A stretch of DNA of 64,000 nt from Armatimonadetes bacterium 55-13 (lineage in GTDB: Bacteria; Armatimonadota; Fimbriimonadia; Fimbriimonadales; Fimbriimonadaceae). Of this stretch, positions 1-64,000 are shown piece by piece (position 1 is the stretch's first letter; each line of letters begins with the position of its first letter). The notes below the pieces were generated by a model that was not told the origin of the DNA, did no database searches, and was given only the letters and a program-made list of their open reading frames with translations. The stretch lies in the NCBI GenBank assembly GCA_001898035.1, contig MKRX01000026.1, forward strand, positions 41,367 to 105,366. The letters are read 5' to 3'. The translations under genes were made by a program, and so were the position numbers.

Positions 1-30
1 GAAAACAGAGGGTGATAACCCAGCTCCGCT

Positions 31-612
31 TCATGGTAAGAGATCTCCCCGTGGATTCCACCACAGAACAGTGTGAATCTCGCCGGCCTGCCTCCTGTGT
101 TTCAGTTGCCCCCCGACCGAAATCCCAATTCCGAATTTAGGCGCGTATCGAGACGCGATTGCCGCCGGATCGCTGTGGAACCAATCGCTGACCAACACCG
201 TCGCCTCCCCATACTTGGCGGTCGTCGGTACCCAGAGCTTCTCCTCCACCATGGAGCCCGCCGTCCCCGCCAGCCAGTGGTAGTTGTCCGGCAAGTGATT
301 TTTAGCAACGGCCCGACGAGGACAGGCAAACCAAAGACTCTGCGCACTGGTCAACTCGCTCGGATCGGGTGGAAGCGCCATCTGCGCCAAGGTCCCCCGG
401 TCCACCCCGCCGCCCCAATCGTTTCGATAAAGCTCGACCGCTTGCCAGATCTGCTTGAGATTTGAGGAGCATCCCGCTTGCATCGCCCGATCTTTTGCGC
501 TGGAGAGCGCCGATAGAATCAAGCTGGCCAAGATCGCCAAGATCGCGATGCAGATCAAGATCTCCAAAAGGGAAAACGCGAACCTCCGTCCCAACTTCTG
601 TACTGACACCAC
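31..612 (-). CDS. pseudopilin-like protein with type IV prepilin N-terminus
   Basis: A 193-residue protein that begins with a short basic leader (Lys6, Arg9, Arg10) followed by the FSLLEILICIAIL methylation/transmembrane helix, with the conserved Glu at +5 after the predicted cleavage before Phe. This is the N-terminus of type IV pilins and type II secretion pseudopilins, processed by a prepilin peptidase and anchored in the inner membrane. The residue before the cleavage site is Ala rather than the usual Gly. The rest, with CSSNLKQIWQAVELY just after the helix, resembles the DUF1559/H-X9-DG-type pseudopilins common in Planctomycetes and Armatimonadota but is short. The start is GTG at 612 or the next GTG at 609. 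Its role is unknown; these proteins are often highly multiplied in such genomes. Confidence 0.75.
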   Translation of the reverse strand: MVSVQKLGRRFAFSLLEILICIAILAILASLILSALSSAKDRAMQAGCSSNLKQIWQAVELYRNDWGGGVDRGTLAQMALPPDPSELTSAQSLWFACPRRAVAKNHLPDNYHWLAGTAGSMVEEKLWVPTTAKYGEATVLVSDWFHSDPAAIASRYAPKFGIGISVGGQLKHRRQAGEIHTVLWWNPRGDLLP

Positions 613-744
613 GACATCGCATTGTGCCGATCAATCGCTGAAATCCAACGTAGTCCCGCCCCCTAGAGCGACCAAATCAAGGCGGATGTCGCTCTATCGT
701 TGGAGCGCTTCATGACCACCTAAAAAACGTCAAGAAGGCTACGG

Positions 745-1539
745 TCATCGCCAAACCCACGCCTCCTTCCGTCTCCCCGAGAGCAACACTTGCTTTCCCA
801 CATCAGACGGCGCGACGCAGTCGAAGATCCCGGGGGCATACACAAGATCAATCTCGACTTTCAATCCCGGTTGAGCGCCGCCAAAAGACATCAGCGTTTT
901 CTCTGACCATCCTTGGTAATTATTTAGCGTTCCTATAATCCACTGAGAGGTAGCTTTCTCCGGTCGCTGTCGGTCCAGGGCGGGGCGAGAAGATCGGGAG
1001 CAACCCGTGTCAAAAATCGAGAAATTGAGGGATTCGTTTGCCACGGTTGCCGCAATCAGCCACCCTTCCAAATCAATCAGACCGATTTGCCAGGCGCCTT
1101 TGGTATTCCAATTCAGAACCTCTTCAAAGGAGTCCGGCTTGTATTCCCGGGAGATGAAGACCTTGTGCTTCTCATAGTCGATGAAAACATCGTGGACTCT
1201 GAAGAAGTCGCCCCCGATCAACCCATCAATGTTCATCTTGCCAAACCACTTCAGACACCAGGGATTCTTGATGGACTCCCGACCGTTGTAGAACGTCACC
1301 TCGCCCAACGTCCCCAACCGGACCTTCCGACCTTCTTCAAACGGCCCTTGGGGAAAGGCGAGCCGAATGGATGCGCCGGCTCCTGAATCCAGCAGGTAGC
1401 GGCGAGCCTCTTTTCGCCCCGATTCTTCGGCAACGATCTTGAGAATGGGAACCTGATCGACAAACTCGCAGTCCACCTCGGTCCACTTCGGAGACGCGAG
1501 CGTAGCTGCTAACGAAAGATACGAGAGGATTGCAGACAT
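745..1539 (-). CDS. retropepsin-like aspartic protease-domain protein
   Basis: A 264-residue protein with a hydrophobic N-terminus (MSAILSYLSLAATLAS) that looks like a short signal peptide. Near residue 50 it has LLDSGAGAS, matching the hydrophobic-D-[ST]-G active-site loop of retroviral-type aspartic proteases. About 60 residues later IDGLIGGDFFRVHDVFIDYE matches the second conserved stretch of this bacterial family (xxGxLGxDxL...xxDYxxxxl). A further FDTGCSRSS near residue 175 could be a second active-site-like loop, which would make this a tandem two-lobed protein. Substrate unknown. It stands alone between the pseudopilin and the isomerase-family gene. I am confident of the fold, less of proteolytic activity. 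Confidence 0.7.
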   Translation of the reverse strand: MSAILSYLSLAATLASPKWTEVDCEFVDQVPILKIVAEESGRKEARRYLLDSGAGASIRLAFPQGPFEEGRKVRLGTLGEVTFYNGRESIKNPWCLKWFGKMNIDGLIGGDFFRVHDVFIDYEKHKVFISREYKPDSFEEVLNWNTKGAWQIGLIDLEGWLIAATVANESLNFSIFDTGCSRSSRPALDRQRPEKATSQWIIGTLNNYQGWSEKTLMSFGGAQPGLKVEIDLVYAPGIFDCVAPSDVGKQVLLSGRRKEAWVWR

Positions 1540-1598
1540 ATGGATACGCCTACACTATCCTCAAACGGCGGAGAAATCAAGAACAAAAATAATCGAAG

Positions 1599-1620
1599 GG
1601 GAAGCCAACGTTGGCTTCCC
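1599..1620 (-). terminator. 22-bp perfect palindrome, probable terminator of the isomerase gene
   Basis: A perfect 11+11 palindrome (arms gggaagccaac/gttggcttccc) begins 9 bases past the stop codon of the isomerase-family gene. On the minus strand it is followed, after about 10 bases, by TTATTTTTGTT, so it could act as a rho-independent terminator. The T-run is offset, which lowers the score. Confidence 0.5.
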
Positions 1621-1628
1621 GTAAAGAA

Positions 1629-3038
1629 CTAACCGGCGTGCCAGTACGTATCCCAGCCCATGTACTTCGAGAACGCCTCGTTAACCGCCTCGGCGCTCTC
1701 CGACAGGTTGAACGCCACGTGGTGCTCGAATCCGTTCTCACAGATGTACCGAAGGAGCTTTTGCAGTTCGGGAACCTTAACCACTCCGTATCCGCCGAAC
1801 GTATTCAGCAGATCGTTGGTAAGTTCGCCTTCTCCAACGTAGGCCACGATTCGACCGTTGTAGTCGTCGGTCGAGATTCGGCAGTAGGTGAAGGAACTGG
1901 CGCGCATTCGGCCCACGATGGTGCCGTAGGTGTTCTCTTTCCCAACGGTCCCCGCGATGATCTCTTGATAGTCCATCTTCTGCTCGTTGAACACCGATTT
2001 CGGCAGGTTGGAACAGTGGAAGACGACCGCCTTATCCGGGTCGGTCCCGTAGTTGTTGTTCCAGTCCAAAAGCGCCGAGGGCATGCCTGAGGCACACTGG
2101 AGCGCGTACATTCCCACCACTCCGGCCACATCGGTCTCACAAGCGCTGGCCATCAGGCTGTTCGACATCATCGACATCAGCGTGCAAGGCACCACGCCGT
2201 AAAACTCTTCCAAAGCGGTCCAGCATTGAATCGCCGTCGCGTCGATCTCTTGATCGGTCGCCCACGTGTCGATCGCCACGCCCAACCGAGCCATCTTATC
2301 GAGGCTCTCGTCGGGGATGCCCTTGGTGTCGGTGTACTCGCGAATTCGGTCCAGCTTTTCCTTCACCGCCGAGTCCGACGAGTTCAGTTTGTTCGCCCAG
2401 CCCAGCACTTCCGAAAGGTCCAACGTGTCGACGGAAATGCCCGATTGCTCCAGAAGCTTCTCGCTATAACGAACGGTCTTAAAAGCGGTCGGTCGAGCGC
2501 CGATCGCGCCGAGTCGAGCCTTGCGAAGCGCGCGGACCGTGCGGCAAGTCGCACCGAACTTGCGGAGATCGGATCGGAAAGACTCGTTGTCCGGGTTGAC
2601 CGTGTGGAGCGTGGTAAGCGAAAACTTGATGCCGTACTGCCGGAGGTTATTGCAGGTGGACATCTTCCCGCAGAAACTGTCTCGACGATCCGCGATGGTC
2701 ATTCGCTTAGAGTCATCGTTGAACGCATGGACCAGGACCGGGACGTCCAATCCGGCGAAGCGAACCGAGTTTGCGTTCGCCCGTTCGTCGCCAAAATTCG
2801 GCAACGTAATGAGGATCCCATCGATCCGATCGCGGTTCGCGCGGAAGAGATCGCCGCAGGCCTTCGCCTCGGCCAGTGATTCGACAGAGCCACCTGGGCT
2901 GTTCGTGTCTGGCAAGACGACAACGTCAAAACCCTCTTCTTCGAGAACCTTTAGAATCTGCTTTCTTCCCTCTTCGCAAAGGTGCGCCGGGAAGAAACCT
3001 CGGTTGCCAATAACCACGCCTAACGTCGTTTTTCTCAT
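1629..3038 (-). CDS. L-fucose/L-arabinose isomerase-family protein
   Basis: A 469-residue cytosolic enzyme of the FucI/AraA fold (COG2407-type aldose-ketose isomerases). The N-terminal half has the typical alternating core (TTLGVVIGNRGFF, DGILITLPNFGDERA, DVPVLVHAF); the C-terminal half carries acidic metal-ligand candidates (CETDVAGVVGMYALQ; DWNNNYG). It is shorter than E. coli FucI (about 590 residues) and close to AraA (about 500). It is divergent from the GH51 arabinofuranosidase operon across a 100-bp gap, so conversion of released L-arabinose to L-ribulose is the simplest guess, with L-fucose to L-fuculose as the alternative given the GH29 fucosidase at 26.5 kb. Neither substrate can be read from sequence. 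ATG start at 3038. Confidence 0.75.
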   Translation of the reverse strand: MRKTTLGVVIGNRGFFPAHLCEEGRKQILKVLEEEGFDVVVLPDTNSPGGSVESLAEAKACGDLFRANRDRIDGILITLPNFGDERANANSVRFAGLDVPVLVHAFNDDSKRMTIADRRDSFCGKMSTCNNLRQYGIKFSLTTLHTVNPDNESFRSDLRKFGATCRTVRALRKARLGAIGARPTAFKTVRYSEKLLEQSGISVDTLDLSEVLGWANKLNSSDSAVKEKLDRIREYTDTKGIPDESLDKMARLGVAIDTWATDQEIDATAIQCWTALEEFYGVVPCTLMSMMSNSLMASACETDVAGVVGMYALQCASGMPSALLDWNNNYGTDPDKAVVFHCSNLPKSVFNEQKMDYQEIIAGTVGKENTYGTIVGRMRASSFTYCRISTDDYNGRIVAYVGEGELTNDLLNTFGGYGVVKVPELQKLLRYICENGFEHHVAFNLSESAEAVNEAFSKYMGWDTYWHAG

Positions 3039-3140
3039 GTTCTGAATTCCACTATAATCGACTAAACTGCCTTACATTCCAAAGGAGTTATAATCATAGC
3101 CACTTCTGCGATTAGAAGGCTAGACCAACGAGGATCAACG
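3039..3140. promoter_or_regulatory. divergent promoter region, isomerase / GH51 operon
   Basis: This 102-bp gap lies between two divergent starts. A TATAAT hexamer at 3089-3094 faces the GH51 gene. On the other strand TATAGT at 3056-3051 sits 12 bases upstream of the isomerase ATG. No convincing -35 element at standard spacing could be picked for either, so the assignment is tentative. A shared regulator binding here would co-control isomerase and hydrolase/transport genes. Confidence 0.35.
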
Positions 3141-5525
3141 ATGCTAGGCTCCCTACTTTTCCTTTCGCTCGGCCTGTCCGGCCCTACCCTCTCGACCCCT
3201 GTCCAATCTCAGGCTGAGTGGACTGTCTATTGTAATCAGCCGACGATCAAGGTTAGCCCAGACTTGTTCGGAATCTTCTTCGAAGAGATCAATTGTGCGG
3301 GAGATGGCGGGTTATATGCCGAGTTGGTCCGCAACCGCTCCTTCGAAGACGCTCCCCGCCCAGATCACTGGTCCGCCCCTGCCGGCGGCACGATCTCGTT
3401 AGATTCCGCCCAACCCGCCACTAGCTTTAACCAAAAATCGCTCAAGGTGGAAGTAAACGTCCCCGGCTCCGCCGGTTACCCAGTGAGCAATGAAGGCTAT
3501 TGGGGAATGGACATCGAGCGTGGCAAGTCTTACCGACTTAGTTTCCGCTGCCGCGCTGCCAGTCCCATGCCGCAGGGATTGACCCTGAACCTCGAATCTT
3601 CAACCGGAGCCGTCCTCGCCACCAGCAAAGTCAGCCCGAAGATCGGCGGCTGGAATGAATACAAGGCCACTCTCCGCGCCACCAAATCCGACCCCAAGGC
3701 CAAGCTCGTACTCCGAGCCCGAGACAAGAGCACCTATTGGCTGGACATGGTTTCTCTTTTCCCGTCCGATACCTTCAAAGGACGGGCCAACGGCATGCGC
3801 CCGGATCTGGCCAAGAAACTAAACGACCTTAAACCCTCCTTCCTCCGCTTCCCCGGCGGATGCTGGGTCGAGGGTGACACCATGGCGCTCTCTCAGCGAT
3901 GGAAGCAAACCGTCGGTGCGCAGATCGAGCGACGCACCCAACCCAATATCTGGCGGTATATGTCCACCAATGGCATGGGCTATCACGAGTATCTGCAACT
4001 CTGCGAAGACCTCGGCGCCGCCCCCATGTTCGTGATCAACTGCGGCATGTCTCACAAAGAGGTCGTGCCGATGGACAAGATGGATGAGTACGTCCAAGAC
4101 GCTCTGGACGCCATCGAATACGCCAATGGCCCCGTCACTTCCAAGTGGGGCGCCCTCCGCGCCAAGAACGGACACCCCAAGCCCTTCAATCTCAAGTATC
4201 TGGAAATCGGAAACGAGAACGGTGGCCCTGCCTATGAAGAGCGTTACGGCCTGATCTGGCGAGCGGTGAAGAAGAAGTACCCCAACATCATCACCATCGC
4301 CAACCTCTGGGGTGGGACTCCCAAGAAGACGCCCATCGAGGTCCTCGACGAGCACTACTATTACGCGCCCACCTTCTTCATCCAGAACGCAGACCGCTAC
4401 GACACCTACGACCGCAAGGGTCCCAAGATTTACGTCGGCGAATACGCAGTTACCCAAGGCTGCGGCCAAGGCAACCTGATCGCCGCCCTTGGCGAAGCCG
4501 CCTTCATGACCGGGATGGAGCGAAACTCGGACATCGTGGTCATGGCCAGCTACGCCCCGCTCTTCGCGAACGTGAACCTCAAGGCGTGGAATCCCGACCT
4601 CATCTGCTTCGATTCCAGCCGATCCTACGGTATCCCCTCCTACTACATCCAAAAGATGTTCAGCCAAAACCGGCCCACCCGCATGGTCAAGACAGATCTG
4701 AAGAGGCCGGAACCGTTCCGAGAGAAGTTCCCCACCGGCGGCGTCGGCGTGGGCACCTGGAGTACCCAGTCCGAATACAAAGACATCAAGGTCACCCAGG
4801 GCGATAAGGTCCTCTTCGAAAGCAAAGATGGCTCCGAACTCAAGCCGCAAACCGGCGACTGGAAAGTGGTAGATGGCGCGCTCCGGCAAACCGGCGGCGG
4901 CAATGGCACCCGCGCCTACTTCGGCGATTCCACCTGGCACAACTACACCCTGACCCTCAAGGCTCGGAAGATCTCCGGCGCGGAGGGATTCCTCATCTCC
5001 GTCGCCCACCGAGACCAAGACAACTACATCTGGTGGAACATCGGCGGTTGGAACAACACCCAAGGCGCATTAGAACTCGGCGTCAAGGGAGACAAGACCC
5101 TCATCGGTCGGCAGGTGGACAGCAAGGTGGAAACCGGCCGCTGGTACGACCTGAAAATGGAATTCACCGACGAGCGGATCAAGTGCTGGCAAGACGGCAA
5201 ACTGATTTACGATCAGGCGGTCCCCACCACTCAAACGTTCCACGCCAGCGCGGGCATCGATGAAAAGACCGGAGAGACCATTCTCAAGGTCGTTAACGCA
5301 GGTTCTCGTCCAGTGAGCGCGAATGTGGCCTTGAAAGGCATGCACAATGCGCGCATCACGGACGCGGAGGTGCTAACCTCGGGAGACCCGATGGATGAGA
5401 ACACGTTGGATAACCCCAACAAGGTCAGCCCCAAAAAGGTGCAAGTAAAGGTCGCCGGTGACCAAATTCAACATCTTTTCCCGGCTTACTCATTCACTTT
5501 GATTCGGCTTAAAGGAACAAAATGA
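3141..5525 (+). CDS. secreted GH51 alpha-L-arabinofuranosidase with inserted sugar-binding-type domain
   Basis: A 794-residue exported enzyme that should remove terminal alpha-L-arabinofuranose from polysaccharides or glycoproteins. Signal peptide at residues 1-24. FGIFFEEINCAGDGGLYAEL (about 43-62) is the typical GH51 start; a beta-sandwich CBM-like stretch (about 70-205) follows; the (beta/alpha)8 barrel runs from about 220 to 530. The acid/base is Glu359 (YLEIGNENG) and the nucleophile Glu434 (IYVGEYAV). After the barrel, residues about 535-690 (YKDIKVTQG ... WYDLKMEFTDERIKCWQDGKLIYDQ) resemble a LamG/DUF1080-type jelly roll. The normal GH51 C-terminal beta-domain seems to resume after it (TGETILKVVNAGSRPVSANV), so the extra domain is an insertion. 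First gene of a five-gene operon; its TGA overlaps the next ATG. Confidence 0.9.
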   Translation: MLGSLLFLSLGLSGPTLSTPVQSQAEWTVYCNQPTIKVSPDLFGIFFEEINCAGDGGLYAELVRNRSFEDAPRPDHWSAPAGGTISLDSAQPATSFNQKSLKVEVNVPGSAGYPVSNEGYWGMDIERGKSYRLSFRCRAASPMPQGLTLNLESSTGAVLATSKVSPKIGGWNEYKATLRATKSDPKAKLVLRARDKSTYWLDMVSLFPSDTFKGRANGMRPDLAKKLNDLKPSFLRFPGGCWVEGDTMALSQRWKQTVGAQIERRTQPNIWRYMSTNGMGYHEYLQLCEDLGAAPMFVINCGMSHKEVVPMDKMDEYVQDALDAIEYANGPVTSKWGALRAKNGHPKPFNLKYLEIGNENGGPAYEERYGLIWRAVKKKYPNIITIANLWGGTPKKTPIEVLDEHYYYAPTFFIQNADRYDTYDRKGPKIYVGEYAVTQGCGQGNLIAALGEAAFMTGMERNSDIVVMASYAPLFANVNLKAWNPDLICFDSSRSYGIPSYYIQKMFSQNRPTRMVKTDLKRPEPFREKFPTGGVGVGTWSTQSEYKDIKVTQGDKVLFESKDGSELKPQTGDWKVVDGALRQTGGGNGTRAYFGDSTWHNYTLTLKARKISGAEGFLISVAHRDQDNYIWWNIGGWNNTQGALELGVKGDKTLIGRQVDSKVETGRWYDLKMEFTDERIKCWQDGKLIYDQAVPTTQTFHASAGIDEKTGETILKVVNAGSRPVSANVALKGMHNARITDAEVLTSGDPMDENTLDNPNKVSPKKVQVKVAGDQIQHLFPAYSFTLIRLKGTK

Positions 5526-7789
5526 ACTTAGGTCTAGTTGGCATCGTCGCCGGACTCCTCACTATGAACGTATTAAACGCCGATGCCGCACAGAGCATCC
5601 CTCGCCCCGAGCATCCTCGGCCCGATATGGAACGGGCGGAGTGGCTCAATCTGAATGGCTCCTGGGAGTTCGCCGAGACCGACGACTCCAAAGACACCAG
5701 CTTCCTCACCAAGTCCAATTACCCGGACAAGATCCTCGTCCCCTTTTGTCGGGAGAGCGAGCTTTCCGGGCTGAACCGAAAGGGCTTCGTCAAGAACGTT
5801 TGGTATCGGCGCAACTTTGCCCGACCGAAGAACTGGAAGACGTCTCGCACCATCCTCCACATCGGCGCGTGCGACTGGCTCACCACCGTCTGGGTTAACG
5901 GGCACCAGGTCGGCCAGCACACCGGTGGATCGGTCGCCTTCGGGTTCGAAATCACCCAGTACCTCAAGCCCGGCGACAACACCGTCATCGTTCACGCCTT
6001 CGATGACACCAAGAGCGGCCTCCAGGCCCTCGGCAAGCAGTGTACGGAAGAAAAGAGTTTCGGCTGTCTCTACACCCGAACCACCGGCATCTGGCAGACC
6101 GTTTGGCTGGAAGGCGTCGGCGCCAGTTACCTGAATGGCGTTCGAATCGAGCCGGACGTGGCCGGATCGCAGTTCCTGATCACCGCCGAAGTCGCCAACG
6201 CCCTCCCCGGACAGAAAGTTCATGCCGTCGTCAAAGCTGGCGGCAAGACCGTTGCCGAAGCCGAGACCACCGCAGACTGGCGCAACGGCAAGATGGTGGT
6301 CCCCATCTCCAAGCCCCGCCTCTGGTCCATCGAAGATCCGTTCCTTTACGACGTCGAACTCAGTGTCCGCCAGAACGGCAAGACGGTCGATACCCTCAAG
6401 ACTTATGCGGGGATGCGCTCCATCACCATTGACGGCCACGCCATCCTGATCAACGGCAAGCCCGTGTTCCAGCGACTCGTCTTGGACCAAGGCTTCTATC
6501 CGGACGGAATCTGGACCGCCCCCAGCGCCGAGGCCCTGAAGCACGATATCGAACTTTCGATGGCCGCCGGTTTCAATGGGGCGCGACTCCACCAAAAGGT
6601 GTTCGAACCCCGATTCCTGTACTTGGCCGACAAGATGGGCTACTTGGTCTGGGGCGAGTTCCCGAACTGGGGTCTGAACTACGCCGACCCGCGCATCAAC
6701 CTCCCCGTCCTCGACGAGTGGAACGAGATAGTTCGCCGAGACCGCAACCACCCCAGCGTGGTTGGCTGGTGTCCCTTCAATGAATCGGCAGACTCGGCCG
6801 GTCCTATCCAAAACGCCACCGTTGCCCTAACTCGACAGTTGGATCCGTCCCGACCGATTATCGACAGTAGCGGCTGGACGCACACCGTTGCCAATCCAGA
6901 AGTCCTGGATGCCCACGACTACGACCAGAACCCCGCCACCTTCCGAGATCGCTGGATGCGGTACTTCCAAGGCGACGGCCTGCCCCCGCAGTACGGCCAG
7001 AAGCCAAAGGTTGGCGTTCCGTTCATGGTCAGTGAATACGGCGGGATTGGCTGGGCCACCGGCGAAGGCTGGGGCTATGGCAATTCGCCCAAGACCCTGG
7101 AAGAGTTCTACACCCGGTTTGAAGGACTGGGCGACGCCCTCCTGGATAACCCGAACATGTTCGGCTTCTGCTACACCCAGCTCACCGACGTTGAGCAAGA
7201 GCGAAACGGCGTTTACACGTACGACCGCAAGCCCAAGTTCGATGTCAAAAAGCTCCACGCCGCTCTCTCCAAGAAGGCCGCGTTTGAAAAAGGCGTTTCC
7301 GCCAGCACGAACAAAGCCATGACCTGGACCACTGTCGTCGGTTCCGCTCGTGACGGCTCCCTTGCCAAAGACTGGCAGTACACCACCGAGAAGCCCGCCG
7401 AGGACTGGTTCAAGCCCGAGTTCAACTCCACCAGTTGGAAGTCCGCGCCAGGCGGATTCGGGAACAAGGACAACGCGGAAAAGACCAAGTGGACCACGTC
7501 GGACATCTGGCTCCGCCAGTCCTTCGACTACGAGCCCATCACCTTTGAGCGGGGTCTGATCGCCATTCACTACGATAACGCCGCCCAGATCTACATCAAT
7601 GGCGCGCTCGTGTGGGCGGCTGAGGAAGGGACCTGGAATGACGGCTATGACGGCATGGAAGTCACCGCCGCGCTCCGCAAGGCGCTGAAGAAAGGCAAGA
7701 ACGTCGTCGCCGTCCACTGTCACCAAAACGACGGCGGACAATTCATCGACCTCGGCATCCTCCTCGGCTCGAGTGGAAATAAGGAGTAA
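5522..7789 (+). CDS. secreted glycoside hydrolase family 2 protein
   Basis: A 755-residue exported GH2 enzyme (beta-galactosidase/beta-glucuronidase superfamily). Signal peptide about 1-23. Jelly-roll sugar-binding domain at about 35-190 (LNLNGSWEFAE; VWYRRNFARP; CDWLTTVWVNGHQVGQHTGG), immunoglobulin-like domain about 195-300, TIM barrel about 305-590. Acid/base Glu421 in CPFNES and nucleophile Glu505 in FMVSEYGG. A second galactose-binding-like beta-sandwich at about 630-755 (WLRQSF...AAQIYINGALVW) forms the C-terminus. GH2 covers several specificities, and beta-galactosidase, glucuronidase and others cannot be told apart here. Start and upstream stop overlap as ATGA, so it is translationally coupled to the arabinofuranosidase and probably acts on the same material. 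Confidence 0.88.
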   Translation: MNLGLVGIVAGLLTMNVLNADAAQSIPRPEHPRPDMERAEWLNLNGSWEFAETDDSKDTSFLTKSNYPDKILVPFCRESELSGLNRKGFVKNVWYRRNFARPKNWKTSRTILHIGACDWLTTVWVNGHQVGQHTGGSVAFGFEITQYLKPGDNTVIVHAFDDTKSGLQALGKQCTEEKSFGCLYTRTTGIWQTVWLEGVGASYLNGVRIEPDVAGSQFLITAEVANALPGQKVHAVVKAGGKTVAEAETTADWRNGKMVVPISKPRLWSIEDPFLYDVELSVRQNGKTVDTLKTYAGMRSITIDGHAILINGKPVFQRLVLDQGFYPDGIWTAPSAEALKHDIELSMAAGFNGARLHQKVFEPRFLYLADKMGYLVWGEFPNWGLNYADPRINLPVLDEWNEIVRRDRNHPSVVGWCPFNESADSAGPIQNATVALTRQLDPSRPIIDSSGWTHTVANPEVLDAHDYDQNPATFRDRWMRYFQGDGLPPQYGQKPKVGVPFMVSEYGGIGWATGEGWGYGNSPKTLEEFYTRFEGLGDALLDNPNMFGFCYTQLTDVEQERNGVYTYDRKPKFDVKKLHAALSKKAAFEKGVSASTNKAMTWTTVVGSARDGSLAKDWQYTTEKPAEDWFKPEFNSTSWKSAPGGFGNKDNAEKTKWTTSDIWLRQSFDYEPITFERGLIAIHYDNAAQIYINGALVWAAEEGTWNDGYDGMEVTAALRKALKKGKNVVAVHCHQNDGGQFIDLGILLGSSGNKE

Positions 7790-7805
7790 TAGGAACCGAC
7801 CTTCT

Positions 7806-9302
7806 ATGGCCGAACTACTTCAATTAAGAAACATCCAGAAATCCTTTCCGGGTGTCAAGGCCCTCGACGGCGTGAGCTTCACGGTTCGCGCCGGCGAGGT
7901 TCACGCGTTAATGGGAGAGAACGGCGCTGGCAAGAGCACCTTGATCAAGGTCATGACCGGCGTCCACACCCTCGATAGCGGCGAGATTCTGCTGGAAGGC
8001 AAACCCATCCAGATCAAGTCTCCACAGGACGCCGTGAGCCAAGGCATCAGCACCGTCTATCAAGAGGTCAACCTGGTGCCCAACCTGTCCTTGGCCGAGA
8101 ACATTTGTCTTGGGCGAGAGTCCGCCGGGTTCACCGGTATCAAGTGGAAAGAGGTTAAAGAGCGCGCCGAGCGAGCCATGGCCCGGCTCGGCTTGAACGT
8201 TGACGTTCGCCGACCGCTCGGGAGTTTCTCCATCGCCATCCAACAGATGGCCGCCATTGCCCGCGCTCTGGACGTCGACGCCAAGGTACTCGTGCTGGAC
8301 GAGCCCACTTCCAGCTTGGACCGAGACGAAGTCAAACAGCTTTTCGAGGCGATCACCAAACTCAAGAACGAGGGCATGGGGATCGTCTTCGTCACTCATT
8401 TCCTCGATCAGGTTTACGCCGTCTCCGACCACATTACGGTTCTACGTAACGGCAACAACGTGGGAGACGCGCCCATCGACCAACTTCCCCGCCTCGAACT
8501 TGTCTCAATGATGATCGGTCGCGATGCGTCGGCCCTCGAATCGGAGCGAGTCGCCAAAGACCCCATCCAATCCACCTCCTTCATCGAAACCCAAGACATG
8601 GGTCATAGCGGTAGCGTGGAGGGCGTCAATTTCACCATCGGTAGCGGCGAGGTCCTCGGCTTGGCCGGATTGCTCGGCTCGGGCAGAACGGAAACGGTGC
8701 GGCTTCTTTACGGGATCGATAGCGCCAATCACGGAGAACTGAAAATCGACGGTCGCTCCGCATCCGGTCACAAGACTTCCAAGGCCATCGCCTCCGGCTT
8801 TGGGCTCTGCCCCGAGGACCGTAAGCTGGAAGGAATTCTGCCCGATCTTAGCGTCCGCGAGAACCTCACCATCGTGCTTCAAGCCCGTCAAGGTTGGTTC
8901 CGCAAACTCAGCCGGTCCAAGCAGGACGAGATTGTTCAAGTCTTCATCGACAGCCTGCGCATCAAGACCGCCAGCCCGGAGACGCCGATTAAGAACCTTA
9001 GCGGCGGGAACCAGCAGAAGGTTATCCTCGCCCGATGGCTCGCCGCGAACCCCCGTCTACTCCTCCTCGACGAGCCGACTCGCGGAATCGACGTTGGCGC
9101 CAAGTTTGAGATTTCTGCCCTCATCGAGAAGCTTCGAAAAGAGGGAATGGCGTTCGTATTCGTCTCTTCCGAATTGGAAGAAGTCGTTCGAAGCTGCACC
9201 AAGATCGCCGTCATGCGGGATAGAAAGATGGTCGGCATGTTGACCGGAGAAGAAGCCAGTGAAGAGAAAGTCATGTCCATGATCGCCGGAGGCGAAGCTT
9301 GA
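7806..9302 (+). CDS. sugar ABC transporter ATP-binding protein (RbsA/MglA/YtfR type)
   Basis: A 498-residue protein with two fused ABC ATPase domains, the CUT2 layout that powers import of monosaccharides. Domain 1: Walker A GENGAGKST (about residues 35-43), Walker B VLVLDEPTS, degenerate signature FSIAIQQMA. Domain 2: degenerate Walker A LLGSGRTET, intact signature LSGGNQQK, Walker B LLLLDEPTRGID. The asymmetry of one good and one poor P-loop is normal for CUT2 ATPases. The ATG at 7806 fits the family start (AELLQLRNIQKSFPGVKALDG) with AGGA at 7791-7794; a GTG at 7773 inside the previous gene would add 11 atypical residues. Follows the GH2 gene by 16 bases and is followed by two permeases. 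Confidence 0.92.
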   Translation: MAELLQLRNIQKSFPGVKALDGVSFTVRAGEVHALMGENGAGKSTLIKVMTGVHTLDSGEILLEGKPIQIKSPQDAVSQGISTVYQEVNLVPNLSLAENICLGRESAGFTGIKWKEVKERAERAMARLGLNVDVRRPLGSFSIAIQQMAAIARALDVDAKVLVLDEPTSSLDRDEVKQLFEAITKLKNEGMGIVFVTHFLDQVYAVSDHITVLRNGNNVGDAPIDQLPRLELVSMMIGRDASALESERVAKDPIQSTSFIETQDMGHSGSVEGVNFTIGSGEVLGLAGLLGSGRTETVRLLYGIDSANHGELKIDGRSASGHKTSKAIASGFGLCPEDRKLEGILPDLSVRENLTIVLQARQGWFRKLSRSKQDEIVQVFIDSLRIKTASPETPIKNLSGGNQQKVILARWLAANPRLLLLDEPTRGIDVGAKFEISALIEKLRKEGMAFVFVSSELEEVVRSCTKIAVMRDRKMVGMLTGEEASEEKVMSMIAGGEA

Positions 9303-10309
9303 AGTTTCGTCAATCCAATTTGTTTTGGCCGCTCATGGCCCTGCTGGGAATTCTCCTATTCAATTTGATCCTCACCCCCGGCTTCTTTCACGTGGAGATG
9401 CGCGATGGGCGTCTCTTCGGAAGCCTGATTGACATCGTGAATCGCGCCGCCCCCGTCATGATCCTTTCCCTCGGCATGACCCTGGTGATTGCCACCGGAG
9501 GCGTTGATCTCTCGGTGGGCGCAGTCATGGCGATCGCGGGCGCTGTCGCAGGTTGTTTGATCGCGAGGCCCGAGGGCTGCATCCTGAACGCACTGAACGT
9601 TCACGGCTCCATCCCCGCCATCATCGCCGTCGCCCTCTTCGTCGCCCTCATCTGCGGCATCTTCAACGGGTTTCTCGTCAGCTTCCTGGAGATTCAGCCC
9701 ATCGTCGCGACCCTGCTCTTAATGGTAGCGGGACGTGGTGTCGCCCAGTTGCTGACCGATGGCCAGATCGTCACTTTCAACGATCCCAAGTTCGCCGCTC
9801 TAGGCAGTGGTTCCACGTTCGCGATCCCGAATCCCATTTGGCTCTTCGTTATTGCCGCTATCCTGATCGGCTTGCTCGCTCGAAAGTCCGCCTACGGCCT
9901 GTTCGTCGAAGCAGTTGGAAACAATCCCGTTGCCAGCCGCTACTCGGGCATTAACGCCAAGAACGTCAAACTGACCGTATACGTCATCTGCGCCGTTCTC
10001 GCCGGATTAGCCGGACTCATCCCCACCGCCGACATCAAAGGCGCAGACGCGAACAACGTCGGGCTCTACCTCGAACTGGACGCCATTCTCGCCGTCGCCA
10101 TCGGAGGGACTTCGCTTGCCGGTGGACGATTCTCCATCGCGGGCTCCATTCTCGGCGCGATCTTGATGCAGTCGCTCACCACCACGATTCTCACCCGCGG
10201 CGTTTCCGCCGAGATCACGTTGATCCTTAAGGCCGCCGTCGTGGTCATCGTCGCCCTCTTCCAGGCCCCAGAATTCCGGGCACGATTTGCCCGAAGGAGG
10301 GCGGCATGA
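9299..10309 (+). CDS. sugar ABC transporter permease (YtfT-like)
   Basis: A 336-residue inner-membrane permease of the BPD_transp_2 (RbsC) family with about 9-10 hydrophobic helices. INRAAPVMILSLGMTLVIATGG-DLSVGAVMAI, allowing small changes, closely follows E. coli YtfT, the galactofuranose-importer permease, more than RbsC. The start is TTG at 9299, forming a TTGA overlap with the stop of the ATPase gene; GGAGG at 9288-9292 is a good ribosome site. Together with the following YjfF-like permease it makes a heterodimeric channel, the arrangement found in YtfQRT-YjfF. The neighbouring arabinofuranosidase suggests a pentose or hexose in furanose form as substrate. Confidence 0.88.
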   Translation: MKFRQSNLFWPLMALLGILLFNLILTPGFFHVEMRDGRLFGSLIDIVNRAAPVMILSLGMTLVIATGGVDLSVGAVMAIAGAVAGCLIARPEGCILNALNVHGSIPAIIAVALFVALICGIFNGFLVSFLEIQPIVATLLLMVAGRGVAQLLTDGQIVTFNDPKFAALGSGSTFAIPNPIWLFVIAAILIGLLARKSAYGLFVEAVGNNPVASRYSGINAKNVKLTVYVICAVLAGLAGLIPTADIKGADANNVGLYLELDAILAVAIGGTSLAGGRFSIAGSILGAILMQSLTTTILTRGVSAEITLILKAAVVVIVALFQAPEFRARFARRRAA

Positions 10310-11292
10310 AGGCCATCTTCACCAAAGAGCGATTGCCCATCATCGCCACCTCGCTGGTTTGTATCGCCATCTACGTGGCGGCAGGGTTGAAGTTCGAAGG
10401 CTTCTTTAGCCTTCGCGTCTTCTTGAACTTTCTGACCGACAACGCGTTCCTCGGCATCACCGCCGTTGGGGTCACCTTCGTCATCCTCAGCGGCGGCATC
10501 GATCTCTCGGTCGGCTCCATGGTGGGCTGCACGGGCATCATGACGGCGGTGCTGATTCAAAACAAGCACCTTCACCCTGCCCTCGCCATAGCCACCGTGC
10601 TGCTATTCGGACTGCTCTTGGGTTGCGGTCACGGGCTCTTGATCCAAAAGTTTAATCTGCCGCCATTTTTGGTGACGCTGGCAGGGTTGTTCTTGGCGCG
10701 TGGGCTCGGCTTGTGGATCAGCAAAGAATCGGTTCAGATCGATCATCCATTCTTCTCGGCCCTGGCCGGAATCAAGATTAGCCTGCCCAACGGCGCTTCT
10801 CTTCCCATCTCCGCCATCCTCTTCCTCGTTGTCCTGGTCGCAGGCATCGTCCTGGCAAAACAAACCCGTTTTGGTCGTACCGTCTACGCCATTGGCGGCA
10901 ACGAGAGTTCGGCGATGTTAATGGGATTATCGGTAGGAAAAACCAAGATTTGGATTTACGCCCTGAGCGGATTCTGTTCTGCATTAGCAGGTGTGGTGTA
11001 CACCATCTACACCTCTTCTGGAAACGCTCTATCTGGCACGGGGCTTGAGCTAGATGCCATCGCCGCCGTTGTGATTGGGGGGACGCTCCTCAGTGGTGGA
11101 TACGGCTCGGTCTTCGGCTCTTTCCTCGGCGTACTCATCCTCGCCATGATTCAAACTGCGATCAACTTCGATGGAAGTCTCAGTTCCTGGTGGACTCGTA
11201 TCGCGATTGGAACACTCTTACTTATCTTTATGTTGCTGCAAAAAGGAATCGAAGTAAGCGCCAGAAGAACTTCTAAGAAAGCGGGGCACTAA
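10306..11292 (+). CDS. sugar ABC transporter permease (YjfF-like)
   Basis: A 328-residue integral membrane protein, second permease of the CUT2 importer. NAFLGITAVGVTFVILSGG and IDLSVGSMVG carry the family core, and LKFEGFFSLRVFLNFLTDN resembles the E. coli YjfF N-terminus. About nine hydrophobic segments are visible. ATGA overlap with the YtfT-like gene ensures coupled translation. It is the last gene of the operon that starts at 3141. No periplasmic binding protein gene precedes or follows it, which is unusual because the cognate binding protein is normally first in such operons. A weak hairpin lies 50 bp downstream. Confidence 0.88.
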   Translation: MKAIFTKERLPIIATSLVCIAIYVAAGLKFEGFFSLRVFLNFLTDNAFLGITAVGVTFVILSGGIDLSVGSMVGCTGIMTAVLIQNKHLHPALAIATVLLFGLLLGCGHGLLIQKFNLPPFLVTLAGLFLARGLGLWISKESVQIDHPFFSALAGIKISLPNGASLPISAILFLVVLVAGIVLAKQTRFGRTVYAIGGNESSAMLMGLSVGKTKIWIYALSGFCSALAGVVYTIYTSSGNALSGTGLELDAIAAVVIGGTLLSGGYGSVFGSFLGVLILAMIQTAINFDGSLSSWWTRIAIGTLLLIFMLLQKGIEVSARRTSKKAGH

Positions 11293-11341
11293 CGCAATAA
11301 ATCGCCAACACTATGGCTTAACCGTTTCATTGAACTATTTT

Positions 11342-11371
11342 GTCCCGGATAACCGCTCAGGAATCCGGGAC
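11342..11371 (+). terminator. hairpin after the GH51-GH2-ABC operon
   Basis: A perfect 9-bp stem (gtcccggat/atccgggac) with a 12-base loop lies 49 bases after the operon's last stop codon. The following bases (GTTGTTACC) are only weakly T-rich, so intrinsic termination is possible but unproven. Confidence 0.4.
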
Positions 11372-11475
11372 GTTGTTACCTACTCCTGCTAGTTTTTCAA
11401 GATTCTTTTGCATACCTGAGCTAAAGGAACCGATATGTCCAATGTTCTCTGAACAATTTCTTTCGGTCTCTTTAT

Positions 11476-13113
11476 ATGAAGTTAGGGATTCGTGTCGCTT
11501 CTGTACGATCCAGGGTCGGGCTGCTCGTCGGCGTCATATCGACGTTCTTCTTGCTCGGCACTGTCTTCATGCTTAAGACCGAGTCCGACCTCGCCAAGTC
11601 CATTTCCTATACATCGAAAAGCGAAAGAGAGCACCTCACGGATAACGTCGTCCAACTGATCGGGCGGCAAGCAAAAAGCTTTGTCTTCGATTACACCTAC
11701 TGGGACGATCTGGTCGTAGGGATCAAGCGGAAGGACTCCAACTGGATCAAGGTCTACATCGACCCCAATGGTCAGGCGTTCGATGTCGATTGGGTTCAGA
11801 TATACAACGAAAAGTGGGAGCCTATCTACTCGTGGACTCGGGTCAACGCTTCCGAAGTGCCTCGCCTTGAACTTAGTCAGCTCCAGCAGCTGCATCGGCA
11901 CGGAAACCCGTTCTCGCACTTCTTCGTCCCATCGGGCAAATCCGTGATGGAAATCCACGGAGGTTCCGTCCACAAGACCGCAGATGTGGCCCGGATGAAG
12001 ACGGTCTATGGACACTTTCTCGTCGGCAGACGCTGGGATGCCCGTTACCTCGACGAACTATCCTCACTCACCTCTTCAGAGGCTTCCGTCCAGCTTGGTC
12101 CCCGTTCCATTGCTTCCCCACGCATCGACGAAGAAACACAGTTTGTCGTCAATCGTCCCCTGCCAGGGCTCAATGGCGAGGCCATAGCTACCGTTCATCT
12201 GGTCTGCAACGAGCACACTTTGGAGTCGCTCAAGACCCGTCACGGCTTGGCCCTGGGACTGGTGATCGGCTTTGCCATCATCGTCCTCGCCACCCTCACC
12301 TACTTCCTTCTGCGCTGGGTCTCCGTGCCATTGGAGCAGGTGTCTCGATGCTTACGCTCATCGGACCGTACGCACCTGGGAAGCGTTCTGAAGGACCCCA
12401 CCGAGTTGGGTGAAGTAGCGAGCCTGGTTCTGATGTCTTTAGACCTTCAAGACGCCTATAAATTTCATAACGACGTTTTGGAGTATCGCGTCAGAGAACG
12501 CACCAACGCCTTAGAACGCGCCTACAGCAGCACGATCGAAGGTTGGTCCCGGGCGATGGACGCGCGTGACCATGAAACCGAGGGTCACACCAAGCGCGTT
12601 TCGGAAATGGCGGTCAAACTTGGAGAAGCGTTGGGGCTCTCTCACAACGACCTCCGCCGCCTCTACCACGGAGCGCTGCTGCACGATATTGGCAAGCTGG
12701 GAGTCCCTGACGCCATCCTCCAAAAGCCTGGCAAGCTGACCGAGGAAGAATACGAAATCATGCAGACCCACACAACGCTGGCTGCGGATATGCTCGCCCC
12801 TATCGACTTCCTCCACGACTGCATCGAAATTCCTCTTTGCCACCACGAGAAATGGGACGGCACGGGCTACCCCATGGGGCTCAAGGGCGACAAAATCCCT
12901 TGGCTTGCCAGAATCTTTGCCGTAGCGGACGTTTGGGATGCCCTCCGCTCCGACCGCCCCTATCGAAAGGGTTGGTCCGAGGAACAGGTGCGAGAGTATA
13001 TTTCCGCCCAGTCCGGCCTCCACTTTGACCCGAAAGTGGTCGAAGCCTATCTCAAACTTCCTCCTATGCCTCATCCCCGAGATGCGGACATGGAATTTCC
13101 GCGTGTGGCGTAG
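11476..13113 (+). CDS. CHASE4-HAMP-HD-GYP protein, probable c-di-GMP phosphodiesterase
   Basis: A 545-residue membrane sensor. Transmembrane helix at about 12-34, then a periplasmic CHASE4-type domain (DYTYWDDLVVGIKRKDSNW ... DVDWVQIYNEKWEPIYSW), a second helix at about 257-280, a HAMP-like linker and a coiled region to 340, and an HD-GYP domain at about 350-520. The key HD-GYP motifs are present: HDIGKLGVPDAIL from residue 403, HHEKWDGTGYP from 456, and ADVWDAL. Such proteins hydrolyse cyclic di-GMP. The signal sensed by CHASE4 is unknown. The gene sits 54 bp upstream of the GH18-CE4-GT2 polysaccharide enzyme on the same strand, so co-expression and control of that machinery are likely. No clear Shine-Dalgarno element precedes the ATG. 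Confidence 0.88.
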   Translation: MKLGIRVASVRSRVGLLVGVISTFFLLGTVFMLKTESDLAKSISYTSKSEREHLTDNVVQLIGRQAKSFVFDYTYWDDLVVGIKRKDSNWIKVYIDPNGQAFDVDWVQIYNEKWEPIYSWTRVNASEVPRLELSQLQQLHRHGNPFSHFFVPSGKSVMEIHGGSVHKTADVARMKTVYGHFLVGRRWDARYLDELSSLTSSEASVQLGPRSIASPRIDEETQFVVNRPLPGLNGEAIATVHLVCNEHTLESLKTRHGLALGLVIGFAIIVLATLTYFLLRWVSVPLEQVSRCLRSSDRTHLGSVLKDPTELGEVASLVLMSLDLQDAYKFHNDVLEYRVRERTNALERAYSSTIEGWSRAMDARDHETEGHTKRVSEMAVKLGEALGLSHNDLRRLYHGALLHDIGKLGVPDAILQKPGKLTEEEYEIMQTHTTLAADMLAPIDFLHDCIEIPLCHHEKWDGTGYPMGLKGDKIPWLARIFAVADVWDALRSDRPYRKGWSEEQVREYISAQSGLHFDPKVVEAYLKLPPMPHPRDADMEFPRVA

Positions 13114-13167
13114 TCTTTCGTCGGGTTAAGGAACTGTTTCTTGCTGGTCTGACATGCATCGTTTGTC

Positions 13168-16100
13168 ATGTCGTCTTCGCCGGTCTTTTACGACCCTTCG
13201 GGAAGAAGGAAGAAAGTCGCGTCCCGATCCATCTTGGGATTCGGCCTGATCGCGGCCATCGCCACTAGCCTCTTCGGACTGAGTCTTCTCGCCCTGCCCG
13301 TCTTGCCCGGCGTGCCCAAGGGCCATCACGGTTATCTTCCGCACTTCCCGCGTCTCGACCAAAAGCGAGCGGGCGCTTTGCTCCAGCAGACAAAGCGAGA
13401 ACTGGCGAAGTCCCGCACCCACCCAGTGGCCGCAAAGAAGGTCCACCTTCCCTTGCCCACAGATCAAAAGCTGGCTGTGGGCTTCTACGCGCCGTGGCAA
13501 CAAACGGGGTTGAAGTCTTTCGAGCTCAACGCGAAGAACCTCACGCACGTCGCTCCCGCGTGGCTCTCTCTCACCGCCAACGGTCAGGGGCTCAATACCC
13601 AAGACTTCGATCTCAGCGAGAATGCGTCGAATCAGGAAGTGATTCGCATCGCACGCCAAAACGGTGTTGCGATCCTTCCTGTCCTCGGCAACAGCGATCA
13701 TGGCGTTTTTGACTCGCAGCGTGTGCGAACCCTCCTCACTTCGCAACCCGCCCAAGAGCATCTGATCCAGTCCATTCAAAGATGGCAAACCGCTTACGGT
13801 TTTCAGGGCCTTAATGTCGACTTCGAACTTGTCCCGGACTCGCTTTGGCCCAACTACGTCCAGTTTCTTCACCGCCTCGGAACCTCCTTGCATCTCAAAG
13901 ACCGCATCCTGACGGTAGATTTGGAAGCCAGTCTGGAACCAAGGCAAATCTCCCAGGCTCTCGACGAAGTTAATTGGGGAGTCCTGATGCTCTACGATGA
14001 GCATTCGGAAACAGATTCCCCCGGCCCCATCGCCTCGCTTCCTTGGTCGAATAGGACCCTTCGGCAGGTGCTGAACCTGGTCCCCGAAGACAAGTTGGTG
14101 GTGGGCCTCGGAGCGTACGCCTACGATTGGGAGAAGGGACAGCCGTCTGCCCAGAGCCTGACCTTCGAAGACGCCATGGCCACTGCCGCCGGCTATCGAG
14201 ATTCCGAAGCTCCAGAAGACGTGATCGAAATTGATCCCAGTTCCGTAAATCCCGAGTTCGAGTACGACGATGACAATGGCAAAGACCACAAGGTCTGGAT
14301 GCTGGACGCCATCACCGCCTACAACCAATGGCGAGACGCTCAGGCGATGGATGCCCGCGGGGCTGCACTATGGGTGATGGGATCTGAGGACCCGGCAATC
14401 TGGAGTTTCCTCGACAAGGGCAAATTGAATCGCCCCCCCGAGTCTTCTGGCCTCGAGGCCATCGACTTTCCTCAGTCGGTCGACTTCGTTGGCAAAGGCG
14501 AAATTCTTGACGTTAAGGCTCGCCCTCAGGACGGTCGACGACGAGTTCAACCGGATCCCAACTCTGGCGAAATATTCGATTGGAGCTATCGAAAATACGC
14601 CTTCCCCTTCGTCCTTCAAAAGTCGGGCTATCAACCCAAACGACTGGTCCTTACCTTTGACGACGGGCCCGATCCCGAGTACACGCCTCAGATTCTCGAT
14701 GAGTTGAAGCGACTCGGAGTCCCCGGCACATTTTTCCTCATCGGCCAAAATGCGGAAGAGCATCCTGATATCGTAGAGCGCATCTACGCCGAGGGCCACG
14801 AGATAGGAAACCACTCCTTTACTCACCCGGACATCGGTGCCGTAGGGGATCGACGCGCTGCCCTGGAGTTGAACGCCACCCAACGCGCCATCGAGAGCAT
14901 CACCGGTCGGTCCACCATTCTTTTCCGTCCTCCTTACAACGCGGATAGCCAACCGAGCACTCCCGACCAAGTTGCCCCCGTCGAGATCGCCGACCGTTTG
15001 CACTACGTGACGGTGGGCGAGAATATAGACCCGCAAGACTGGGACTTACGCGTTCCGCTGGGAAATGGGCAGTCTCGCTCCAAAACCGCCGACGACATCG
15101 TTCGCGACGTTCTCCGAGACGTCAGGAGCCGCCAAGGAACGGACAACGAAGGCAACATCATCCTTCTTCACGATGCCGGGGGCGATCGTTCTGCCACCGT
15201 GGCCGCTCTGGCCCAAATCGTCCCTGCCCTCCAGAAAGAAGGCTACAAGTTCGTCACCGTGGGCGACCTGATCGGGAAGCCTCACGCCCAAATCATGCCG
15301 CCCATACCCGACAGCGAAAGGAGTCTCATCGGGCTCGACCGAACCATTTTCGCCGTTTCGTTCTGGACCGAGCGGATCTTAACCTTCGCCTTCCTTGCCG
15401 CCATTGCTCTGGGCTTGGGACGCGCCGTCGTCATGACGATTTTGGCTTCCCTATCCCGTCGCAAACACCGGCTCCTCTCCGCACTCCCACATCAACCGAC
15501 GGTTTCGGTCGTAATTGCCGCCTTCAACGAAGAAAAGGTTGTCGTCCGAACCCTTCAGTCAGTCCTCGCTTCTCGCTATCCCGTAGAAGAGATATTGATC
15601 GTGGACGATGGTTCCACCGATCGCACGGTTGAAGTCATTCGCGGTGCCTTCGCCAATACTCCTCGCGTCCGCCTCATCCAAAAGACCAATGGCGGCAAAG
15701 CCTCGGCACTCAATCTCGCCATCGAACAGGCTCGCGGAGAGGTCCTCTTTGGCATCGACGCCGATACCCAACTTGACTCCGAAGCAATTTCTCACTTGGT
15801 CGCCCACTTCGCTGATCCGAGGGTGGCCGCGGTGGCCGGAAACGTCAAGGTGGGCAATGCCCAAAACCTGCTCACGCGTTGGCAGTCCCTGGAGTACACC
15901 ACCAGCCAAAACGTGGACCGACGAGCATTCGGGCTTCTGAATTGCATCACCGTCGTTCCTGGCGCCATTGGCGCATGGCGCGCCTCAGCGGTGCGTCAGG
16001 TGGGAGGCTACGAATCAGACACCCTGGCTGAAGATATGGATTTGACCTGGCGGCTCAGAATGGCAGGTTATCGACTGGCGAACGAGCCTCGCGCGATCGC

Positions 16101-16617
16101 CTACACGGAAGCTCCCCAATCCTTCGGCGCCTTTTTCAAACAGCGATTCCGTTGGGCCTACGGCACGCTCCAATGCCTCGTCAAACATCGCAAGGCGCTG
16201 GGTCGTTACGGCTGGTTCGGGTGGTTTGCCATTCCCAGTCTCTGGCTGTTTCAAATCGTGTTTCAGATTTTGGCGCCCCTGATCGACCTCAAAATCTTGA
16301 CCACTCTGGCCACCTTCCTCCTCGCATGGAAGAGTGGCGGATCGACTGAGCTCCAGAGTTCGTCGGCGGCCTTCGACCAACTGGTTACTTTGAGCGTTCT
16401 CTACGGTCTCTTCTTTGCCGTAGAGCTTTCCGCCGCCTGGCTTGCCTACCGTTGGGAACGGGCTCCCAAGATCGATCTCCTGTATTTATTCCTTCAACGC
16501 CTTGTCTATCGTCAGATGATGTACGGAGTTGTATTACAATCACTATGGCGAGCGTTGGGGGGCGGACGCCAAGGTTGGAACAAGCTTCAGCGTACCGGCG
16601 CCGTCAGGACAAACTGA
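13168..16617 (+). CDS. GH18-like / CE4 polysaccharide deacetylase / GT2 synthase fusion protein
   Basis: A 1149-residue membrane protein joining three carbohydrate enzymes. After an N-terminal helix (about 22-46) comes a GH18-like barrel at about 90-425 with FQGLNVDFE (Glu near 220) matching DxxDxDxE-type active sites. A NodB/CE4 deacetylase spans about 485-700: TFDDGPDP near 496, HSFTH (metal His pair), RPPYN and LLHDAGG. After another helix (about 730-755) a processive GT2 domain spans about 775-1000, with VVIAAFNEE, VDDGSTD, DADTQ and the product-binding QRFRW near 994, followed by C-terminal helices. This suggests synthesis, de-N-acetylation and trimming of an N-acetylhexosamine polymer (PNAG- or chitin-like). 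Domain order matches known Firmicutes-type fusions. The product is not predictable. Confidence 0.88.
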   Translation: MSSSPVFYDPSGRRKKVASRSILGFGLIAAIATSLFGLSLLALPVLPGVPKGHHGYLPHFPRLDQKRAGALLQQTKRELAKSRTHPVAAKKVHLPLPTDQKLAVGFYAPWQQTGLKSFELNAKNLTHVAPAWLSLTANGQGLNTQDFDLSENASNQEVIRIARQNGVAILPVLGNSDHGVFDSQRVRTLLTSQPAQEHLIQSIQRWQTAYGFQGLNVDFELVPDSLWPNYVQFLHRLGTSLHLKDRILTVDLEASLEPRQISQALDEVNWGVLMLYDEHSETDSPGPIASLPWSNRTLRQVLNLVPEDKLVVGLGAYAYDWEKGQPSAQSLTFEDAMATAAGYRDSEAPEDVIEIDPSSVNPEFEYDDDNGKDHKVWMLDAITAYNQWRDAQAMDARGAALWVMGSEDPAIWSFLDKGKLNRPPESSGLEAIDFPQSVDFVGKGEILDVKARPQDGRRRVQPDPNSGEIFDWSYRKYAFPFVLQKSGYQPKRLVLTFDDGPDPEYTPQILDELKRLGVPGTFFLIGQNAEEHPDIVERIYAEGHEIGNHSFTHPDIGAVGDRRAALELNATQRAIESITGRSTILFRPPYNADSQPSTPDQVAPVEIADRLHYVTVGENIDPQDWDLRVPLGNGQSRSKTADDIVRDVLRDVRSRQGTDNEGNIILLHDAGGDRSATVAALAQIVPALQKEGYKFVTVGDLIGKPHAQIMPPIPDSERSLIGLDRTIFAVSFWTERILTFAFLAAIALGLGRAVVMTILASLSRRKHRLLSALPHQPTVSVVIAAFNEEKVVVRTLQSVLASRYPVEEILIVDDGSTDRTVEVIRGAFANTPRVRLIQKTNGGKASALNLAIEQARGEVLFGIDADTQLDSEAISHLVAHFADPRVAAVAGNVKVGNAQNLLTRWQSLEYTTSQNVDRRAFGLLNCITVVPGAIGAWRASAVRQVGGYESDTLAEDMDLTWRLRMAGYRLANEPRAIAYTEAPQSFGAFFKQRFRWAYGTLQCLVKHRKALGRYGWFGWFAIPSLWLFQIVFQILAPLIDLKILTTLATFLLAWKSGGSTELQSSSAAFDQLVTLSVLYGLFFAVELSAAWLAYRWERAPKIDLLYLFLQRLVYRQMMYGVVLQSLWRALGGGRQGWNKLQRTGAVRTN

Positions 16618-16765
16618 TTCTCTGTCATTGGTTCAATGACAAACTTCAGTCCGGAGGCGGTATACATGAACTAGCGTCTTTGGAAGGAATTCATGCGTCA
16701 AAACACTCTCGCTTTCAGGCTCGATTTAGTTTCTCAACAAGTTCAATCATATCTCACGTTTTGAT
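16618..16765. other. intergenic, GT2 fusion to STAND gene
   Basis: 148 bases with no convincing gene. TCTGTCATTGGTTCAATGACA just after the GT2 stop forms an imperfect hairpin (tgtcattg/caatgaca, 16622-16640) that may be a weak terminator. No -35/-10 pair is evident before the STAND gene. Confidence 0.35.
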
Positions 16766-19327
16766 ATGGCTACTCATTACGCCACGTTTGTAGCCATCAC
16801 CATTCCTCGTCCCTTCAAGCCCAAGGCGACGAAGAAATCGGACCCGCTAACCGTTGCCATCGAGAAGCTATTCGCGGCTAACGCGCAACTGCTTGCCAGT
16901 CGAAACGATAAGGTTTGGTCCACTACGCTGCAGTTCTCCAGCGTCGGCGAGGCCCTGCGAATCGTCGGCGAGTTTGCCCGTCGGTTAGTCGCCCTCAATC
17001 AGAACGTTCCTTTCCACATCGGCGTCTCTACGGGCGAAATCGCGCACGAGCAGCCCAACCTCACCGATTTGCCCTATCAACGCGCGCAATGGCTGGCCGA
17101 CGTTGCTCCCCAAAACTGCATCCTCATTTCCAGCATCACCAACGCCATTGCGGAGGACCTGGAGCTCTTTCCCTACTGGGCGATCTGTCTCGGTGAACTT
17201 CATAACGTTCAAATGGGCCGAACCGAAACCGTCTGGGCCCTCCGCCACTTTGAACTTCCCGAACCCGAACCCTTCCGAGACGACCTCACCGCCCGTCACA
17301 ACATCCCGCTGTCCGACACGCTTGTCATTGGCCGCAGCGACGAGATCGAGCAGATCCAAGTCCAACTCCAAAGAGACCGTTGGGTCACCCTTCTCGGCCC
17401 GAGCGGCGTTGGCAAATCGGTTTTGGCTCATCGAGTAGCGCGTGAACTCTGCATTGAATTAGACGAGGAAGAAGGCACTCCCCTCATGCGCGATGGCGTA
17501 AGATTCGTTGACCTTGCCGGAGCAACCACGCGTGATGAAGTGGTTGGTCGCATGTTCGCGGCCATTGGGATGCAAGTCGAACACCTTGGGGCAATTTCCG
17601 ATGCGATGATTCGGAAGTACTTCGGAAATCGCCGCCACTTGATCCTATTTGATGGGTGCGAGCGGGCCGTCCCAGACGTTAGCCAAATCATCAAGTCGCT
17701 TCTATCGACGAGTGGCGTCTACGTACTCGCTACATCCACAACGCCACTTGAGCCATCTAACGATCACTCCTTCAGAATTCAACCACTAGGCATCCCGCCA
17801 ACATCGAAGTCTCTGTCCCTTGAGGATCTGGAGACATACGAAGCGACTGCCCTTATGTTGGATCGCATGCGATTGATTCACCACGGGTATCACCCCAACC
17901 CGGACGAAATCAAACTGATCGTTGAAATATGCCGATCGCTAGCTGGGCATCCCCTTGCCATTTCACTTGCTGCAAAGAGAACACGTTCCGAGTCGCTCCA
18001 AGAAGTTCTTGCTCTTGTCCAGGGAAAGAAGCAAGACGCCCATTTGGAACGGGAAGGACGTCACGATAGCCTTAGCGCCTCGGTAAGGTGGACCATCGAT
18101 AGCCTTCCCCCAGCCACGTGCAGCGTTCTGGAATGGGCTTCCGTTTTTGAAGACATTTGGATGCCGGATGATCTTGCTGAACTGATTGGCGAGGAGGTCA
18201 AGACGATTCGCGCGCCCATTGAGTTTTTAGAGGACTTAGGGCTGATTGTCGAATCAAATCTCCTAGAAGAGCGTGCGGGATACAGGCTCGAATCTCACAT
18301 TCGAACGGCGATTCGCGATTCGCTGGAGCGCGAAAAGGACTGGCGTGACATACGTGAGCAGCACTTCATGTATTTCTATGCCAAGTTTGCCGCTCTCATG
18401 CCGCTCACCGGCGCCAATCAAGCGGAAAATCTTGCGAAGCTTGACGCCATGCGAGCCGATTTCGAATCGGCTTTGCGATTTCTGATTGAAGTCAGAAAAT
18501 CTCCGCGAGACTTCCTGGAAGTTTCTAGGCAATGCTGGTCTTATTGGTATCGACGAAATCGATTAAGATCTGGCATATCTCTGGCAGATGAGTGTCTGGC
18601 AATCTGTGGCCCAGAAGACAAGGAAGAACTCGTCTCCATGGACATTCTTGCTTCAATTTTTCTTACGAAAGCTGGGGACACCGAACAAGCCATTTCACGC
18701 CTCAAGCGCGCCTATGAGACGGTCAAAGATATGAACGATCTTGTGCTTCGGGCTCGTGTGTTGGTGAACTTATCGTCAGCATACTGGGCTAATGCAAATC
18801 CCGAACTTTCATTGGAATGCGGTCAAGAGGCGCTGGCGCTTGGCCGGGAAGCAAATCACGTTCCCATGATTCATTCTGCTCTGAGCAATGTCGCAGGAGC
18901 AGCTCTGAATCTTGGGCTTCACGAACTCTATGTCGATTGTCTTCAGGAGTATGAGCAGATTGGCGCAAGCACCTCCGATCACCGAACAAAATGGGGAATC
19001 GACATCGGCTGGGCAGAAATTCTGTGTGAGACCGGAAAGTATGACGAAGCTCTTGAGAGGATTGAGCTTTCCCTGGCCCATGCCGAACGATCAGGCGATC
19101 CAACAATTGTGGGCAGATCCTACCTCTGGCGGTCTCAAATCATGCTTGAGCTAGGCAGATTCGAAGAGTCGGCCGAGAACCTGGGAAGATGCCTTTACCG
19201 TCTGTCCTCGGGAGATCAGGCCCCCTTCAAAGTCAACGAGATCAGAATCGCCCGGATCGAAGGCAGACTTAGAAATGCCATTGGCGATGCGAACCTAAAC
19301 TTCTACAAATTAATCGGGTCTGGCTAA
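16766..19327 (+). CDS. STAND-type ATPase with degenerate nucleotide-cyclase-like N-domain and TPR repeats
   Basis: An 853-residue soluble protein. Residues about 1-165 look like a degenerate class III cyclase homology domain (EALRIVGEFARRLVALNQNVPFHIGVSTGE ... QRAQWLADVAPQNCILIS), lacking obvious metal-binding aspartates. Then an NB-ARC/AAA-type NTPase: Walker A GPSGVGKS with Lys217 and Walker B HLILFDGCERA near 291. A winged-helix-like section follows (about 430-530), and a TPR array fills about 560-840 (AISRLKRAYETVKDMNDLVLRARVLVNLSSAYW; the last third is helical throughout). This layout is seen in signal-transduction ATPases related to AfsR/LuxR-type regulators, but no DNA-binding or enzymatic output domain is evident. 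Role unknown: regulator scaffold or stress/defence sensor. Confidence 0.78.
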   Translation: MATHYATFVAITIPRPFKPKATKKSDPLTVAIEKLFAANAQLLASRNDKVWSTTLQFSSVGEALRIVGEFARRLVALNQNVPFHIGVSTGEIAHEQPNLTDLPYQRAQWLADVAPQNCILISSITNAIAEDLELFPYWAICLGELHNVQMGRTETVWALRHFELPEPEPFRDDLTARHNIPLSDTLVIGRSDEIEQIQVQLQRDRWVTLLGPSGVGKSVLAHRVARELCIELDEEEGTPLMRDGVRFVDLAGATTRDEVVGRMFAAIGMQVEHLGAISDAMIRKYFGNRRHLILFDGCERAVPDVSQIIKSLLSTSGVYVLATSTTPLEPSNDHSFRIQPLGIPPTSKSLSLEDLETYEATALMLDRMRLIHHGYHPNPDEIKLIVEICRSLAGHPLAISLAAKRTRSESLQEVLALVQGKKQDAHLEREGRHDSLSASVRWTIDSLPPATCSVLEWASVFEDIWMPDDLAELIGEEVKTIRAPIEFLEDLGLIVESNLLEERAGYRLESHIRTAIRDSLEREKDWRDIREQHFMYFYAKFAALMPLTGANQAENLAKLDAMRADFESALRFLIEVRKSPRDFLEVSRQCWSYWYRRNRLRSGISLADECLAICGPEDKEELVSMDILASIFLTKAGDTEQAISRLKRAYETVKDMNDLVLRARVLVNLSSAYWANANPELSLECGQEALALGREANHVPMIHSALSNVAGAALNLGLHELYVDCLQEYEQIGASTSDHRTKWGIDIGWAEILCETGKYDEALERIELSLAHAERSGDPTIVGRSYLWRSQIMLELGRFEESAENLGRCLYRLSSGDQAPFKVNEIRIARIEGRLRNAIGDANLNFYKLIGSG

Positions 19328-19372
19328 CAATCATTTCAAGTAAATAGTACTTATAAATTTCTTTTATTTCTG

Positions 19373-19378
19373 TACTAT
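19373..19378 (+). promoter_or_regulatory. candidate -10 element close to a start codon
   Basis: TACTAT ends 10 bases before the ATG at 19389, in an A/T-rich stretch. If used, transcription would begin within a few bases of the start codon (leaderless or near-leaderless mRNA). There is no Shine-Dalgarno sequence. Confidence 0.3.
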
Positions 19379-19388
19379 ATTACTTTTG

Positions 19389-19775
19389 ATGTTTACAAGA
19401 CCACTAAAACTTACTTTAGGCTTATCATTGGCGTTACTTAGCACTGCCATCCTGGCTTTGTGTTGGTCAGACCCTCAATTCGTCATACCGTTAGCACCCA
19501 ACGGCCAAGTCCAGGCCGGTGATACCGTCGGATACCAGGTGGTGCTAACTCACGCCTGTACCAGCAATCAGGTTATTGATTTATCCACCGATAACCCGGA
19601 TGCATTCGACTCATTTCCGAGCACGGTGACCGTCACCGCTGGCAACTCCAGCGCAGTCTTTTACGCGACGACCGCCGAGGACGCCGAAGGATCGATCCAA
19701 GTTTCGGCGTCGGCCAACGGCAAAACGGCAATCGGCGTCATGGAGATTCTCCAACCGCAAGACGCCGGACATTAG
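19389..19775 (+). CDS. small secreted Ig-like protein of unknown function
   Basis: A 128-residue protein with an N-terminal hydrophobic segment (LTLGLSLALLSTAILALCW) that works as a signal peptide or anchor. The mature part is beta-rich: VQAGDTVGYQVVLTHACTSNQVIDLSTDNPDAF ... VTAGNSSAVFYATT resembles a bacterial Ig-like fold (invasin/Big type: strand, 'D-x-V', then 'T-V-T-V-x-A-G-x-S'). The ATG at 19389 is chosen over a TTG one codon upstream. A large hairpin follows the gene. No partner gene is evident. I do not recognise a specific family. Confidence 0.65.
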   Translation: MFTRPLKLTLGLSLALLSTAILALCWSDPQFVIPLAPNGQVQAGDTVGYQVVLTHACTSNQVIDLSTDNPDAFDSFPSTVTVTAGNSSAVFYATTAEDAEGSIQVSASANGKTAIGVMEILQPQDAGH

Positions 19776-19785
19776 CCCATCTGTT

Positions 19786-19835
19786 GACAGCGCCCCGCGC
19801 CCGGCGTATAGGAGGACCGGGCGCCGGGCGCTGTC
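19786..19835 (+). terminator. large G+C-rich hairpin
   Basis: Arms of about 19 bases (gacagcgccccgcgcccgg and its near-complement, one bulge on each side) separated by 12 bases lie 11 bases after the small secreted protein gene. Very stable, but followed by TGGGTCCTCCC rather than a T-run, so it may be a transcript-end stabiliser as much as an intrinsic terminator. Confidence 0.5.
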
Positions 19836-19899
19836 TGGGTCCTCCCTCACTTTTCGTTGCCCTCGCGAAGATGGCTTGATATACTCGCCTCATCTTCCT

Positions 19900-22800
19900 A
19901 TGAGAGCAACTTTCTCGATTTACACCATCCTGGTCGTAGCGGGGACCGCCCTCGCCAACGATCCGTCCAAACCCCTCCTGGCGAGAAACCCCACCCTAAG
20001 TGAGACCTCCATCGTTTTCGAGTACGGTACCGATCTCTGGTCCGTACCCCGAGCGGGCGGGCAGGCGAGGCGACTGACGATCGGCGCCGGATTAGAGGTA
20101 GAGCCCCACTTCTCGCCTGACGGCAAATGGGTGGCCTTCACGGGAGACTACGATGGCAACCAAGACGTTTACGTCGTCCCCGCCACCGGTGGCACCCCCA
20201 GACGACTTACTTTTCATCCCGTCAGCGATGAAGTGCAGGGATGGACGCCTGATGGAAAGTCGATTCTGTTCTCGTCCTCATTCGAGCAAAGCCTTGGGCA
20301 AAACCGGCTCTACACCGTGCCCCTTCAGGGAGGATGGCCCAAAGCTCTTCCGCTCCCCCGAGGCATGACCGGCTCACTGTCTCCAGACAGCAGCAAAATT
20401 GCCTATATCCCGCACGATCTGTGGCAGCCAGAATGGAAGCGGTACCAGGGCGGACAGACTACGCCGATCTGGATAGCACGACTCTCCGATTCCAAAATCG
20501 AAAAGGTCCCCCGCCAAAATTCCAACGACCGATTCCCCATGTGGATTGGCGATAAGGTCTATTTCGTGTCCGACCGCAGCGGACGAAGCACCCTGTTCGC
20601 CTATGACACCGGTTCGAAAAAGGTGAGCCAGCTCCTCTCGCCGGCCGACTTTGAAATCAAATCCGCCTCCGCTGGTGAAGACGCCATCGTCTTCGAACGG
20701 ATCGGGTCGATCTACCTCTACGATCTCAAGGCGAAGTCCGAGAAGAAGGTCCCCATTGAGATCGATGACGACCTCCTAGAAGTCCGTCCCGGATACCGCG
20801 CCGTCGGCGACCAGATTCAAGCCGCCGACGTCTCTCCGAATGGCATCCGCGCAGTGGTTGAAGCCCGCGGAGATATCTTCACCCTCCCGGTAGACAACGG
20901 CGACCCTCGAAATATCACCCAAACGCCCGGGGTAGCCGAACGCACCCCGCTCTGGTCCCCCGACGGTAAGAAGATCGCCTATCTTACCGACGCCAGTGGA
21001 AACTACGAGCTCAATGTCGTGGATCAGATGGACGGGACCAAACCGGAAGTCTACAAGCTCTCGGACACGCCCAGTTGGTATCACTCGCTCGCTTGGTCGC
21101 CAGACTCCAAGAAAATTGTCTACGTGGATCAGTCTTTGCGGATGTACATCCTGGATCTGGAAACCAAGAAGTACATTCAAATTGATCGGGAGCCCTACTA
21201 TTTCTTCGGCGACTCACTCAATCCCAATTGGTCGCCCGACAGCAAGTGGATCACTTACACCAAGCGCCTAAAAAATAAGCTTCAGGCCGTATTTCTTTAC
21301 AGCCTAGAGACCGGAAAGTCGACCCAAGTCACCGACGGTCTCAGTCAGGCGGATAACGCGGTCTTCGATCGCGGCGGAAGATTGCTCTATTTCATGGCCA
21401 GCACCGACGTCGCCCAAACGCTCTCCGTCGGCGGCATGAGTTCCATGGATCACCAGGTGACTCGAAGCATCTATGTGACGGTTCTGCGCAACAGCGACCC
21501 TTCCCCCCTCGCGCCAGAAAGCGACGAGGAAGAGGGCGATACCCAGCGATCTCCTGGCAAGCCAGATCCCGCCGTCAAGATTGACTTGGACGGCATTTCC
21601 CAGCGCATCCTCTCGGTGCCGCTTCCACCCGCTCCCTACGATTCTTTGGTAGCCCTCACTCCCAAGAGCTTCGTCGTCCTCCGAGGCGGGTCGGCGATCA
21701 AGTACTCCTTCGTCTCGCGTCGGCCCATGCCGTTTGGCAACGGCATCCAGTTCATCATCCCGACCCCGCACGGCGATAAAGCCCTCATTCAAATGGGCGG
21801 CAGCGTGGCCATCGTGTCTACCATGACTCCTCCTCAACCCGGTCAAGGCGTGGTCGGTACGGACGGGATGCAGGCCATGATCGACCCGAAGGCGGAATGG
21901 CGGCAGATGTTCTTCGAGGTCTGGCGCAACATGCGAGACTTCCTCTACGATCCGAACACCCACGGCTTGGACATTCAAAAAGTCATCGCCCGGTACCAGC
22001 CCTACCTTGAGAACCTCAGCAGTCGCGCGGACTACAACTATCTCATGCAGGATATGTTGAACGAGGTCACCATCGGCCACACGTTCTCCGGCGGCGGAGA
22101 CGTGCCCTCTTCGACCCGCGTTCCGGGCGGCCTCCTCGGCGCGGACTACTCTATCGAGGGTGGTCGTTACTGTTTCGCTCGTATCTACAACGGCGAAAAC
22201 TGGAACCCCGGACTCCGCGCTCCGCTCACCCAACCGGGCGCTACAGTAAAAGAGGGCGAATACCTGCTCGCCGTCAATGGAAAGGAACTCACCGCCAAAG
22301 ACAACGTCTTTGAGGCGTTCGAGAACACCGCCGGAAAACAGGTCCGAATCAAAGTTGGGGCCTCGCCCAGCCTCGCCACCGCGCGGGAGATCGTCGTTGT
22401 TCCCGTCGGCTCCGAGTACTCACTGCGCTACAAAGCCTGGGTTGAGGATAACCGCCGAAAGGTCGATTCCCTGTCGGGTGGCAAGATTTCGTACATCCAC
22501 ATGCCCGACACGGGTGGAAGCGGCTACACCAGCTTTAACCGCTACTTCATGTCCCAACTGGACAAGGACGCCGTTCTCGTCGATGACCGGTTCAACCAGG
22601 GCGGTGCGCTCTCCGATTACGTCGTTCAAATCCTGACGCGGCAAGTACTCGGCAACGGCGCTCAACGCGATAGCGAGGATTTCCCTATCCCCATCTTCTC
22701 GAACGAGGGGCCCAAGGCGATGCTGATCAATGAGATGGCGGGGTCAGGAGGAGACGCTCTCCCCTGGTTCTTCCGCACTGGCAAGGTCGGTCCACTTATC

Positions 22801-23109
22801 GGCAAGCGGACCTGGGGCGGACTTGTCGCCGCTGGTCAGGGAGTACCCCTTATGGGTGGCGGATTCGCTACCGCTCCGCAAGTGGCGATCTATGGACTCA
22901 ACGGTGAATGGGAGGTCGAAAATCACGGCGTCGCACCGGACATCGAGGTCGACGAAGATCCTTACCTGTGGCGACAGGGGCAAGATCCTCAATTGGAAAC
23001 GGCGGTCAAGGTCCTTCTCGAAGCGCTTAAGAAGAACCCACCCAAGAAGTACAGGCGCCCCGCCTATCCCAACTATCACAAAAACGACGGACTGGGCAAA
23101 GGCAACTAA
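19900..23109 (+). CDS. tricorn-like S41 peptidase with PD40 beta-propellers
   Basis: A 1069-residue exported protease. Signal peptide MRATFSIYTILVVAGTALA. Residues about 35-520 contain repeated PD40/WD40-like propeller blades (FSPDGKWVAFTGDYDGNQDVYVV; WSPDGKKIAYLTDASGNYEL; WSPDSKKIVYVD). A PDZ-like segment lies near 770-850 (VKEGEYLLAVNGKEL), then the S41/tail-specific protease core with catalytic Ser949 in NEMAGSGGD. This architecture is that of the Thermoplasma tricorn protease and its bacterial homologues, which trim peptides. Here a signal peptide points to an envelope location. The ATG at 19900 is preferred to a TTG at 19876, because it begins directly at the signal peptide. Stands alone, with a terminator directly after it. 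Confidence 0.9.
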   Translation: MRATFSIYTILVVAGTALANDPSKPLLARNPTLSETSIVFEYGTDLWSVPRAGGQARRLTIGAGLEVEPHFSPDGKWVAFTGDYDGNQDVYVVPATGGTPRRLTFHPVSDEVQGWTPDGKSILFSSSFEQSLGQNRLYTVPLQGGWPKALPLPRGMTGSLSPDSSKIAYIPHDLWQPEWKRYQGGQTTPIWIARLSDSKIEKVPRQNSNDRFPMWIGDKVYFVSDRSGRSTLFAYDTGSKKVSQLLSPADFEIKSASAGEDAIVFERIGSIYLYDLKAKSEKKVPIEIDDDLLEVRPGYRAVGDQIQAADVSPNGIRAVVEARGDIFTLPVDNGDPRNITQTPGVAERTPLWSPDGKKIAYLTDASGNYELNVVDQMDGTKPEVYKLSDTPSWYHSLAWSPDSKKIVYVDQSLRMYILDLETKKYIQIDREPYYFFGDSLNPNWSPDSKWITYTKRLKNKLQAVFLYSLETGKSTQVTDGLSQADNAVFDRGGRLLYFMASTDVAQTLSVGGMSSMDHQVTRSIYVTVLRNSDPSPLAPESDEEEGDTQRSPGKPDPAVKIDLDGISQRILSVPLPPAPYDSLVALTPKSFVVLRGGSAIKYSFVSRRPMPFGNGIQFIIPTPHGDKALIQMGGSVAIVSTMTPPQPGQGVVGTDGMQAMIDPKAEWRQMFFEVWRNMRDFLYDPNTHGLDIQKVIARYQPYLENLSSRADYNYLMQDMLNEVTIGHTFSGGGDVPSSTRVPGGLLGADYSIEGGRYCFARIYNGENWNPGLRAPLTQPGATVKEGEYLLAVNGKELTAKDNVFEAFENTAGKQVRIKVGASPSLATAREIVVVPVGSEYSLRYKAWVEDNRRKVDSLSGGKISYIHMPDTGGSGYTSFNRYFMSQLDKDAVLVDDRFNQGGALSDYVVQILTRQVLGNGAQRDSEDFPIPIFSNEGPKAMLINEMAGSGGDALPWFFRTGKVGPLIGKRTWGGLVAAGQGVPLMGGGFATAPQVAIYGLNGEWEVENHGVAPDIEVDEDPYLWRQGQDPQLETAVKVLLEALKKNPPKKYRRPAYPNYHKNDGLGKGN

Positions 23110-23115
23110 TCCGCC

Positions 23116-23142
23116 AAGGGCTCTCCTTTAACGAGAGCCCTT
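23116..23142. terminator. shared terminator between convergent genes
   Basis: A 10-bp stem (aagggctctc/gagagccctt) with a 7-base loop closes the tricorn-like gene and is followed by TTCAACTC. The stop codon of the opposing sulfatase gene falls inside the loop, so the same hairpin can serve both directions. Confidence 0.7.
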
Positions 23143-24567
23143 TTCAACTCGTCCCGGGGCACGGACTCCATGCCCCTTGATCTTCTTAATCGAATCTCCC
23201 AGGTCTGCCCTCGCTTCATCCGCCAATTTCTGGAGCTTGGCGACAATCGCGGGATACCGGGCGGAAACGTCCATTTTCTCGCCTGGATCGTTGGCAAGGT
23301 TGTAAAGTGCCATGGGCACCGGGATGTTCACCTCCCCCGCCCACTTTCCGCCCCGACCCGGCAAGCCCGCCTGATGCCGATCCGTATGCGGAAGTTGGAG
23401 TTTCCAGTTCTGCCAACGAAGCGCACGGAGTTCCCCCGGATAGTAGTAATAGAAAACGTCGTGAGCGGCTGTCGCCTCCGGCTTGCCACTGACCAAATCC
23501 CAGGCGTTGACTCCGTCGATCTGTTTGGCAGGAAGCGTTGCGCCGGTCACATGGCAAAGCGTGGGGACCACATCAAGCGCGGTGAGGAACTTATCTTCGA
23601 CTCGCCCCGCAGGAACGTGCCCGGGCCAACGAACGATGCACGGCTCCCGAAATCCTCCCTCAAACGTTGTGCCTTTCCCTTCTCGAAATGGTCCTGCCGA
23701 ACCTGCGTGATCCCCATAGGGCAGCCAAGGTCCATTGTCAGCGGTAAACCAGACCAGCGTATCGTCATCTAAGCCATTTCGTTTCAGGGCTCTCAGCACC
23801 TCTCCCACCGCCCAGTCCACCTCCATCACCGTGTCCGCATACAGGTTCACGCGACTCTTTCCTCGGAAGGAACTCGAAACTCCCAGAGGTACGTGAACCA
23901 TGCTGTGAGGCAAATATAAGAAGAACGGATGGTTCTTGTGACGATGAATGAAATCCACCGCCTTTTCTGTGTACCTTCGCGTCAGTCTGTCTTGGTCGGC
24001 CAGCGTTGAGATCGTATCCACGACCTTTTCGTTTTGGAACAGGTGCAGCGTCGGCCATCGCTTGCCATTCGGTGGCCACATGTCGTTGGAATAGGGCAAC
24101 CCGAAATACTCGTCGAACCCCTGAGCTCGCGGCATCAAATTGTTGACCCCCAAGTGCCATTTCCCAATCATCCCGGTCGCATAGCCTCGCGCCTTGAGCA
24201 GTTCCGCCAAGGTTTGTTCGTCCAGGGAAAGCCCGGTCGGTGAATCGGGATTGAGCACCTCCGGCACGCTCACCCGTTGCGGATAGCACCCAGTCAAGAT
24301 CGCTGCCCGAGAAGGGCTACAACCTGGCGAGGCCACCAAGAAATCGGTAAACCGTGTGCCTTCAGCAGCCATCCTGTCCAAGATGGGTGTCTGATATTGG
24401 GTCTGCCCATAGCAACTCAAGTCCCCCCAGCCCATGTCGTCGATAAAGATCAAAACGATGTTGGGTGGACGCTTCTGAGTCGCTGGCGCTAATTTGCTCG
24501 CCATCGCCCCGCCGACCATGGCAAGGCAAAAAAGAAGACTAAGAAGCGAACAAATCGGGCGAGCCAT
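23128..24567 (-). CDS. secreted sulfatase (formylglycine-dependent, type I)
   Basis: A 479-residue exported sulfatase. A signal peptide covers about 1-24. NIVLIFIDDMGWGDLSCYG supplies the metal-binding Asp pair. CSPSRAAILTG (Cys83) is the CxPSR formylglycine site, Cys-type, so it depends on an FGE-like maturase not seen in this window. GKWHLG and the later metal-ligand motif WFTADNGPWLPYGDHAGS are intact. Such enzymes remove sulfate from glycans such as carrageenan, mucin or algal polysaccharides; the substrate cannot be told. Neighbours are unrelated by strand, but the nearby sialidase-fold, fucosidase and esterase genes suggest glycan foraging. Confidence 0.9.
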   Translation of the reverse strand: MARPICSLLSLLFCLAMVGGAMASKLAPATQKRPPNIVLIFIDDMGWGDLSCYGQTQYQTPILDRMAAEGTRFTDFLVASPGCSPSRAAILTGCYPQRVSVPEVLNPDSPTGLSLDEQTLAELLKARGYATGMIGKWHLGVNNLMPRAQGFDEYFGLPYSNDMWPPNGKRWPTLHLFQNEKVVDTISTLADQDRLTRRYTEKAVDFIHRHKNHPFFLYLPHSMVHVPLGVSSSFRGKSRVNLYADTVMEVDWAVGEVLRALKRNGLDDDTLVWFTADNGPWLPYGDHAGSAGPFREGKGTTFEGGFREPCIVRWPGHVPAGRVEDKFLTALDVVPTLCHVTGATLPAKQIDGVNAWDLVSGKPEATAAHDVFYYYYPGELRALRWQNWKLQLPHTDRHQAGLPGRGGKWAGEVNIPVPMALYNLANDPGEKMDVSARYPAIVAKLQKLADEARADLGDSIKKIKGHGVRAPGRVEKGSR

Positions 24568-24651
24568 ACTCCATTGTGAGGAGACGACTCACCCAAGTCA
24601 AGCTGGCCGAACGGCCCATCTCCCCGTCATACGAGATCCGCCCGGGCTGAA

Positions 24652-25308
24652 CTAGCCGAATAGCCCGCCCAAATCTCGGTGTTCACGATCGAACTTTCGC
24701 GGGTCGCGGCCTCGGCGGACGCTTACCCTCGATGCATCCAGAGGAAGGCAAAGTGCAAGGAGATCCCGGTGGGAGGTCTGGGGATCTAGCCAGGCGTCAT
24801 AGTCCTCGGGCGAAAGGATGACGGGCATGCGGTCGTTGAAGGGCTCGACGGTGGAATTCGGCGGGCAGGTGAGCATGGTGCAGCTGATGTACGGCGACTC
24901 CGGATCGCCCCACTTTTCCCAGAGGCCCGCGTAGGCATACATGTCACCACCATCGATGGCGAACTCCAGCGAAGCGCTCTTGCCGCCTTCGTCCACCCAT
25001 TCGCAGTAAGAAGAGCCGATGAGGAGGCAGCGTCGGGATTTGAACGCGGCGCGAAACATAGGTTTCTCCGCGACGGTTTCGGAGCGGGCGTTATAGGCTC
25101 GGCGACCGATGCGGGCGTCTTGAGCCCAAGAGGGGACCAGGCCCCAATGGGCGTAGGCAAGGACTCGACCCTCGGGGGTGTGGCGAACGATTTCTCGTTC
25201 CCGGGAAGGAAAGTTGGCGCGCTCAATGGCCTCATCCAACTCTCCCACGCCGAAGCGTTTCCAGCGGGCGTCTTTTACTTTGGCTTCAATGTAGTCGGCA
25301 ACGCACAT
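24652..25308 (-). CDS. SRAP (YedK/HMCES-like) abasic-site DNA-protein crosslink protein
   Basis: A 218-residue SOS-response-associated peptidase-family protein. These bind single-stranded DNA and form a thiazolidine crosslink with abasic sites through Cys2. The ATG at 25308 is chosen because it gives MC at the N-terminus (Met removed, Cys exposed); an upstream start would bury the Cys at residue 16. Also present are GLVPSWA, YNARSETV (Asn and Glu contacts) and YCEWVDEGG. At the position where the family normally has the catalytic His of a HxRMP motif, this protein reads NDRMPVIL, with Asn (codon AAC) in place of His. N-terminus MCVADY differs from the usual MCGRY. Confidence 0.85.
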   Translation of the reverse strand: MCVADYIEAKVKDARWKRFGVGELDEAIERANFPSREREIVRHTPEGRVLAYAHWGLVPSWAQDARIGRRAYNARSETVAEKPMFRAAFKSRRCLLIGSSYCEWVDEGGKSASLEFAIDGGDMYAYAGLWEKWGDPESPYISCTMLTCPPNSTVEPFNDRMPVILSPEDYDAWLDPQTSHRDLLALCLPLDASRVSVRRGRDPRKFDREHRDLGGLFG

Positions 25309-25377
25309 GTCGTAGTCACTCGGGAAACAGATTAACCGGTTATACGACACTTCTTGCCGGTGGTGTTGCGTTGACTC

Positions 25378-26379
25378 TTACCGGACACTCAGAACAGCGT
25401 GTTTGATGCGCTTGCGCTGCCAGGTGTAAACGATGTGCACCAGGCCGTCTTTGGATTGGATAAGAGAAGGGTACGAGTATTCGCCAGGATCACTTTCCAG
25501 AGTGACTACGGGCGTCCAGGTCTGGGCGTCGATGGAGACGGCGACGCACAACGGAGTGCGTCCGCTTGGCGTGTTGTTGTAAACCAAGAGATGACGACCG
25601 TCTTTGAGGGTGATGGCGTCGCAACCGGAGTTGGGGTTAGGGACGTTGGTTAAGGACATTGGCCCCCAAGTTTTGCCATGATCGCCCGAGTCGATCGAAA
25701 AGACGCGGCCCTGCTGGGTGCGGCCCACCGCTCGAAGGCGACCGTCGGGAAGCGTCAAAAACGATGGCTGGATGGCCCCAATAGCTTTGCCGTCATTCAC
25801 GACGGCTCCTTTGGTCCACGTCTTACCGAAGTCTTTGGTGAATTCGAAATGCACGCGCCAGCCTTGATCTTCCGTACTTGAAGGGCAGATAAGGGTGTGG
25901 TCGGGCAGTTCCAAGGGCTTGTTCTTGATCGGCCCATAGATGCCTTCTGGAAGCCTGGTCGGCTTCGACCACGTCACGCCGTCATCCTGAGACGTGGTGA
26001 GCATTCCCCACCAGGTTTGAGGTCCCGTTCCAACTTTGTAGAAGAGCAGAATGGGCCCGCCGGTGGGTTGGAAGAGGACGGGGTTGTAGCAGGGGCGGCG
26101 CTCGCCGTTGGGATCGAATCCGAGAGCGACTTCCTTGGGCGTGGTCCACTGATCTGCCTTCAACTCGGAGAGATAGACTCCCACATCGGGATGACCCTCC
26201 GCCGTGCCGCCAAACCAGGAGGCCAAGATCTTGCCGGTCGAAGTTTGTACGATTGTGGCGGCGTGACAGGACGGGAACGGCGCGGTTTGGTAGATAAAAT
26301 CCGAGCGCATCAGCTTGACCGAGTGGTCCTTCCCTGCAAGGAGAAGGACGAGAGCAATCGAGCCTACCATGGCGAACAA
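25378..26379 (-). CDS. exported sialidase-fold (BNR repeat) protein
   Basis: A 333-residue six-bladed propeller protein with a hydrophobic N-terminus. Asp-box-like repeats are visible: SQDDGVTWSKP, TKDFGKTWTKG, SGDHGKTWGPM. The stretches FPSCHAATIVQT..GKILASWFGGT and PNPNSGCDAITLKDGRHLLVYN are typical of the BNR_2 sialidase-like family found in bacteria and plants. Many members are annotated exo-alpha-sialidase, but the family also includes other activities and the classic FRIP motif is not seen, so substrate is open. It is divergent from the GH29 fucosidase across 160 bp, a pairing that suggests a common glycan. Confidence 0.8.
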   Translation of the reverse strand: MFAMVGSIALVLLLAGKDHSVKLMRSDFIYQTAPFPSCHAATIVQTSTGKILASWFGGTAEGHPDVGVYLSELKADQWTTPKEVALGFDPNGERRPCYNPVLFQPTGGPILLFYKVGTGPQTWWGMLTTSQDDGVTWSKPTRLPEGIYGPIKNKPLELPDHTLICPSSTEDQGWRVHFEFTKDFGKTWTKGAVVNDGKAIGAIQPSFLTLPDGRLRAVGRTQQGRVFSIDSGDHGKTWGPMSLTNVPNPNSGCDAITLKDGRHLLVYNNTPSGRTPLCVAVSIDAQTWTPVVTLESDPGEYSYPSLIQSKDGLVHIVYTWQRKRIKHAVLSVR

Positions 26380-26541
26380 TTTGGCACATAGCAGTTTGGT
26401 CGTTTCGACGGCGTGTCTAGCTAAGCAAGTTCGTAACGAATTTCAGAAGACCCTTTTGAAATGCTCGCCATGTTAGAGAGATCGAACACAGGTATATGTC
26501 CACATAGCGCTACCTTAACTTAAAGCCACGAGGTTTATTGA
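26380..26541. promoter_or_regulatory. divergent intergenic region, sialidase-fold / fucosidase
   Basis: 162 bases between divergent starts, A/T-richer than the genes. GAGG at 26529-26532 is a plausible ribosome site for the fucosidase ATG at 26542. No clear operator palindrome was found. Confidence 0.35.
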
Positions 26542-28104
26542 ATGCTTGCCCTACTCACCCTAATGACCACCCTACATTTCGAACCGACTTGGGAGTCTTT
26601 GCAGACCGGCTACAAGACGCCTGAGTGGTTCCGGGACGCCAAGTTTGGAATTTGGGCGCATTGGGGACCGCAGTGTCAGCCCGAACGTGGCGACTGGTAC
26701 GCCAGAGAAATGTATCTGCCGGGGACCCGCGCGTATCGCGATCACAAGGAGCGCTACGGTCCTAACTCCCGCACGGGATTCATGGACGTCATTCACGAGT
26801 GGCATGCCGAACGTTGGGACCCGGACCAATTGTTAGGCTTGTACAAAGCTGCGGGAGCCCAATACTTCGTGGCTTTAGCCAACCACCACGATAACTTCGA
26901 CCTATGGAACAGTAAATATCAGCCGTGGAACTCCGTCCGCGTCGGTCCTAAGAAAGACCTTATCGGCGGATGGGCCAAAGCCGCGCGAAAAGTTGGGCTT
27001 CGCTTCGGCGTAAGCGTTCATGCGGCTCACGCCTGGAGCTGGTACGAACCCGCCCAAGGCGCCGATCCCGACGGTCTGTATCAGGGCATGAGTTACGACG
27101 GCACGTGGACTAAAGCGGATGGAGTTGGCAAATGGTGGGAAGGGTTGGACCCTCAGGATCTCTATGCCCAAAACCACACGCCCGCTCCGAACTTCATGGA
27201 TGGCGGTTCCATCCACGCTCGTTGGAATTGGGGAAATGGGATATCGAGGCCCACGGATGCCTACATTGAGAAGTTCGTCAATCGGACCAACGACCTCGTT
27301 GATACCTACCGTCCCGACCTGCTCTACTTCGACGACACCGCGCTCCCTTTTTCACAGATTTCCGACGCGGGCCTCCGGATTGCCGCCCACTACTACAACT
27401 CAAATATGGCTTGGCATAAGGGCAAAAACGAGGCGGTGCTCAACGGCAAGATTCTGACTCCAGAACAAAGGAAAGCGATGGTGTGGGACATCGAACGGGG
27501 ACAGAGCAACATCATCGAACCATTGCCCTGGCAAACCGATACGTGCATCGGTTCATGGCACTATGACCGGGCGATTTACGAACGTCACGGCTATAAGAGC
27601 TCGAAAACGGTTATCCAAACATTGGCCGACGTCGTGAGCAAGAATGGCAACCTCCTCTTGAGCGTTCCGGTGCGCGGAGACGGCTCGCTGGACGATCAGG
27701 AATTGAAGATCGTCCAAGAGATTGGGGCTTGGATGAAAGTGAACAAAGAGGCAATCTTTGGCACTCGACCTTGGAAAGTAGCGGGAGAAGGTCCCGCCTT
27801 TGACAGCGCCGCTCCCCTGAAAGCGCAAGGCTTTAATGAAGGTTCGAACAAGCCGTTTACCGCGGAAGACAAGCGATTTACTCAAAAGGGCAAGACACTG
27901 TACGTCATCGTCTTAGGAAAGCCCTCTGGCGAAGTCCGCATCTCTAGCCTAGGCAAGGCGAAAGGGCTTCTGGAGAAGCCCATTCGTTCGGTCAAGATGC
28001 TTGGTTCGAAGATCAAGCCAACTTTCACTTGGAACCAAGACGCCTTGATTATCCAAGCCACCGGCGAGGGTAACGAGGTGGCCACGGTGTTCAAGTTGGA
28101 ATAG
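26542..28104 (+). CDS. GH29 alpha-L-fucosidase
   Basis: A 520-residue glycoside hydrolase that should release alpha-linked L-fucose. The N-terminus WFRDAKFGIWAHWGPQ is the standard GH29 beta-1 motif. FVALANHHDNFDLWNSKYQPWNS and the catalytic LLYFDDT (nucleophile Asp264 or 265) are intact. The barrel covers about 15-380 and a beta-sandwich the remainder. The signal peptide is short and weak (MLALLTLMTTLHF), so export is likely but not certain. It ends one base from the convergent CE7 esterase gene. Confidence 0.9.
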   Translation: MLALLTLMTTLHFEPTWESLQTGYKTPEWFRDAKFGIWAHWGPQCQPERGDWYAREMYLPGTRAYRDHKERYGPNSRTGFMDVIHEWHAERWDPDQLLGLYKAAGAQYFVALANHHDNFDLWNSKYQPWNSVRVGPKKDLIGGWAKAARKVGLRFGVSVHAAHAWSWYEPAQGADPDGLYQGMSYDGTWTKADGVGKWWEGLDPQDLYAQNHTPAPNFMDGGSIHARWNWGNGISRPTDAYIEKFVNRTNDLVDTYRPDLLYFDDTALPFSQISDAGLRIAAHYYNSNMAWHKGKNEAVLNGKILTPEQRKAMVWDIERGQSNIIEPLPWQTDTCIGSWHYDRAIYERHGYKSSKTVIQTLADVVSKNGNLLLSVPVRGDGSLDDQELKIVQEIGAWMKVNKEAIFGTRPWKVAGEGPAFDSAAPLKAQGFNEGSNKPFTAEDKRFTQKGKTLYVIVLGKPSGEVRISSLGKAKGLLEKPIRSVKMLGSKIKPTFTWNQDALIIQATGEGNEVATVFKLE

Positions 28105-28105
28105 G

Positions 28106-29068
28106 TTACAGACCTCGGATGGTTTCCAACATCCGGTCGTTGAAGCCGGGAAGGCCTTCGTGAGTGTAGTCGGGGTAGATCACCACTTCCTTCTTGCTTT
28201 GGATCTTGTTGAAGGCGGCGAACTGGGTGGAGGGGGGACAGATGTCGTCCATCAGTCCGGTGGCCATGACGACCTCGGCGCGGATTCGGGGAGCCAGGTG
28301 CTGGATATCGATGTAGCCCATCTTGTTCCAGAACCAGTCCTCGCGTTCGTGGCGCGGATCGAACATTCGGAAGTAGTCGCGCAGAGCTTGGTAGGCGCTT
28401 TTGGCAAGGTCCATTTCCCAGACGCGCTTCCAATCGCAGAGGAAGGGATAGACCGGGAAAGCCATCTTGATGCGCGGCTCAAGGGCGGCGCAGGCCAAGG
28501 TGAGGGCTCCGCCTTGGGACCAACCGGAGGCGATGACGCGGTCGGGATCGACCTCGGGCATGTCCATCAGGATTCCGGCGGCTTGGGCGGTGTCCAAATA
28601 GATTTGGCGGTAGAGAAGCTTGTCAGGGTCCGGGTCGTCGACGCCTCGGATGATGTGACCGTAAAAGGTGGTGCCTCGGTAGCCGCCCAATTCTTCGGAG
28701 GGGCCACCCTGTCCGCGAACGTCAAGGGCCAAGACGGAGAACCCTTCGGCGACCAAGCCGAGTTTGTCGCTCCATTCGCCGCTGTGCCAGGAGTAGCCGT
28801 GGAACAAGACAGCGCCGGGATGGGGGCCCTCCACATGCTTGGGGCGGAGGTATTTGGCGTGGAGTCGGGAGCCGCCGACGCCGGTGAACCAGAGGTCAAA
28901 GCACTCGGCGATGGGAGATTGGAACCAGGCGAGTTCCATGGTGATTTGCGGATCGACGCGACGCATCTCTTCGAGCGCACGGTTCCAGTAGGCATCGAAG
29001 TCGTCGGGCCGTGGGTTCCGGCCCTGATAAGCGTAGAGCTCTTCGAGAGGAAGGTCGATCTGTGGCAT
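28106..29068 (-). CDS. CE7 acetyl-xylan esterase / cephalosporin-C deacetylase family
   Basis: A 320-residue alpha/beta-hydrolase without a signal peptide, so probably cytosolic. Catalytic Ser184 in SGWSQGG, Asp in GLMDDICPPS and His in YTHEGLPGF give the full triad; the family-specific RGQGG motif is at 118-122 and HGYSWHSGEW near 90. CE7 enzymes remove acetyl groups from short xylo-oligosaccharides and other acetylated small molecules, and work inside the cell as hexamers. Length is the family norm. Convergent with the fucosidase, divergent from the aldehyde dehydrogenase. Confidence 0.9.
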   Translation of the reverse strand: MPQIDLPLEELYAYQGRNPRPDDFDAYWNRALEEMRRVDPQITMELAWFQSPIAECFDLWFTGVGGSRLHAKYLRPKHVEGPHPGAVLFHGYSWHSGEWSDKLGLVAEGFSVLALDVRGQGGPSEELGGYRGTTFYGHIIRGVDDPDPDKLLYRQIYLDTAQAAGILMDMPEVDPDRVIASGWSQGGALTLACAALEPRIKMAFPVYPFLCDWKRVWEMDLAKSAYQALRDYFRMFDPRHEREDWFWNKMGYIDIQHLAPRIRAEVVMATGLMDDICPPSTQFAAFNKIQSKKEVVIYPDYTHEGLPGFNDRMLETIRGL

Positions 29069-29272
29069 GGTTAGGGCCGGAGTTTAGCCGATCCTTTAGT
29101 GCAGGTGTAACAAGCCTTCGGCGGCGTATCTCCAACTTTGGAAGCGATTGCAAAGGAGCCTCTGAGGTGAGAAGAAAATAGGCGACAATGGGTCTGGTAC
29201 TTTTGACTAAGGGGCACTTTAACCTTAGAAGCGTGTCGATTTCAATCAAACAATGTCAAACTATTTAAGCTC
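29069..29272. promoter_or_regulatory. divergent intergenic region, CE7 esterase / aldehyde dehydrogenase
   Basis: 204 bases without a credible gene. The dehydrogenase ATG at 29273 has no clear Shine-Dalgarno sequence; CTATTTAAG just upstream is A/T-rich. No operator was recognised. Confidence 0.3.
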
Positions 29273-30682
29273 ATGCGAAATGCTCTTCACTTGATCGCCG
29301 GTTCTCTCGTTGAAGGAGGATCGGGCGGCTTCGATTCTTTGAATCCCTCGGAGCCGACACAAATCGTGGCGAAGGCGCCGCTTGGAACGGACGCGGAAGT
29401 TGCCCTGGCGGTCAATGCCGCATCAGAAGCCTTCGAGAGTTGGCGAAAGACGCCGGGACCGGGGAAGGCGGAGCGGTTGTACGCTTGGGCAGAAGCGATT
29501 CAGGCTCGCGCAGCTGAACTGGCAGAGGCGATTGCGACGGAAGTCGGCAAGCCGATTGGCGAAGCCAAGGGCGAGGTCGGGCGCTGCGTCGCTATCCTTC
29601 GCTATTACGCGGGCGAACCGGTTCGACCGAGCGGGGATGTGATTCCTGGATTGGCGAACGGCATTCTCCAGTATTCCTTGCGCGAGCCTTTGGGAGTGGT
29701 GGGATTGATTACGCCCTGGAACTTCCCGATGGCGATTCCGCTTTGGAAGGCGGCCCCGGCACTGGCGATGGGCAACACGATTGTTTTGAAGCCTTCCGAA
29801 CACTCCGCCCTCTGCGCGCACCTTCTGGCCGAAACGGCAGTAGCCGCCGGATTGAAGGGTGAATTCAATGTGGTCCAGGGCGCGGGCCCGGCGGGCTCGG
29901 CGCTGGTTCAGCATCCGGACGTAAAGGCGATCAGCTTTACCGGTTCGGACGCAACTGGGGCGAAGATTTCGGTGGCCTGTGCGCAACTCAATAAGAAGTT
30001 CCAGACCGAGATGGGCGGCAAGAACGTGGCGATCGTTTTGGCCGACGCGGACCTCGCCCAAGCGGCGAACTTGGTGGCGGCAGGCGCCATGCGCTTTGCG
30101 GGCCAGAAGTGCACGGCCACGAGTCGGGTCGTGGTGGAATCTTCGGTCTCCGGAAAGTTCATCGAGGAGTTGAAGAAGGCGATCGACGGGCTTCCCGTTG
30201 GGAATCCTCTTGAGATGGCCACGGCGGTTGGTCCGGTGATCAACCAGGCATCCTACGACAAGCTCAATGCAGCCGTGAAACAGGGCGAGACGATTCACCA
30301 GGTTGCCGCGCCAAACACCGGCTACTTCGTGAGCCCTACCGTTTTGGGAGGCGTAGGGCCGGAGCATGACTTGGCGCAGAATGAATTGTTCGGTCCGGTT
30401 CTCACCTACCTGGAAGCGGGTTCGCTGGACGAGGCGCTGACGATTGCTAACCAGACTCGGTTTGGGCTCTCGGCTTCGCTTTGTACCCGAGACATTCGGG
30501 CGGCGCTGACCTACATCGATCGGATTCAGGCGGGCATGGTTCGAGTGAACGCGGATACGACGGGCGTCGATCCTCACGCGCCGTTCGGGGGCATGAAGGG
30601 CTCCAGCTCTGGCACTCGCGAGCAGGGCGCGGTGGCGAAGGACTTCTACACGCAGTACAAGACCGTCCAGATCAACCCCTAG
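29273..30682 (+). CDS. NAD(P)-dependent aldehyde dehydrogenase, candidate 2-oxoglutarate semialdehyde dehydrogenase
   Basis: A 469-residue ALDH-superfamily enzyme. GLITPWNFPMAIPLWKAAPA, FTGSDATG, catalytic Glu in TEMGGKNVA and Cys280 in FAGQKCTATSR are intact. The layout with ASEAFESWRKTPGPGKAERLY resembles 2-oxoglutarate semialdehyde dehydrogenases (KGSADH, YcbD-like) and succinate semialdehyde dehydrogenases. In hydroxyproline or L-arabinose oxidative catabolism this enzyme makes 2-oxoglutarate; the three other hydroxyproline enzymes are encoded at 34.9-38.0 kb. The specificity is inferred from that context rather than read from residues. Monocistronic, with a strong terminator directly downstream. 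Confidence 0.85.
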   Translation: MRNALHLIAGSLVEGGSGGFDSLNPSEPTQIVAKAPLGTDAEVALAVNAASEAFESWRKTPGPGKAERLYAWAEAIQARAAELAEAIATEVGKPIGEAKGEVGRCVAILRYYAGEPVRPSGDVIPGLANGILQYSLREPLGVVGLITPWNFPMAIPLWKAAPALAMGNTIVLKPSEHSALCAHLLAETAVAAGLKGEFNVVQGAGPAGSALVQHPDVKAISFTGSDATGAKISVACAQLNKKFQTEMGGKNVAIVLADADLAQAANLVAAGAMRFAGQKCTATSRVVVESSVSGKFIEELKKAIDGLPVGNPLEMATAVGPVINQASYDKLNAAVKQGETIHQVAAPNTGYFVSPTVLGGVGPEHDLAQNELFGPVLTYLEAGSLDEALTIANQTRFGLSASLCTRDIRAALTYIDRIQAGMVRVNADTTGVDPHAPFGGMKGSSSGTREQGAVAKDFYTQYKTVQINP

Positions 30683-30693
30683 TCGGTTGGTTG

Positions 30694-30736
30694 AAGCCGC
30701 CGGTCGTTCAAAAGAGCGACCGGCGGCTTTTTGTTT
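30694..30736 (+). terminator. rho-independent terminator of the aldehyde dehydrogenase gene
   Basis: A 13-bp stem (aagccgccggtcg/cgaccggcggctt) with a 10-base loop, followed by TTTGTTT, 12 bases after the stop codon. It lies between two convergent genes. Confidence 0.85.
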
Positions 30737-30742
30737 GAAGGG

Positions 30743-31063
30743 TTAGCTCTTCCCGAACAGTTTCAACCCGACGATGCCGCTGGCGATCAGGGCGATACAG
30801 ACCATCTTGGGCCAGTCCCTCGGTTCTCCCAGCAGGGTCATGCCCACCACAGCCGTGCCGACAGCGCCGATTCCGGTCCAAATGGCATAAGCGGTTCCTA
30901 CCGGTAGCTCTTTCAGGGCGAGAGAGAGAAGGCCGAAGCTGCCGAGGGCTAGGGCGATGGTGATGAGGGTGGGAACGGGTTTGGAGAAGCCGTCGCTCAG
31001 TTTGAGGCCGATTGCCCAGCCGACTTCCAATAATCCAGCAACGAAGAGATAGATCCAGGACAT
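30743..31063 (-). CDS. SMR-family guanidinium exporter (Gdx/SugE type)
   Basis: A 106-residue four-helix membrane protein of the small multidrug resistance family. WIYLFVAGLLEVGWAIGLK carries the essential Glu13, and LPVGTAYAIWTGIGAVGTAVVGM is the Gdx/SugE signature, distinct from EmrE-type drug exporters. Gdx proteins exchange guanidinium for protons as antiparallel dimers. The ATG at 31063 matches the family start and has AAGGAG 9 bases upstream; the longer frame back to 31156 would run through the riboswitch below. The riboswitch upstream supports guanidinium as the substrate. Confidence 0.92.
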   Translation of the reverse strand: MSWIYLFVAGLLEVGWAIGLKLSDGFSKPVPTLITIALALGSFGLLSLALKELPVGTAYAIWTGIGAVGTAVVGMTLLGEPRDWPKMVCIALIASGIVGLKLFGKS

Positions 31064-31087
31064 CTGAGACTCCTTGGGGTGGTCAAG

Positions 31088-31135
31088 GCGGGTCGTCCCA
31101 GCGTGAAAGAGAGCCGGTCTGCAGTCGTCCGCAGA
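31088..31135 (-). promoter_or_regulatory. guanidine-II (mini-ykkC) riboswitch candidate
   Basis: On the minus strand, immediately upstream of the Gdx gene, two small hairpins each present an ACGA loop, the hallmark (ACGR) of the guanidine-II class. Hairpin 1 (31135-31118) is tctgcgg-ACGA-ctgcaga, 7 bp with one G-U. Hairpin 2 (31102-31088) is gc-t-ggg-ACGA-ccc-gc, five pairs with one bulged T. The loops are about 32 bases apart, and the gene's AAGGAG lies about 10 bases past hairpin 2, so guanidine binding, which docks the two loops, could free the ribosome site. Found by eye; no covariance-model score is available. Confidence 0.8.
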
Positions 31136-31379
31136 GGCTCTTTGAGGGTACCCCAATCGTTAAGAAACGGCTAAGGACTTCGTGATTGCCCGTTTTGGCA
31201 TTATCCGTGCTAGGATACGAGGAACCTTGGTACCCACTTCGACATTCGGTCTCTTTGGAAGGGGATCTTAACCGGATTAATAACTTCGAGTTAACAGGGC
31301 CTTAAGGGAGCCTTAGCATGGCTCACCCAATATGAGGCGGTCGGACTGGTCGCAACGGGGCGATTGAGAAGAGGAACTT

Positions 31380-32276
31380 ATGAAACGAAATATCCGAGCG
31401 TTTACGCTTATTGAACTTTTGGTCGTGATCGCGATTATCGCGATTCTCGCGGCGATTCTTTTTCCGGTGTTTGCGCAAGCCAAAGTCGCGGCGAAGAAGT
31501 CGGCCTCTGTGTCGAACCTCAAGCAGATTGGTTTGGCTCACTTCATGTACATGGGCGACTATGACGACACGTTCGTGACCTCCTGGGCAAAGGGTTGGGT
31601 TGGCGACTGGTCGTTCTTCGTGCAGCCTTACATGAAGAACACTCAGATTCTCTTGGAGCCGCAGCGCACCATCAATCCAGCGTCTCTGGATTCGGTTTGC
31701 GGACCGTCGGCTAATGACGGCTATGGCACTTACTACCTCCTCCCGGGACAGCGAGACAATCCTACCGGCGAGAAGTCGCTTTGGGGCTACGGATTCAACA
31801 ACGGCGTCACTTGGAACGACAACCGCGGTTTGACCCGAGCGGTGGCCAACACGGTGAATCCGAACCAGACCATCGACGTCACCTTTGGCGGCGTGACGGT
31901 TCAGACCCAGGTTCACTCAACGACTCAGGTTGGAATCTCGCACACTTCGGTGGTTAGCCCTGCCGAGACGTTCATGATGGCGAACACCGGTGAGCCCCCT
32001 CGAAGCAGCATGTCGCTGGAAGCGATGTCTCCGGTCGGCGCTCCGGGCGCCCCGAACACGGCTTGTTTCCGCGCCACTCACCAGGGTCTCGCCTATGCGG
32101 GTGGAAATGGATTCCTGTTCTGCGACGGCCACGTGAAGTGGGAGAAGTACAACAGCACGCCGACGGGAACCGGATTCACCGGCGGACTTCCGATGATTAC
32201 CTCCAAGCCGTGCCGCTACTACAGCGCGCACGAGCCGGGCGAGAACTTCGAGAACTGCTCCACCGGCTGGAAGTAG
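31380..32276 (+). CDS. DUF1559-type pseudopilin
   Basis: A 298-residue protein beginning [19 protein letters not shown], a class III prepilin signal with Glu+5, followed by [15 protein letters not shown] and [22 protein letters not shown]. Near the C-terminus [13 protein letters not shown] is the H-X9-DG-type motif of the family. Such proteins are numerous in Armatimonadota and Planctomycetes, where they are thought to be assembled or displayed through a type II secretion/pilus-like system, but roles are largely unknown. The ATG has GAGG 10 bases upstream. It lies alone, with a strong terminator after it. Confidence 0.88.
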
Positions 32277-32293
32277 GTCCTCGAACCCGCAGT

Positions 32294-32335
32294 AACGGGG
32301 ACTGAGCCAAAGCTCAGTCCCCGTTTATTGCTTTT
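32294..32335 (+). terminator. rho-independent terminator of the pseudopilin gene
   Basis: A 14-bp stem (aacggggactgagc/gctcagtccccgtt) with a 4-base loop, followed by TATTGCTTTT, 17 bases after the stop codon. It also faces the end of the opposing lipoprotein gene. Confidence 0.85.
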
Positions 32336-32350
32336 AGGAACGACTATCCT

Positions 32351-33247
32351 TCAGCCTCCGATCGGAATGAAGTACACGGTGTCGGATGCCGGAAACACTC
32401 CGGGAACTCGGTAGAGTTTGCCATCCAACGTATAGCACCGGAAAATGCATCCCCCATCGACCGGCTCAGTGAACCAGAATCGTCCAGCAAGGTCCATTCG
32501 GATCATGGTGAAGGTTCCGGTGGCGAACGCCTCTGGGCTCGATCCGTCGAGATTCATCTTGTAGAGGGTGCTATTCCCTACCAATTCTTCATAGACAATC
32601 TTTTGCCCATCGGCCGAATACTCCAGTCCGATCTTATCGACGCCCGTGTTGGTGAGTTGCTCGACATTGTTGCCGTCTGGGTCCATGGTATAGACCTCAT
32701 CGTGACCACTTCGATCGCTCAAGAAGGCGATCTTGGTGTCGTCCATACTGAAAACCGGTAGACGATCATTGGCAGCGTTGGTGGTGAGCCGGGTGAGATT
32801 GCCCCCATCGATATCCATGCTGTAAATCTCGTTTTGGCCGTCTCGATCGCTTGAAAAGACGATTTTGGCAATGGTGTGCGCGCCCCGAGGATTTAGGTCG
32901 TTACCAGAATTGTTGGTCAAATTCGTCGGCGGCGTTTCCATGTCGTCATAACGAAAAATGTCCGGCCCCTGATCTTCGCTAACGTAGATGATCTTATTGA
33001 CCGCCATCGTGACATCCGGACTGTTCTGGAATCCCGCGCTGGGAGACATCTGGAGGGAGTCCGAATTCTGAGCGGAGAACGCCCAGAGTTGGGCCGGGGT
33101 ACCGGTGCTAACGAGAAAAATTCCCTGGGGGCTGATCGTGGCTTCGGACGATCCGTTGCCACCCCCGCCGCACCCGGCCATGGCCAAGGCTAATACTGAA
33201 AGGATTCCTGCTTTGATATTCATGCTCATCAATTTCTTTGATTTCAA
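32351..33247 (-). CDS. TolB-like PD40 propeller lipoprotein (copy 1)
   Basis: A 298-residue lipoprotein with lipobox LAMAGC and a Gly/Ser linker. The mature part is a beta-propeller of TolB/PD40 repeats (KIVFSSDRDGQNEIYSMDIDGGNLTRLT; KIAFLSDRSGHDEVYTMDPDGNNVEQLT). PD40 propellers usually mediate protein binding in the periplasm. The TTG at 33247 overlaps the upstream gene's TGA as TTGA; an ATG at 33229 would still keep a complete lipoprotein signal. It follows a paralogous gene on the same strand and looks like a tandem duplication. Function unknown. Confidence 0.75.
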   Translation of the reverse strand: MKSKKLMSMNIKAGILSVLALAMAGCGGGGNGSSEATISPQGIFLVSTGTPAQLWAFSAQNSDSLQMSPSAGFQNSPDVTMAVNKIIYVSEDQGPDIFRYDDMETPPTNLTNNSGNDLNPRGAHTIAKIVFSSDRDGQNEIYSMDIDGGNLTRLTTNAANDRLPVFSMDDTKIAFLSDRSGHDEVYTMDPDGNNVEQLTNTGVDKIGLEYSADGQKIVYEELVGNSTLYKMNLDGSSPEAFATGTFTMIRMDLAGRFWFTEPVDGGCIFRCYTLDGKLYRVPGVFPASDTVYFIPIGG

Positions 33248-34116
33248 GGTTTGTAAGTGATTCGGTGAACGTCGGCCAGATCCTCGACTTCGGAAACGGT
33301 TGTGATGCTCCCGTTGGTGTAGCTCATCTTCCTGAGTTCAGAGGTCAGGGCCAAGAACTCCACCCAATAAAAGACCTCATCATCGCCAAGGCGGACGTTG
33401 AAGCTATTGGTCGAGTAGTAGGAAATGCCGGTACCGTCGGCGTACGACGTAACCAGGCGTTGTTGGCCGCCGAGTTCGTGATAGAAGAGGTATCCGGTTG
33501 TGGGGCCAAATTCGACCGAAGCGACTTCGTAAAGTTCGTTGCTGATCTGAGTTTGATTGGCGCCATCTGAGTCCATCACATGGATCTGCTTCTCGCCCGA
33601 CTGATCGCTCACGTAAGCGATCCGTGTTCCCGCCGGATTGAAGGATGGACTGGTGTTACTTTCCGAGCCATTGGTCAATCGTTCCTGGTTCCCCCCGTCC
33701 GCATCCATATTATAGATAGATGGGTGAGAAGGCGCTTCGCTGACGTAAACGATCTTCGTTCCGCTCGGGTTAAAACGAGGCGAATAGTGATCGACGCTGT
33801 CGTTGGTCAGCTGAGCGCCCGTCCCGGTGTTGAAGTTGTGGGTCTTGATTTGCCAGTGGTTGCCATCGAAGATCGAATAGACCACGGTGTTGGTGGCAAG
33901 ACAGTAGTCCGGCTGTTTGCAGTCCAAACCGTTCTCATCGATCGATTTCACCGGATCGAGAGTGGTGCTGGTGATGCTGATGACGCCCGGATACCCGGTG
34001 GTCATGAGAAAACCAATACTATTCGATTGACTGTTGCTGCCCGAACTGCTTCCACTATTGCAGCCAACGCTGACCGCAATGAGTAATAAAATCCCCGCCC
34101 AGAATTTCAAATTCAA
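33244..34116 (-). CDS. TolB-like PD40 propeller lipoprotein (copy 2)
   Basis: A 290-residue lipoprotein with lipobox VSVGC followed by a Ser/Gly/Asn-rich linker. Propeller repeats are clear: TKIVYVSEAPSHPSIYNMDADGGNQERLTNGS and TRIAYVSDQSGEKQIHVMDSDGANQTQISN, allowing for the 20-residue limit these are the two best blades. It is a diverged paralogue of the following gene, with which it forms a two-gene operon. Partner and ligand unknown. Confidence 0.75.
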   Translation of the reverse strand: MNLKFWAGILLLIAVSVGCNSGSSSGSNSQSNSIGFLMTTGYPGVISITSTTLDPVKSIDENGLDCKQPDYCLATNTVVYSIFDGNHWQIKTHNFNTGTGAQLTNDSVDHYSPRFNPSGTKIVYVSEAPSHPSIYNMDADGGNQERLTNGSESNTSPSFNPAGTRIAYVSDQSGEKQIHVMDSDGANQTQISNELYEVASVEFGPTTGYLFYHELGGQQRLVTSYADGTGISYYSTNSFNVRLGDDEVFYWVEFLALTSELRKMSYTNGSITTVSEVEDLADVHRITYKP

Positions 34117-34260
34117 ATCTCCTCTGGCGATGACCGCCCGGCAAAATTGTCGGGTGGCGGAGGAGAAGACTCAGGTTCGAATGACTCAATTTCGAACCGT
34201 TTGTGGGTTACTGAAGATATGTTGCGTCTTTTGGGGCAAGATTTAGCCGTCGGTTAGGCG

Positions 34261-34266
34261 TATGAT
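34261..34266 (+). promoter_or_regulatory. candidate -10 element near the start of a secreted-protein gene
   Basis: TATGAT ends 11 bases before the ATG at 34278, and no Shine-Dalgarno sequence is present, so the transcript would have almost no leader. Confidence 0.3.
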
Positions 34267-34277
34267 CTCTTTCTAAG

Positions 34278-34802
34278 ATGATTCGCGTTCTGCTATTTTC
34301 CGGCCTCGTCCTTGCGGCGGGATTTGCTCCGCTGACCACCGATGGTAAGGCGTCTGGTCTTTCCGCCAAGCAGTTGGCGACATTGCGGAAGAGCAAGTTC
34401 AAGGTGGTGGTTCCCACCTATGTTCCAGCGGGGTTCAAGGTTGATTCTGTGGGATTCACTGACACCAAGGTCCCCGTCGAAGCCTCGTTTGCCTTGACCT
34501 ACAAAAATGCCAAGACCAAGGCGGAGTTCACCGTGCAGATGGCCTCCGATGGACTAGGCGATCCGATCTTCACCTTGGACAACGGCGACGCGGTGGACGC
34601 GACCAGCGTGCTCAAGGCGAAGTCGCCGATCTTGGGAGCGGTGGACGTGGAGGTTTATGCGAAGGGCCGCGAAAAGATGTTTCAGTGCACCTGGATGGAG
34701 CACAAAAACAGGAGCCTGCCGCAGTTTGCGATGGCCTATGGCCGGGGCGTGGACGGTGCGACGGGAAAGAAGATTATTGAGAGCCTTCGCTGGCTGAAAT
34801 GA
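34278..34802 (+). CDS. secreted protein of unknown function, DUF4367-like
   Basis: A 174-residue protein with signal peptide MIRVLLFSGLVLAAGFA. The mature part, with FKVVVPTYVPAGFKVDSVGF and ALTYKNAKTKAEFTVQMAS, resembles the DUF4367 module (a 'P-x-Y-[LV]-P-x-G-[YF]' entry, then paired strands ending in an induced-by-anti-sigma-like repeat). Those modules occur in outer-membrane carrier and sigma-factor-regulation proteins, but no such partner is present here. Stands alone and converges on the hydroxyproline operon. Confidence in the gene is good, in the family moderate. Confidence 0.65.
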   Translation: MIRVLLFSGLVLAAGFAPLTTDGKASGLSAKQLATLRKSKFKVVVPTYVPAGFKVDSVGFTDTKVPVEASFALTYKNAKTKAEFTVQMASDGLGDPIFTLDNGDAVDATSVLKAKSPILGAVDVEVYAKGREKMFQCTWMEHKNRSLPQFAMAYGRGVDGATGKKIIESLRWLK

Positions 34803-34812
34803 GCCACCTCGC

Positions 34813-34857
34813 CCTTGCGGAGTGTGGCTTGGGCGGCTCGCCCAAGACTCCGCAAGG
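34813..34857. terminator. nested hairpin between convergent genes
   Basis: An outer 11-bp stem (ccttgcggagt/actccgcaagg) encloses an inner 8-bp stem (cttgggcg/cgcccaag) with a 3-base loop. It lies between the secreted-protein gene and the end of the hydroxyproline operon. Symmetrical, without a strong T-run, so probably a two-way transcript end. Confidence 0.55.
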
Positions 34858-34880
34858 ATTACCCCTCTCTGCTAGCCGAA

Positions 34881-35789
34881 CTAACCGATCTTGACGGGTC
34901 GATTAGCGAGGGCTTCTCGAATCAGCGTTTGGATCTCAGCCAACCGCGCGCCTTCCAGTTCCAGACGCGGCGGGCGGACGGTGGCGGTACCCATGCCGAC
35001 TTCTACTTGGATGAGCTTGATGAGCTGAACGAAGTCGAAGGTGGTGTCCAGGCGGAGGAGCGGGAGCATCCACTCGTACAGCTTGCGGGCGTCCTCGTAC
35101 TTGCCAGCGAGAGCCATATTGAAGAGGTCGATGGACTCTCGGGGAAGGGCGTTGACGACGCCGGCGATCCAGCCCGTTGCGCCAGCGGCGATGCCTTCCA
35201 CGATGACGTCGTCCACGCCGACGAAGAGGGCGAGGCGATCATCGATGAGGGCTCGGATGGCGGTGACGCGTCGAACGTCGGCGCTGGACTCCTTCACGGC
35301 GTGGAGGTTGGCGTGAGAGTTGGCTAATTCTTGCACCTGCTCAGGAAGGAAGTCGGTGCCGTAAGCGATGGGGTTGTTGTAGAGCATGCAGCTCAGCCCG
35401 GTCGCTTCGATGACGGCGGAGACGTGGTACTTCATCTCGGCCCAGGTGCCCTTGTAAACGTAGGGAGGCAGAACCATGAGGCCCTTGCAGCCGACCTTTT
35501 CCGCTTCCTTGGCCAAGGCGACGGCCTCGGCGGTGCTGAGCGCGGCGATACCAGCGACGATGGGCACTCGGTCCCCGACCGCTTCTACGCAAGAGCGGAG
35601 GATGGCGACTTTCTCGTCGAACATCAGGGTGGCGCCCTCGCCGAGCGAACCGAGTGCGACAATGCCAGTGGAGCCCTGCTCGACCAGCCAATTCACGTGC
35701 TTCTTGAGGAACTCGTGGTCGACAGAAAGGTCCGCGTTGAACGGGGTGGTAATTGCGGGAATGACGCCGCGCCAAGTCATGGTGCTCAC
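34881..35789 (-). CDS. DHDPS-family lyase, candidate 1-pyrroline-4-hydroxy-2-carboxylate deaminase
   Basis: A 302-residue class I aldolase of the dihydrodipicolinate synthase/N-acetylneuraminate lyase family. Schiff-base Lys166 (HAVKESSAD), Tyr137 (MLYNNP) and the GSLGEG motif at about 47-52 are present. Dihydrodipicolinate synthase itself is a poor guess here: the gene follows an epimerase and an FAD oxidoreductase of the hydroxyproline pathway in one operon, where family members (LhpC/HypD type) deaminate and dehydrate pyrroline-4-hydroxy-2-carboxylate to 2-oxoglutarate semialdehyde. Starts 20 bases after the oxidoreductase stop. Last gene of the operon. Confidence 0.85.
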   Translation of the reverse strand: MSTMTWRGVIPAITTPFNADLSVDHEFLKKHVNWLVEQGSTGIVALGSLGEGATLMFDEKVAILRSCVEAVGDRVPIVAGIAALSTAEAVALAKEAEKVGCKGLMVLPPYVYKGTWAEMKYHVSAVIEATGLSCMLYNNPIAYGTDFLPEQVQELANSHANLHAVKESSADVRRVTAIRALIDDRLALFVGVDDVIVEGIAAGATGWIAGVVNALPRESIDLFNMALAGKYEDARKLYEWMLPLLRLDTTFDFVQLIKLIQVEVGMGTATVRPPRLELEGARLAEIQTLIREALANRPVKIG

Positions 35790-35809
35790 GCTTTGTATGT
35801 TACTATCAA

Positions 35810-37072
35810 TTAATCGTTCAAGTCAAAACGATTTGGATTGAAAGCATCTAGGTTTAGCGTCGTTTCTTGGTCAAGTAGAAGCTGAGATACCAGCTTTCCG
35901 GTGGCAGGGGCGAGGCTGACTCCCATCATGGAGTGACCGGTGGCGACGACCAAGTTTTGGACTCGAGCGGAACGGCCGAGGTATGGCAGACCGTCCGGCG
36001 AACAAGGGCGGAGTCCGCTCCAAACTTCCTGTCCCTCAAAATCCGACGTCTTGAATTCGGGGAAGTATTGGGGCACGGATTTGAAGATTCCTCCGAGGCG
36101 CTTACGATTGATGGAAAGGTCGTTTCCGGTCAGCTCCATGGTCCCGCCGATGCGAAGGCTGGAGCCCATCGGAGTGATGGCGACACGGGCTTCGGTAAGG
36201 ATGGAGCAGATGCCAGGGAGTTGGGGCGGGTTGTTGAGGGTGACGGAATAGCCCTTTCCGGCCTGCATGGGAATCTTTAACCGGAGCCGCTCTGCCAGTT
36301 CTCCGGACCATGCTCCGGTGGCGAGGACGAACTGATCGGCGCGAGTCTTTTCGGTCCGGGTTTCGACGGAGCGAATCCACGGGCCGTCCATGGCGAAGTC
36401 TACGATTTCTGTTTCGTCTCGAAAGACCACGCCTTCCGCTTCCAAACTGTGGCGGAGCCAATCGAGGAGACTGCCGGGAGTAAGATGGCAGTCGTCTTCG
36501 AAGTGAATCGCCCCCGCGACGTCCATGGTGATGGTGGGATCGAGTTCGGCGAGGGCTTTGGCATCAACGACCTTGGCATGAAGCCCTAAATCGTTGGCTT
36601 GCCCGGCAACGTGCGCTTCCTCGTTGAGCGTTTTCTGGCTCTTGCAGAGCATGAGGAGTCCTCGCTGATGGAGGCCAAAAGCATCGCCGGACTCGTCGGC
36701 GAGTTCTTCGTAGAGACGACGGGAGAGAAGGTGCAGGTCGCGCAGGGGGATCCCGGACGCTTTGACGTGCGCCTCATTGGCGGCGCGCATGAAGAGCCAA
36801 CCCCAGCGTAAGAGGCGCTTGTTTAAAGAGGGCTTAATGGCGAAAGGGCCCTCCGGGTTGAAGAGCATCTTGATGCCCATTCCGACCATGCCGGGGGCGG
36901 CGAGGGGGATGAAATGGCTAGGGACGACCATGCCCGCGTTGCCAAAAGAACATCCGTGATGGCCCTTCGGCTCCCGATCTACCACGGTCACTTCCATGCC
37001 ATTGCGTCGGGCATAGAGCGCGGAGCAGAGTCCGATGATGCCGCCGCCAATGATGACGACCGACTTGCTCAA
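35810..37072 (-). CDS. FAD-dependent D-amino-acid dehydrogenase, candidate D-hydroxyproline dehydrogenase
   Basis: A 420-residue flavoprotein of the DadA/DAO family. The N-terminal dinucleotide-binding motif IIGGGIIGLCSALYA is followed by an acidic ribose-binding end (VTVVDRE). The C-terminal RPCSPDGLPYLG and VVATGHSMMGVSLAPATGKL motifs are typical of DadA-like enzymes. In this operon it should oxidise cis-4-hydroxy-D-proline to the pyrroline. A TTG at 37072 gives a TTGA overlap with the epimerase stop and has GAGG 8 bases upstream; a second TTG at 37090 would add six residues. It is a single-chain enzyme, unlike the three-subunit LhpBEF complex of pseudomonads. Confidence 0.87.
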   Translation of the reverse strand: MSKSVVIIGGGIIGLCSALYARRNGMEVTVVDREPKGHHGCSFGNAGMVVPSHFIPLAAPGMVGMGIKMLFNPEGPFAIKPSLNKRLLRWGWLFMRAANEAHVKASGIPLRDLHLLSRRLYEELADESGDAFGLHQRGLLMLCKSQKTLNEEAHVAGQANDLGLHAKVVDAKALAELDPTITMDVAGAIHFEDDCHLTPGSLLDWLRHSLEAEGVVFRDETEIVDFAMDGPWIRSVETRTEKTRADQFVLATGAWSGELAERLRLKIPMQAGKGYSVTLNNPPQLPGICSILTEARVAITPMGSSLRIGGTMELTGNDLSINRKRLGGIFKSVPQYFPEFKTSDFEGQEVWSGLRPCSPDGLPYLGRSARVQNLVVATGHSMMGVSLAPATGKLVSQLLLDQETTLNLDAFNPNRFDLND

Positions 37073-37995
37073 AGTTGAATACCTCGGCAAAGGGAGTCGG
37101 CGGGATCGAAGATCAGTTCTGAAATGCCGGTGACGTAAGCCTGGCCTTGAATGGTAGGCCGAACTTTGCCATCGCCCAGGTCAACCACAGAGCCGGTGAA
37201 GCTGGTGCCGATGACGCTCTCCTGCACATAGTCTTGACCCGCCGCGAGCTTGCCTCGCGAGAAAAGGCTGGCGAGCTTGGCGCTGGTGCCGGTGCCGCAG
37301 GGAGAGCGGTCGTATTCGCCGCTGGGGCAGAGAACGAAGTTCTTGGACTGGGCGTTTGGCAGAGTCGGCGCGCCGAAAAGCTCTACGTGATCGATCTCGG
37401 GGTAGCCGTTCTGATTGAGTGCGCGGCGGATGGCCCAGCTGTACCGCGTCATCTCCTCAAGCGTCGCTTCGCCGGGAATGACGTGAGGGTCGTAGGCCAG
37501 ATAGAACCAGTTTCCGCCATAGGCAATATCGCCCACGACCGGACCGTAGTTCGGCACGTCCACGGCGACATCTTGGGCCTTGAGGTAGCTGGGGACATTT
37601 TGGATGCGGACCGTGTTGACATCCAGCAACTCGGCAGACACTACACCCACCGGAGTGTTGATCTTGTATTGCCCCGGTTCGATTTCGCCCAAAAACGCCA
37701 GCGACGCGACGAGACCGATCGTGCCGTGACCGCACATGCCGAGAGGTCCGGCAGGATTGAAGAAGATGACGTCTTTGATGGCGCCGGGAGCGGTGGGTTC
37801 GCCAACCCAAGCGCCGACCATGGCTTCATAGGCTCTCGGCTCGCGGAGGAGGGGGGCAAACCAGTCTTCGAAGTTCTCGCGAAACTTTTGGACGCGGGAG
37901 GCAATGGGGCCATCGCCGAGACTAGGAACGCCATCAAGGACGAGCCGAGTGGGCTCGCCCTCGGTATGCGAATCGATCACCTTAATGCGGGACAC
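37069..37995 (-). CDS. proline-racemase-family 4-hydroxyproline 2-epimerase
   Basis: A 308-residue cofactor-free epimerase. Both catalytic cysteines are present: Cys88 in GPLGMCGHGTIG and Cys233 in SPCGTGTSAK. The pair Cys/Cys separates epimerases/racemases from the trans-3-hydroxy-L-proline dehydratases, which have a Thr in place of the second Cys. HTEGEPTRLV at residues 10-19 and the overall length match hydroxyproline 2-epimerase, the enzyme that turns trans-4-hydroxy-L-proline into the cis-D isomer. GTG start at 37995, only 9 bases after the GH35 stop codon, so translated from the same mRNA. The next gene overlaps its stop. Confidence 0.9.
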   Translation of the reverse strand: MSRIKVIDSHTEGEPTRLVLDGVPSLGDGPIASRVQKFRENFEDWFAPLLREPRAYEAMVGAWVGEPTAPGAIKDVIFFNPAGPLGMCGHGTIGLVASLAFLGEIEPGQYKINTPVGVVSAELLDVNTVRIQNVPSYLKAQDVAVDVPNYGPVVGDIAYGGNWFYLAYDPHVIPGEATLEEMTRYSWAIRRALNQNGYPEIDHVELFGAPTLPNAQSKNFVLCPSGEYDRSPCGTGTSAKLASLFSRGKLAAGQDYVQESVIGTSFTGSVVDLGDGKVRPTIQGQAYVTGISELIFDPADSLCRGIQL

Positions 37996-38004
37996 GAGAC
38001 TATT

Positions 38005-39780
38005 TTATCCCGCGTTGAAGATTGGATCTTTCAAACTTGAAAGAGTTCTTTTCTTTCCTGATTCAAGGTCGAGGACGATGACCTCGTTCTTGCCCTTCTT
38101 CAGGAACGGGGCCGGGCAATAGAGGGTCTGCTGAGGACCAATATTCCAATAGCGACCGAGGTTGTAGCCATTGATCCAAACGTTGCCCTTGCCCCAGCCG
38201 CGCATATCGAAATAGGTGTCGCCAACATCTTTGACATCGAACTTAGTGCGGTAAAGCGCAGGCTCGGATGGGACGAGACCCTTCTCAAATCGGTACTCGC
38301 CAAAGCTGTCAAGTTCTATGGTCGAGCTGAACGGAACTTCCAGGGGTTTGCCATTGAGCTTAATGGAAGTCAGCCCCTTCCTCTCACCGAGCAATTCCTT
38401 CGAGAAATTGATGCGCCCCATGTTCTCGACGAGGACCATCACGACGCTTTCGGCGGGGATATCGACGTCCAGAGACGTTTCCTTGAGTCGTCGATCCAGC
38501 ACGCCGATTCGCTTCCCTTTAACGGAGACGATGGCACGATCTTGGAGACCTTCGAGTTCGAGTTTGCCCTTGGTTGCATTCTCGACCCAGCCTTGGTAGC
38601 GGACGAATCCAAAAGGATGATTGAGTTCTTCGAACGTCTGCCACCCGGATTGGAGGGAAATGGGACCGTCGTCCAAAAGCGTGGCTTCCTCGAAGTTGAA
38701 TTCGGGAATCTCGATGCGTTTGACGTCGCTCGGAGGTTCTGGCAGTTTCTCCGTCGTGCCCAAACGTCTCTTGATGGCGTCGCGGAAGGCGTACCACTTC
38801 GGCGTAAGCCGACCGTCTTCGGCGATGGCGGCATCGTAGTCGTAACTGGTGGTGTCCGGCTCGTAACCCTTCCCTGTCCAGTTTGCACCGTTCATGAACG
38901 CCCAGTTGGTGCCGCCGTGGACCATATAGATGTTGAACGAGACGTTATTGGCCATGAACCAATCCATGTCCTTCACTTGAGCATCCAGATTGGTCTTAGC
39001 GTGGGGAGAGCCCCAGTGATCGAACCAACCGGCCCAGAATTCGCCGCACATGCGGGGGACGTTTTGTCGGAACTTGGCAAATTCCTTGAAGGCGTTTTCC
39101 GCGCCGCCGCCGAAGTTGACCACCGAGAGAACGTCGGGAAGGGTTCCGCCCTCCAGCATCTTTTGGCCAGGACCGTCAGAAGTGTAAAGCTCACAATCAA
39201 ACCCCGCGTCCTGCACTTGGCGCTTGATCCTTTCCATATACTCGTGGTCCGCGCCAAAGGAGCCGTATTCATTCTCCACTTGGCACATGATGATGTGGCC
39301 ACCGCGTTTGATGGTGAGGGGGGCGAGGCGTTTACCGACTTCTTGGAGGTAGCGATCCGTAAGGTTAAGGAATTTCGGATCGTTCTGACGAATCTTGAGG
39401 TCCTTGATATTGGCTAGCCAGTAGGGGTAGCCACCCCATTCCCACTCGGAACACACATAAGGGCCGGGGCGAACAATGACCCAGAGTCCTTGCTTTTGAG
39501 CCTCCTTTACGAATGCCGCTACGTCGTTATTGTCTTTAAAATCCCATTTGTCCTGCTCGGGTTCATGCTCGTTCCAAAACACATAAGTGCAAATGGTGTT
39601 TAAGCCCATGGCTTTAGCCTTGAGCAGGCGATCCTTCCAATAAGCGCGGGGAATGCGATTGTAATGCATCTCCCCACTTCTGATTTGGAACGGCTGCCCA
39701 TCAAGCAAGAAATCCGTGCCTTTCCACGTAAACGTGTGGGCGGGCGCACTCACGACGAGGAGGGCGAGGGGCAGGATCAT
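38005..39780 (-). CDS. secreted GH35 beta-galactosidase
   Basis: A 591-residue exported enzyme that should cleave terminal beta-galactose. Signal peptide MILPLALLVVSAPAHT. Barrel motifs: GEMHYNRIPRAYW, FWNEHEP, RPGPYVCSEWEWGGYPYWL. Acid/base Glu in QVENEYG (residues 167-173), nucleophile Glu247 in CGEFWAGW. C-terminal beta-sandwich domains contain DMRGWGKGNVWINGYNLGRYW (conserved in GH35). The ATG at 39780 is chosen because it starts at the signal peptide; the open frame extends 38 codons upstream with non-signal sequence. Strikingly, it heads the hydroxyproline-catabolic operon, with a 9-bp gap to the epimerase gene. See findings. Confidence 0.92.
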   Translation of the reverse strand: MILPLALLVVSAPAHTFTWKGTDFLLDGQPFQIRSGEMHYNRIPRAYWKDRLLKAKAMGLNTICTYVFWNEHEPEQDKWDFKDNNDVAAFVKEAQKQGLWVIVRPGPYVCSEWEWGGYPYWLANIKDLKIRQNDPKFLNLTDRYLQEVGKRLAPLTIKRGGHIIMCQVENEYGSFGADHEYMERIKRQVQDAGFDCELYTSDGPGQKMLEGGTLPDVLSVVNFGGGAENAFKEFAKFRQNVPRMCGEFWAGWFDHWGSPHAKTNLDAQVKDMDWFMANNVSFNIYMVHGGTNWAFMNGANWTGKGYEPDTTSYDYDAAIAEDGRLTPKWYAFRDAIKRRLGTTEKLPEPPSDVKRIEIPEFNFEEATLLDDGPISLQSGWQTFEELNHPFGFVRYQGWVENATKGKLELEGLQDRAIVSVKGKRIGVLDRRLKETSLDVDIPAESVVMVLVENMGRINFSKELLGERKGLTSIKLNGKPLEVPFSSTIELDSFGEYRFEKGLVPSEPALYRTKFDVKDVGDTYFDMRGWGKGNVWINGYNLGRYWNIGPQQTLYCPAPFLKKGKNEVIVLDLESGKKRTLSSLKDPIFNAG

Positions 39781-39853
39781 GAACGCAGTTTGGCCGAATC
39801 TTGCGGTCCTTCGCGCGAATTCCCCGAATGGTCCCTGAATTCGCGAATAATTT

Positions 39854-39904
39854 CCCCAATTGACTCTAATATAGGGATCGCTTGGACGAGTCAAAAATTT
39901 GGGG
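39854..39904. promoter_or_regulatory. inverted repeat in the GH35 / VOC divergent region
   Basis: CCCCAATTGACTC (39854-39866) faces GAGTCAAAAATTTGGGG (39888-39904), the second arm carrying four extra bases. It lies about 75-125 bases upstream of the GH35 start at 39780 and about 70-120 upstream of the VOC start, where an operator for the hydroxyproline operon could sit. No regulator gene of a hydroxyproline type is adjacent. Confidence 0.4.
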
Positions 39905-39975
39905 GACTCGTGGCAAGTGACATACCGCTTATCCTGGCTCGCGGCAATAATATTGTATTAAGGATTAGTAACGTT

Positions 39976-40368
39976 ATGGCGCAATTTAAGTCGGTGAGCC
40001 CGATCTATGGCGTTCGCGATACCGACAAGACTTCGAAATGGTATCGAGACGTCCTCGGGTTCGATGTTGTTTACAAGGAAGTAGACGGGAGCTACGTGGT
40101 GGTTGCGAGAGATGGTTGTCCTATTCACCTGCTGCGTCAGGTGAGGCGAGACATCCTTGCCGTGACCGCGCACAATATTGAATTCTATGTTGAAGTTGAG
40201 GACGTGGATGCGGTCTACCAGCAAGCCCTCAAGTGTTCCGACGGATCTGAGATCTCTGCCATCGAGGACCGCGCGTGGGGCATGAGGGAATTCCAAGTCA
40301 AAGACCCCGACGGCGCATTACTCCGGATTGGAGCGCAAATCATCCAACCTCTGTCGCCGGACGGTTGA
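39976..40368 (+). CDS. VOC (glyoxalase/dioxygenase) superfamily protein
   Basis: A 130-residue protein of the vicinal oxygen chelate fold. VSPIYGVRDTDKTSKWYRDVLGFDVVY is the classic N-terminal half and FYVEVEDVDAVYQQA ... DPDGALLRIG the C-terminal half with a Glu/Asp-rich metal site region. Only one His (IHLL) is obvious, and no close functional class can be named; members include glyoxalase I, fosfomycin resistance and extradiol dioxygenases. The ATG at 39976 starts the domain; the frame back to 39664 overlaps the GH35 gene and is not credible. Divergent from the GH35/hydroxyproline operon. Confidence 0.8.
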   Translation: MAQFKSVSPIYGVRDTDKTSKWYRDVLGFDVVYKEVDGSYVVVARDGCPIHLLRQVRRDILAVTAHNIEFYVEVEDVDAVYQQALKCSDGSEISAIEDRAWGMREFQVKDPDGALLRIGAQIIQPLSPDG

Positions 40369-40422
40369 TCGCAACTCTCGACGGGCTGGCGAGAAATTAT
40401 AGGAATGAGCACATCTTAAGAC

Positions 40423-41253
40423 TCAAGTAGTCTCCCTGCTCAATCCGCCTCGTACCTCCCTCGGCGAACAGCCAAATCGGTTTCGCACCGCCTTGTTGAA
40501 AGCATGAAGGTCGTTCACTCCCACCTGTGCGGCCACTTGTTTGACCGGCATCGTGGAGTGCCGAAGTAAGTGCCCTGCCCGCTCCATTCGTCTTTCGATG
40601 AGATAACCCACCACCGTCTTCCCCAAATGCTGGCGGAAAAGTCTCGTCAAATGGTTATGCGAGAGCCCAACGTGGGTCGCCAGTTCTGCTACCGTTAACG
40701 GTTCCGCCAGCCGCAATTCCATTGTCCGAAGCGTCGCCAGGACCGCCGGGTGCGTCGGGTTCTCTGCTTGGGGCTGAAGAGCGGTTCGCTCTGCATGCCC
40801 CAGCAACAAATCCCAAATCTTCACTTCCGCGTGAAGAGGGTGAAGAGGGAAGGTGGTGAGCGCCTGATCAAAGCAAGACCAAGCCAACGCAAAATCGCCT
40901 CCCATCGCCAGGATGGGCGCAAGGGAGGTGGCTCTCTTCCCTACCGCTTCAAAGTGCACGTATCCGTGCGTGGACCGCTCCGAAAACACATACTCCGCAG
41001 GCGCCCCCGGCGGCGTGATTCCCACGCTGCCTGGCACGATCACGAAGGTGTCTGGGCCTATTTTGATCTTGCCGTGGTAGCGGTAAAAGTGAAGGCACCA
41101 CAGATCGCCCACGGTGAACCGCTCCACGGTCCGAGGTCCATGACTCGCCACGGCCACTGCCCTCACTCGAGGTCGCTGATCCAAAGTGCATTCGAACATT
41201 GAGAATGCACGAAATTTACCACCAATGTTGAAACAATCAAACTCAAGACTCAT
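40423..41253 (-). CDS. AraC-family transcriptional regulator
   Basis: A 276-residue regulator. The N-terminal part is a cupin-like ligand domain (FVIVPGSVGITPPGAPAEYVF). Two helix-turn-helix motifs follow at about 175-270: PLTVAELATHVGLSHNHLTRLFRQHLG and the second helix pair MPVKQVAAQVGVNDLHAFNKAVRNRFGCSPREVR, given here as consecutive blocks. It is divergent from the PhyH-family gene across only 34 bases, so the two promoters overlap and the regulator probably controls that gene. Such AraC regulators often sense sugars. No ligand can be predicted. Confidence 0.88.
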   Translation of the reverse strand: MSLEFDCFNIGGKFRAFSMFECTLDQRPRVRAVAVASHGPRTVERFTVGDLWCLHFYRYHGKIKIGPDTFVIVPGSVGITPPGAPAEYVFSERSTHGYVHFEAVGKRATSLAPILAMGGDFALAWSCFDQALTTFPLHPLHAEVKIWDLLLGHAERTALQPQAENPTHPAVLATLRTMELRLAEPLTVAELATHVGLSHNHLTRLFRQHLGKTVVGYLIERRMERAGHLLRHSTMPVKQVAAQVGVNDLHAFNKAVRNRFGCSPREVRGGLSRETT

Positions 41254-41287
41254 GGAATAAGGTGAACAATAGGCTCACCCGAACGCC
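41254..41287. promoter_or_regulatory. short divergent promoter region, AraC regulator / PhyH gene
   Basis: Only 34 bases separate two divergent start codons, so promoter elements must overlap the coding starts or the mRNAs must be nearly leaderless. AAGGTGA (41257-41270 region) could serve as a ribosome site for the PhyH gene but is far from its ATG. Confidence 0.35.
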
Positions 41288-42298
41288 ATGATTGAAGATC
41301 GTTCTTTGCTAGAGTCGCCGACGACTCACGTTCCTTACCAAGTCTCTGTCGATGAATACCGCTCATTTCGCCGCGACGGGTATTTGATTGCCCGGGGCGT
41401 GGTGAGTCCGGAGGAGATTGCCGAGATGAAGGCCCACATCGAGGACCTTATCAGCGGTCGCTTGGAAGTAGAGGGCATCGAACCGCCTACGCCCGGGGCG
41501 ACTCTCGCCGAGAACGAGCAACGCCTGCTGCGCATCCACATGATGCATGACCGGATTCCGTTGTGGGAGCGCTGGATGCTACACCCCCGCGTCCTCGATA
41601 TCGTCGCCGCCCTCATCGGCCCCGATGTCTTGGCGATGCAAACCATGATGTTCATCAAAGCCCCCGGCTCAGATGGCCAAGGCTTTCATCAGGACAGCTA
41701 TTACATCCCCACTTTTCCCGATACCCTGATCGGCGCCTGGATCGCCATTGACCCTGCCGACACGGAGAACGGTTGCCTCTGGATGTCCAAGGGCTCCAAT
41801 GCGGAGCCGATTTATCCGCCCTCTCATGGCTATGGCTATGGCGATTGGGGACTGAAAGACATCTTGGAAGTTGAAAACGTCGGCGGGCATTCTAACTCGG
41901 ACGAGGATCCCCTGAATGGACTCAAACCGGTGGCCTCGGACTACAAACCGGTCGAGACTCCGGCGATTATGGAGCCGGGAGACGTGGCGTTCTTTGGCGG
42001 ACATATCTTGCATCGCTCGCTCTCCAACAAAACCACCGATCGCACGCGAAAGTCGTTCGTGAATCACTATTGCAACGCACGCAGCTACACCACTTGGGGC
42101 GGCGGCAATGAATGCCACATCTTGGCCCGAGGGAACACCCACATGCCCTACGCTCAACCCAAATTCGGAACCCCCTGCGCCGCCCTCGACCCCAAGCCCT
42201 CTCTCAGCGACCGAGGCGCCGTTCCCACCATGATGATGGCCACCCCCGATGGCATGATGGGAGCCCAACCGCCAGGAGAAGAGGAACACGAGGACTGA
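41288..42298 (+). CDS. phytanoyl-CoA dioxygenase (PhyH) family oxygenase
   Basis: A 336-residue Fe(II)/2-oxoglutarate oxygenase of the PhyH family. The facial triad is visible: FHQD (His and Asp, near residue 137) and the distal His in GGHILHRS near 240, with a following basic cluster (RTRKSF) for 2-oxoglutarate. Members of this family in environmental bacteria are often paired with AraC-type regulators and act on sugars, phosphonates or small metabolites; the substrate cannot be told. A Met/Gly/Pro-rich tail (MMMATPDGMMGAQPPGEE) follows the domain. Confidence 0.87.
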   Translation: MIEDRSLLESPTTHVPYQVSVDEYRSFRRDGYLIARGVVSPEEIAEMKAHIEDLISGRLEVEGIEPPTPGATLAENEQRLLRIHMMHDRIPLWERWMLHPRVLDIVAALIGPDVLAMQTMMFIKAPGSDGQGFHQDSYYIPTFPDTLIGAWIAIDPADTENGCLWMSKGSNAEPIYPPSHGYGYGDWGLKDILEVENVGGHSNSDEDPLNGLKPVASDYKPVETPAIMEPGDVAFFGGHILHRSLSNKTTDRTRKSFVNHYCNARSYTTWGGGNECHILARGNTHMPYAQPKFGTPCAALDPKPSLSDRGAVPTMMMATPDGMMGAQPPGEEEHED

Positions 42299-42299
42299 A

Positions 42300-42370
42300 C
42301 AGGGTTCAGGGGACAGGGTGCAACTAGTCTAGACTCTGCCTGAGCCCTGTACCCTGCCCCCTGAACCCTG
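42300..42370. repeat. 71-bp inverted repeat between convergent genes
   Basis: The outer arms CAGGGTTCAGGGGACAGGGT and ACCCTGCCCCCTGAACCCTG match at 19 of 20 positions, enclosing a 31-base loop that holds a smaller palindrome (actagtctag) and a third partial copy of the ccctg unit. It starts 2 bases after the PhyH stop and ends 3 bases before the pseudopilin stop, so it sits exactly as a two-way terminator would. The arm sequence resembles a dispersed intergenic repeat rather than a typical T-tailed terminator. Confidence 0.75.
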
Positions 42371-42372
42371 GA

Positions 42373-43200
42373 CTAAGGCGTGAACGTCGTGGTTGACTTC
42401 TTAATCTTGAACTTGGCGAAGTCGTTGGCTCGCACTTGACTCCACTTCATCAGCTTCACGTGGCCATCGGCGAAGCCGTAGATGGAACCGCCGGTGTGGC
42501 CCTTGCCTGCTTTCCGGTTCTGATCGGCGGCGGGGCAGCTGGGGGGGAGTTTGTCGACGTCGTTGACGGGAGGCACCACGCGTCCGGCCAGTTCGGCGGT
42601 GTCGCACTCGATGAAACCCGAGCCCCACGGACCGCCGACCCAGGAGTCGATGTCCGTATCCAGCCAATTCTCTACCAGGGCAATGGTATCGGCGGGTTGA
42701 TCCATGCCGGTCACCGTTCGCCCCTCGTTTCGGGGCACGGTGGCATCATACGGACCGGTGCTCATGCCCGTGTTCGCCGAGTCTCGACCGCCAGCTTCTA
42801 CCGTAAAGATCGGTCCCACGTAACCGTAAGAGCGCTTCAACTTCTTGCTGACAAAGGAGCCATCCCAAAACGGGACGTTGGGAGCGCCACCGGAACTGTC
42901 ATCCGGACACTTAAAGATGTCGTAGTTCTTGATGTACGGACCCACCTGCTGGTCGTAAGGAATCCAGGTGGTGGTGCCACCGTTGATGGGGGTGATCTCC
43001 GCAAAGAGCCCCGGCATCTTGTCGTCGTTGTCGGTGTTGTACATCATGAAAGCAAGCACGATCTGCTTACTGTTGGAAAGACAAGCCGTCTTTTTGGCCG
43101 CTTCCTTGGCTTGGGCAAAAACCGGGAAGAGGATGGCGGCAAGGATCGCAATGATGGCGATCACGACTAAAAGTTCGATGAGTGTAAAAGCACGTTTCAT
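42373..43200 (-). CDS. DUF1559-type pseudopilin
   Basis: A 275-residue protein starting [16 protein letters not shown] with Glu+5, then [41 protein letters not shown] at the C-terminus is the DG motif of the family. It is a paralogue of the pseudopilin at 31.4 kb (same leader, including Ala before the cleavage site). KCPDDSSGG and SYGYVG are typical internal blocks. No operon partner. Display or secretion role is likely but unproven. Confidence 0.88.
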
Positions 43201-43575
43201 AGTTCAGCGATAGCAGTGAAGTGGCTCCGAAAAAGAGCCCAACTAAGACGCCCCGCACACAAAATGGTCAAGGAATCGGCGCACCATTACAGACAAGTCG
43301 TATCCAATACCTTTTGATACGACCCAGTAAATTTACAGAAAAATAAGAACGCCCTCGTAGACTCTAAATGCCTTGGGATCGACCTCATAGTAGGACAATC
43401 GGAACAAAATTCCAAGCCCGACCTCAAAAATCGTATCAATTCACCTGGAACACAGACCAGTAGACAGCTTTACCTTAGGCTTTCTATCGCCATGCGTGGG
43501 CAATATAAATGAGAACACCCCGCCGAGATTCGGCGGGGCTTTGGAGGTTCATTATTGAAGTTGTAGAGTCGCTCA
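43201..43575. other. intergenic region with a terminator-like hairpin
   Basis: 375 bases without a gene, A/T-richer in the middle. A hairpin (ccccgccga/tcggcgggg, 43518-43538, 3-base loop) lies about 40 bases beyond the stop codon of the gene at 43576 and could terminate it. The promoter for the pseudopilin should lie at 43210-43300. Confidence 0.5.
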
Positions 43576-44043
43576 CTAGCGACCGTAGGTAACGTCGATC
43601 CCCTTTCCAAACCAGTCGCCATGGGCAGACTTGGTCTTGTAGTGACCTTTTCCAATCAGTCGAGCCGACCCCTTGCCGGCCGCTCTCAGACCATCGACGT
43701 CTCCGGTGATATCGATGCTCACATTCGTTCCTTTGACGGCGACTTTGCCGCGTCCCTCAAAATAATAATTGTTTCCGTTCTGGCGTTTGAAACCAAAGCC
43801 AGAGACTTCGATATCGTCCCTTCGATCTGCGTGGACAATCACCGTCCCGCGTCCCTCTGCCGAGATCCTGCCGTCACCTCGGACGATGGCTTGACCGTCG
43901 CCCTTAGCGGTCATCGCGCCTCGCCCTTCGACACGCACTTTGTCGAAATTTCGGACGCTCTGCTGAGAGAACGACATCGTTGGAAGCCCGACCAAAACAA
44001 TCGCGGTAGAAACGACAATCGAACCAATAGTTCGCTTAATCAT
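43576..44043 (-). CDS. secreted glycine-patterned repeat protein of unknown function
   Basis: A 155-residue exported protein with signal peptide MIKRTIGSIVVSTAIVLVG. The mature part is built of short G-x-G repeats: VEGRGAMTAKGDGQAIVRGDGRISAEGRGTVIV, read as successive 10-residue units with alternating hydrophobic and Gly positions. Later VSGFGFKRQNGNNYYFEGRGKV continues the pattern. This is a beta-solenoid or beta-barrel style periodicity, as in autotransporter or DUF2807-type adhesin folds. No catalytic residues stand out. Monocistronic. Confidence 0.6.
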   Translation of the reverse strand: MIKRTIGSIVVSTAIVLVGLPTMSFSQQSVRNFDKVRVEGRGAMTAKGDGQAIVRGDGRISAEGRGTVIVHADRRDDIEVSGFGFKRQNGNNYYFEGRGKVAVKGTNVSIDITGDVDGLRAAGKGSARLIGKGHYKTKSAHGDWFGKGIDVTYGR

Positions 44044-44133
44044 TTAGGTTTTCTCCTTTTCGCTGCGGGTCTGGCCAGACTTACTCGGACAGACGGGAGT
44101 CACGCTTATTTGTTCAGCGAAAGGGTTCATTTA

Positions 44134-44172
44134 TGAAAAAACCCGGACCCACCGTTTGGCGGATCCGGGTCT
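44134..44172 (-). terminator. rho-independent terminator of the aldolase operon
   Basis: On the minus strand, ACCCGGATCC and GGGTCCGGGT pair around a 10-base loop and are followed by TTTTTTC, 14 bases after the fusion-aldolase stop codon. Confidence 0.85.
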
Positions 44173-44184
44173 TCTTAGGTGTCT

Positions 44185-46287
44185 TTAGCGAAGGAACGCG
44201 TCGGCCAAACCGGCATCTACGCCGATGACCTGACCGGTGGTTTGTCCCAACCGATCCGAGGCCAAGAGGTAAGCCGCATCGGCCACCTTGGCGGGGGTGA
44301 CGGCTTGCTTGAGCAGGGTTCGCTTGGCGTAGAACTGGGAGAGCTTGTCTCGCAGTTCGTCGTCGGTATCGCTCTCCGCAAACGGAATATCGTACTTGGT
44401 GAGCGAGGCGATGACGCGGTCTCGCGGGAACATCTGCGATCCGGCGACCACGGTGGCAGGAGCGACGGCGTTGACGCGAGTCGTCGGCGCGCACTCGATG
44501 GCCAGTTCGCGAACCAAATGGTTCACCGCGGCCTTGCTGGTGTCGTACGCCAGGCTGCCCTTCTTCGCCACGACCGCGTTTGCGGAACTAGTGAGAACGA
44601 TGGAGGACAGCGTCTTCTGCTTGGCCATCACCTTCTGCGCTTCTTCCGCGACGATGTTGGAGCCGAGGACGTTAATCTCTAGCGACTTCACCCACTGCTC
44701 ATCCGTGTTCTTGCCCTCTGGGCTCGGCGGAATGAAGACGGCGGCGATGTTGATCAGAATGTCCAAACCACCAAACGTCTTGACCGCTTCTTCAACCGCC
44801 TTCTGAACCGATTGGCGATCGATAATATTAATCGGCGAACCGTGAACGAGTTCCTTGCCGTAGGCCGCGCGAAGTGTCTCAGTAGCATTGGAAACTAATG
44901 AATCGTTCAAGTCGGCAACCACCACCGAAGCACCCTGATCGAGCAATCGCTTGGCGATCTCTTGACCGATGCCGGGACCGGCGCCGATGAGCAGAGCGAT
45001 GCGGCGGGAGAGTTCTTTCTCTGGCGGCATGCGCTTGAGCTTGGCTTCTTCCAAGAGCCAGTATTCGATGTTGAATGCCTCTTGCTCCGGCAGCGCGATG
45101 TACTTGGAAACCGCTTCCGCGCCACGCATCACTTCGATGGCGTTGCGATAAAACTCACCGGTTACGCGGGCCTCGGTCGGGTTCTTGCCGAAGCTGATCA
45201 TGCCCACACCGGGGATCAAGACCACGCTGGGGTTGGGGTTGCGCATAGCGGGCGAATCGGCATGTTTGCAGCGCTCATAGTACGCGGCGTAATCCTCGCG
45301 GAACTGGGCGAGGGCGGCATCCACTCCGGCTTCACTCAGGTCTTCCAGGATCAACGGTCGGATCTTGGTGCGCAGAAAGTGGTCAGGGCAGCTGGTGCCC
45401 AGCTTGGCCAGGTCGTGCGCCTTGGCGCGGGAGAGATATTCCAGTACCGGCTCGCTCTGGTCGATTTTGGCGATCAATCGCTGGCCGTTGAAGGTGACCT
45501 TTCCGCGCAGCATCGGTAAAAGCTCGATGAGCTTCTCGGTAGAACCCTCGACCTGCTTCTCGCGAACGACTTCGCCGAATGGGTGAGTCTTCGTGTTCTT
45601 TTCGATGTACTCCGCGGCTTTGTTGATTAGGCGCAGCGTCAGTTCGTAGCACTCTTCCCAAGTGTCGGCCCAGCAGATGAAACCGTGCTGGCCCATGAGG
45701 GCGGAGTTGATGCCGGGGTTGGCGGCAATCAGGTCGCGGAGCATCAGGCCCAGTTCAAAACCGGGGCGCTTCCACGGCAGGTATCCCATCTCGCCCTGAT
45801 AGATCTCGTTCATCAGCTTCTCGGCATCTGCGCAGGCGGCAATGGAGATGACCGCATCGGAGTGCATGTGCGAGACGGCGGCGAAGGGGACGTAGCTGTG
45901 CAGCGGCGTATCGATCGATGGCGCGGCGGGGTTGTTATTATAGACGCAGTGCGGATAGAGGGGAACGATGTCGTCCTCGTTCATGCTCTCCTTCTTGAAT
46001 CGCTCTTCCAGGCCGATAACTTTGCTCTGGTAGAGGGAGGCAAATCCCTGCTTCTTGGCGGTGCCCAAATCTCCGCCGGAACCCTTGACCCACAGAACCT
46101 CGACCTGCTCCCCGGTGAGCGGATCGGTCTGCATGACTTTGTAAGAAGTGTTGCCGCCGCCAAAGTTGGTGATGCGGGGATCGGAGCCCAGCAGGTTGGA
46201 GGCGTAAATCAGCTTATCGACAGGATCGCTGGGGGCCTTGGCGGCATCCCATAGCGAAGGAATTGCGGTTTCGGGGTTGGTGATCAT
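44185..46287 (-). CDS. bifunctional class II aldolase / short-chain dehydrogenase (rhamnulose-1-P aldolase type)
   Basis: A 700-residue fusion. Residues about 1-425 form a class II (zinc) aldolase: ITNFGGGNTSYK at the start, metal ligands in SHMHSDAV and HGFICW. From about 430 an SDR begins with ALLIGAGPGIGQEIAKRL, ends its cofactor fold with VVADLND, and has the catalytic YDTSKAAVNH (Tyr-x3-Lys). Homologues (YuxG/RhaE type) split L-rhamnulose-1-phosphate into dihydroxyacetone phosphate and L-lactaldehyde and then oxidise or reduce the aldehyde. ATG at 46287 has AAGGA upstream and overlaps the preceding gene as ATGA. A sugar kinase of FGGY type is absent from the window. Confidence 0.88.
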   Translation of the reverse strand: MITNPETAIPSLWDAAKAPSDPVDKLIYASNLLGSDPRITNFGGGNTSYKVMQTDPLTGEQVEVLWVKGSGGDLGTAKKQGFASLYQSKVIGLEERFKKESMNEDDIVPLYPHCVYNNNPAAPSIDTPLHSYVPFAAVSHMHSDAVISIAACADAEKLMNEIYQGEMGYLPWKRPGFELGLMLRDLIAANPGINSALMGQHGFICWADTWEECYELTLRLINKAAEYIEKNTKTHPFGEVVREKQVEGSTEKLIELLPMLRGKVTFNGQRLIAKIDQSEPVLEYLSRAKAHDLAKLGTSCPDHFLRTKIRPLILEDLSEAGVDAALAQFREDYAAYYERCKHADSPAMRNPNPSVVLIPGVGMISFGKNPTEARVTGEFYRNAIEVMRGAEAVSKYIALPEQEAFNIEYWLLEEAKLKRMPPEKELSRRIALLIGAGPGIGQEIAKRLLDQGASVVVADLNDSLVSNATETLRAAYGKELVHGSPINIIDRQSVQKAVEEAVKTFGGLDILINIAAVFIPPSPEGKNTDEQWVKSLEINVLGSNIVAEEAQKVMAKQKTLSSIVLTSSANAVVAKKGSLAYDTSKAAVNHLVRELAIECAPTTRVNAVAPATVVAGSQMFPRDRVIASLTKYDIPFAESDTDDELRDKLSQFYAKRTLLKQAVTPAKVADAAYLLASDRLGQTTGQVIGVDAGLADAFLR

Positions 46288-47054
46288 GATTGGGTTCCTT
46301 TCAGTTGCCACAGCAGACGTTGCCGGTAATGCTCGTCCGGTCGGGTGTGAATTCGGTTAACTTGTTGCTCGGTCAGAGGGGTGAGGGTTTGACCGCTGGA
46401 GAGCGCGCCCAGCCAGACGCGCGCGGCTTTAACTCCCATGAGAGTGCCGCTTTCGATCTCTTTTCTGTTCTTGCCGAGCACGATGAGGCCGTGGTTTTGC
46501 AGCCAAATGGTTTTGGGGGTGGATTCCCAGGTTTCGATATATCTTTCTACGCTGCTCTTAATCGCCCGGGCCAGCGGAAGTCCCGGATCGACGTAAGGCA
46601 CGTACGCCGTCGCCGGTCCGCAACACACGATCTCGTCCGGGAAGAGCCTCTTTCGGGCGATAGATTCCGCCTGATCGGTGGCCAGCAGGCTGAGTAAGGG
46701 CGTCGGGTGGGTGTGGCCGACGAAAGCAATGTCCGGTAGGGAGAGCAGGTAGGCGTGCATGAACGTCTCCACGCTCGGCATTAGGTCGGTGTCCTTGTCG
46801 GTGCGGACCTGTTTGAGGGCCTCTCGGGTTTGCGCGTCGTCCAGATCGGGGCCGTTCAGGACGTCGAGGGCATGCCTGAGATCGACTTGGATCAGCCCGG
46901 CCGCGTTCATGCTGGACATGCTGAACCCACTCGCCTTCACCCAAAAGGTGTCTCCGTCCAGGGCCGATGCATTGCCCTCCGCCAGAATCGCCAAGTCCTG
47001 CCCCGGCTCCCCCAGCCGCAGACTCAACCGAACCAACTCTTCAACGACACTCAC
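46284..47054 (-). CDS. class II aldolase/adducin-family protein
   Basis: A 256-residue single-domain class II aldolase. Metal-binding HTHPTPLLS near residue 127, NHGLIVLG near 190, and the catalytic Glu in PSVETFMHAYLL near 105 are intact, as in L-fuculose-1-phosphate and L-ribulose-5-phosphate enzymes. ILAEGNASALDGDTFWVKASG is the phosphate-binding loop region. Translationally coupled (ATGA) to the larger fusion aldolase. Two class II aldolases in one operon suggests two substrates, for example fucose- and rhamnose-derived sugars, or an epimerase/aldolase pair. Confidence 0.85.
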   Translation of the reverse strand: MSVVEELVRLSLRLGEPGQDLAILAEGNASALDGDTFWVKASGFSMSSMNAAGLIQVDLRHALDVLNGPDLDDAQTREALKQVRTDKDTDLMPSVETFMHAYLLSLPDIAFVGHTHPTPLLSLLATDQAESIARKRLFPDEIVCCGPATAYVPYVDPGLPLARAIKSSVERYIETWESTPKTIWLQNHGLIVLGKNRKEIESGTLMGVKAARVWLGALSSGQTLTPLTEQQVNRIHTRPDEHYRQRLLWQLKGTQS

Positions 47055-47120
47055 GTCGAGAAAAGGTACCCGGCGACTCTAAAGCAATCGTGTGGCCCCG
47101 GGGCGTTGGGCGGATCTTTT

Positions 47121-47135
47121 AACGTGCGACATGTT
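47121..47135. repeat. left 15-bp palindromic repeat flanking the RAYT cluster
   Basis: AACGTGCGACATGTT, an imperfect palindrome, recurs as AACGTGCGACACGTT at 48011-48025 on the same strand, outside the outermost REP-like copies on each side. Confidence 0.65.
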
Positions 47136-47173
47136 TGAGAGGGAGTTCCATGCCGTCAGCGCTCCGTGGGATC

Positions 47174-47357
47174 GCCTCCACCGCAAGCGGCGGAGGCATA
47201 GCGTTGGCAGCAACTTTGGATCAGGGGACTCAGAGCGCTCAACAAGAACGTCTCCGGCAGTAAACAGTAGGGGCATCACTTAGCGCCATGCCTCCGCCGC
47301 TTGCGGTGGAGGCGATCCCACAGAACGCTATATGCCACCGCCGCTTGCGGTGGAGGC
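47174..47357. repeat. REP-like palindromes, three copies (BIME-like cluster)
   Basis: Copies of a 24-bp palindrome (gcctccaccg...cggcggaggc, centre CAAG) lie at 47174-47197 (+), 47290-47313 (-, exact inverse) and 47334-47357 (-, one change). Each is part of a longer unit that also carries GTGGGATC or GTAGGATC on one side and an AGCG end. A fourth copy follows the transposase gene. Opposed orientation around a Y1 transposase gene matches REP/BIME structures. Confidence 0.8.
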
Positions 47358-47434
47358 GATCCTACAGAGCGCTTTGTTCTTCCCGATGACAAGGATCTCT
47401 TAAAAAGGCGCCATCCCTCTACGACGGACTTTAG

Positions 47435-47440
47435 TATAGT
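47435..47440 (+). promoter_or_regulatory. candidate -10 element of the RAYT gene
   Basis: TATAGT ends 6 bases before the GTG start at 47447, which would give a leaderless transcript. Confidence 0.3.
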
Positions 47441-47446
47441 GGTAGA

Positions 47447-47971
47447 GTGGCAAGGCAACGGCATTTCGTCAACCGAACACCCGAAGGCGCCTGCGTTTTT
47501 GTCACCACCACTGTCCTCGATTTCGTTCCCGTCTTCTCCCAACCTAACATAGCCGACGCGATGGTCGACAGCTTGTTCACCACCTGCAAACGGGAACAAT
47601 GTCTTCTATACGCCTATGTCGTGATGCCAGAACATGTCCATGCTGTGATCCAGTTACGACCGGACCTTCATGTGGTGCAGTTGATGAATCGTCTAAAGTC
47701 GCTCTCCGCCAGACAGATTCGCCCTATTCTCTCGCCGAAATCAGCAGAACTGTTCTCTCAACAGACTGGACTTGGTCGAAGGACCTTCTGGCAACGTAGC
47801 TTTCGATCTTTTTCCGCCGACACGCAGCAGTTGTTTTCGCAGAAGGTTAATTACACCCACTGGAATCCTGTCAAGAGAGGTCTAAGCGATTCACCGCAAG
47901 ACTACGAATGGTCCAGCGCTTTGCTATGGGAACGAAATCTTTGGTCATCTGAGGAAGGACTCGTTCGCTAG
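47447..47971 (+). CDS. REP-associated tyrosine transposase (RAYT, Y1/HUH family)
   Basis: A 174-residue single-domain Y1 (IS200-like) transposase. VVMPEHVHAVI holds the His-x-His (HUH) metal site, FWQRSFRSF and QKVNYTHWNPVKRGL are family landmarks, and the nucleophilic Tyr is probably the one in VNYTHWNP, with WSSAL as the usual closing motif. RAYTs act on the REP palindromes around them; here intact palindromes lie on both sides. GTG start at 47447, TATAGT just upstream. It carries no terminal inverted repeats of its own and is likely a domesticated, single-copy enzyme, though that needs a genome-wide count. Confidence 0.9.
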   Translation: MARQRHFVNRTPEGACVFVTTTVLDFVPVFSQPNIADAMVDSLFTTCKREQCLLYAYVVMPEHVHAVIQLRPDLHVVQLMNRLKSLSARQIRPILSPKSAELFSQQTGLGRRTFWQRSFRSFSADTQQLFSQKVNYTHWNPVKRGLSDSPQDYEWSSALLWERNLWSSEEGLVR

Positions 47972-47981
47972 TCCCGCGGGT

Positions 47982-48005
47982 GCCTCCACCGCAAGCGGCG
48001 GAGGC
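47982..48005. repeat. REP-like palindrome, fourth copy
   Basis: An exact copy of the first palindrome in + orientation, 10 bases after the RAYT stop codon. It is also a good stem-loop that may end the RAYT transcript. Confidence 0.8.
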
Positions 48006-48010
48006 ATTCA

Positions 48011-48025
48011 AACGTGCGACACGTT
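48011..48025. repeat. right 15-bp palindromic repeat flanking the RAYT cluster
   Basis: AACGTGCGACACGTT, one base different from the copy at 47121-47135 and here a better palindrome. With the left copy it brackets the whole RAYT/REP cluster. Confidence 0.65.
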
Positions 48026-48138
48026 GGTGGCCTATCTGGCCCAGGTCTCCCCCCTTGAGGTGAAGGCCCGGGCCAGAGAAAATCTCATCAAAATAAACGA
48101 GGGCCATTGCCAGACGATAGAAACATCATGGCGTTAAC

Positions 48139-48963
48139 CTATGAACCGAGCTTTATTCCGCGAGCCTTTGCCTGGTCTAAAACATACTGGCGTCGAAACT
48201 TAAGACTAGGGCGCATACTTACCAAAAATTTGCTCTGCCCCTGTAACGCCTTGTCGATAAACGACAGAATCATATTTCCATATTCAACGGTTCTCATTTC
48301 GCCCCACGCATTAAACAGCGCATCGTATTCCAACTGCCACATCTGATTCCGGTTGGGATATTCCTTAAGCAAATCCTGGGCTATTTTGACCGAGCGAGAT
48401 ACAAGGTTTTTGAGTTTCTCTGTTTTCAAGTCCAATCTAACAGTATAGTAGCGCACCAGTGGATCATCTGGCACTCGCTCAAGTAGACGAGCAGACAAAG
48501 AATAAGGAGGCATTACGTCGCCACACTCCACACTTAATCCAAAGGCGACCCTCACAAACTCATAGGAAGACGGTATCGGAATGATATTCAACAGAGCGCC
48601 AATATCGACTCCTTTCTGATTTTTGTACAAAATACGCAAATCGCTAAAATAGAACTCCAAAGCGACCAACCAAAAGAAATGCACGGGGTCCAATTTACCG
48701 GTGTATCTGGCTTCCTGAAATTCTCGATGGTACGGCAATACGTTCTTTCTGTACAACGCTTCTACCCTTTTTACATCGACAACATCGGCCCCCCAAAGCT
48801 GATCAAACTGCGCTCTTATTGCCTTATATCTTGCATCTCCATCGGTCCATCTTGAAGTGTACCAAGCAGGACTCTTTAAAACCTGTACTTGGCTACACCA
48901 ACCTGTACTGGAACTGATGATACAGATCAGTACTAACGCGTTCTTAAATCTCATCTCATTCAC
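48139..48963 (-). CDS. exported protein of unknown function
   Basis: A 274-residue protein with a signal-like N-terminus (FKNALVLICIISSSTGWC; a lipobox is not convincing). The mature part is largely alpha-helical and rich in aromatic residues, with spaced helices such as VEALYRKNVLPYHREFQEARY and LVSRSVKIAQDLLKEYPN that could be TPR-like. I do not recognise the family. Base composition is clearly more A+T-rich than in flanking genes, and it sits next to a transposase cluster and a non-coding stretch, so recent transfer is possible. Start GTG at 48963 or ATG at 48954. Confidence 0.6.
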   Translation of the reverse strand: MNEMRFKNALVLICIISSSTGWCSQVQVLKSPAWYTSRWTDGDARYKAIRAQFDQLWGADVVDVKRVEALYRKNVLPYHREFQEARYTGKLDPVHFFWLVALEFYFSDLRILYKNQKGVDIGALLNIIPIPSSYEFVRVAFGLSVECGDVMPPYSLSARLLERVPDDPLVRYYTVRLDLKTEKLKNLVSRSVKIAQDLLKEYPNRNQMWQLEYDALFNAWGEMRTVEYGNMILSFIDKALQGQSKFLVSMRPSLKFRRQYVLDQAKARGIKLGS

Positions 48964-49739
48964 ATCATTTTAAGGGTCATTTTGAAATTCCCATTGGCGA
49001 GGCTAAGGTCTTTCATTTCCGGAACAACAATTTGCCCAACGAAACCCTCATTACTCCATCGATCAAAAACCTTATAAGTTACATCACAGATTCGTCTACA
49101 TTCGACTTTCCAGTAAAAAATTATCTATGAGCACTGATGTAAGACTTAAGGGCACCCAGAAGCTCAGGATTCTGGTAGTCAGCAGATCTGACATTTTCGA
49201 TTAGTTGACCATTTATAGTCAGATCTGGACCGATTCCATCAATAGCAATTGAGTCCAGTTGGTTTGAATTACAAGCGAGTCAAATGAAACGTCAACTATT
49301 TCATAATATCTCAGCACCTGGCATAAATAAGCGAGCAGATAATTTGCTGATCTAGTATTCCTAACGGCATCTGTATCAATGATATCATAATACTTTTCAA
49401 AGTATATACCTATGGCATTTACCTGGCTTGTCGATATATTATGATAAAGTTGCAATTCACTTCATTTCATCGGTAATGCTCCTGAAAACTGCAAGATGAA
49501 CGTTGCTCATTCATAGGGGCATAGAGCAATGCTCACAAGTCGTGGAGATGGTATCAATTGCCTCCTTTGTTGGCGCAGAACGACTCAAAGGAACCCAAGT
49601 CCAGCCCTGATACTGCCGCACGAGATTCCCTAAGACGTTTGCCAGACATTTCTAAACTCGATGATCCATGCCCTGAGGGGCGGAGTTATCCGATTCATTG
49701 ATATAGACAATTGTCTACTTAACCGTGTTAAAATAAGGC
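48964..49739. other. A+T-rich stretch without a convincing gene
   Basis: About 775 bases in which only one open frame longer than 70 codons appears (49455-49219, minus strand: 78 residues, MQLYHNISTSQVNAIGIYF...), with no signal peptide, homology or ribosome site that I can see. The composition resembles the orphan gene to its left. It may be the wreck of a related inserted gene. The right end carries the operator-like palindrome listed separately. Confidence 0.5.
49704..49717. promoter_or_regulatory. perfect 14-bp palindrome, operator candidate
   Basis: TAGACAATTGTCTA lies 22 bases upstream of the ATG at 49740; TTAAAAT at 49728-49734 between them could be a -10 element. This size and symmetry fit a dimeric repressor site (MarR- or TetR-like). 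Confidence 0.4.
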
Positions 49740-50039
49740 ATGTTCGCTCTGTCCCTGCCGCCCGATTCCCGTCGTTGGGAAGCCGAAGAAACCCTCGCCG
49801 AACTACGGCAGGCGATGGTGGCGAACGCAGACTTTACCGTTCCTAACCAAGACCTCCTGGTTCGGTCGTTGGAGATAGGGTTGATGAACTCGGCGGAGTT
49901 GCATGAAGACGAATTCGTTGCGATCTTCAAGCTCACCCGGTTTCAGCAAGCCATCTGGGATCGGGCGATGGCCGTGCTTCATCCCGATGACGAACAAGAA
50001 GAATTCCCAATGCGAAGGCGGGAAACCTATGGCGATTAA
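49740..50039 (+). CDS. small conserved-looking protein of unknown function
   Basis: A 99-residue acidic, helical protein (LSLPPDSRRWEAEETLAELRQAM...HEDEFVAIFKLTRFQQAIWDRAM). No family recognised. AAGG sits just 1-2 bases before the ATG, and a TAAAAT hexamer 5 bases before it suggests a leaderless message. It is 30 bases upstream of the Nudix gene and probably co-transcribed. Codon use matches the chromosome. Confidence 0.55.
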   Translation: MFALSLPPDSRRWEAEETLAELRQAMVANADFTVPNQDLLVRSLEIGLMNSAELHEDEFVAIFKLTRFQQAIWDRAMAVLHPDDEQEEFPMRRRETYGD

Positions 50040-50069
50040 CCGAGGGTCTATAGTAAGGGCGGACGCATC

Positions 50070-50852
50070 ATGCCGTGGCAACAACTTCTCTACCGACTTC
50101 ATGTTGCCCACATGCACCGGGTTTTGGGGGAATCCGCTGAGGACTTCCTCCGCCTAGAAAGCCAGCACGCAACCGATTGGCGGCGTAACCAGCAGGTGCG
50201 AAGACTATTCGCTCGGTTGCGCGGCGCAAGTCCGGTAACAAAGACCACCTATGCCAAGGCTCTGGCCGAACGACAATTTGCCAAAGACTTTTTCGCCTAT
50301 TCCCTCGGGGCCCGCCAAGCAAAAAAAGCCGCGGGGGAGAACTCAGATGCGCTCCATCGCCAAATCGAGAAACTAACTAACAACCTTCAAGCGGTGAATG
50401 AAGAGTTGGAAAATCTCAAGCCCGTTCGCCACCGCGCCTATCTCTTCATGACCCGAGTGTGGGAAGGACGGCCCCAACTCCTGGTCTTCGATCATGTCGA
50501 CCCCCATCTCCAGTGCGGAATCCAAACCCCCGGCGGCACCATTGATCCAGGCGAGTCGCCCGAAACCGCCGCGCTTCGAGAGGCGAAAGAAGAAACCGGC
50601 CTGACCGAATTCGACACCCCTCATCTCCTCGCCAAAGACGACTTCGAATCCGAAACGGAATGGCTCAAGCGATACTTCTTCCACTTACCCGTCACGCAGA
50701 CCACCGAAGCGAGTTGGATTCACAAGGTGGGCGGCGCCGGATCTGACGAAGGGATCGAATTCAAGCTAATGTGGGTGGATCTCCCCGATGCCGGAGACCT
50801 CGCCCCCCACTTCCGCGCCTATCTGGATCGCGTTCCTCTTCAAACTATCTAG
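50070..50852 (+). CDS. Nudix hydrolase with an extra N-terminal helical domain
   Basis: A 260-residue protein. The C-terminal half (about 120-255) is a Nudix domain with a perfect box, GGTIDPGESPETAALREAKEETGLT broken at residues 155-179, giving Glu171, Glu174 and Glu175 as metal ligands. Family members hydrolyse nucleoside diphosphates linked to other groups. The first 115 residues are helical and charged, with a predicted coiled coil at about 93-117 (ALHRQIEKLTNNLQAVNEEL); I do not recognise them. Ends overlap by 4 bases with the convergent phosphotransferase gene. Confidence 0.85.
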   Translation: MPWQQLLYRLHVAHMHRVLGESAEDFLRLESQHATDWRRNQQVRRLFARLRGASPVTKTTYAKALAERQFAKDFFAYSLGARQAKKAAGENSDALHRQIEKLTNNLQAVNEELENLKPVRHRAYLFMTRVWEGRPQLLVFDHVDPHLQCGIQTPGGTIDPGESPETAALREAKEETGLTEFDTPHLLAKDDFESETEWLKRYFFHLPVTQTTEASWIHKVGGAGSDEGIEFKLMWVDLPDAGDLAPHFRAYLDRVPLQTI

Positions 50853-51757
50853 GAGCCAAAAGAACCTACCGCAGGAAACATTATCGTATTGATCGCCTCT
50901 CCCGCCAGGTACTGCTCCAGGCAATAAATCAGCACCCGCTTCCGCCATTGCCACCGGTGGTACTTGTACGTCCCCACTTCGTCGAACCGCGTCTTGGCTA
51001 ACGCCCAGATCGCTTTCAAGATGAGAAAGTCGTCGAAGTGCGGCGTGAACTTGGGATAACCCAACTCTTCCAAGATCAGATCCGCCAATTTCACCGCGCC
51101 CACGTATTTGTCCAAGTCGAACTCGTACCGCCGAGCGTTCGCTTCCCCATTCGGTCCGGGATGATCCCAGAATCGCTGGTAGCGGATGAGCGTCACTACG
51201 TCGTAACCAAAAGGCGCGGCCAGTCGATGCTCAAAGTCGATCACCCCACCAGGCATGATGTTGAAGGGAGTGAAGTCGCCGTGGCAGTAGACCAAGGGGA
51301 GCTCCGCAATCCGAGATTCTGACCGAGACACCGCCTCCTCAATCCAACCCGCGTCCAGATCCGGGTTCTCCTCGAAGACAACGGGAAGCTTGATGGCTTC
51401 TCGCAAATCGTCCGCCGCAGATGGACGGAACTCAGGATTGAGCTGAGCCCGAAAGAACTGACGGGCAATCTCCAGCATCTCCCAAAACCCATCCTCCAGG
51501 TTGATGTTACCAAACGTCCGTTCTCCCGCCGAACGCTCGATGAAGTAAGCCACCTCGTCATCCACCATGCCCACTTCGGTGATCTCTGGCAGCGGATAGC
51601 CATGCCCACGTGCTTGTTGGGCAAACTCAGCTTCGGGGTGCAATCGGCCCGGCTCTCCCGTTCTCAACACAAACTGCCCATCCGGAGAGCGATAAATGGC
51701 GCCGTCTTTGGGTTCAAAACCTCGGGGTCGAAGGTATTCCCAGGCGGAAAGGTCCAC
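50849..51757 (-). CDS. APH-family phosphotransferase (aminoglycoside/homoserine-kinase-like)
   Basis: A 302-residue kinase-like protein. The Brenner motif VYCHGDFTPFNIM and the following metal loop GGVIDFEH are diagnostic of the APH/CHK superfamily. The N-lobe is diverged (FVLRTGEPGRLHPEAEFAQQAR for the Lys/Glu strand-helix). It starts 13 bases after the PfkB kinase gene on the same strand, so the two are co-transcribed and may act on one small molecule. Antibiotic resistance is possible, sugar or amino-alcohol phosphorylation more likely in this context. Confidence 0.85.
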   Translation of the reverse strand: MDLSAWEYLRPRGFEPKDGAIYRSPDGQFVLRTGEPGRLHPEAEFAQQARGHGYPLPEITEVGMVDDEVAYFIERSAGERTFGNINLEDGFWEMLEIARQFFRAQLNPEFRPSAADDLREAIKLPVVFEENPDLDAGWIEEAVSRSESRIAELPLVYCHGDFTPFNIMPGGVIDFEHRLAAPFGYDVVTLIRYQRFWDHPGPNGEANARRYEFDLDKYVGAVKLADLILEELGYPKFTPHFDDFLILKAIWALAKTRFDEVGTYKYHRWQWRKRVLIYCLEQYLAGEAINTIMFPAVGSFGS

Positions 51758-51770
51758 GGAATATTCTGGC

Positions 51771-52787
51771 CTAGGTGTAGCCGTGACGCTTGCCCAATTC
51801 CAGACAGCAGTCCAAGCATTGAATGCCAGAGGAGCAGTCCGGCTGAGTCAGGCTGCTTGCCGCCACGCACACGCCAAAGCGCAGGCACTCCTGCACGTCC
51901 AGCCCTCGCAGGAATCCCACCAGGTACCCCGCCGCAAAGGCGTCTCCCGCCCCTACCGCGCCCACCACTTGTTCCGCAGGCATCCGTACGGAGCCATGTT
52001 CGTATCGGTGTTCGTCGATGAACGCAAAGACTCGTTCCGGTGTGTGGACCACCAGCGCCCCCGGCATGTCTTCCATCAGCAGTTCTCCGGCCTTGAGCAA
52101 GCGGATATCGGAGGCGTCCGCCAGTCGAATACCGCTGGTGCGCGCCAGCTCAAATTCGTTCATAAAGACCACATCTGCGTACTTCAAACACGGCAGAACC
52201 ATATCTCGGAACCGCTCACTGTCCTCGCTGACGACATCGATGGAAGTTGACATTCCCGCCCGTTTCGCTTCAGCCAGGACTCGAGCAGAAGCCGTTCCGT
52301 ACTCGCCATCCGGTTGATCCAGGCAGTCCAGCAACAACAGATATCCCAGGTGCAGGTGCTGAGCCTTCAGTTGGGAAAAGTCGAAGTGGTCTGGGCAAAG
52401 CAAGGAGTTAGCGCCGCGCTGGTGAAAGAACGTTCTCCGACCGGATGACCGGACGGCCATCACATCGGTGTAAGAAGTCGGGGCATCCTTCGTGGCGACC
52501 AGAAAGCGAGTATCGATGCCGTGCGCTTGGCAATCTCGAATGATGAATTGCCCATCGTCATCGGTACCAACGAGGCCAACCCCTTCAAGGCTCAGACCAA
52601 GGTTAAGCCGGGCAAGATCCTTGAGGAGATTGTAAGGAGCGCCTCCATTCCCTTTCGACTGAGCGAGGATGTTGGCAAGGGCATCTTGCGAGGGATAGAC
52701 GTCTATCTCCTTAACATGATCGATGATCCAGTTGCCAGCCGCCGCAATTCCCGACCTCTCTGAATGACCAGACGGGCCGGACGTCAT
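51771..52787 (-). CDS. PfkB/ribokinase-family carbohydrate kinase
   Basis: A 338-residue ribokinase-fold enzyme. The C-terminal signature VGAVGAGDAFAAGYLVGFLRG carries the anion hole and catalytic Asp. The N-terminal GNGGAPYNLLKDLARLNLGLSLEGVGLVGTDDDG resembles the sugar-binding PfkB motif 1 (GG-x-N-A), here GGAPYN. Family substrates include fructose, ribose, KDG, 5-dehydro-gluconate and nucleosides; none is predictable here. Operon with the phosphotransferase; the D-lyxose isomerase lies 140 bp upstream on the same strand. Confidence 0.87.
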   Translation of the reverse strand: MTSGPSGHSERSGIAAAGNWIIDHVKEIDVYPSQDALANILAQSKGNGGAPYNLLKDLARLNLGLSLEGVGLVGTDDDGQFIIRDCQAHGIDTRFLVATKDAPTSYTDVMAVRSSGRRTFFHQRGANSLLCPDHFDFSQLKAQHLHLGYLLLLDCLDQPDGEYGTASARVLAEAKRAGMSTSIDVVSEDSERFRDMVLPCLKYADVVFMNEFELARTSGIRLADASDIRLLKAGELLMEDMPGALVVHTPERVFAFIDEHRYEHGSVRMPAEQVVGAVGAGDAFAAGYLVGFLRGLDVQECLRFGVCVAASSLTQPDCSSGIQCLDCCLELGKRHGYT

Positions 52788-52926
52788 GCTCTGTGACTTC
52801 CCTCAATCAACGATATGAACTCCCAAGGCAACCAACGAACATCTTCGTAGTGGACCTTGAGCCTACGTACGTTCGCTACCTCAGAGTAAGAGTGCTCCTC
52901 GGGAGTAAAAGTTCGGAAAAAGTGAT

Positions 52927-53493
52927 TTAATCGCTCAAGAGGGCCACGTCACAAGGCTCGTCTTCTTCGATTTTTGCGTAGCGACCCACCTCGTCACTGG
53001 CAAAGAAGTTGTCGTTCTGATCGTCGTTCGCGGTTGAAACCTCGCCGATGATGCACTCTTCAGAGACCGGCGCGAATTCATGCCAAGTGCCCGGTTCCAG
53101 AGTGATTCTCTCTCCAGCGGTGAGAGTCACGGCTTCGCCCGAGAAAAAGGTTTGGGGCTGGCCGTTGACCAGAACGGAGATTGCATCGAAAGTTCCGGGG
53201 CTCGGCTTTTCCGCCCATAGACGAATTTGGAGTTCGCCCCATCGGCAGATGATGTCTTCCTTCTTCTTCCCGTGGCTATGAGCCGGAGTTACCATCCCAC
53301 GCTTGGCATACATGAGCTTTTCGCAATATTCCTCATGCTCGGCCAGGTTCACTAGCACCAACCCATGACGACGCCAATCGCCAAGGCCGAAATCGGTGAC
53401 ATCCCATCGCGGATGGGGAGGCAACGCCCAATGCTTAGATTCAAAGCAATCCGTAGCGTCCCTTATCAGTTGGTTAATCTCCGATCGTTTCAC
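52927..53493 (-). CDS. D-lyxose isomerase-family protein (cupin sugar isomerase)
   Basis: A 188-residue cupin enzyme resembling bacterial D-lyxose ketol-isomerase (DUF1498-type). Metal ligands appear in AHSHGKKKED (His-x-His and Glu) and in EPGTWHEF; the tail GEVSTANDDQNDNFF is the characteristic C-terminal block. It should convert D-lyxose to D-xylulose, or D-mannose to D-fructose. GTG start at 53493; TACTTA 7 bases upstream again suggests a short leader. The downstream PfkB kinase is a possible partner for phosphorylating the ketose. Confidence 0.87.
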   Translation of the reverse strand: MKRSEINQLIRDATDCFESKHWALPPHPRWDVTDFGLGDWRRHGLVLVNLAEHEEYCEKLMYAKRGMVTPAHSHGKKKEDIICRWGELQIRLWAEKPSPGTFDAISVLVNGQPQTFFSGEAVTLTAGERITLEPGTWHEFAPVSEECIIGEVSTANDDQNDNFFASDEVGRYAKIEEDEPCDVALLSD

Positions 53494-53724
53494 GGCTCTT
53501 TAAGTATTGCAACAACTCTTTTCCATGCGTTGAGCCTGCTTGGGTCACACGTCCCTAACAGGTCCTAGTTCAATAGTGTATTTACAATTAAGTATTAAAG
53601 ATACAATACTAAAGGAAAAGTGCAAGTTCTAAGGTTAATGCAAGAACTTGGATAGATTCATTTACGCTAAAGAATTGCAGGTATTTCGTTGAAATTCTAA
53701 TGAGTTGATCCGAGAATCAGATTC
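53494..53724. other. A+T-rich divergent intergenic region
   Basis: 231 bases, notably A/T-rich at 53570-53700. AGTATT (53591-53596) and AATACT (53605-53610) form a short inverted repeat that might be an operator. No gene seen. Confidence 0.4.
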
Positions 53725-54303
53725 GTGAGCAACATGCCGCAAATCCGTACCAAGCGCCGTCGCGTCCTAGGTGTCGTTACGGCATGCCTGGCATGGGCGG
53801 GCTGTTTGGGCTTTGGATGGCATGCGGCCATGGTCTACGAAACGACGCCGGGTAAACAAGCCGCCCGCGCGCCGCTCGGTCAAGCCGCGCAGAATAGCGC
53901 CTTTCGATGCGTAGTGGTCGCCCACGCGCTTTGTCCCTGTACCCGCGCAACTCTGAGGGGGATCAAGGCGGCGATTGAAACCTACCCGAACGATTTTGAG
54001 TGCGAAATTGTTTTCGCCGGAATGTCACCGGACGGGTCGGAGAACTTGGATATCGCCGAGTCGATTCCAGGAGCAAAGGTCACCCGGATGTCAGCGTCTG
54101 ACGCGGCGAAGAAATTCGACGCTCACACTTCAGGACAAACCTACATCTTTGACCGGAACGGAAAGGAAATCTACAGCGGAGGGGTCACTTCGCAACGAGG
54201 CCTCGATGACCCTCGTTACGCCCTGGAGATATTCAAAGAGATTTATGAAGGAGGCCTCAAGGTGAAACCGCTGTCCGTTTATGGTTGCGCCTTGGGCGAC
54301 TAG
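53725..54303 (+). CDS. RedB-like thioredoxin-fold membrane protein
   Basis: A 192-residue protein with an N-terminal helix (VLGVVTACLAWAGCLGFGWHAAMVY) anchoring it in the membrane. The periplasmic part has AHALCPCTRATLRGI, a CPC motif followed by TRA that matches the RedB family first named in Myxococcus, and a thioredoxin-like beta-alpha order ending with GQTYIFDRNGKEIYSGGVTSQRG. Such proteins are thought to be redox or copper-related. It overlaps the start region of the histidine kinase gene, with 9 bases between stop and the kinase ATG, indicating an operon with the two-component pair. GTG start at 53725. Confidence 0.75.
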   Translation: MSNMPQIRTKRRRVLGVVTACLAWAGCLGFGWHAAMVYETTPGKQAARAPLGQAAQNSAFRCVVVAHALCPCTRATLRGIKAAIETYPNDFECEIVFAGMSPDGSENLDIAESIPGAKVTRMSASDAAKKFDAHTSGQTYIFDRNGKEIYSGGVTSQRGLDDPRYALEIFKEIYEGGLKVKPLSVYGCALGD

Positions 54304-54311
54304 ATTCAACC

Positions 54312-56195
54312 ATGATCGCCAGCGTCAACGCACGAGCCGCCGAGCTTCGTACTCACATGATGGGCCAGGTCCACCGAAAGACCGACCGCATGTTCTTCTG
54401 GCTCATGCTGGTGCAGCTCATCGGCACCATCGTTGCCTCGCTGATTCTGAGTCCTCACACTTATAACGGAACAATCAAGTCGATCCACCCTCACGTCATT
54501 TTCGCCATGGCATTAGGGGCCTTGATCGCCGCGCCCGTCTTGGGTGTAACGTGGTTCATGCCGGGATCGCAGGTGTCGCGATTTACAGTGGCCATTTGCC
54601 AACCTCTCATGTCGGCGCTCATGATTCACGTCTCTGGCGGCCGCATTGAAACGCACTTCCACATTTTTGGCTCTCTCGCGTTTATTGCATTCTATCGAGA
54701 TTGGCGACTATTAGTTCCTACTACTCTCATTATTGCCGCCGACCACATTGTCCGGGGCATCTATGCACCCCTCTCGGTTTACGGCATGGTTTCAGGGCAG
54801 GAGTGGCGCTTTATCGAGCATGCCGCCTGGGTCATCTTCGAGGATATTATCCTGGTTGCGTTCTGTATTGGAGGCGTTCGAGATGTACAAACGCTGGCCA
54901 AGCGTCAGGCGCAATTGGAATACACAAATCAGAACATCGAAAAGACGGTAGTAGCCCGGACCGATGCTCTTAAGCGCACCGAGCTTCGGAACTCCGCCGT
55001 GCTGGCCAACGCGCGCGACGCCATTGTTTCGATCAACGCCCACGGCGAGATTCTGGAGTTTAACCCCGCCGCTGAAGAGATGTTTGGGATTTCAGAGTCG
55101 CAATCTCTGATGACCCATTTCGCAGACCTCTTCTCTCCGCATAACGCCAATCACTGGATAGAAGACTGCCTTCGAGATGGGCTCGCGGATCTAGAGTCGA
55201 AAACAAACCAACCCATGGAACTCCTCGCGGTGAACCGAGACGGAGAAGAATTCGCGGTCGAAGTGTCGATGACTTATCTCTTCGTCGACAAGGTCCCGCT
55301 TTTTACCGCTTTCATCCGAGACATCCGCGAACGTAAGCGATTTGAGACGCGATTGGCCCAATCCAATAAGCTGGAGAGCTTGGGACAGCTGGCCACCGGC
55401 GTGGCGCATGAGATCAACACGCCGAACCAGTACATCGGCGATAACATCCGCTACATTGACGAGAGTTTTGGCGACTTGGCCAAACTCATTCAGGAATACC
55501 AGACCGTCATCGCAGAAGCGGGCTCCGCAATTCCCGCGGAGAGACTGGCGGAGCTTAAACAAAAGGAGCACCACTCCGATCTGGAATTTCTGATGGAAGA
55601 GATTCCGCAAGCCTTGGGCCAGGCTCTGGAGGGCGTAGAGCGAGTCGGTTCGATCGTACGCGCGATGAAAGAGTTCTCCCATCCCGGCATCCAATCTTTG
55701 ACGATGGTGGATTTGAATCGAGTGATCTCCAGCACCGTCGCCGTTGCGCGAAATGAGTGGAAATACGTGGCCGAAGTAGAGATGAGCTTGGCGGAAGGTC
55801 TTCCCTCGATCCAGGGCAACCCCGGAGAGTTGGGGCAGGTCATCCTCAACATCGTCGTGAATGCCGCCCACGCCATTAAGGAGCATCAGCCCGAGGGCAA
55901 ACTGGGCCAGATTCAAATCGCCACGGCCGCAGATGACCGCTACGTCACCCTTACCATTCGCGACAATGGGGGCGGAATTCCAGACCATGTCAAACGCCGG
56001 ATGTTCGATCCGTTTTTCACCACCAAAGGCGTAGGCGTTGGCACCGGCCAAGGTCTCGCCATCGTTCACACCGTCGTCGTCGATGGACACGGCGGACATA
56101 TCCAGGTCGATACCGATCTGGGTGAAGGCACCCAATTTGTTTTGAAGTTTCCTTTGGAAGGAAGGATTCTTCAACGTGAGACTGAAGCAGCATGA
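54312..56195 (+). CDS. PAS-containing sensor histidine kinase
   Basis: A 627-residue membrane kinase. N-terminal hydrophobic helices (about six, residues 25-195), then a short coiled region, a PAS domain at about 220-340 ([31 protein letters not shown]), and the kinase core. His366 in GVAHEINTP is the phosphorylated residue; N-box [21 protein letters not shown] and [15 protein letters not shown] complete the ATP lid. The ATG at 54312 is preferred to a TTG at 54285 inside the previous gene. Its stop overlaps the next gene's ATG (ATGA), so kinase and regulator are produced together. Confidence 0.9.
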
Positions 56196-57307
56196 GAAAG
56201 ATTCTCTTTGTCGACGATGAAATCCGAATCCTTGATGGATTCCGAAGAATGGTGCGCAGTAAGCGCGACGAGTGGGACTGCTCGTTTGCCGCGAGCGCGG
56301 ACGAAGCCTGGACGCTGATCCAAGAGATCCGCCCGGACGCGATCGTATCCGACCTTAACATGCCTGGCAAATCGGGAATCGACTTATTGGGCATGGTCAG
56401 AGGGCAAGAGGCATTTCGCTTCCTTCCCTTCCTCATGCTCACCGGCAACAACGATCTCCAGCAGCGCGTGGCATGCCTGGAGGCAGGGGCAAGCGACTTT
56501 CTCAACAAGCCGTGCGACTTTGTTGAACTCTATACACGGCTCACGAACGCCATGGCCCTAAAATCGTTCCAGGATCAGGTGCGCGAACAGAACGAGATTC
56601 TGGAGATCAAGGTTCGGGAACGCACCTTGGAACTCGAACGATCGCGACGAGAAGTCATTCTCCGCTTGGCGATCGCCGCTGAAATGCGCGACAGCAACAC
56701 GGGCGCCCACATCCTACGCGTGGGACTGATTTCCCGGCTCTTGGCGGAGGAGATGGGCTATGACAGCGACTTCCAAGAGAACATATTCCTTGCCAGCACG
56801 ATGCACGACGTTGGCAAAATCGGGATTTCTGACACGATCTTGATGAAGCCAGGAGCCCTCACTCCGGAAGAGCGATCGGAAATGCAACGTCACTGCGAAC
56901 TCGGAGCCCAATTGCTCCGATCCAAACTGACCGATATCTTCAAGTATTTCGAAGAAGAAACGAACGAACTGAACTACAACTCCCTTCTTGAGCTCTCCGC
57001 CAAGATTGCCCTGACCCACCACGAGCGATGGGATGGAACTGGTTATCCCAACGGCCTTGCCGGAGATCAGATTCCCATTGAGGGCTGCATCGTCTCCGTG
57101 GCCGATGTCTACGATGCATTGCGCTCCAGCCGCCCTTACAAAAGCGCACTTTCACCCGAGGTGGCTATGGCAATGATGCAGAAAGATAGTGGGGCGCACT
57201 TCAGCGTCCAGGTCATCCAAGCGCTTGTGCGGAGACATGCCGAGGTCGAAGCAATCATCGAGCGGCATCGCGCGATGGACGACGAGGAATTGCCACTCGC
57301 CGCCTAA
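56192..57307 (+). CDS. response regulator with HD-GYP output domain
   Basis: A 371-residue two-domain regulator. The receiver domain (1-125) has the acidic pair DD at 8-9, phospho-acceptor Asp54 (VSDLNMPG) and Lys in LNKPCDF. A coiled linker leads to an HD-GYP domain at about 170-360: GAHILRV in place of the usual GHxxRV-type first His, MHDVGKIG, THHERWDGTGYPNG and ADVYDAL. The predicted output is c-di-GMP hydrolysis switched by the coupled kinase. This RpfG-like arrangement is well known; the input is not. Confidence 0.9.
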   Translation: MRKILFVDDEIRILDGFRRMVRSKRDEWDCSFAASADEAWTLIQEIRPDAIVSDLNMPGKSGIDLLGMVRGQEAFRFLPFLMLTGNNDLQQRVACLEAGASDFLNKPCDFVELYTRLTNAMALKSFQDQVREQNEILEIKVRERTLELERSRREVILRLAIAAEMRDSNTGAHILRVGLISRLLAEEMGYDSDFQENIFLASTMHDVGKIGISDTILMKPGALTPEERSEMQRHCELGAQLLRSKLTDIFKYFEEETNELNYNSLLELSAKIALTHHERWDGTGYPNGLAGDQIPIEGCIVSVADVYDALRSSRPYKSALSPEVAMAMMQKDSGAHFSVQVIQALVRRHAEVEAIIERHRAMDDEELPLAA

Positions 57308-58425
57308 ATCTCGACGACGGTTTTATTTCGGGCCGATTCCAGAGCAGCTTCAAAGATGCGGTGGCTGACCACGGCTTCGTCCGTCGTGACGCAACCCAAA
57401 CGGTCGCCTAGAATGCCTCCGCGTTCGGAAAGGTAGGCGGCCCACATCTGCAGGAAGCTATCGGGAAAGCCAAATTCGAAAATGGGACCCGTAACGACCT
57501 TGAACGCGGTTTGGTGCCCCAAATCGATGCGCTGCCACATCTGCTCTTTATCCCTACGGAAGACCCATAGCGTCTTGGGTTCTTTCGTGGAGAACTTAAT
57601 GCTGGAATTCGTCCCGTAGACTTCGATGAACCATGTATTCGTTTCCCCGGGGGCAATGCGTTTGGTCTCAAGTCGCATGGGAACTTCTCGCCCATCGATC
57701 AGGGCATCGCAATTCAAGATCGCGTTATCGTCGGTGTCGCATGGAACCATTACGCCCGCCGCATCCGGTCTCTCAGCAATAATGTTTTGCAGTTGAGCGT
57801 GAATCCGCACGGGTTTCCACCCCATCCGAAGAGGCACGTGCAGAACGTGCATCCCCAGATCGTTCATCACTCCCGCCTCGCCACACTTCGCCTTTTGCCG
57901 CTTCCAATTGATGGGCTTTTGAGGATCGAGATCGCTGGCATGCCAAAATCCGGCGCGGACTTCGATGATCTTGCCGAGGTCGCGCTGCTGAACCGCCTGG
58001 ATCACTCTTTGGACGCCAGGATAGAAAGGGAATTCCGACGAACACCTGACGAATCTGCCGCTGGTCCGAGCACTAAGCGCAATGTTCACCGCCGCCTTGA
58101 GATCAATCCCAAACGGTTTCTCCGCGAAAAGATCTTTCCCCGCCGCCAACGTATCCATGTAGACCTTCTCGTGCAGATCGTGCGGCACGGCCACATAGAC
58201 CACATCTACGTCCCTGTTGGCGAGAAGCGCGTGATAGTCGGCAGTCTTCTGAGTTACGGTGGGAATTCGGTCAAACCACTGAAGCGCCGCCGGATTCAGA
58301 TCCGCCACCGCCACTAGCTCTGCCTGGATGGGCATGTCTTCCAAGGCAAACCAGCGACCAAGCGCGCTCGCGACCTCTTTGCCCATAAGGCCACCACCAA
58401 TGATTCCAACGCGAACCTTGCTCAA
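57304..58425 (-). CDS. Gfo/Idh/MocA-family oxidoreductase
   Basis: A 373-residue NAD(P)-dependent sugar or inositol dehydrogenase-like enzyme. Rossmann motif VGIIGGGLMGKEVA at residues 7-20, then VDVVYVAVPHDLHEKV and the catalytic Lys motif AEKPFG near 125. The C-terminal half includes NDLGMHVLHVPLRMG (His of the GGxxxDxxxH-like site). TTG start at 58425 forms a TTGA overlap with a small membrane protein gene. Specific substrate unknown. Ends overlap by 4 bases with the convergent response regulator gene. Confidence 0.85.
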   Translation of the reverse strand: MSKVRVGIIGGGLMGKEVASALGRWFALEDMPIQAELVAVADLNPAALQWFDRIPTVTQKTADYHALLANRDVDVVYVAVPHDLHEKVYMDTLAAGKDLFAEKPFGIDLKAAVNIALSARTSGRFVRCSSEFPFYPGVQRVIQAVQQRDLGKIIEVRAGFWHASDLDPQKPINWKRQKAKCGEAGVMNDLGMHVLHVPLRMGWKPVRIHAQLQNIIAERPDAAGVMVPCDTDDNAILNCDALIDGREVPMRLETKRIAPGETNTWFIEVYGTNSSIKFSTKEPKTLWVFRRDKEQMWQRIDLGHQTAFKVVTGPIFEFGFPDSFLQMWAAYLSERGGILGDRLGCVTTDEAVVSHRIFEAALESARNKTVVEI

Positions 58426-58691
58426 GACGCCTTCACCAACCGGGACCAGACTCGACGTTTCCAGAATTGCACCAGCTTAAGGAAGACTAGCTTCGCGAGG
58501 GGGTCAAAGACGCTAAACAACGCCGCCAACAAATAAGGGTAAGCAATCGTGGTCCCAGAGATCCAACTGAAAATCTGAAGGGTGAGCCACCACCTTAGCC
58601 AAGTGAAAACAATCCCCGATCGAATCACGAGGAACTTCTCCCTTTCCGCCTCGCTCATTTCCGAGCTAAAGATCGACCGCACAACCTTCAT
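58422..58691 (-). CDS. small membrane protein of unknown function
   Basis: An 89-residue protein with an aromatic-rich hydrophobic part (FTWLRWWLTLQIFSWISGT...PYLLAALFSVF) giving two likely helices. ATG at 58691. Translationally coupled to the Gfo/Idh gene by a TTGA overlap. No family recognised. Confidence 0.55.
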   Translation of the reverse strand: MKVVRSIFSSEMSEAEREKFLVIRSGIVFTWLRWWLTLQIFSWISGTTIAYPYLLAALFSVFDPLAKLVFLKLVQFWKRRVWSRLVKAS

Positions 58692-58782
58692 AAAGACTCC
58701 CGCCAAGCCCTATTTTAGGACTTCTCCCAAAATTAGTCGCCATCGCAACGCCACCTACACAACGGCTTTCGCTTCACGCCCT

Positions 58783-58965
58783 TCACTTCTTCTTGCTCAG
58801 GAGCTTTTCGCCTAACAAGCTAATCACCGACCACCCAAGCGCAAACACCGCCACCGGAAGCGCGGTGTGTACTCGAACGATCAGCAACACGAGCGAAAAG
58901 AGCGCCCACCAAACGAGAAATCGGGCGATAAGACGAATAACGAAGTTGTTCTGAAGGGAATTCAT
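58783..58965 (-). CDS. small hydrophobic protein
   Basis: A 60-residue protein (MNSLQNNFVIRLIARFLVWWALFS...) with two hydrophobic segments and a basic end (LLSKKK). ATG at 58965 is chosen; a longer frame back to 59049 would overlap the aldolase gene. Likely real because of its position in the operon, but unsupported otherwise. Confidence 0.45.
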   Translation of the reverse strand: MNSLQNNFVIRLIARFLVWWALFSLVLLIVRVHTALPVAVFALGWSVISLLGEKLLSKKK

Positions 58966-59005
58966 GGGGTGGCTGAAGGACTCTGGATCAAGAAACGGAC
59001 CACTT

Positions 59006-59830
59006 CTAAGCCAGATACGATTTAGCTTCCGAAGCGGTTGCTCCATCATGCACGATTGCCATAAGCGCCTTCGTCATCCCCTTGGGATTGGCATGCTGCA
59101 CCACGTTTCTGCCGTAAACGATCCCGTGAGCGCCCACCTTGATCAGCGTCTCGGTTCGCCGCAATATCTCCTCGTCGGACGCTTTGCCCCCACCCCGAAC
59201 CAAAACCGGAACACGCGCGGCTTTCACCACCTGCCCATAGATTGCGGGATCGTCGGTCGGATCGGCTTTGATAATGTCCGCCCCCAGTTCGCACGCTTGC
59301 CGGACCAGCGGCAAAATCTTGTCGATGTCTCCATCCACCATGTAGCCACCTGCTTGGTCGTTCGGTTTGAATACCAAGGGCTCAATCATCAGCGGCATCC
59401 CCCAAATGTCGCACTCGGGCTTGATAGAAAGGATGTTCTGAATGCACTGGTCGGTCACTTCCGACGCACCCGGGATGCGGAAAAGATTGACCACTACGCA
59501 AGTAGCATCCACCCGCAACGCCTGAGCGACTGGATCGGAAATCATCCGGCTAAACGGAGCGTCCAGTGTCTTTCCATAAACGTTTGCGACATCGGTTCGC
59601 AACACCAACGACGGCTTCTGCCGTCCTCGAATTCGCTGGAGCACATCGGCCTGTCCAACCGTAAGCTGAATCGCGTCCGGCCCGGCTTCGACTAAAGTCG
59701 ATACCGCCGATTCGATATCCTCGATTCCCTTCAAGAATGAAAGCTCGTTAAAAAACCCGTGATCGATGGCCACATCGAAACAGCGACCTGACTTGGCATT
59801 GAACAGACGGTTAAGACGATAGGACTTCAT
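59006..59830 (-). CDS. class I DhnA/FbaB-type aldolase
   Basis: A 274-residue aldolase of the archaeal-type fructose-bisphosphate aldolase/LsrF family. FDVAIDHGFF is the N-terminal signature, ADIIKADPT carries the Schiff-base Lys, and VLVRGGGKA and GIVYGRNV are the phosphate-binding loops. Members act in glycolysis, autoinducer-2 breakdown or aromatic synthesis (aminoshikimate-type). First gene of a four-gene operon with two small membrane proteins and a Gfo/Idh oxidoreductase, so sugar catabolism is likely. ATG start at 59830. Confidence 0.88.
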   Translation of the reverse strand: MKSYRLNRLFNAKSGRCFDVAIDHGFFNELSFLKGIEDIESAVSTLVEAGPDAIQLTVGQADVLQRIRGRQKPSLVLRTDVANVYGKTLDAPFSRMISDPVAQALRVDATCVVVNLFRIPGASEVTDQCIQNILSIKPECDIWGMPLMIEPLVFKPNDQAGGYMVDGDIDKILPLVRQACELGADIIKADPTDDPAIYGQVVKAARVPVLVRGGGKASDEEILRRTETLIKVGAHGIVYGRNVVQHANPKGMTKALMAIVHDGATASEAKSYLA

Positions 59831-60003
59831 AGGCTAGTGCACGACTCGACCAAGTTAGACTACCGCCAATCTTCCCAAATTCGTGCAGTATAGACGTACC
59901 GTTTATCCATTCCAAAAAACTTACTTTTTGTGATCAGACACACAATAAAACGTTCAGGATTCTCACAAAATCGCCAATTCATCAGGTGAGGGTGATCTTT
60001 TTT

Positions 60004-61965
60004 ATGAGCTTGCATTTGATTTCAAAACTCACCAGAAACATTAAAATCTCCACCAAATTGGGCTTGGCGTTTGGACTCTCCATGGGCGCAGGCGTCATCA
60101 GCTTCGTCGCCTTGAAAGTTCAGTTTAGCGATGTCGAAAAGTCTTACGCGACGACTTACGCAAACGGAGCGAAAGCCCTTAAAACGATGGAGGAAGCCAA
60201 TACCCATTCTTCTGCTATGGGCTTTTACACGGTCGCTTACATCTCCACCAAAGACCCGGAGATGGCGAAGCTCAAAGTGATTTCCGACGATCGCCTCGCG
60301 GCCTCAATCAAAAAAGCGATAGGGCTAACCGGAGCGTTTAAGGAGAGAGACCAACTCTTGGCCATGCTTGAAGAAGTTCAGCGAATTGACGACGAAGAGT
60401 GCAATCCTTTCGAAAACAAGGCCATCGAACTCTCAAAAAAAGGTGACGACAAGCAAGCCTCCAAGGTGGTTGCACAAGACTGGATACCCGCGCGCGCAAA
60501 GTTGATGGATCACCTAGAATCCACGACCAAAGCCTACGAGGGGGCGCTCAAGAACCTCCATCAACGCATTGAAGACAAATCGAAGCGAGCGGTAACCATT
60601 TCCATCGCCATTCTAAGCCTCGGCGTCCTCATCTCCATTTTCTCCTCCCTCGGGGTCTCACGGGGAATGACGAAGGCCCTGAAGGGCATGACCAACCGCA
60701 TTGGCGGATTCATCGTTCAGGACATGCAGTCCATCACCCTTGCCCTGGAGGCGATGGCGGAGGGCGATCTGACGCCCCGGCCCGAATGTAAAACCGAGCA
60801 TGTAAAGACCCGGTCGAAAGACGAGTTTGGAGAACTGGTGGTGATGTATAACCAAATGCTGGAATACACGCGCCGAACCATGCAGTCCTTTGCCATGGCC
60901 CAGGACAGCATTCGCGGACTGGTTGGACAGGTTCAGCGCTCGACCGACGCCCTCTCCGAATCCAGCGCCAGCCTGGCTTTGGTCACCCGCGAAACTGAGG
61001 CCAGCGCCCACACGGTGGCCGAGAGCAGCGAACAGATCGCTCACTCGTCTCTACGCACGAGCGAAGCTCTCAAAGACTTGACTACCACCCTTGGCAACGT
61101 AGAGTCCGGCGCGAAAACGCAGTTCCAAACTGCCGACAGCGCCGACGAACTGGTTCGACAGACCAACGCCGCTATCCAAAGCGCCCAGGCTTCTGCTTCC
61201 GAAATGGCGGAACAGGCAGAACAGGCGGACACCACCGTTGCCCAAACGATTGCCGCCATGCAGCGCATCAGCGAGCAATCGAAAGCCTCCAACGAACAGG
61301 TTCGCCTGCTGGATGAGCGAAGTGAAGAGGTCGGCAAGATTTTGGTTACGATCGAATCGATTGCCGAGCAAACGAACCTGCTGGCCCTCAATGCCGCCAT
61401 CGAAGCGGCCCGGGCAGGAGAACACGGTCGTGGATTTGCGGTCGTTGCCGATGAGGTCCGCAAACTGGCCGAGCAATCCAAGGCCTCCACGGTTGAGATC
61501 AACAATTTGATCAGCAAGGTCCGCGAAACCGTATCCGAAGTGGTAGAAGTCTTCACCTCCACAAGTAACGAGGTGGCGGTGGGAGTGGATATGACCACCC
61601 AAACCGGAGACGCTCTTCGCAAAATCATCCATTCGTCCGGAGGCGTCGCCAACGAATTGAGCGCCATTGCAGAACGCTCCGAAAATCTCTTGGCCGCTCT
61701 CAATAACGTTCGCGCCCTCGCCGCCGATGGAAGCCGCAGCGTCGGTGAAATGGTCGAGAAAGCCGACTTCGTAGACAACAACATTCAGAACGTGACCGGC
61801 ATCGTCGAAGGAACTTCGGCCGCCGCCGAAGAACTGAGCGCGGCAACCCAGGAAGTCAGCCGAGAATCTGCTCATCTCAGTTCCATGGCGGAAGACATGC
61901 GAAAGTTAGTGAGTCACTTCACGATTCACGACACTTCGGACGTTCCACACCGGAAAGCCGCCTAA
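60004..61965 (+). CDS. methyl-accepting chemotaxis protein
   Basis: A 653-residue chemoreceptor. Helix 1 at about 18-40, a mostly helical periplasmic domain (four-helix-bundle type, about 41-195), helix 2 at about 196-218, HAMP region to about 300, and the long cytoplasmic coiled coil with the invariant tip [20 protein letters not shown] near residue 455, ending in a typical adaptation region. No CheA/CheW/CheR is in the window. The ATG at 60004 has GAGGGTG upstream. Attractant unknown. Confidence 0.9.
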
Positions 61966-61977
61966 GAACTTCCGGGC

Positions 61978-62015
61978 AACCTCATCCGTCCCTGCATCAT
62001 GGGACGGGTGAGGTT
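61978..62015 (+). terminator. terminator of the chemoreceptor gene
   Basis: A 15-base stem with one mismatch (aacctcatccgtccc/gggacgggtgaggtt) and an 8-base loop, then TCTTCTTG, 12 bases after the stop. Confidence 0.75.
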
Positions 62016-62200
62016 TCTTCTTGTCCTCCTCCTCTTCGGGCAGCTGATACATCGTGGCTACCGGTCCGTTCGTTGGCCCCTTTTTCGGCTTTAACCAAGG
62101 TCAGTGGGCACTCAGAACCGTTCGCGGAATTGGAACACTGACCTGGATGGCGGCTAGTTGATGAGAAGATCCAAACAAATCCACCCAACGATTGGGGAGT

Positions 62201-62378
62201 CTAGGCAAGGTATCTCACCGGCACTTCATCGACGACCGCTTTCCGAGACTGCACACTCCGGTAGGTGTCTTTGAGAATGCCGATCAGATGGGTCTTTCCT
62301 TCAAGCTGTGAAGCGACCATCGCCGCGCGATAGCGAACATCTCCCTCCGGCGCGAGCATCGCCTCCGCGAGCAATTCT
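62201..62378 (-). pseudogene. 3' gene remnant (HEAT-like)
   Basis: A minus-strand frame encodes ...LAEAMLAPEGDVRYRAAMVA SQLEGK THLIGILKDTYRSVQ ... YLA and stops at 62201-62203. An in-frame stop lies directly upstream of ELLAEAM and no start codon is available, so this is the tail of a gene whose front is gone. The helix pattern is HEAT-repeat-like (family call uncertain). Confidence 0.45.
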
Positions 62379-62493
62379 CACAAAAGCGAACCAGCCCCAA
62401 CCAGCCCGTCATCTGCTCGTTCCAGCCGTCGAGAACTAAACTTCAAGACCAGAAAGAGCCGGCGCCGCTGATTGCCATTGAGAGGGCACTTCC

Positions 62494-62915
62494 TCAAGCG
62501 TTTGATGGCGATCGGCTTTGCGTAACCTGATCGAAAGAGGAAGGGAGATGTTCTAGAAAGGTGATCAATGCATCGGCATCGTCGCCCGTTAAGGCTCGAT
62601 CCCTATCCCAAAGAGCGCCCGCCGTCTTTTCTGGCCAAACGACTTTGATCAAGTCCGACCAATATCGCCGAATGATCCATACCTCGCTCGGGTTCTTACT
62701 CGGCCGTATCCAAGCGGGTTTTTCCGGGCGGTAACCCTGTCCCGAAGAAGACTGTTTCCAACGTTCGAATCGGGGTCGAGATGTTGAACCCATCTCACGA
62801 CCGCAACCACTTCAGGATCAAAGGAAACGCCCGGATTGGGATGCAAAAGGGCCACCCAACTCCGTGGTTTTGGAATCCCCAGTCCATCCTGGAATCGAGA
62901 CATTTCCCTCCCCAT
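62494..62915 (-). pseudogene. frameshifted open reading frame
   Basis: Two overlapping minus-strand frames read as one protein: 62915 to about 62770 (MSRFQDGLGIPKPRSWVALL ... VRWVQHLDPDS) and about 62793 to 62494 (RFERWKQSSSGQ...WRSDLIKVVWPEKTAGALWD-like). Both have coherent composition; the switch falls near 62770-62790. I do not recognise the family. Either a pseudogene or a sequencing frameshift. Confidence 0.45.
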
Positions 62916-62940
62916 TATGAGGGGAGGGATCTACGCTGAG

Positions 62941-63336
62941 CTAGTTCAAAATGCGCGAGAAATCAAAGGTCCAAGTGGTGCTTTGGCGAGTGAACGATCC
63001 CGTTAAGCTGGACTTATCCTCTGACAATACGAACTGCCCAGCTCCCTCAAATTCGTTCCCTGAAAGCGTCAACGCCCCTTCGAACGTTCCATCGTCATTG
63101 AGATGACCATGAAATGTGCCGTTTAGGCTAAATGTCGTATTGACGAATTCGCCAGCGAAGTCGCCGTTCGGCTGGACCTCGATGACCGCCGTTCCCACAC
63201 TGGTATCCGTCGAGGTCCATGTCCCGTCGTAATTTCCCAGGAAAACAGATGGTTGGGCTTTACCGCCACCGCTTCCGCCGCACCCAACGATGAAGATCGA
63301 GATGAAAAGAGTAAGCAAGAGCAAAGTTCGCTTCAT
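62941..63336 (-). CDS. small lipoprotein of unknown function
   Basis: A 131-residue lipoprotein: MKRTLLLLTLFISIFIVGCGG gives a clear lipobox (IVGC). The mature domain is beta-rich with repeats of the form GTAVIEVQPNGDFAGEF and DDGTFEGALTLSGNEFEG, reading like a small beta-barrel or lipocalin-like fold with strand pairs. No named family. Monocistronic, right before decayed sequence. Confidence 0.65.
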   Translation of the reverse strand: MKRTLLLLTLFISIFIVGCGGSGGGKAQPSVFLGNYDGTWTSTDTSVGTAVIEVQPNGDFAGEFVNTTFSLNGTFHGHLNDDGTFEGALTLSGNEFEGAGQFVLSEDKSSLTGSFTRQSTTWTFDFSRILN

Positions 63337-63746
63337 GACAAGATGAAGTCTATTGGCGAATCTCCTGCCGCTCGAATATTGTCACGGTTCGACGGAGTCT
63401 TGTCACGTTTACACGCTTAACGTATGAACGCTTAAGCCGGTCGAAGGCTTGCGAGCAGGTCACCGACACCCGAAACGAATACACCAGCGGTCAACAGGGA
63501 CAAAGCCACGCCAGGATGCCGCGGTATTCGGGTCTCCGCGCCCCTTCGGCTCGACCGCCGCTTGGACCAGCAACGACCCTTTAACCCAAATCGCCGCCCC
63601 CAGACCGTGACTTCGCAGGCGACATTACAATTGGCCTTGGCAAAGCCTTTGTCAGCGTTCCGTGCGTGTCGAATGATTGACGATGGAACACTCGAAGAAC
63701 CTTCGGCATGAGTAAATACTCTTCGCCCAGCAGAGACTATGAATAG
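63337..63746. other. stretch without a supportable gene
   Basis: About 410 bases. Minus-strand frames of about 50-75 codons exist at 63440-63680 but carry no start, no ribosome site and no family features, and they would have to be joined by frameshifts. Probably decayed sequence adjoining the remnants at 62.2-62.9 kb. Confidence 0.5.
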
Positions 63747-64000
63747 CTATGCGCCGTGGGCAGAGACATAGTCACGCATGTTGGACAGCGTCTTTGGCCC
63801 GATTCCCGGCGCAGAATCGAGCTTCCCTTCTTCCAGGGCCAGCTTCAGCGATTCCAGCGAATAGACGCCATAGTTCGCATAGAGCATCCGCGCCGTCTTC
63901 GCCCCCAAGCCAGGAATTCGGACCAATTCCAACACCGTCAAAGGCGCCTCACTTTCCCACTCTTTGATCTTAGAGCAGGTCCCCGTATCCAAGAACTCTT
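63747..64000 (-). CDS. helix-hairpin-helix protein, 5' end beyond the window
   Basis: The minus-strand frame runs off the right edge. Visible residues: TCSKIKEWESEAPLTVLELV, then RIPGLGAKTARMLYANYGV and APGIGPKTLSNM, two HhH motifs spaced about 30 residues apart. This resembles the N-terminal HhH/8-kDa-type region of family X DNA polymerases, but the protein ends at SAHGA soon after, so it would lack the polymerase palm. A short PolX-like HhH protein or a DNA-binding tail of another enzyme are both possible. Confidence 0.6.
   Translation of the reverse strand, partial: EFLDTGTCSKIKEWESEAPLTVLELVRIPGLGAKTARMLYANYGVYSLESLKLALEEGKLDSAPGIGPKTLSNMRDYVSAHGA

What the first reader, a model, noticed from the sequence alone, without database searches (positions are those of the whole stretch)
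34881..39780. GH35 beta-galactosidase heads a hydroxyproline-catabolic operon
Seen: the exported GH35 gene, the Cys88/Cys233 proline-racemase-family epimerase, an FAD D-amino-acid dehydrogenase and a DHDPS-family lyase follow each other on one strand with gaps of 9, overlap and 20 bases. Known: the last three enzyme types degrade trans-4-hydroxy-L-proline to 2-oxoglutarate semialdehyde, and hydroxyproline in arabinogalactan proteins carries O-linked galactose. Inferred: the operon couples removal of galactose from Hyp-rich glycoprotein to burning of the freed hydroxyproline. I know of no described operon that joins a GH35 to this pathway.
Basis: partly seen in the sequence, partly recalled or inferred. 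Interest (0 to 1): 0.75.

Follow-up and report, generated by a model that had tools for sequence, protein, structure and literature searches.

The report
Hydroxyproline-burning genes beside a galactosidase
A bacterium of the Fimbriimonadaceae carries a complete set of genes for burning the unusual amino acid hydroxyproline with a sugar-cutting enzyme directly in front of it; relatives put other enzymes or transporters for plant-glycoprotein-type sugars in the same place, which hints that these bacteria strip and eat hydroxyproline-rich glycoproteins, although the four genes are probably not one simple operon and the enzyme's target is unproven.

Summary
The gene order is real: GH35 (38005-39780), 4-hydroxyproline epimerase, FAD D-amino-acid dehydrogenase and DHDPS-family deaminase lie on the minus strand with gaps of 9 nt, a 4-nt overlap and 20 nt. 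The epimerase has the residues that mark hydroxyproline epimerases. "GH35 heads the operon" is only partly supported. The cassette is family-wide (66 of 113 genomes), but a GH35 abuts it only here and in one congener; the third congener has a peptidase there. In all three, the epimerase has a conserved -10-like box 6-7 nt before its start; here it overlaps the GH35 stop codon. Such leaderless-type boxes are enriched genome-wide, also before tightly spaced genes, so spacing does not show co-transcription. The congener's GH35 lacks a signal peptide. The broader idea gains support: in relatives a GH127 beta-L-arabinofuranosidase-family gene (HypBA1's family) directly precedes the cassette (3 genomes, 2 lineages), and in three others a furanose-type ABC transporter does, 58-66% identical to one in this window. 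Best reading: a hydroxyproline cassette whose neighbouring slot is filled by glycoprotein-foraging genes; GH35 activity on Hyp-linked galactose is untested.

The parts
38005..39780 (-). GH35 beta-galactosidase, short signal-like N-terminus
   Evidence: PF01301 E 2.9e-115 plus BetaGal_gal-bd and ABD_1; ENEYG and GEFWAGW motifs; nearest solved relatives are beta-galactosidases 8fa5, 3d3a, 6eon
37069..37995 (-). trans-4-hydroxy-L-proline 2-epimerase (4HypE)
   Evidence: PF05544 E 6.8e-81; best NCBIfam 4-hydroxyproline epimerase, 354 bits (below its strict 450 cut-off); Cys88/Cys233, Val60, His203, Cys223 match HypE rather than ProR sites in PMC4364671
35810..37072 (-). FAD-dependent D-hydroxyproline dehydrogenase (DadA/DAO family)
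   Evidence: PF01266 E 3.4e-69; NF001933 D-amino acid dehydrogenase 264 bits (below cut-off); next to the epimerase in most relatives
34881..35789 (-). [quoted passage not shown]
   Evidence: PF00701 E 2.7e-63; YNNP Tyr and HAVKESS Lys present; below the dapA cut-off; linked to the epimerase across the family
29273..30682 (+). alpha-ketoglutarate semialdehyde dehydrogenase, fourth pathway enzyme (convergent with the cassette)
   Evidence: PF00171 E 5.5e-144; best NCBIfam alpha-KGSA dehydrogenase, 483 bits (below cut-off 770); orthologue directly convergent with DHDPS in both congeners
37996..38009 (-). putative leaderless-type promoter of the epimerase: TAAAAT, 6 nt, GTG; overlaps the GH35 TAA stop codon
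   Evidence: conserved as GATAAA(A/C)T in G000, G009, G010; TA...T at spacer 6 enriched genome-wide
35790..35826 (-). putative promoter of the DHDPS-family gene: TTGACT, 18 nt, TAACAT, 7 nt, GTG
   Evidence: the only promoter-like site found in 34700-40100, although 1.8 are expected by chance; TA(A/T)CAT at the same spacing in both congeners
39868..39894 (-). putative GH35 promoter: TTGACT, 15 nt, TATATT
   Evidence: read directly from the sequence; spacing shorter than the scan's 16-18 nt, so not reported
19876..23109 (+). exported tricorn-type S41 protease; its orthologue directly precedes GH35 in congener G010
   Evidence: 71% identity to L129 368-3613, which carries Tricorn_C1, PDZ_Tricorn and Peptidase_S41
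3141..11292 (+). alpha-L-arabinofuranosidase, GH2 enzyme and furanose-type CUT2 ABC transporter genes; the transporter's homologue heads the Hyp operon in three relatives
   Evidence: YtfR-like 668 bits, below cut-off 850; YtfT-like 375 bits; 58-66% identity to L037, L053, L055

Best explanation
The core is a standard trans-4-hydroxy-L-proline catabolic cassette: epimerase, FAD dehydrogenase, DHDPS-family deaminase and the alpha-KGSA dehydrogenase at 29273-30682. It turns trans-4-hydroxyproline into 2-oxoglutarate. It most likely has its own leaderless-type promoters, so it does not depend strictly on the GH35 promoter. The GH35 gene is an accessory placed in front of the cassette in this genus. 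It most likely trims beta-galactosyl residues from hydroxyproline-rich (arabinogalactan-type) glycoproteins or glycopeptides, while peptidases release the hydroxyproline-containing peptides. In relatives the same slot is taken by GH127 beta-L-arabinofuranosidase-family genes or a furanose-type importer. Shown: gene identities, gene order, promoter-like motifs and their conservation, the neighbourhood pattern. Inferred: substrates, regulation, GH35 activity, and that GH35 and the cassette serve one food source.
For: Families and residues. Cassette conserved in the family. GH35 next to the epimerase in G010 at 54-56% protein identity, with a tricorn protease upstream of its GH35 on what is probably the adjoining contig. 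Own promoters. GH127 directly upstream in G029, G051 and G052, with about 4 nt between the GH127 stop and the DHDPS ATG in G052; GH127 on both sides in G029. About 0.03 such placements expected by chance, 3 seen. CUT2 transporter heading the operon in G079, G017, G027. Peptidases near cassettes (S9/DPPIV, S41, M24, S8, tricorn, penicillin amidase). The window is rich in genes for Ara, Gal, Fuc and Rha. HypBA1 (GH127) belongs to a bifidobacterial system for arabinosides on Hyp-rich glycoproteins: PMC7263609.
Against: GH35 is next to the cassette in only one lineage and missing in the third congener. The G010 GH35 has no signal peptide. GH127 and other GH genes are abundant in these genomes, and the looser proximity excess is modest (7 seen versus 1.9 expected within 10 kb, P 0.0035, family chosen after looking). 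No activity or expression data exist. Other epimerase loci show only peptidases or nothing related to glycans.
Confidence: 0.5

Rival explanations
1. One reading: one transcript headed by an exported GH35 that removes galactose directly from Hyp-O-Gal, followed by catabolism of the freed Hyp.
For: Tight gene spacing; GH35-epimerase order kept in G010 across about 55% identity; a sigma70-like promoter upstream of GH35.
Against: Conserved -10-like boxes before the epimerase and DHDPS genes; GH35 missing from the G009 locus; GH35 without a signal peptide in G010; no Hyp-Gal activity of a GH35 was found described.
Confidence: 0.15
2. Chance or hitch-hiking neighbour: the GH35 serves general beta-galactoside degradation in a glycan-rich island and merely lies in front of the cassette in one lineage.
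For: Only one lineage; GH35 copies elsewhere in the order and beyond are not beside Hyp genes; the island is rich in other glycan genes.
Against: Chance of GH35 being the directly upstream gene in any lineage is about 0.005; GH127 and a furanose-type transporter fill the same slot in other lineages.
Confidence: 0.25
3. Collagen-type food source: peptidases supply Hyp from collagen or gelatin, and GH35 removes beta-galactose from galactosyl-hydroxylysine.
For: Peptidases next to many cassettes and a tricorn protease next to GH35 in G010; a Colwellia cluster joins a collagenase to Hyp catabolism (PMC7883544).
Against: No collagenase was recognised among the window and neighbour genes that were annotated; GH127 and the furanose-type transporter fit plant or algal Hyp-arabinosides, which collagen lacks.
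Confidence: 0.1

Closest known systems
trans-4-hydroxy-L-proline catabolic gene clusters (4HypE, DAAO, DHDPS, ALDH; Zhao et al. 2014, PMC4113996)
   Same: Same four enzyme types, genes clustered, transporters also seen as neighbours
   Different: A glycosidase beside the epimerase; 'glycos' and 'galactosidase' do not occur in that paper's main text
Bifidobacterium longum HypAA-HypBA2-HypBA1 system with ABC importer (PMC7263609)
   Same: GH127 glycosidase and a sugar importer for Hyp-linked arabinosides, as seen beside the cassette in relatives
   Different: The described cluster has three glycosidases and a sugar importer, no hydroxyproline catabolism; here the amino-acid pathway is attached
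Colwellia collagenase plus Hyp/Pro catabolism cluster (PMC7883544)
   Same: Polymer-degrading exoenzyme joined to hydroxyproline catabolism
   Different: Protease rather than glycosidase; collagen rather than glycoprotein glycans
Latescibacteria genomic prediction of extensin/AGP use (PMC4454575)
   Same: GH127 and galactosidases proposed to attack Hyp-rich glycoproteins
   Different: Genome-wide inventory; the passages read describe no gene cluster joining it to Hyp catabolism

Membership tests
4-hydroxyproline 2-epimerase (HypE) | Cys-Cys catalytic pair | tested here: met
   Cys88 and Cys233 invariant in 10 relatives
4-hydroxyproline 2-epimerase (HypE) | HypE-type pocket (Ser/Val at site 1, His at site 4, Cys/Tyr at site 5; PMC4364671) | tested here: met
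   Val60, His203, Cys223 in the alignment against the sites described (mapped by numbering and motif distance, not by structure)
4-hydroxyproline 2-epimerase (HypE) | NCBIfam equivalog cut-off (an annotation threshold, not a biochemical criterion) | tested here: not met
   354 of 450 bits for NF052296, yet it is the best-scoring family
4-hydroxyproline 2-epimerase (HypE) | catalytic activity on trans-4-hydroxyproline | not testable with these tools
   needs an enzyme assay
trans-4-hydroxyproline catabolic cluster | all four pathway enzymes in one neighbourhood | tested here: met
   ALDH convergent, 4 kb away in the window
Glycoside hydrolase family 35 | GH35 domain with catalytic acid/base and nucleophile motifs | tested here: met
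   PF01301 386 bits; ENEYG and GEFWAGW
single operon headed by GH35 | one promoter and one transcript over all four genes | tested here: inconclusive
   tight spacing but conserved internal -10-like boxes; RNA data needed
Hyp-rich glycoprotein utilisation locus | glycosidase acting on Hyp-linked sugars | not testable with these tools
   GH127 with ETCAS and CACCPPN motifs in relatives; GH35 substrate unknown

The most novel reading that the evidence does not exclude
Fimbriimonadaceae carry a new kind of utilisation locus that joins deglycosylation of Hyp-linked glycans (GH127 for Hyp-arabinosides, GH35 for Hyp-galactosides, furanose import) to complete oxidation of the hydroxyproline core, with the glycosidase module exchanged between lineages.
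Probability: 0.3. Interest if true: 0.75.

Novelty: new variant of a known kind. Interest (0 to 1): 0.5.

Why it matters
Hydroxyproline-rich glycoproteins are abundant in plant and algal cell walls, but how bacteria use both the sugar and the unusual amino acid is poorly described. A cassette with an exchangeable glycosidase slot would name concrete enzyme sets to test, and would suggest an ecological role for the Fimbriimonadaceae.

Tried and rejected
G020 was considered a third GH35-epimerase case and rejected: GH35 lies 3.5 kb away with an opposite-strand gene between. GH35 relatives in other phyla (L122-L124, L126-L128) have no Hyp genes in the flanks held. GH127 proximity in other families of the phylum is suggestive only (G133 5.5 kb, G135 9 kb, G113 13 kb, G171 15 kb). 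A link of the solved relative 6eon to arabinogalactan degradation was suspected from memory but not confirmed in the paper library and is not used. A search centred outside the Armatimonadota was not possible.

Full report
Check. Gaps are 9 nt, a TTGA overlap and 20 nt. Pfam places each firmly. The racemase-family protein has Cys88 and Cys233 invariant, and Val60, His203 and Cys223 at the positions that PMC4364671 describes as hydroxyproline-epimerase type rather than proline-racemase type (mapped by numbering). NCBIfam's best family is 4-hydroxyproline epimerase, below its strict cut-off.

Where it occurs. The genome is a member of the Fimbriimonadaceae (Armatimonadota): congener G010 is the MAG Fimbriimonadaceae bacterium SJ693. 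Sixty-six of 113 genomes of the order have the epimerase, and in most loci it sits with the dehydrogenase, the DHDPS-type gene or an aldehyde dehydrogenase. The GH35 abuts it only in this genome and in G010, where the proteins are 49-72% identical. In the third congener G009 the gene upstream of the epimerase is an S41 peptidase, and no GH35 of this subfamily was found in that 75%-complete genome. In G020 a GH35 lies 3.5 kb away beyond an opposite-strand gene. No further case appears among 291 genomes of the phylum by coordinates.

Operon or not. In this genome a TA...T hexamer lies exactly 6 nt before the start codon far more often than elsewhere: 19 of 266 against about 3 per position. In the larger set it is 41 of 579 lead genes against 7.5, and 14 of 299 tightly spaced genes against 1.9. 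This is the signature of leaderless promoters, and it shows that tight spacing does not prove co-transcription here. The epimerase has TAAAAT-6 nt-GTG, overlapping the GH35 stop. G009 has TAAACT-6 nt-ATG behind a terminator-like hairpin, and G010 has TAAACT-7 nt-ATG (the hairpin count is not above chance in that scan). The DHDPS gene has TA(A/T)CAT-7 nt-GTG in all three, and in the window the scan's only promoter-like site, TTGACT-18-TAACAT, although 1.8 are expected by chance. So the cassette probably has its own promoters, and GH35 has another (TTGACT-15-TATATT). Read-through from GH35 is not excluded.

Location of the GH35. In the window its N-terminus is short and signal-like. In G010 the orthologue starts MSRFIIQDDQFLLDG, without a signal peptide. 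Export is therefore not conserved. In G010 the gene is split over two contigs (identities 54% and 65% to the window copy against 46% and 59% to the paralogue on contig C9), and the gene upstream is a tricorn protease whose orthologue is at 19876-23109 in the window.

The wider pattern. Annotating the neighbours of the cassette in relatives gave an unexpected parallel. GH127 beta-L-arabinofuranosidase-family genes directly precede DHDPS-epimerase-dehydrogenase-aldehyde dehydrogenase in G029, G051 and G052, with about 4 nt between the GH127 stop and the DHDPS ATG in G052 and a second GH127 at the other end in G029. HypBA1, a GH127 enzyme, belongs to a bifidobacterial system for Hyp-linked arabinosides (PMC7263609). 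GH127 genes are common here (208 copies in the epimerase-bearing genomes of the order), yet only about 0.03 would be expected directly upstream, against 3 seen in two lineages. Looser proximity is a modest excess: 7 against 1.9 within 10 kb, P 0.0035, family chosen after looking. In G079, G017 and G027 a CUT2 furanose-type ABC transporter heads the operon, 58-66% identical to the transporter at 7773-11292 of this window, which here follows an alpha-L-arabinofuranosidase and a GH2 gene. Peptidases adjoin or lie near many other cassettes.

Literature. The genome-neighbourhood study of the proline racemase superfamily lists transporters and, for one cluster, peptidases, but its main text has no glycosidase (PMC4113996). 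A Colwellia cluster joins a collagenase to Hyp catabolism (PMC7883544). Latescibacteria were predicted to use Hyp-rich glycoproteins from a genome inventory (PMC4454575). No paper joining GH35 or GH127 to Hyp catabolism was found in the held library, which does not cover most subscription journals.

Verdict. The pathway is ordinary and well supported (about 0.9 for the assignment of the four catabolic enzymes, by inference from family and context). A functional link between GH35 and the cassette is more likely than not at some level, but a single GH35-headed operon and Hyp-O-Gal specificity are not supported beyond adjacency. The more interesting and testable claim is that the cassette's neighbouring slot is filled by different glycoprotein-foraging modules in different lineages.

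Noticed in passing
L045 11028-13394 and 2686-5025 (G029); L072 10860-13571 (G051); L079 10848-13187 (G052): GH127 beta-L-arabinofuranosidase-family genes directly upstream of (and in G029 on both sides of) the hydroxyproline cassette.
   Followed up: partly
L037 3653-8212, L053 3606-8141, L055 4290-7911: A CUT2 furanose-type ABC transporter heads the hydroxyproline operon in three relatives; its homologue in the window is 7773-11292.
   Followed up: partly
own genome, 878 genes scanned: TA...T hexamers at exactly 6 nt before start codons are enriched about 5- to 7-fold, also inside tightly spaced gene runs: widespread leaderless-type promoters in this lineage.
   Followed up: partly
L040 7505-9019, L060 9964-11502, L064 10032-11579, L051 9950-11671: An ArnT-like membrane glycosyltransferase (PMT_2 hit in L060) lies immediately upstream of the epimerase in four genomes, for example a gap of about 8 nt in L040; no explanation.
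   Followed up: no
L043 9861-12628, L082 9938-12570, L084 9983 onward: Some relatives replace the single FAD dehydrogenase with a different, apparently multi-subunit FAD oxidoreductase pair beside the epimerase.
   Followed up: no
window 1629-7789, 23128-29068, 44185-47054, 51771-53493: The window is a glycan island: fucose-isomerase-like, arabinofuranosidase, GH2, sulfatase, sialidase-like (BNR), GH29 fucosidase, acetyl xylan esterase, rhamnulose-1-phosphate aldolase/dehydrogenase, lyxose-isomerase-like.
   Followed up: partly
window 13168-16617: A 1149-aa protein joining GH18-like, polysaccharide deacetylase and GT2 domains.
   Followed up: no
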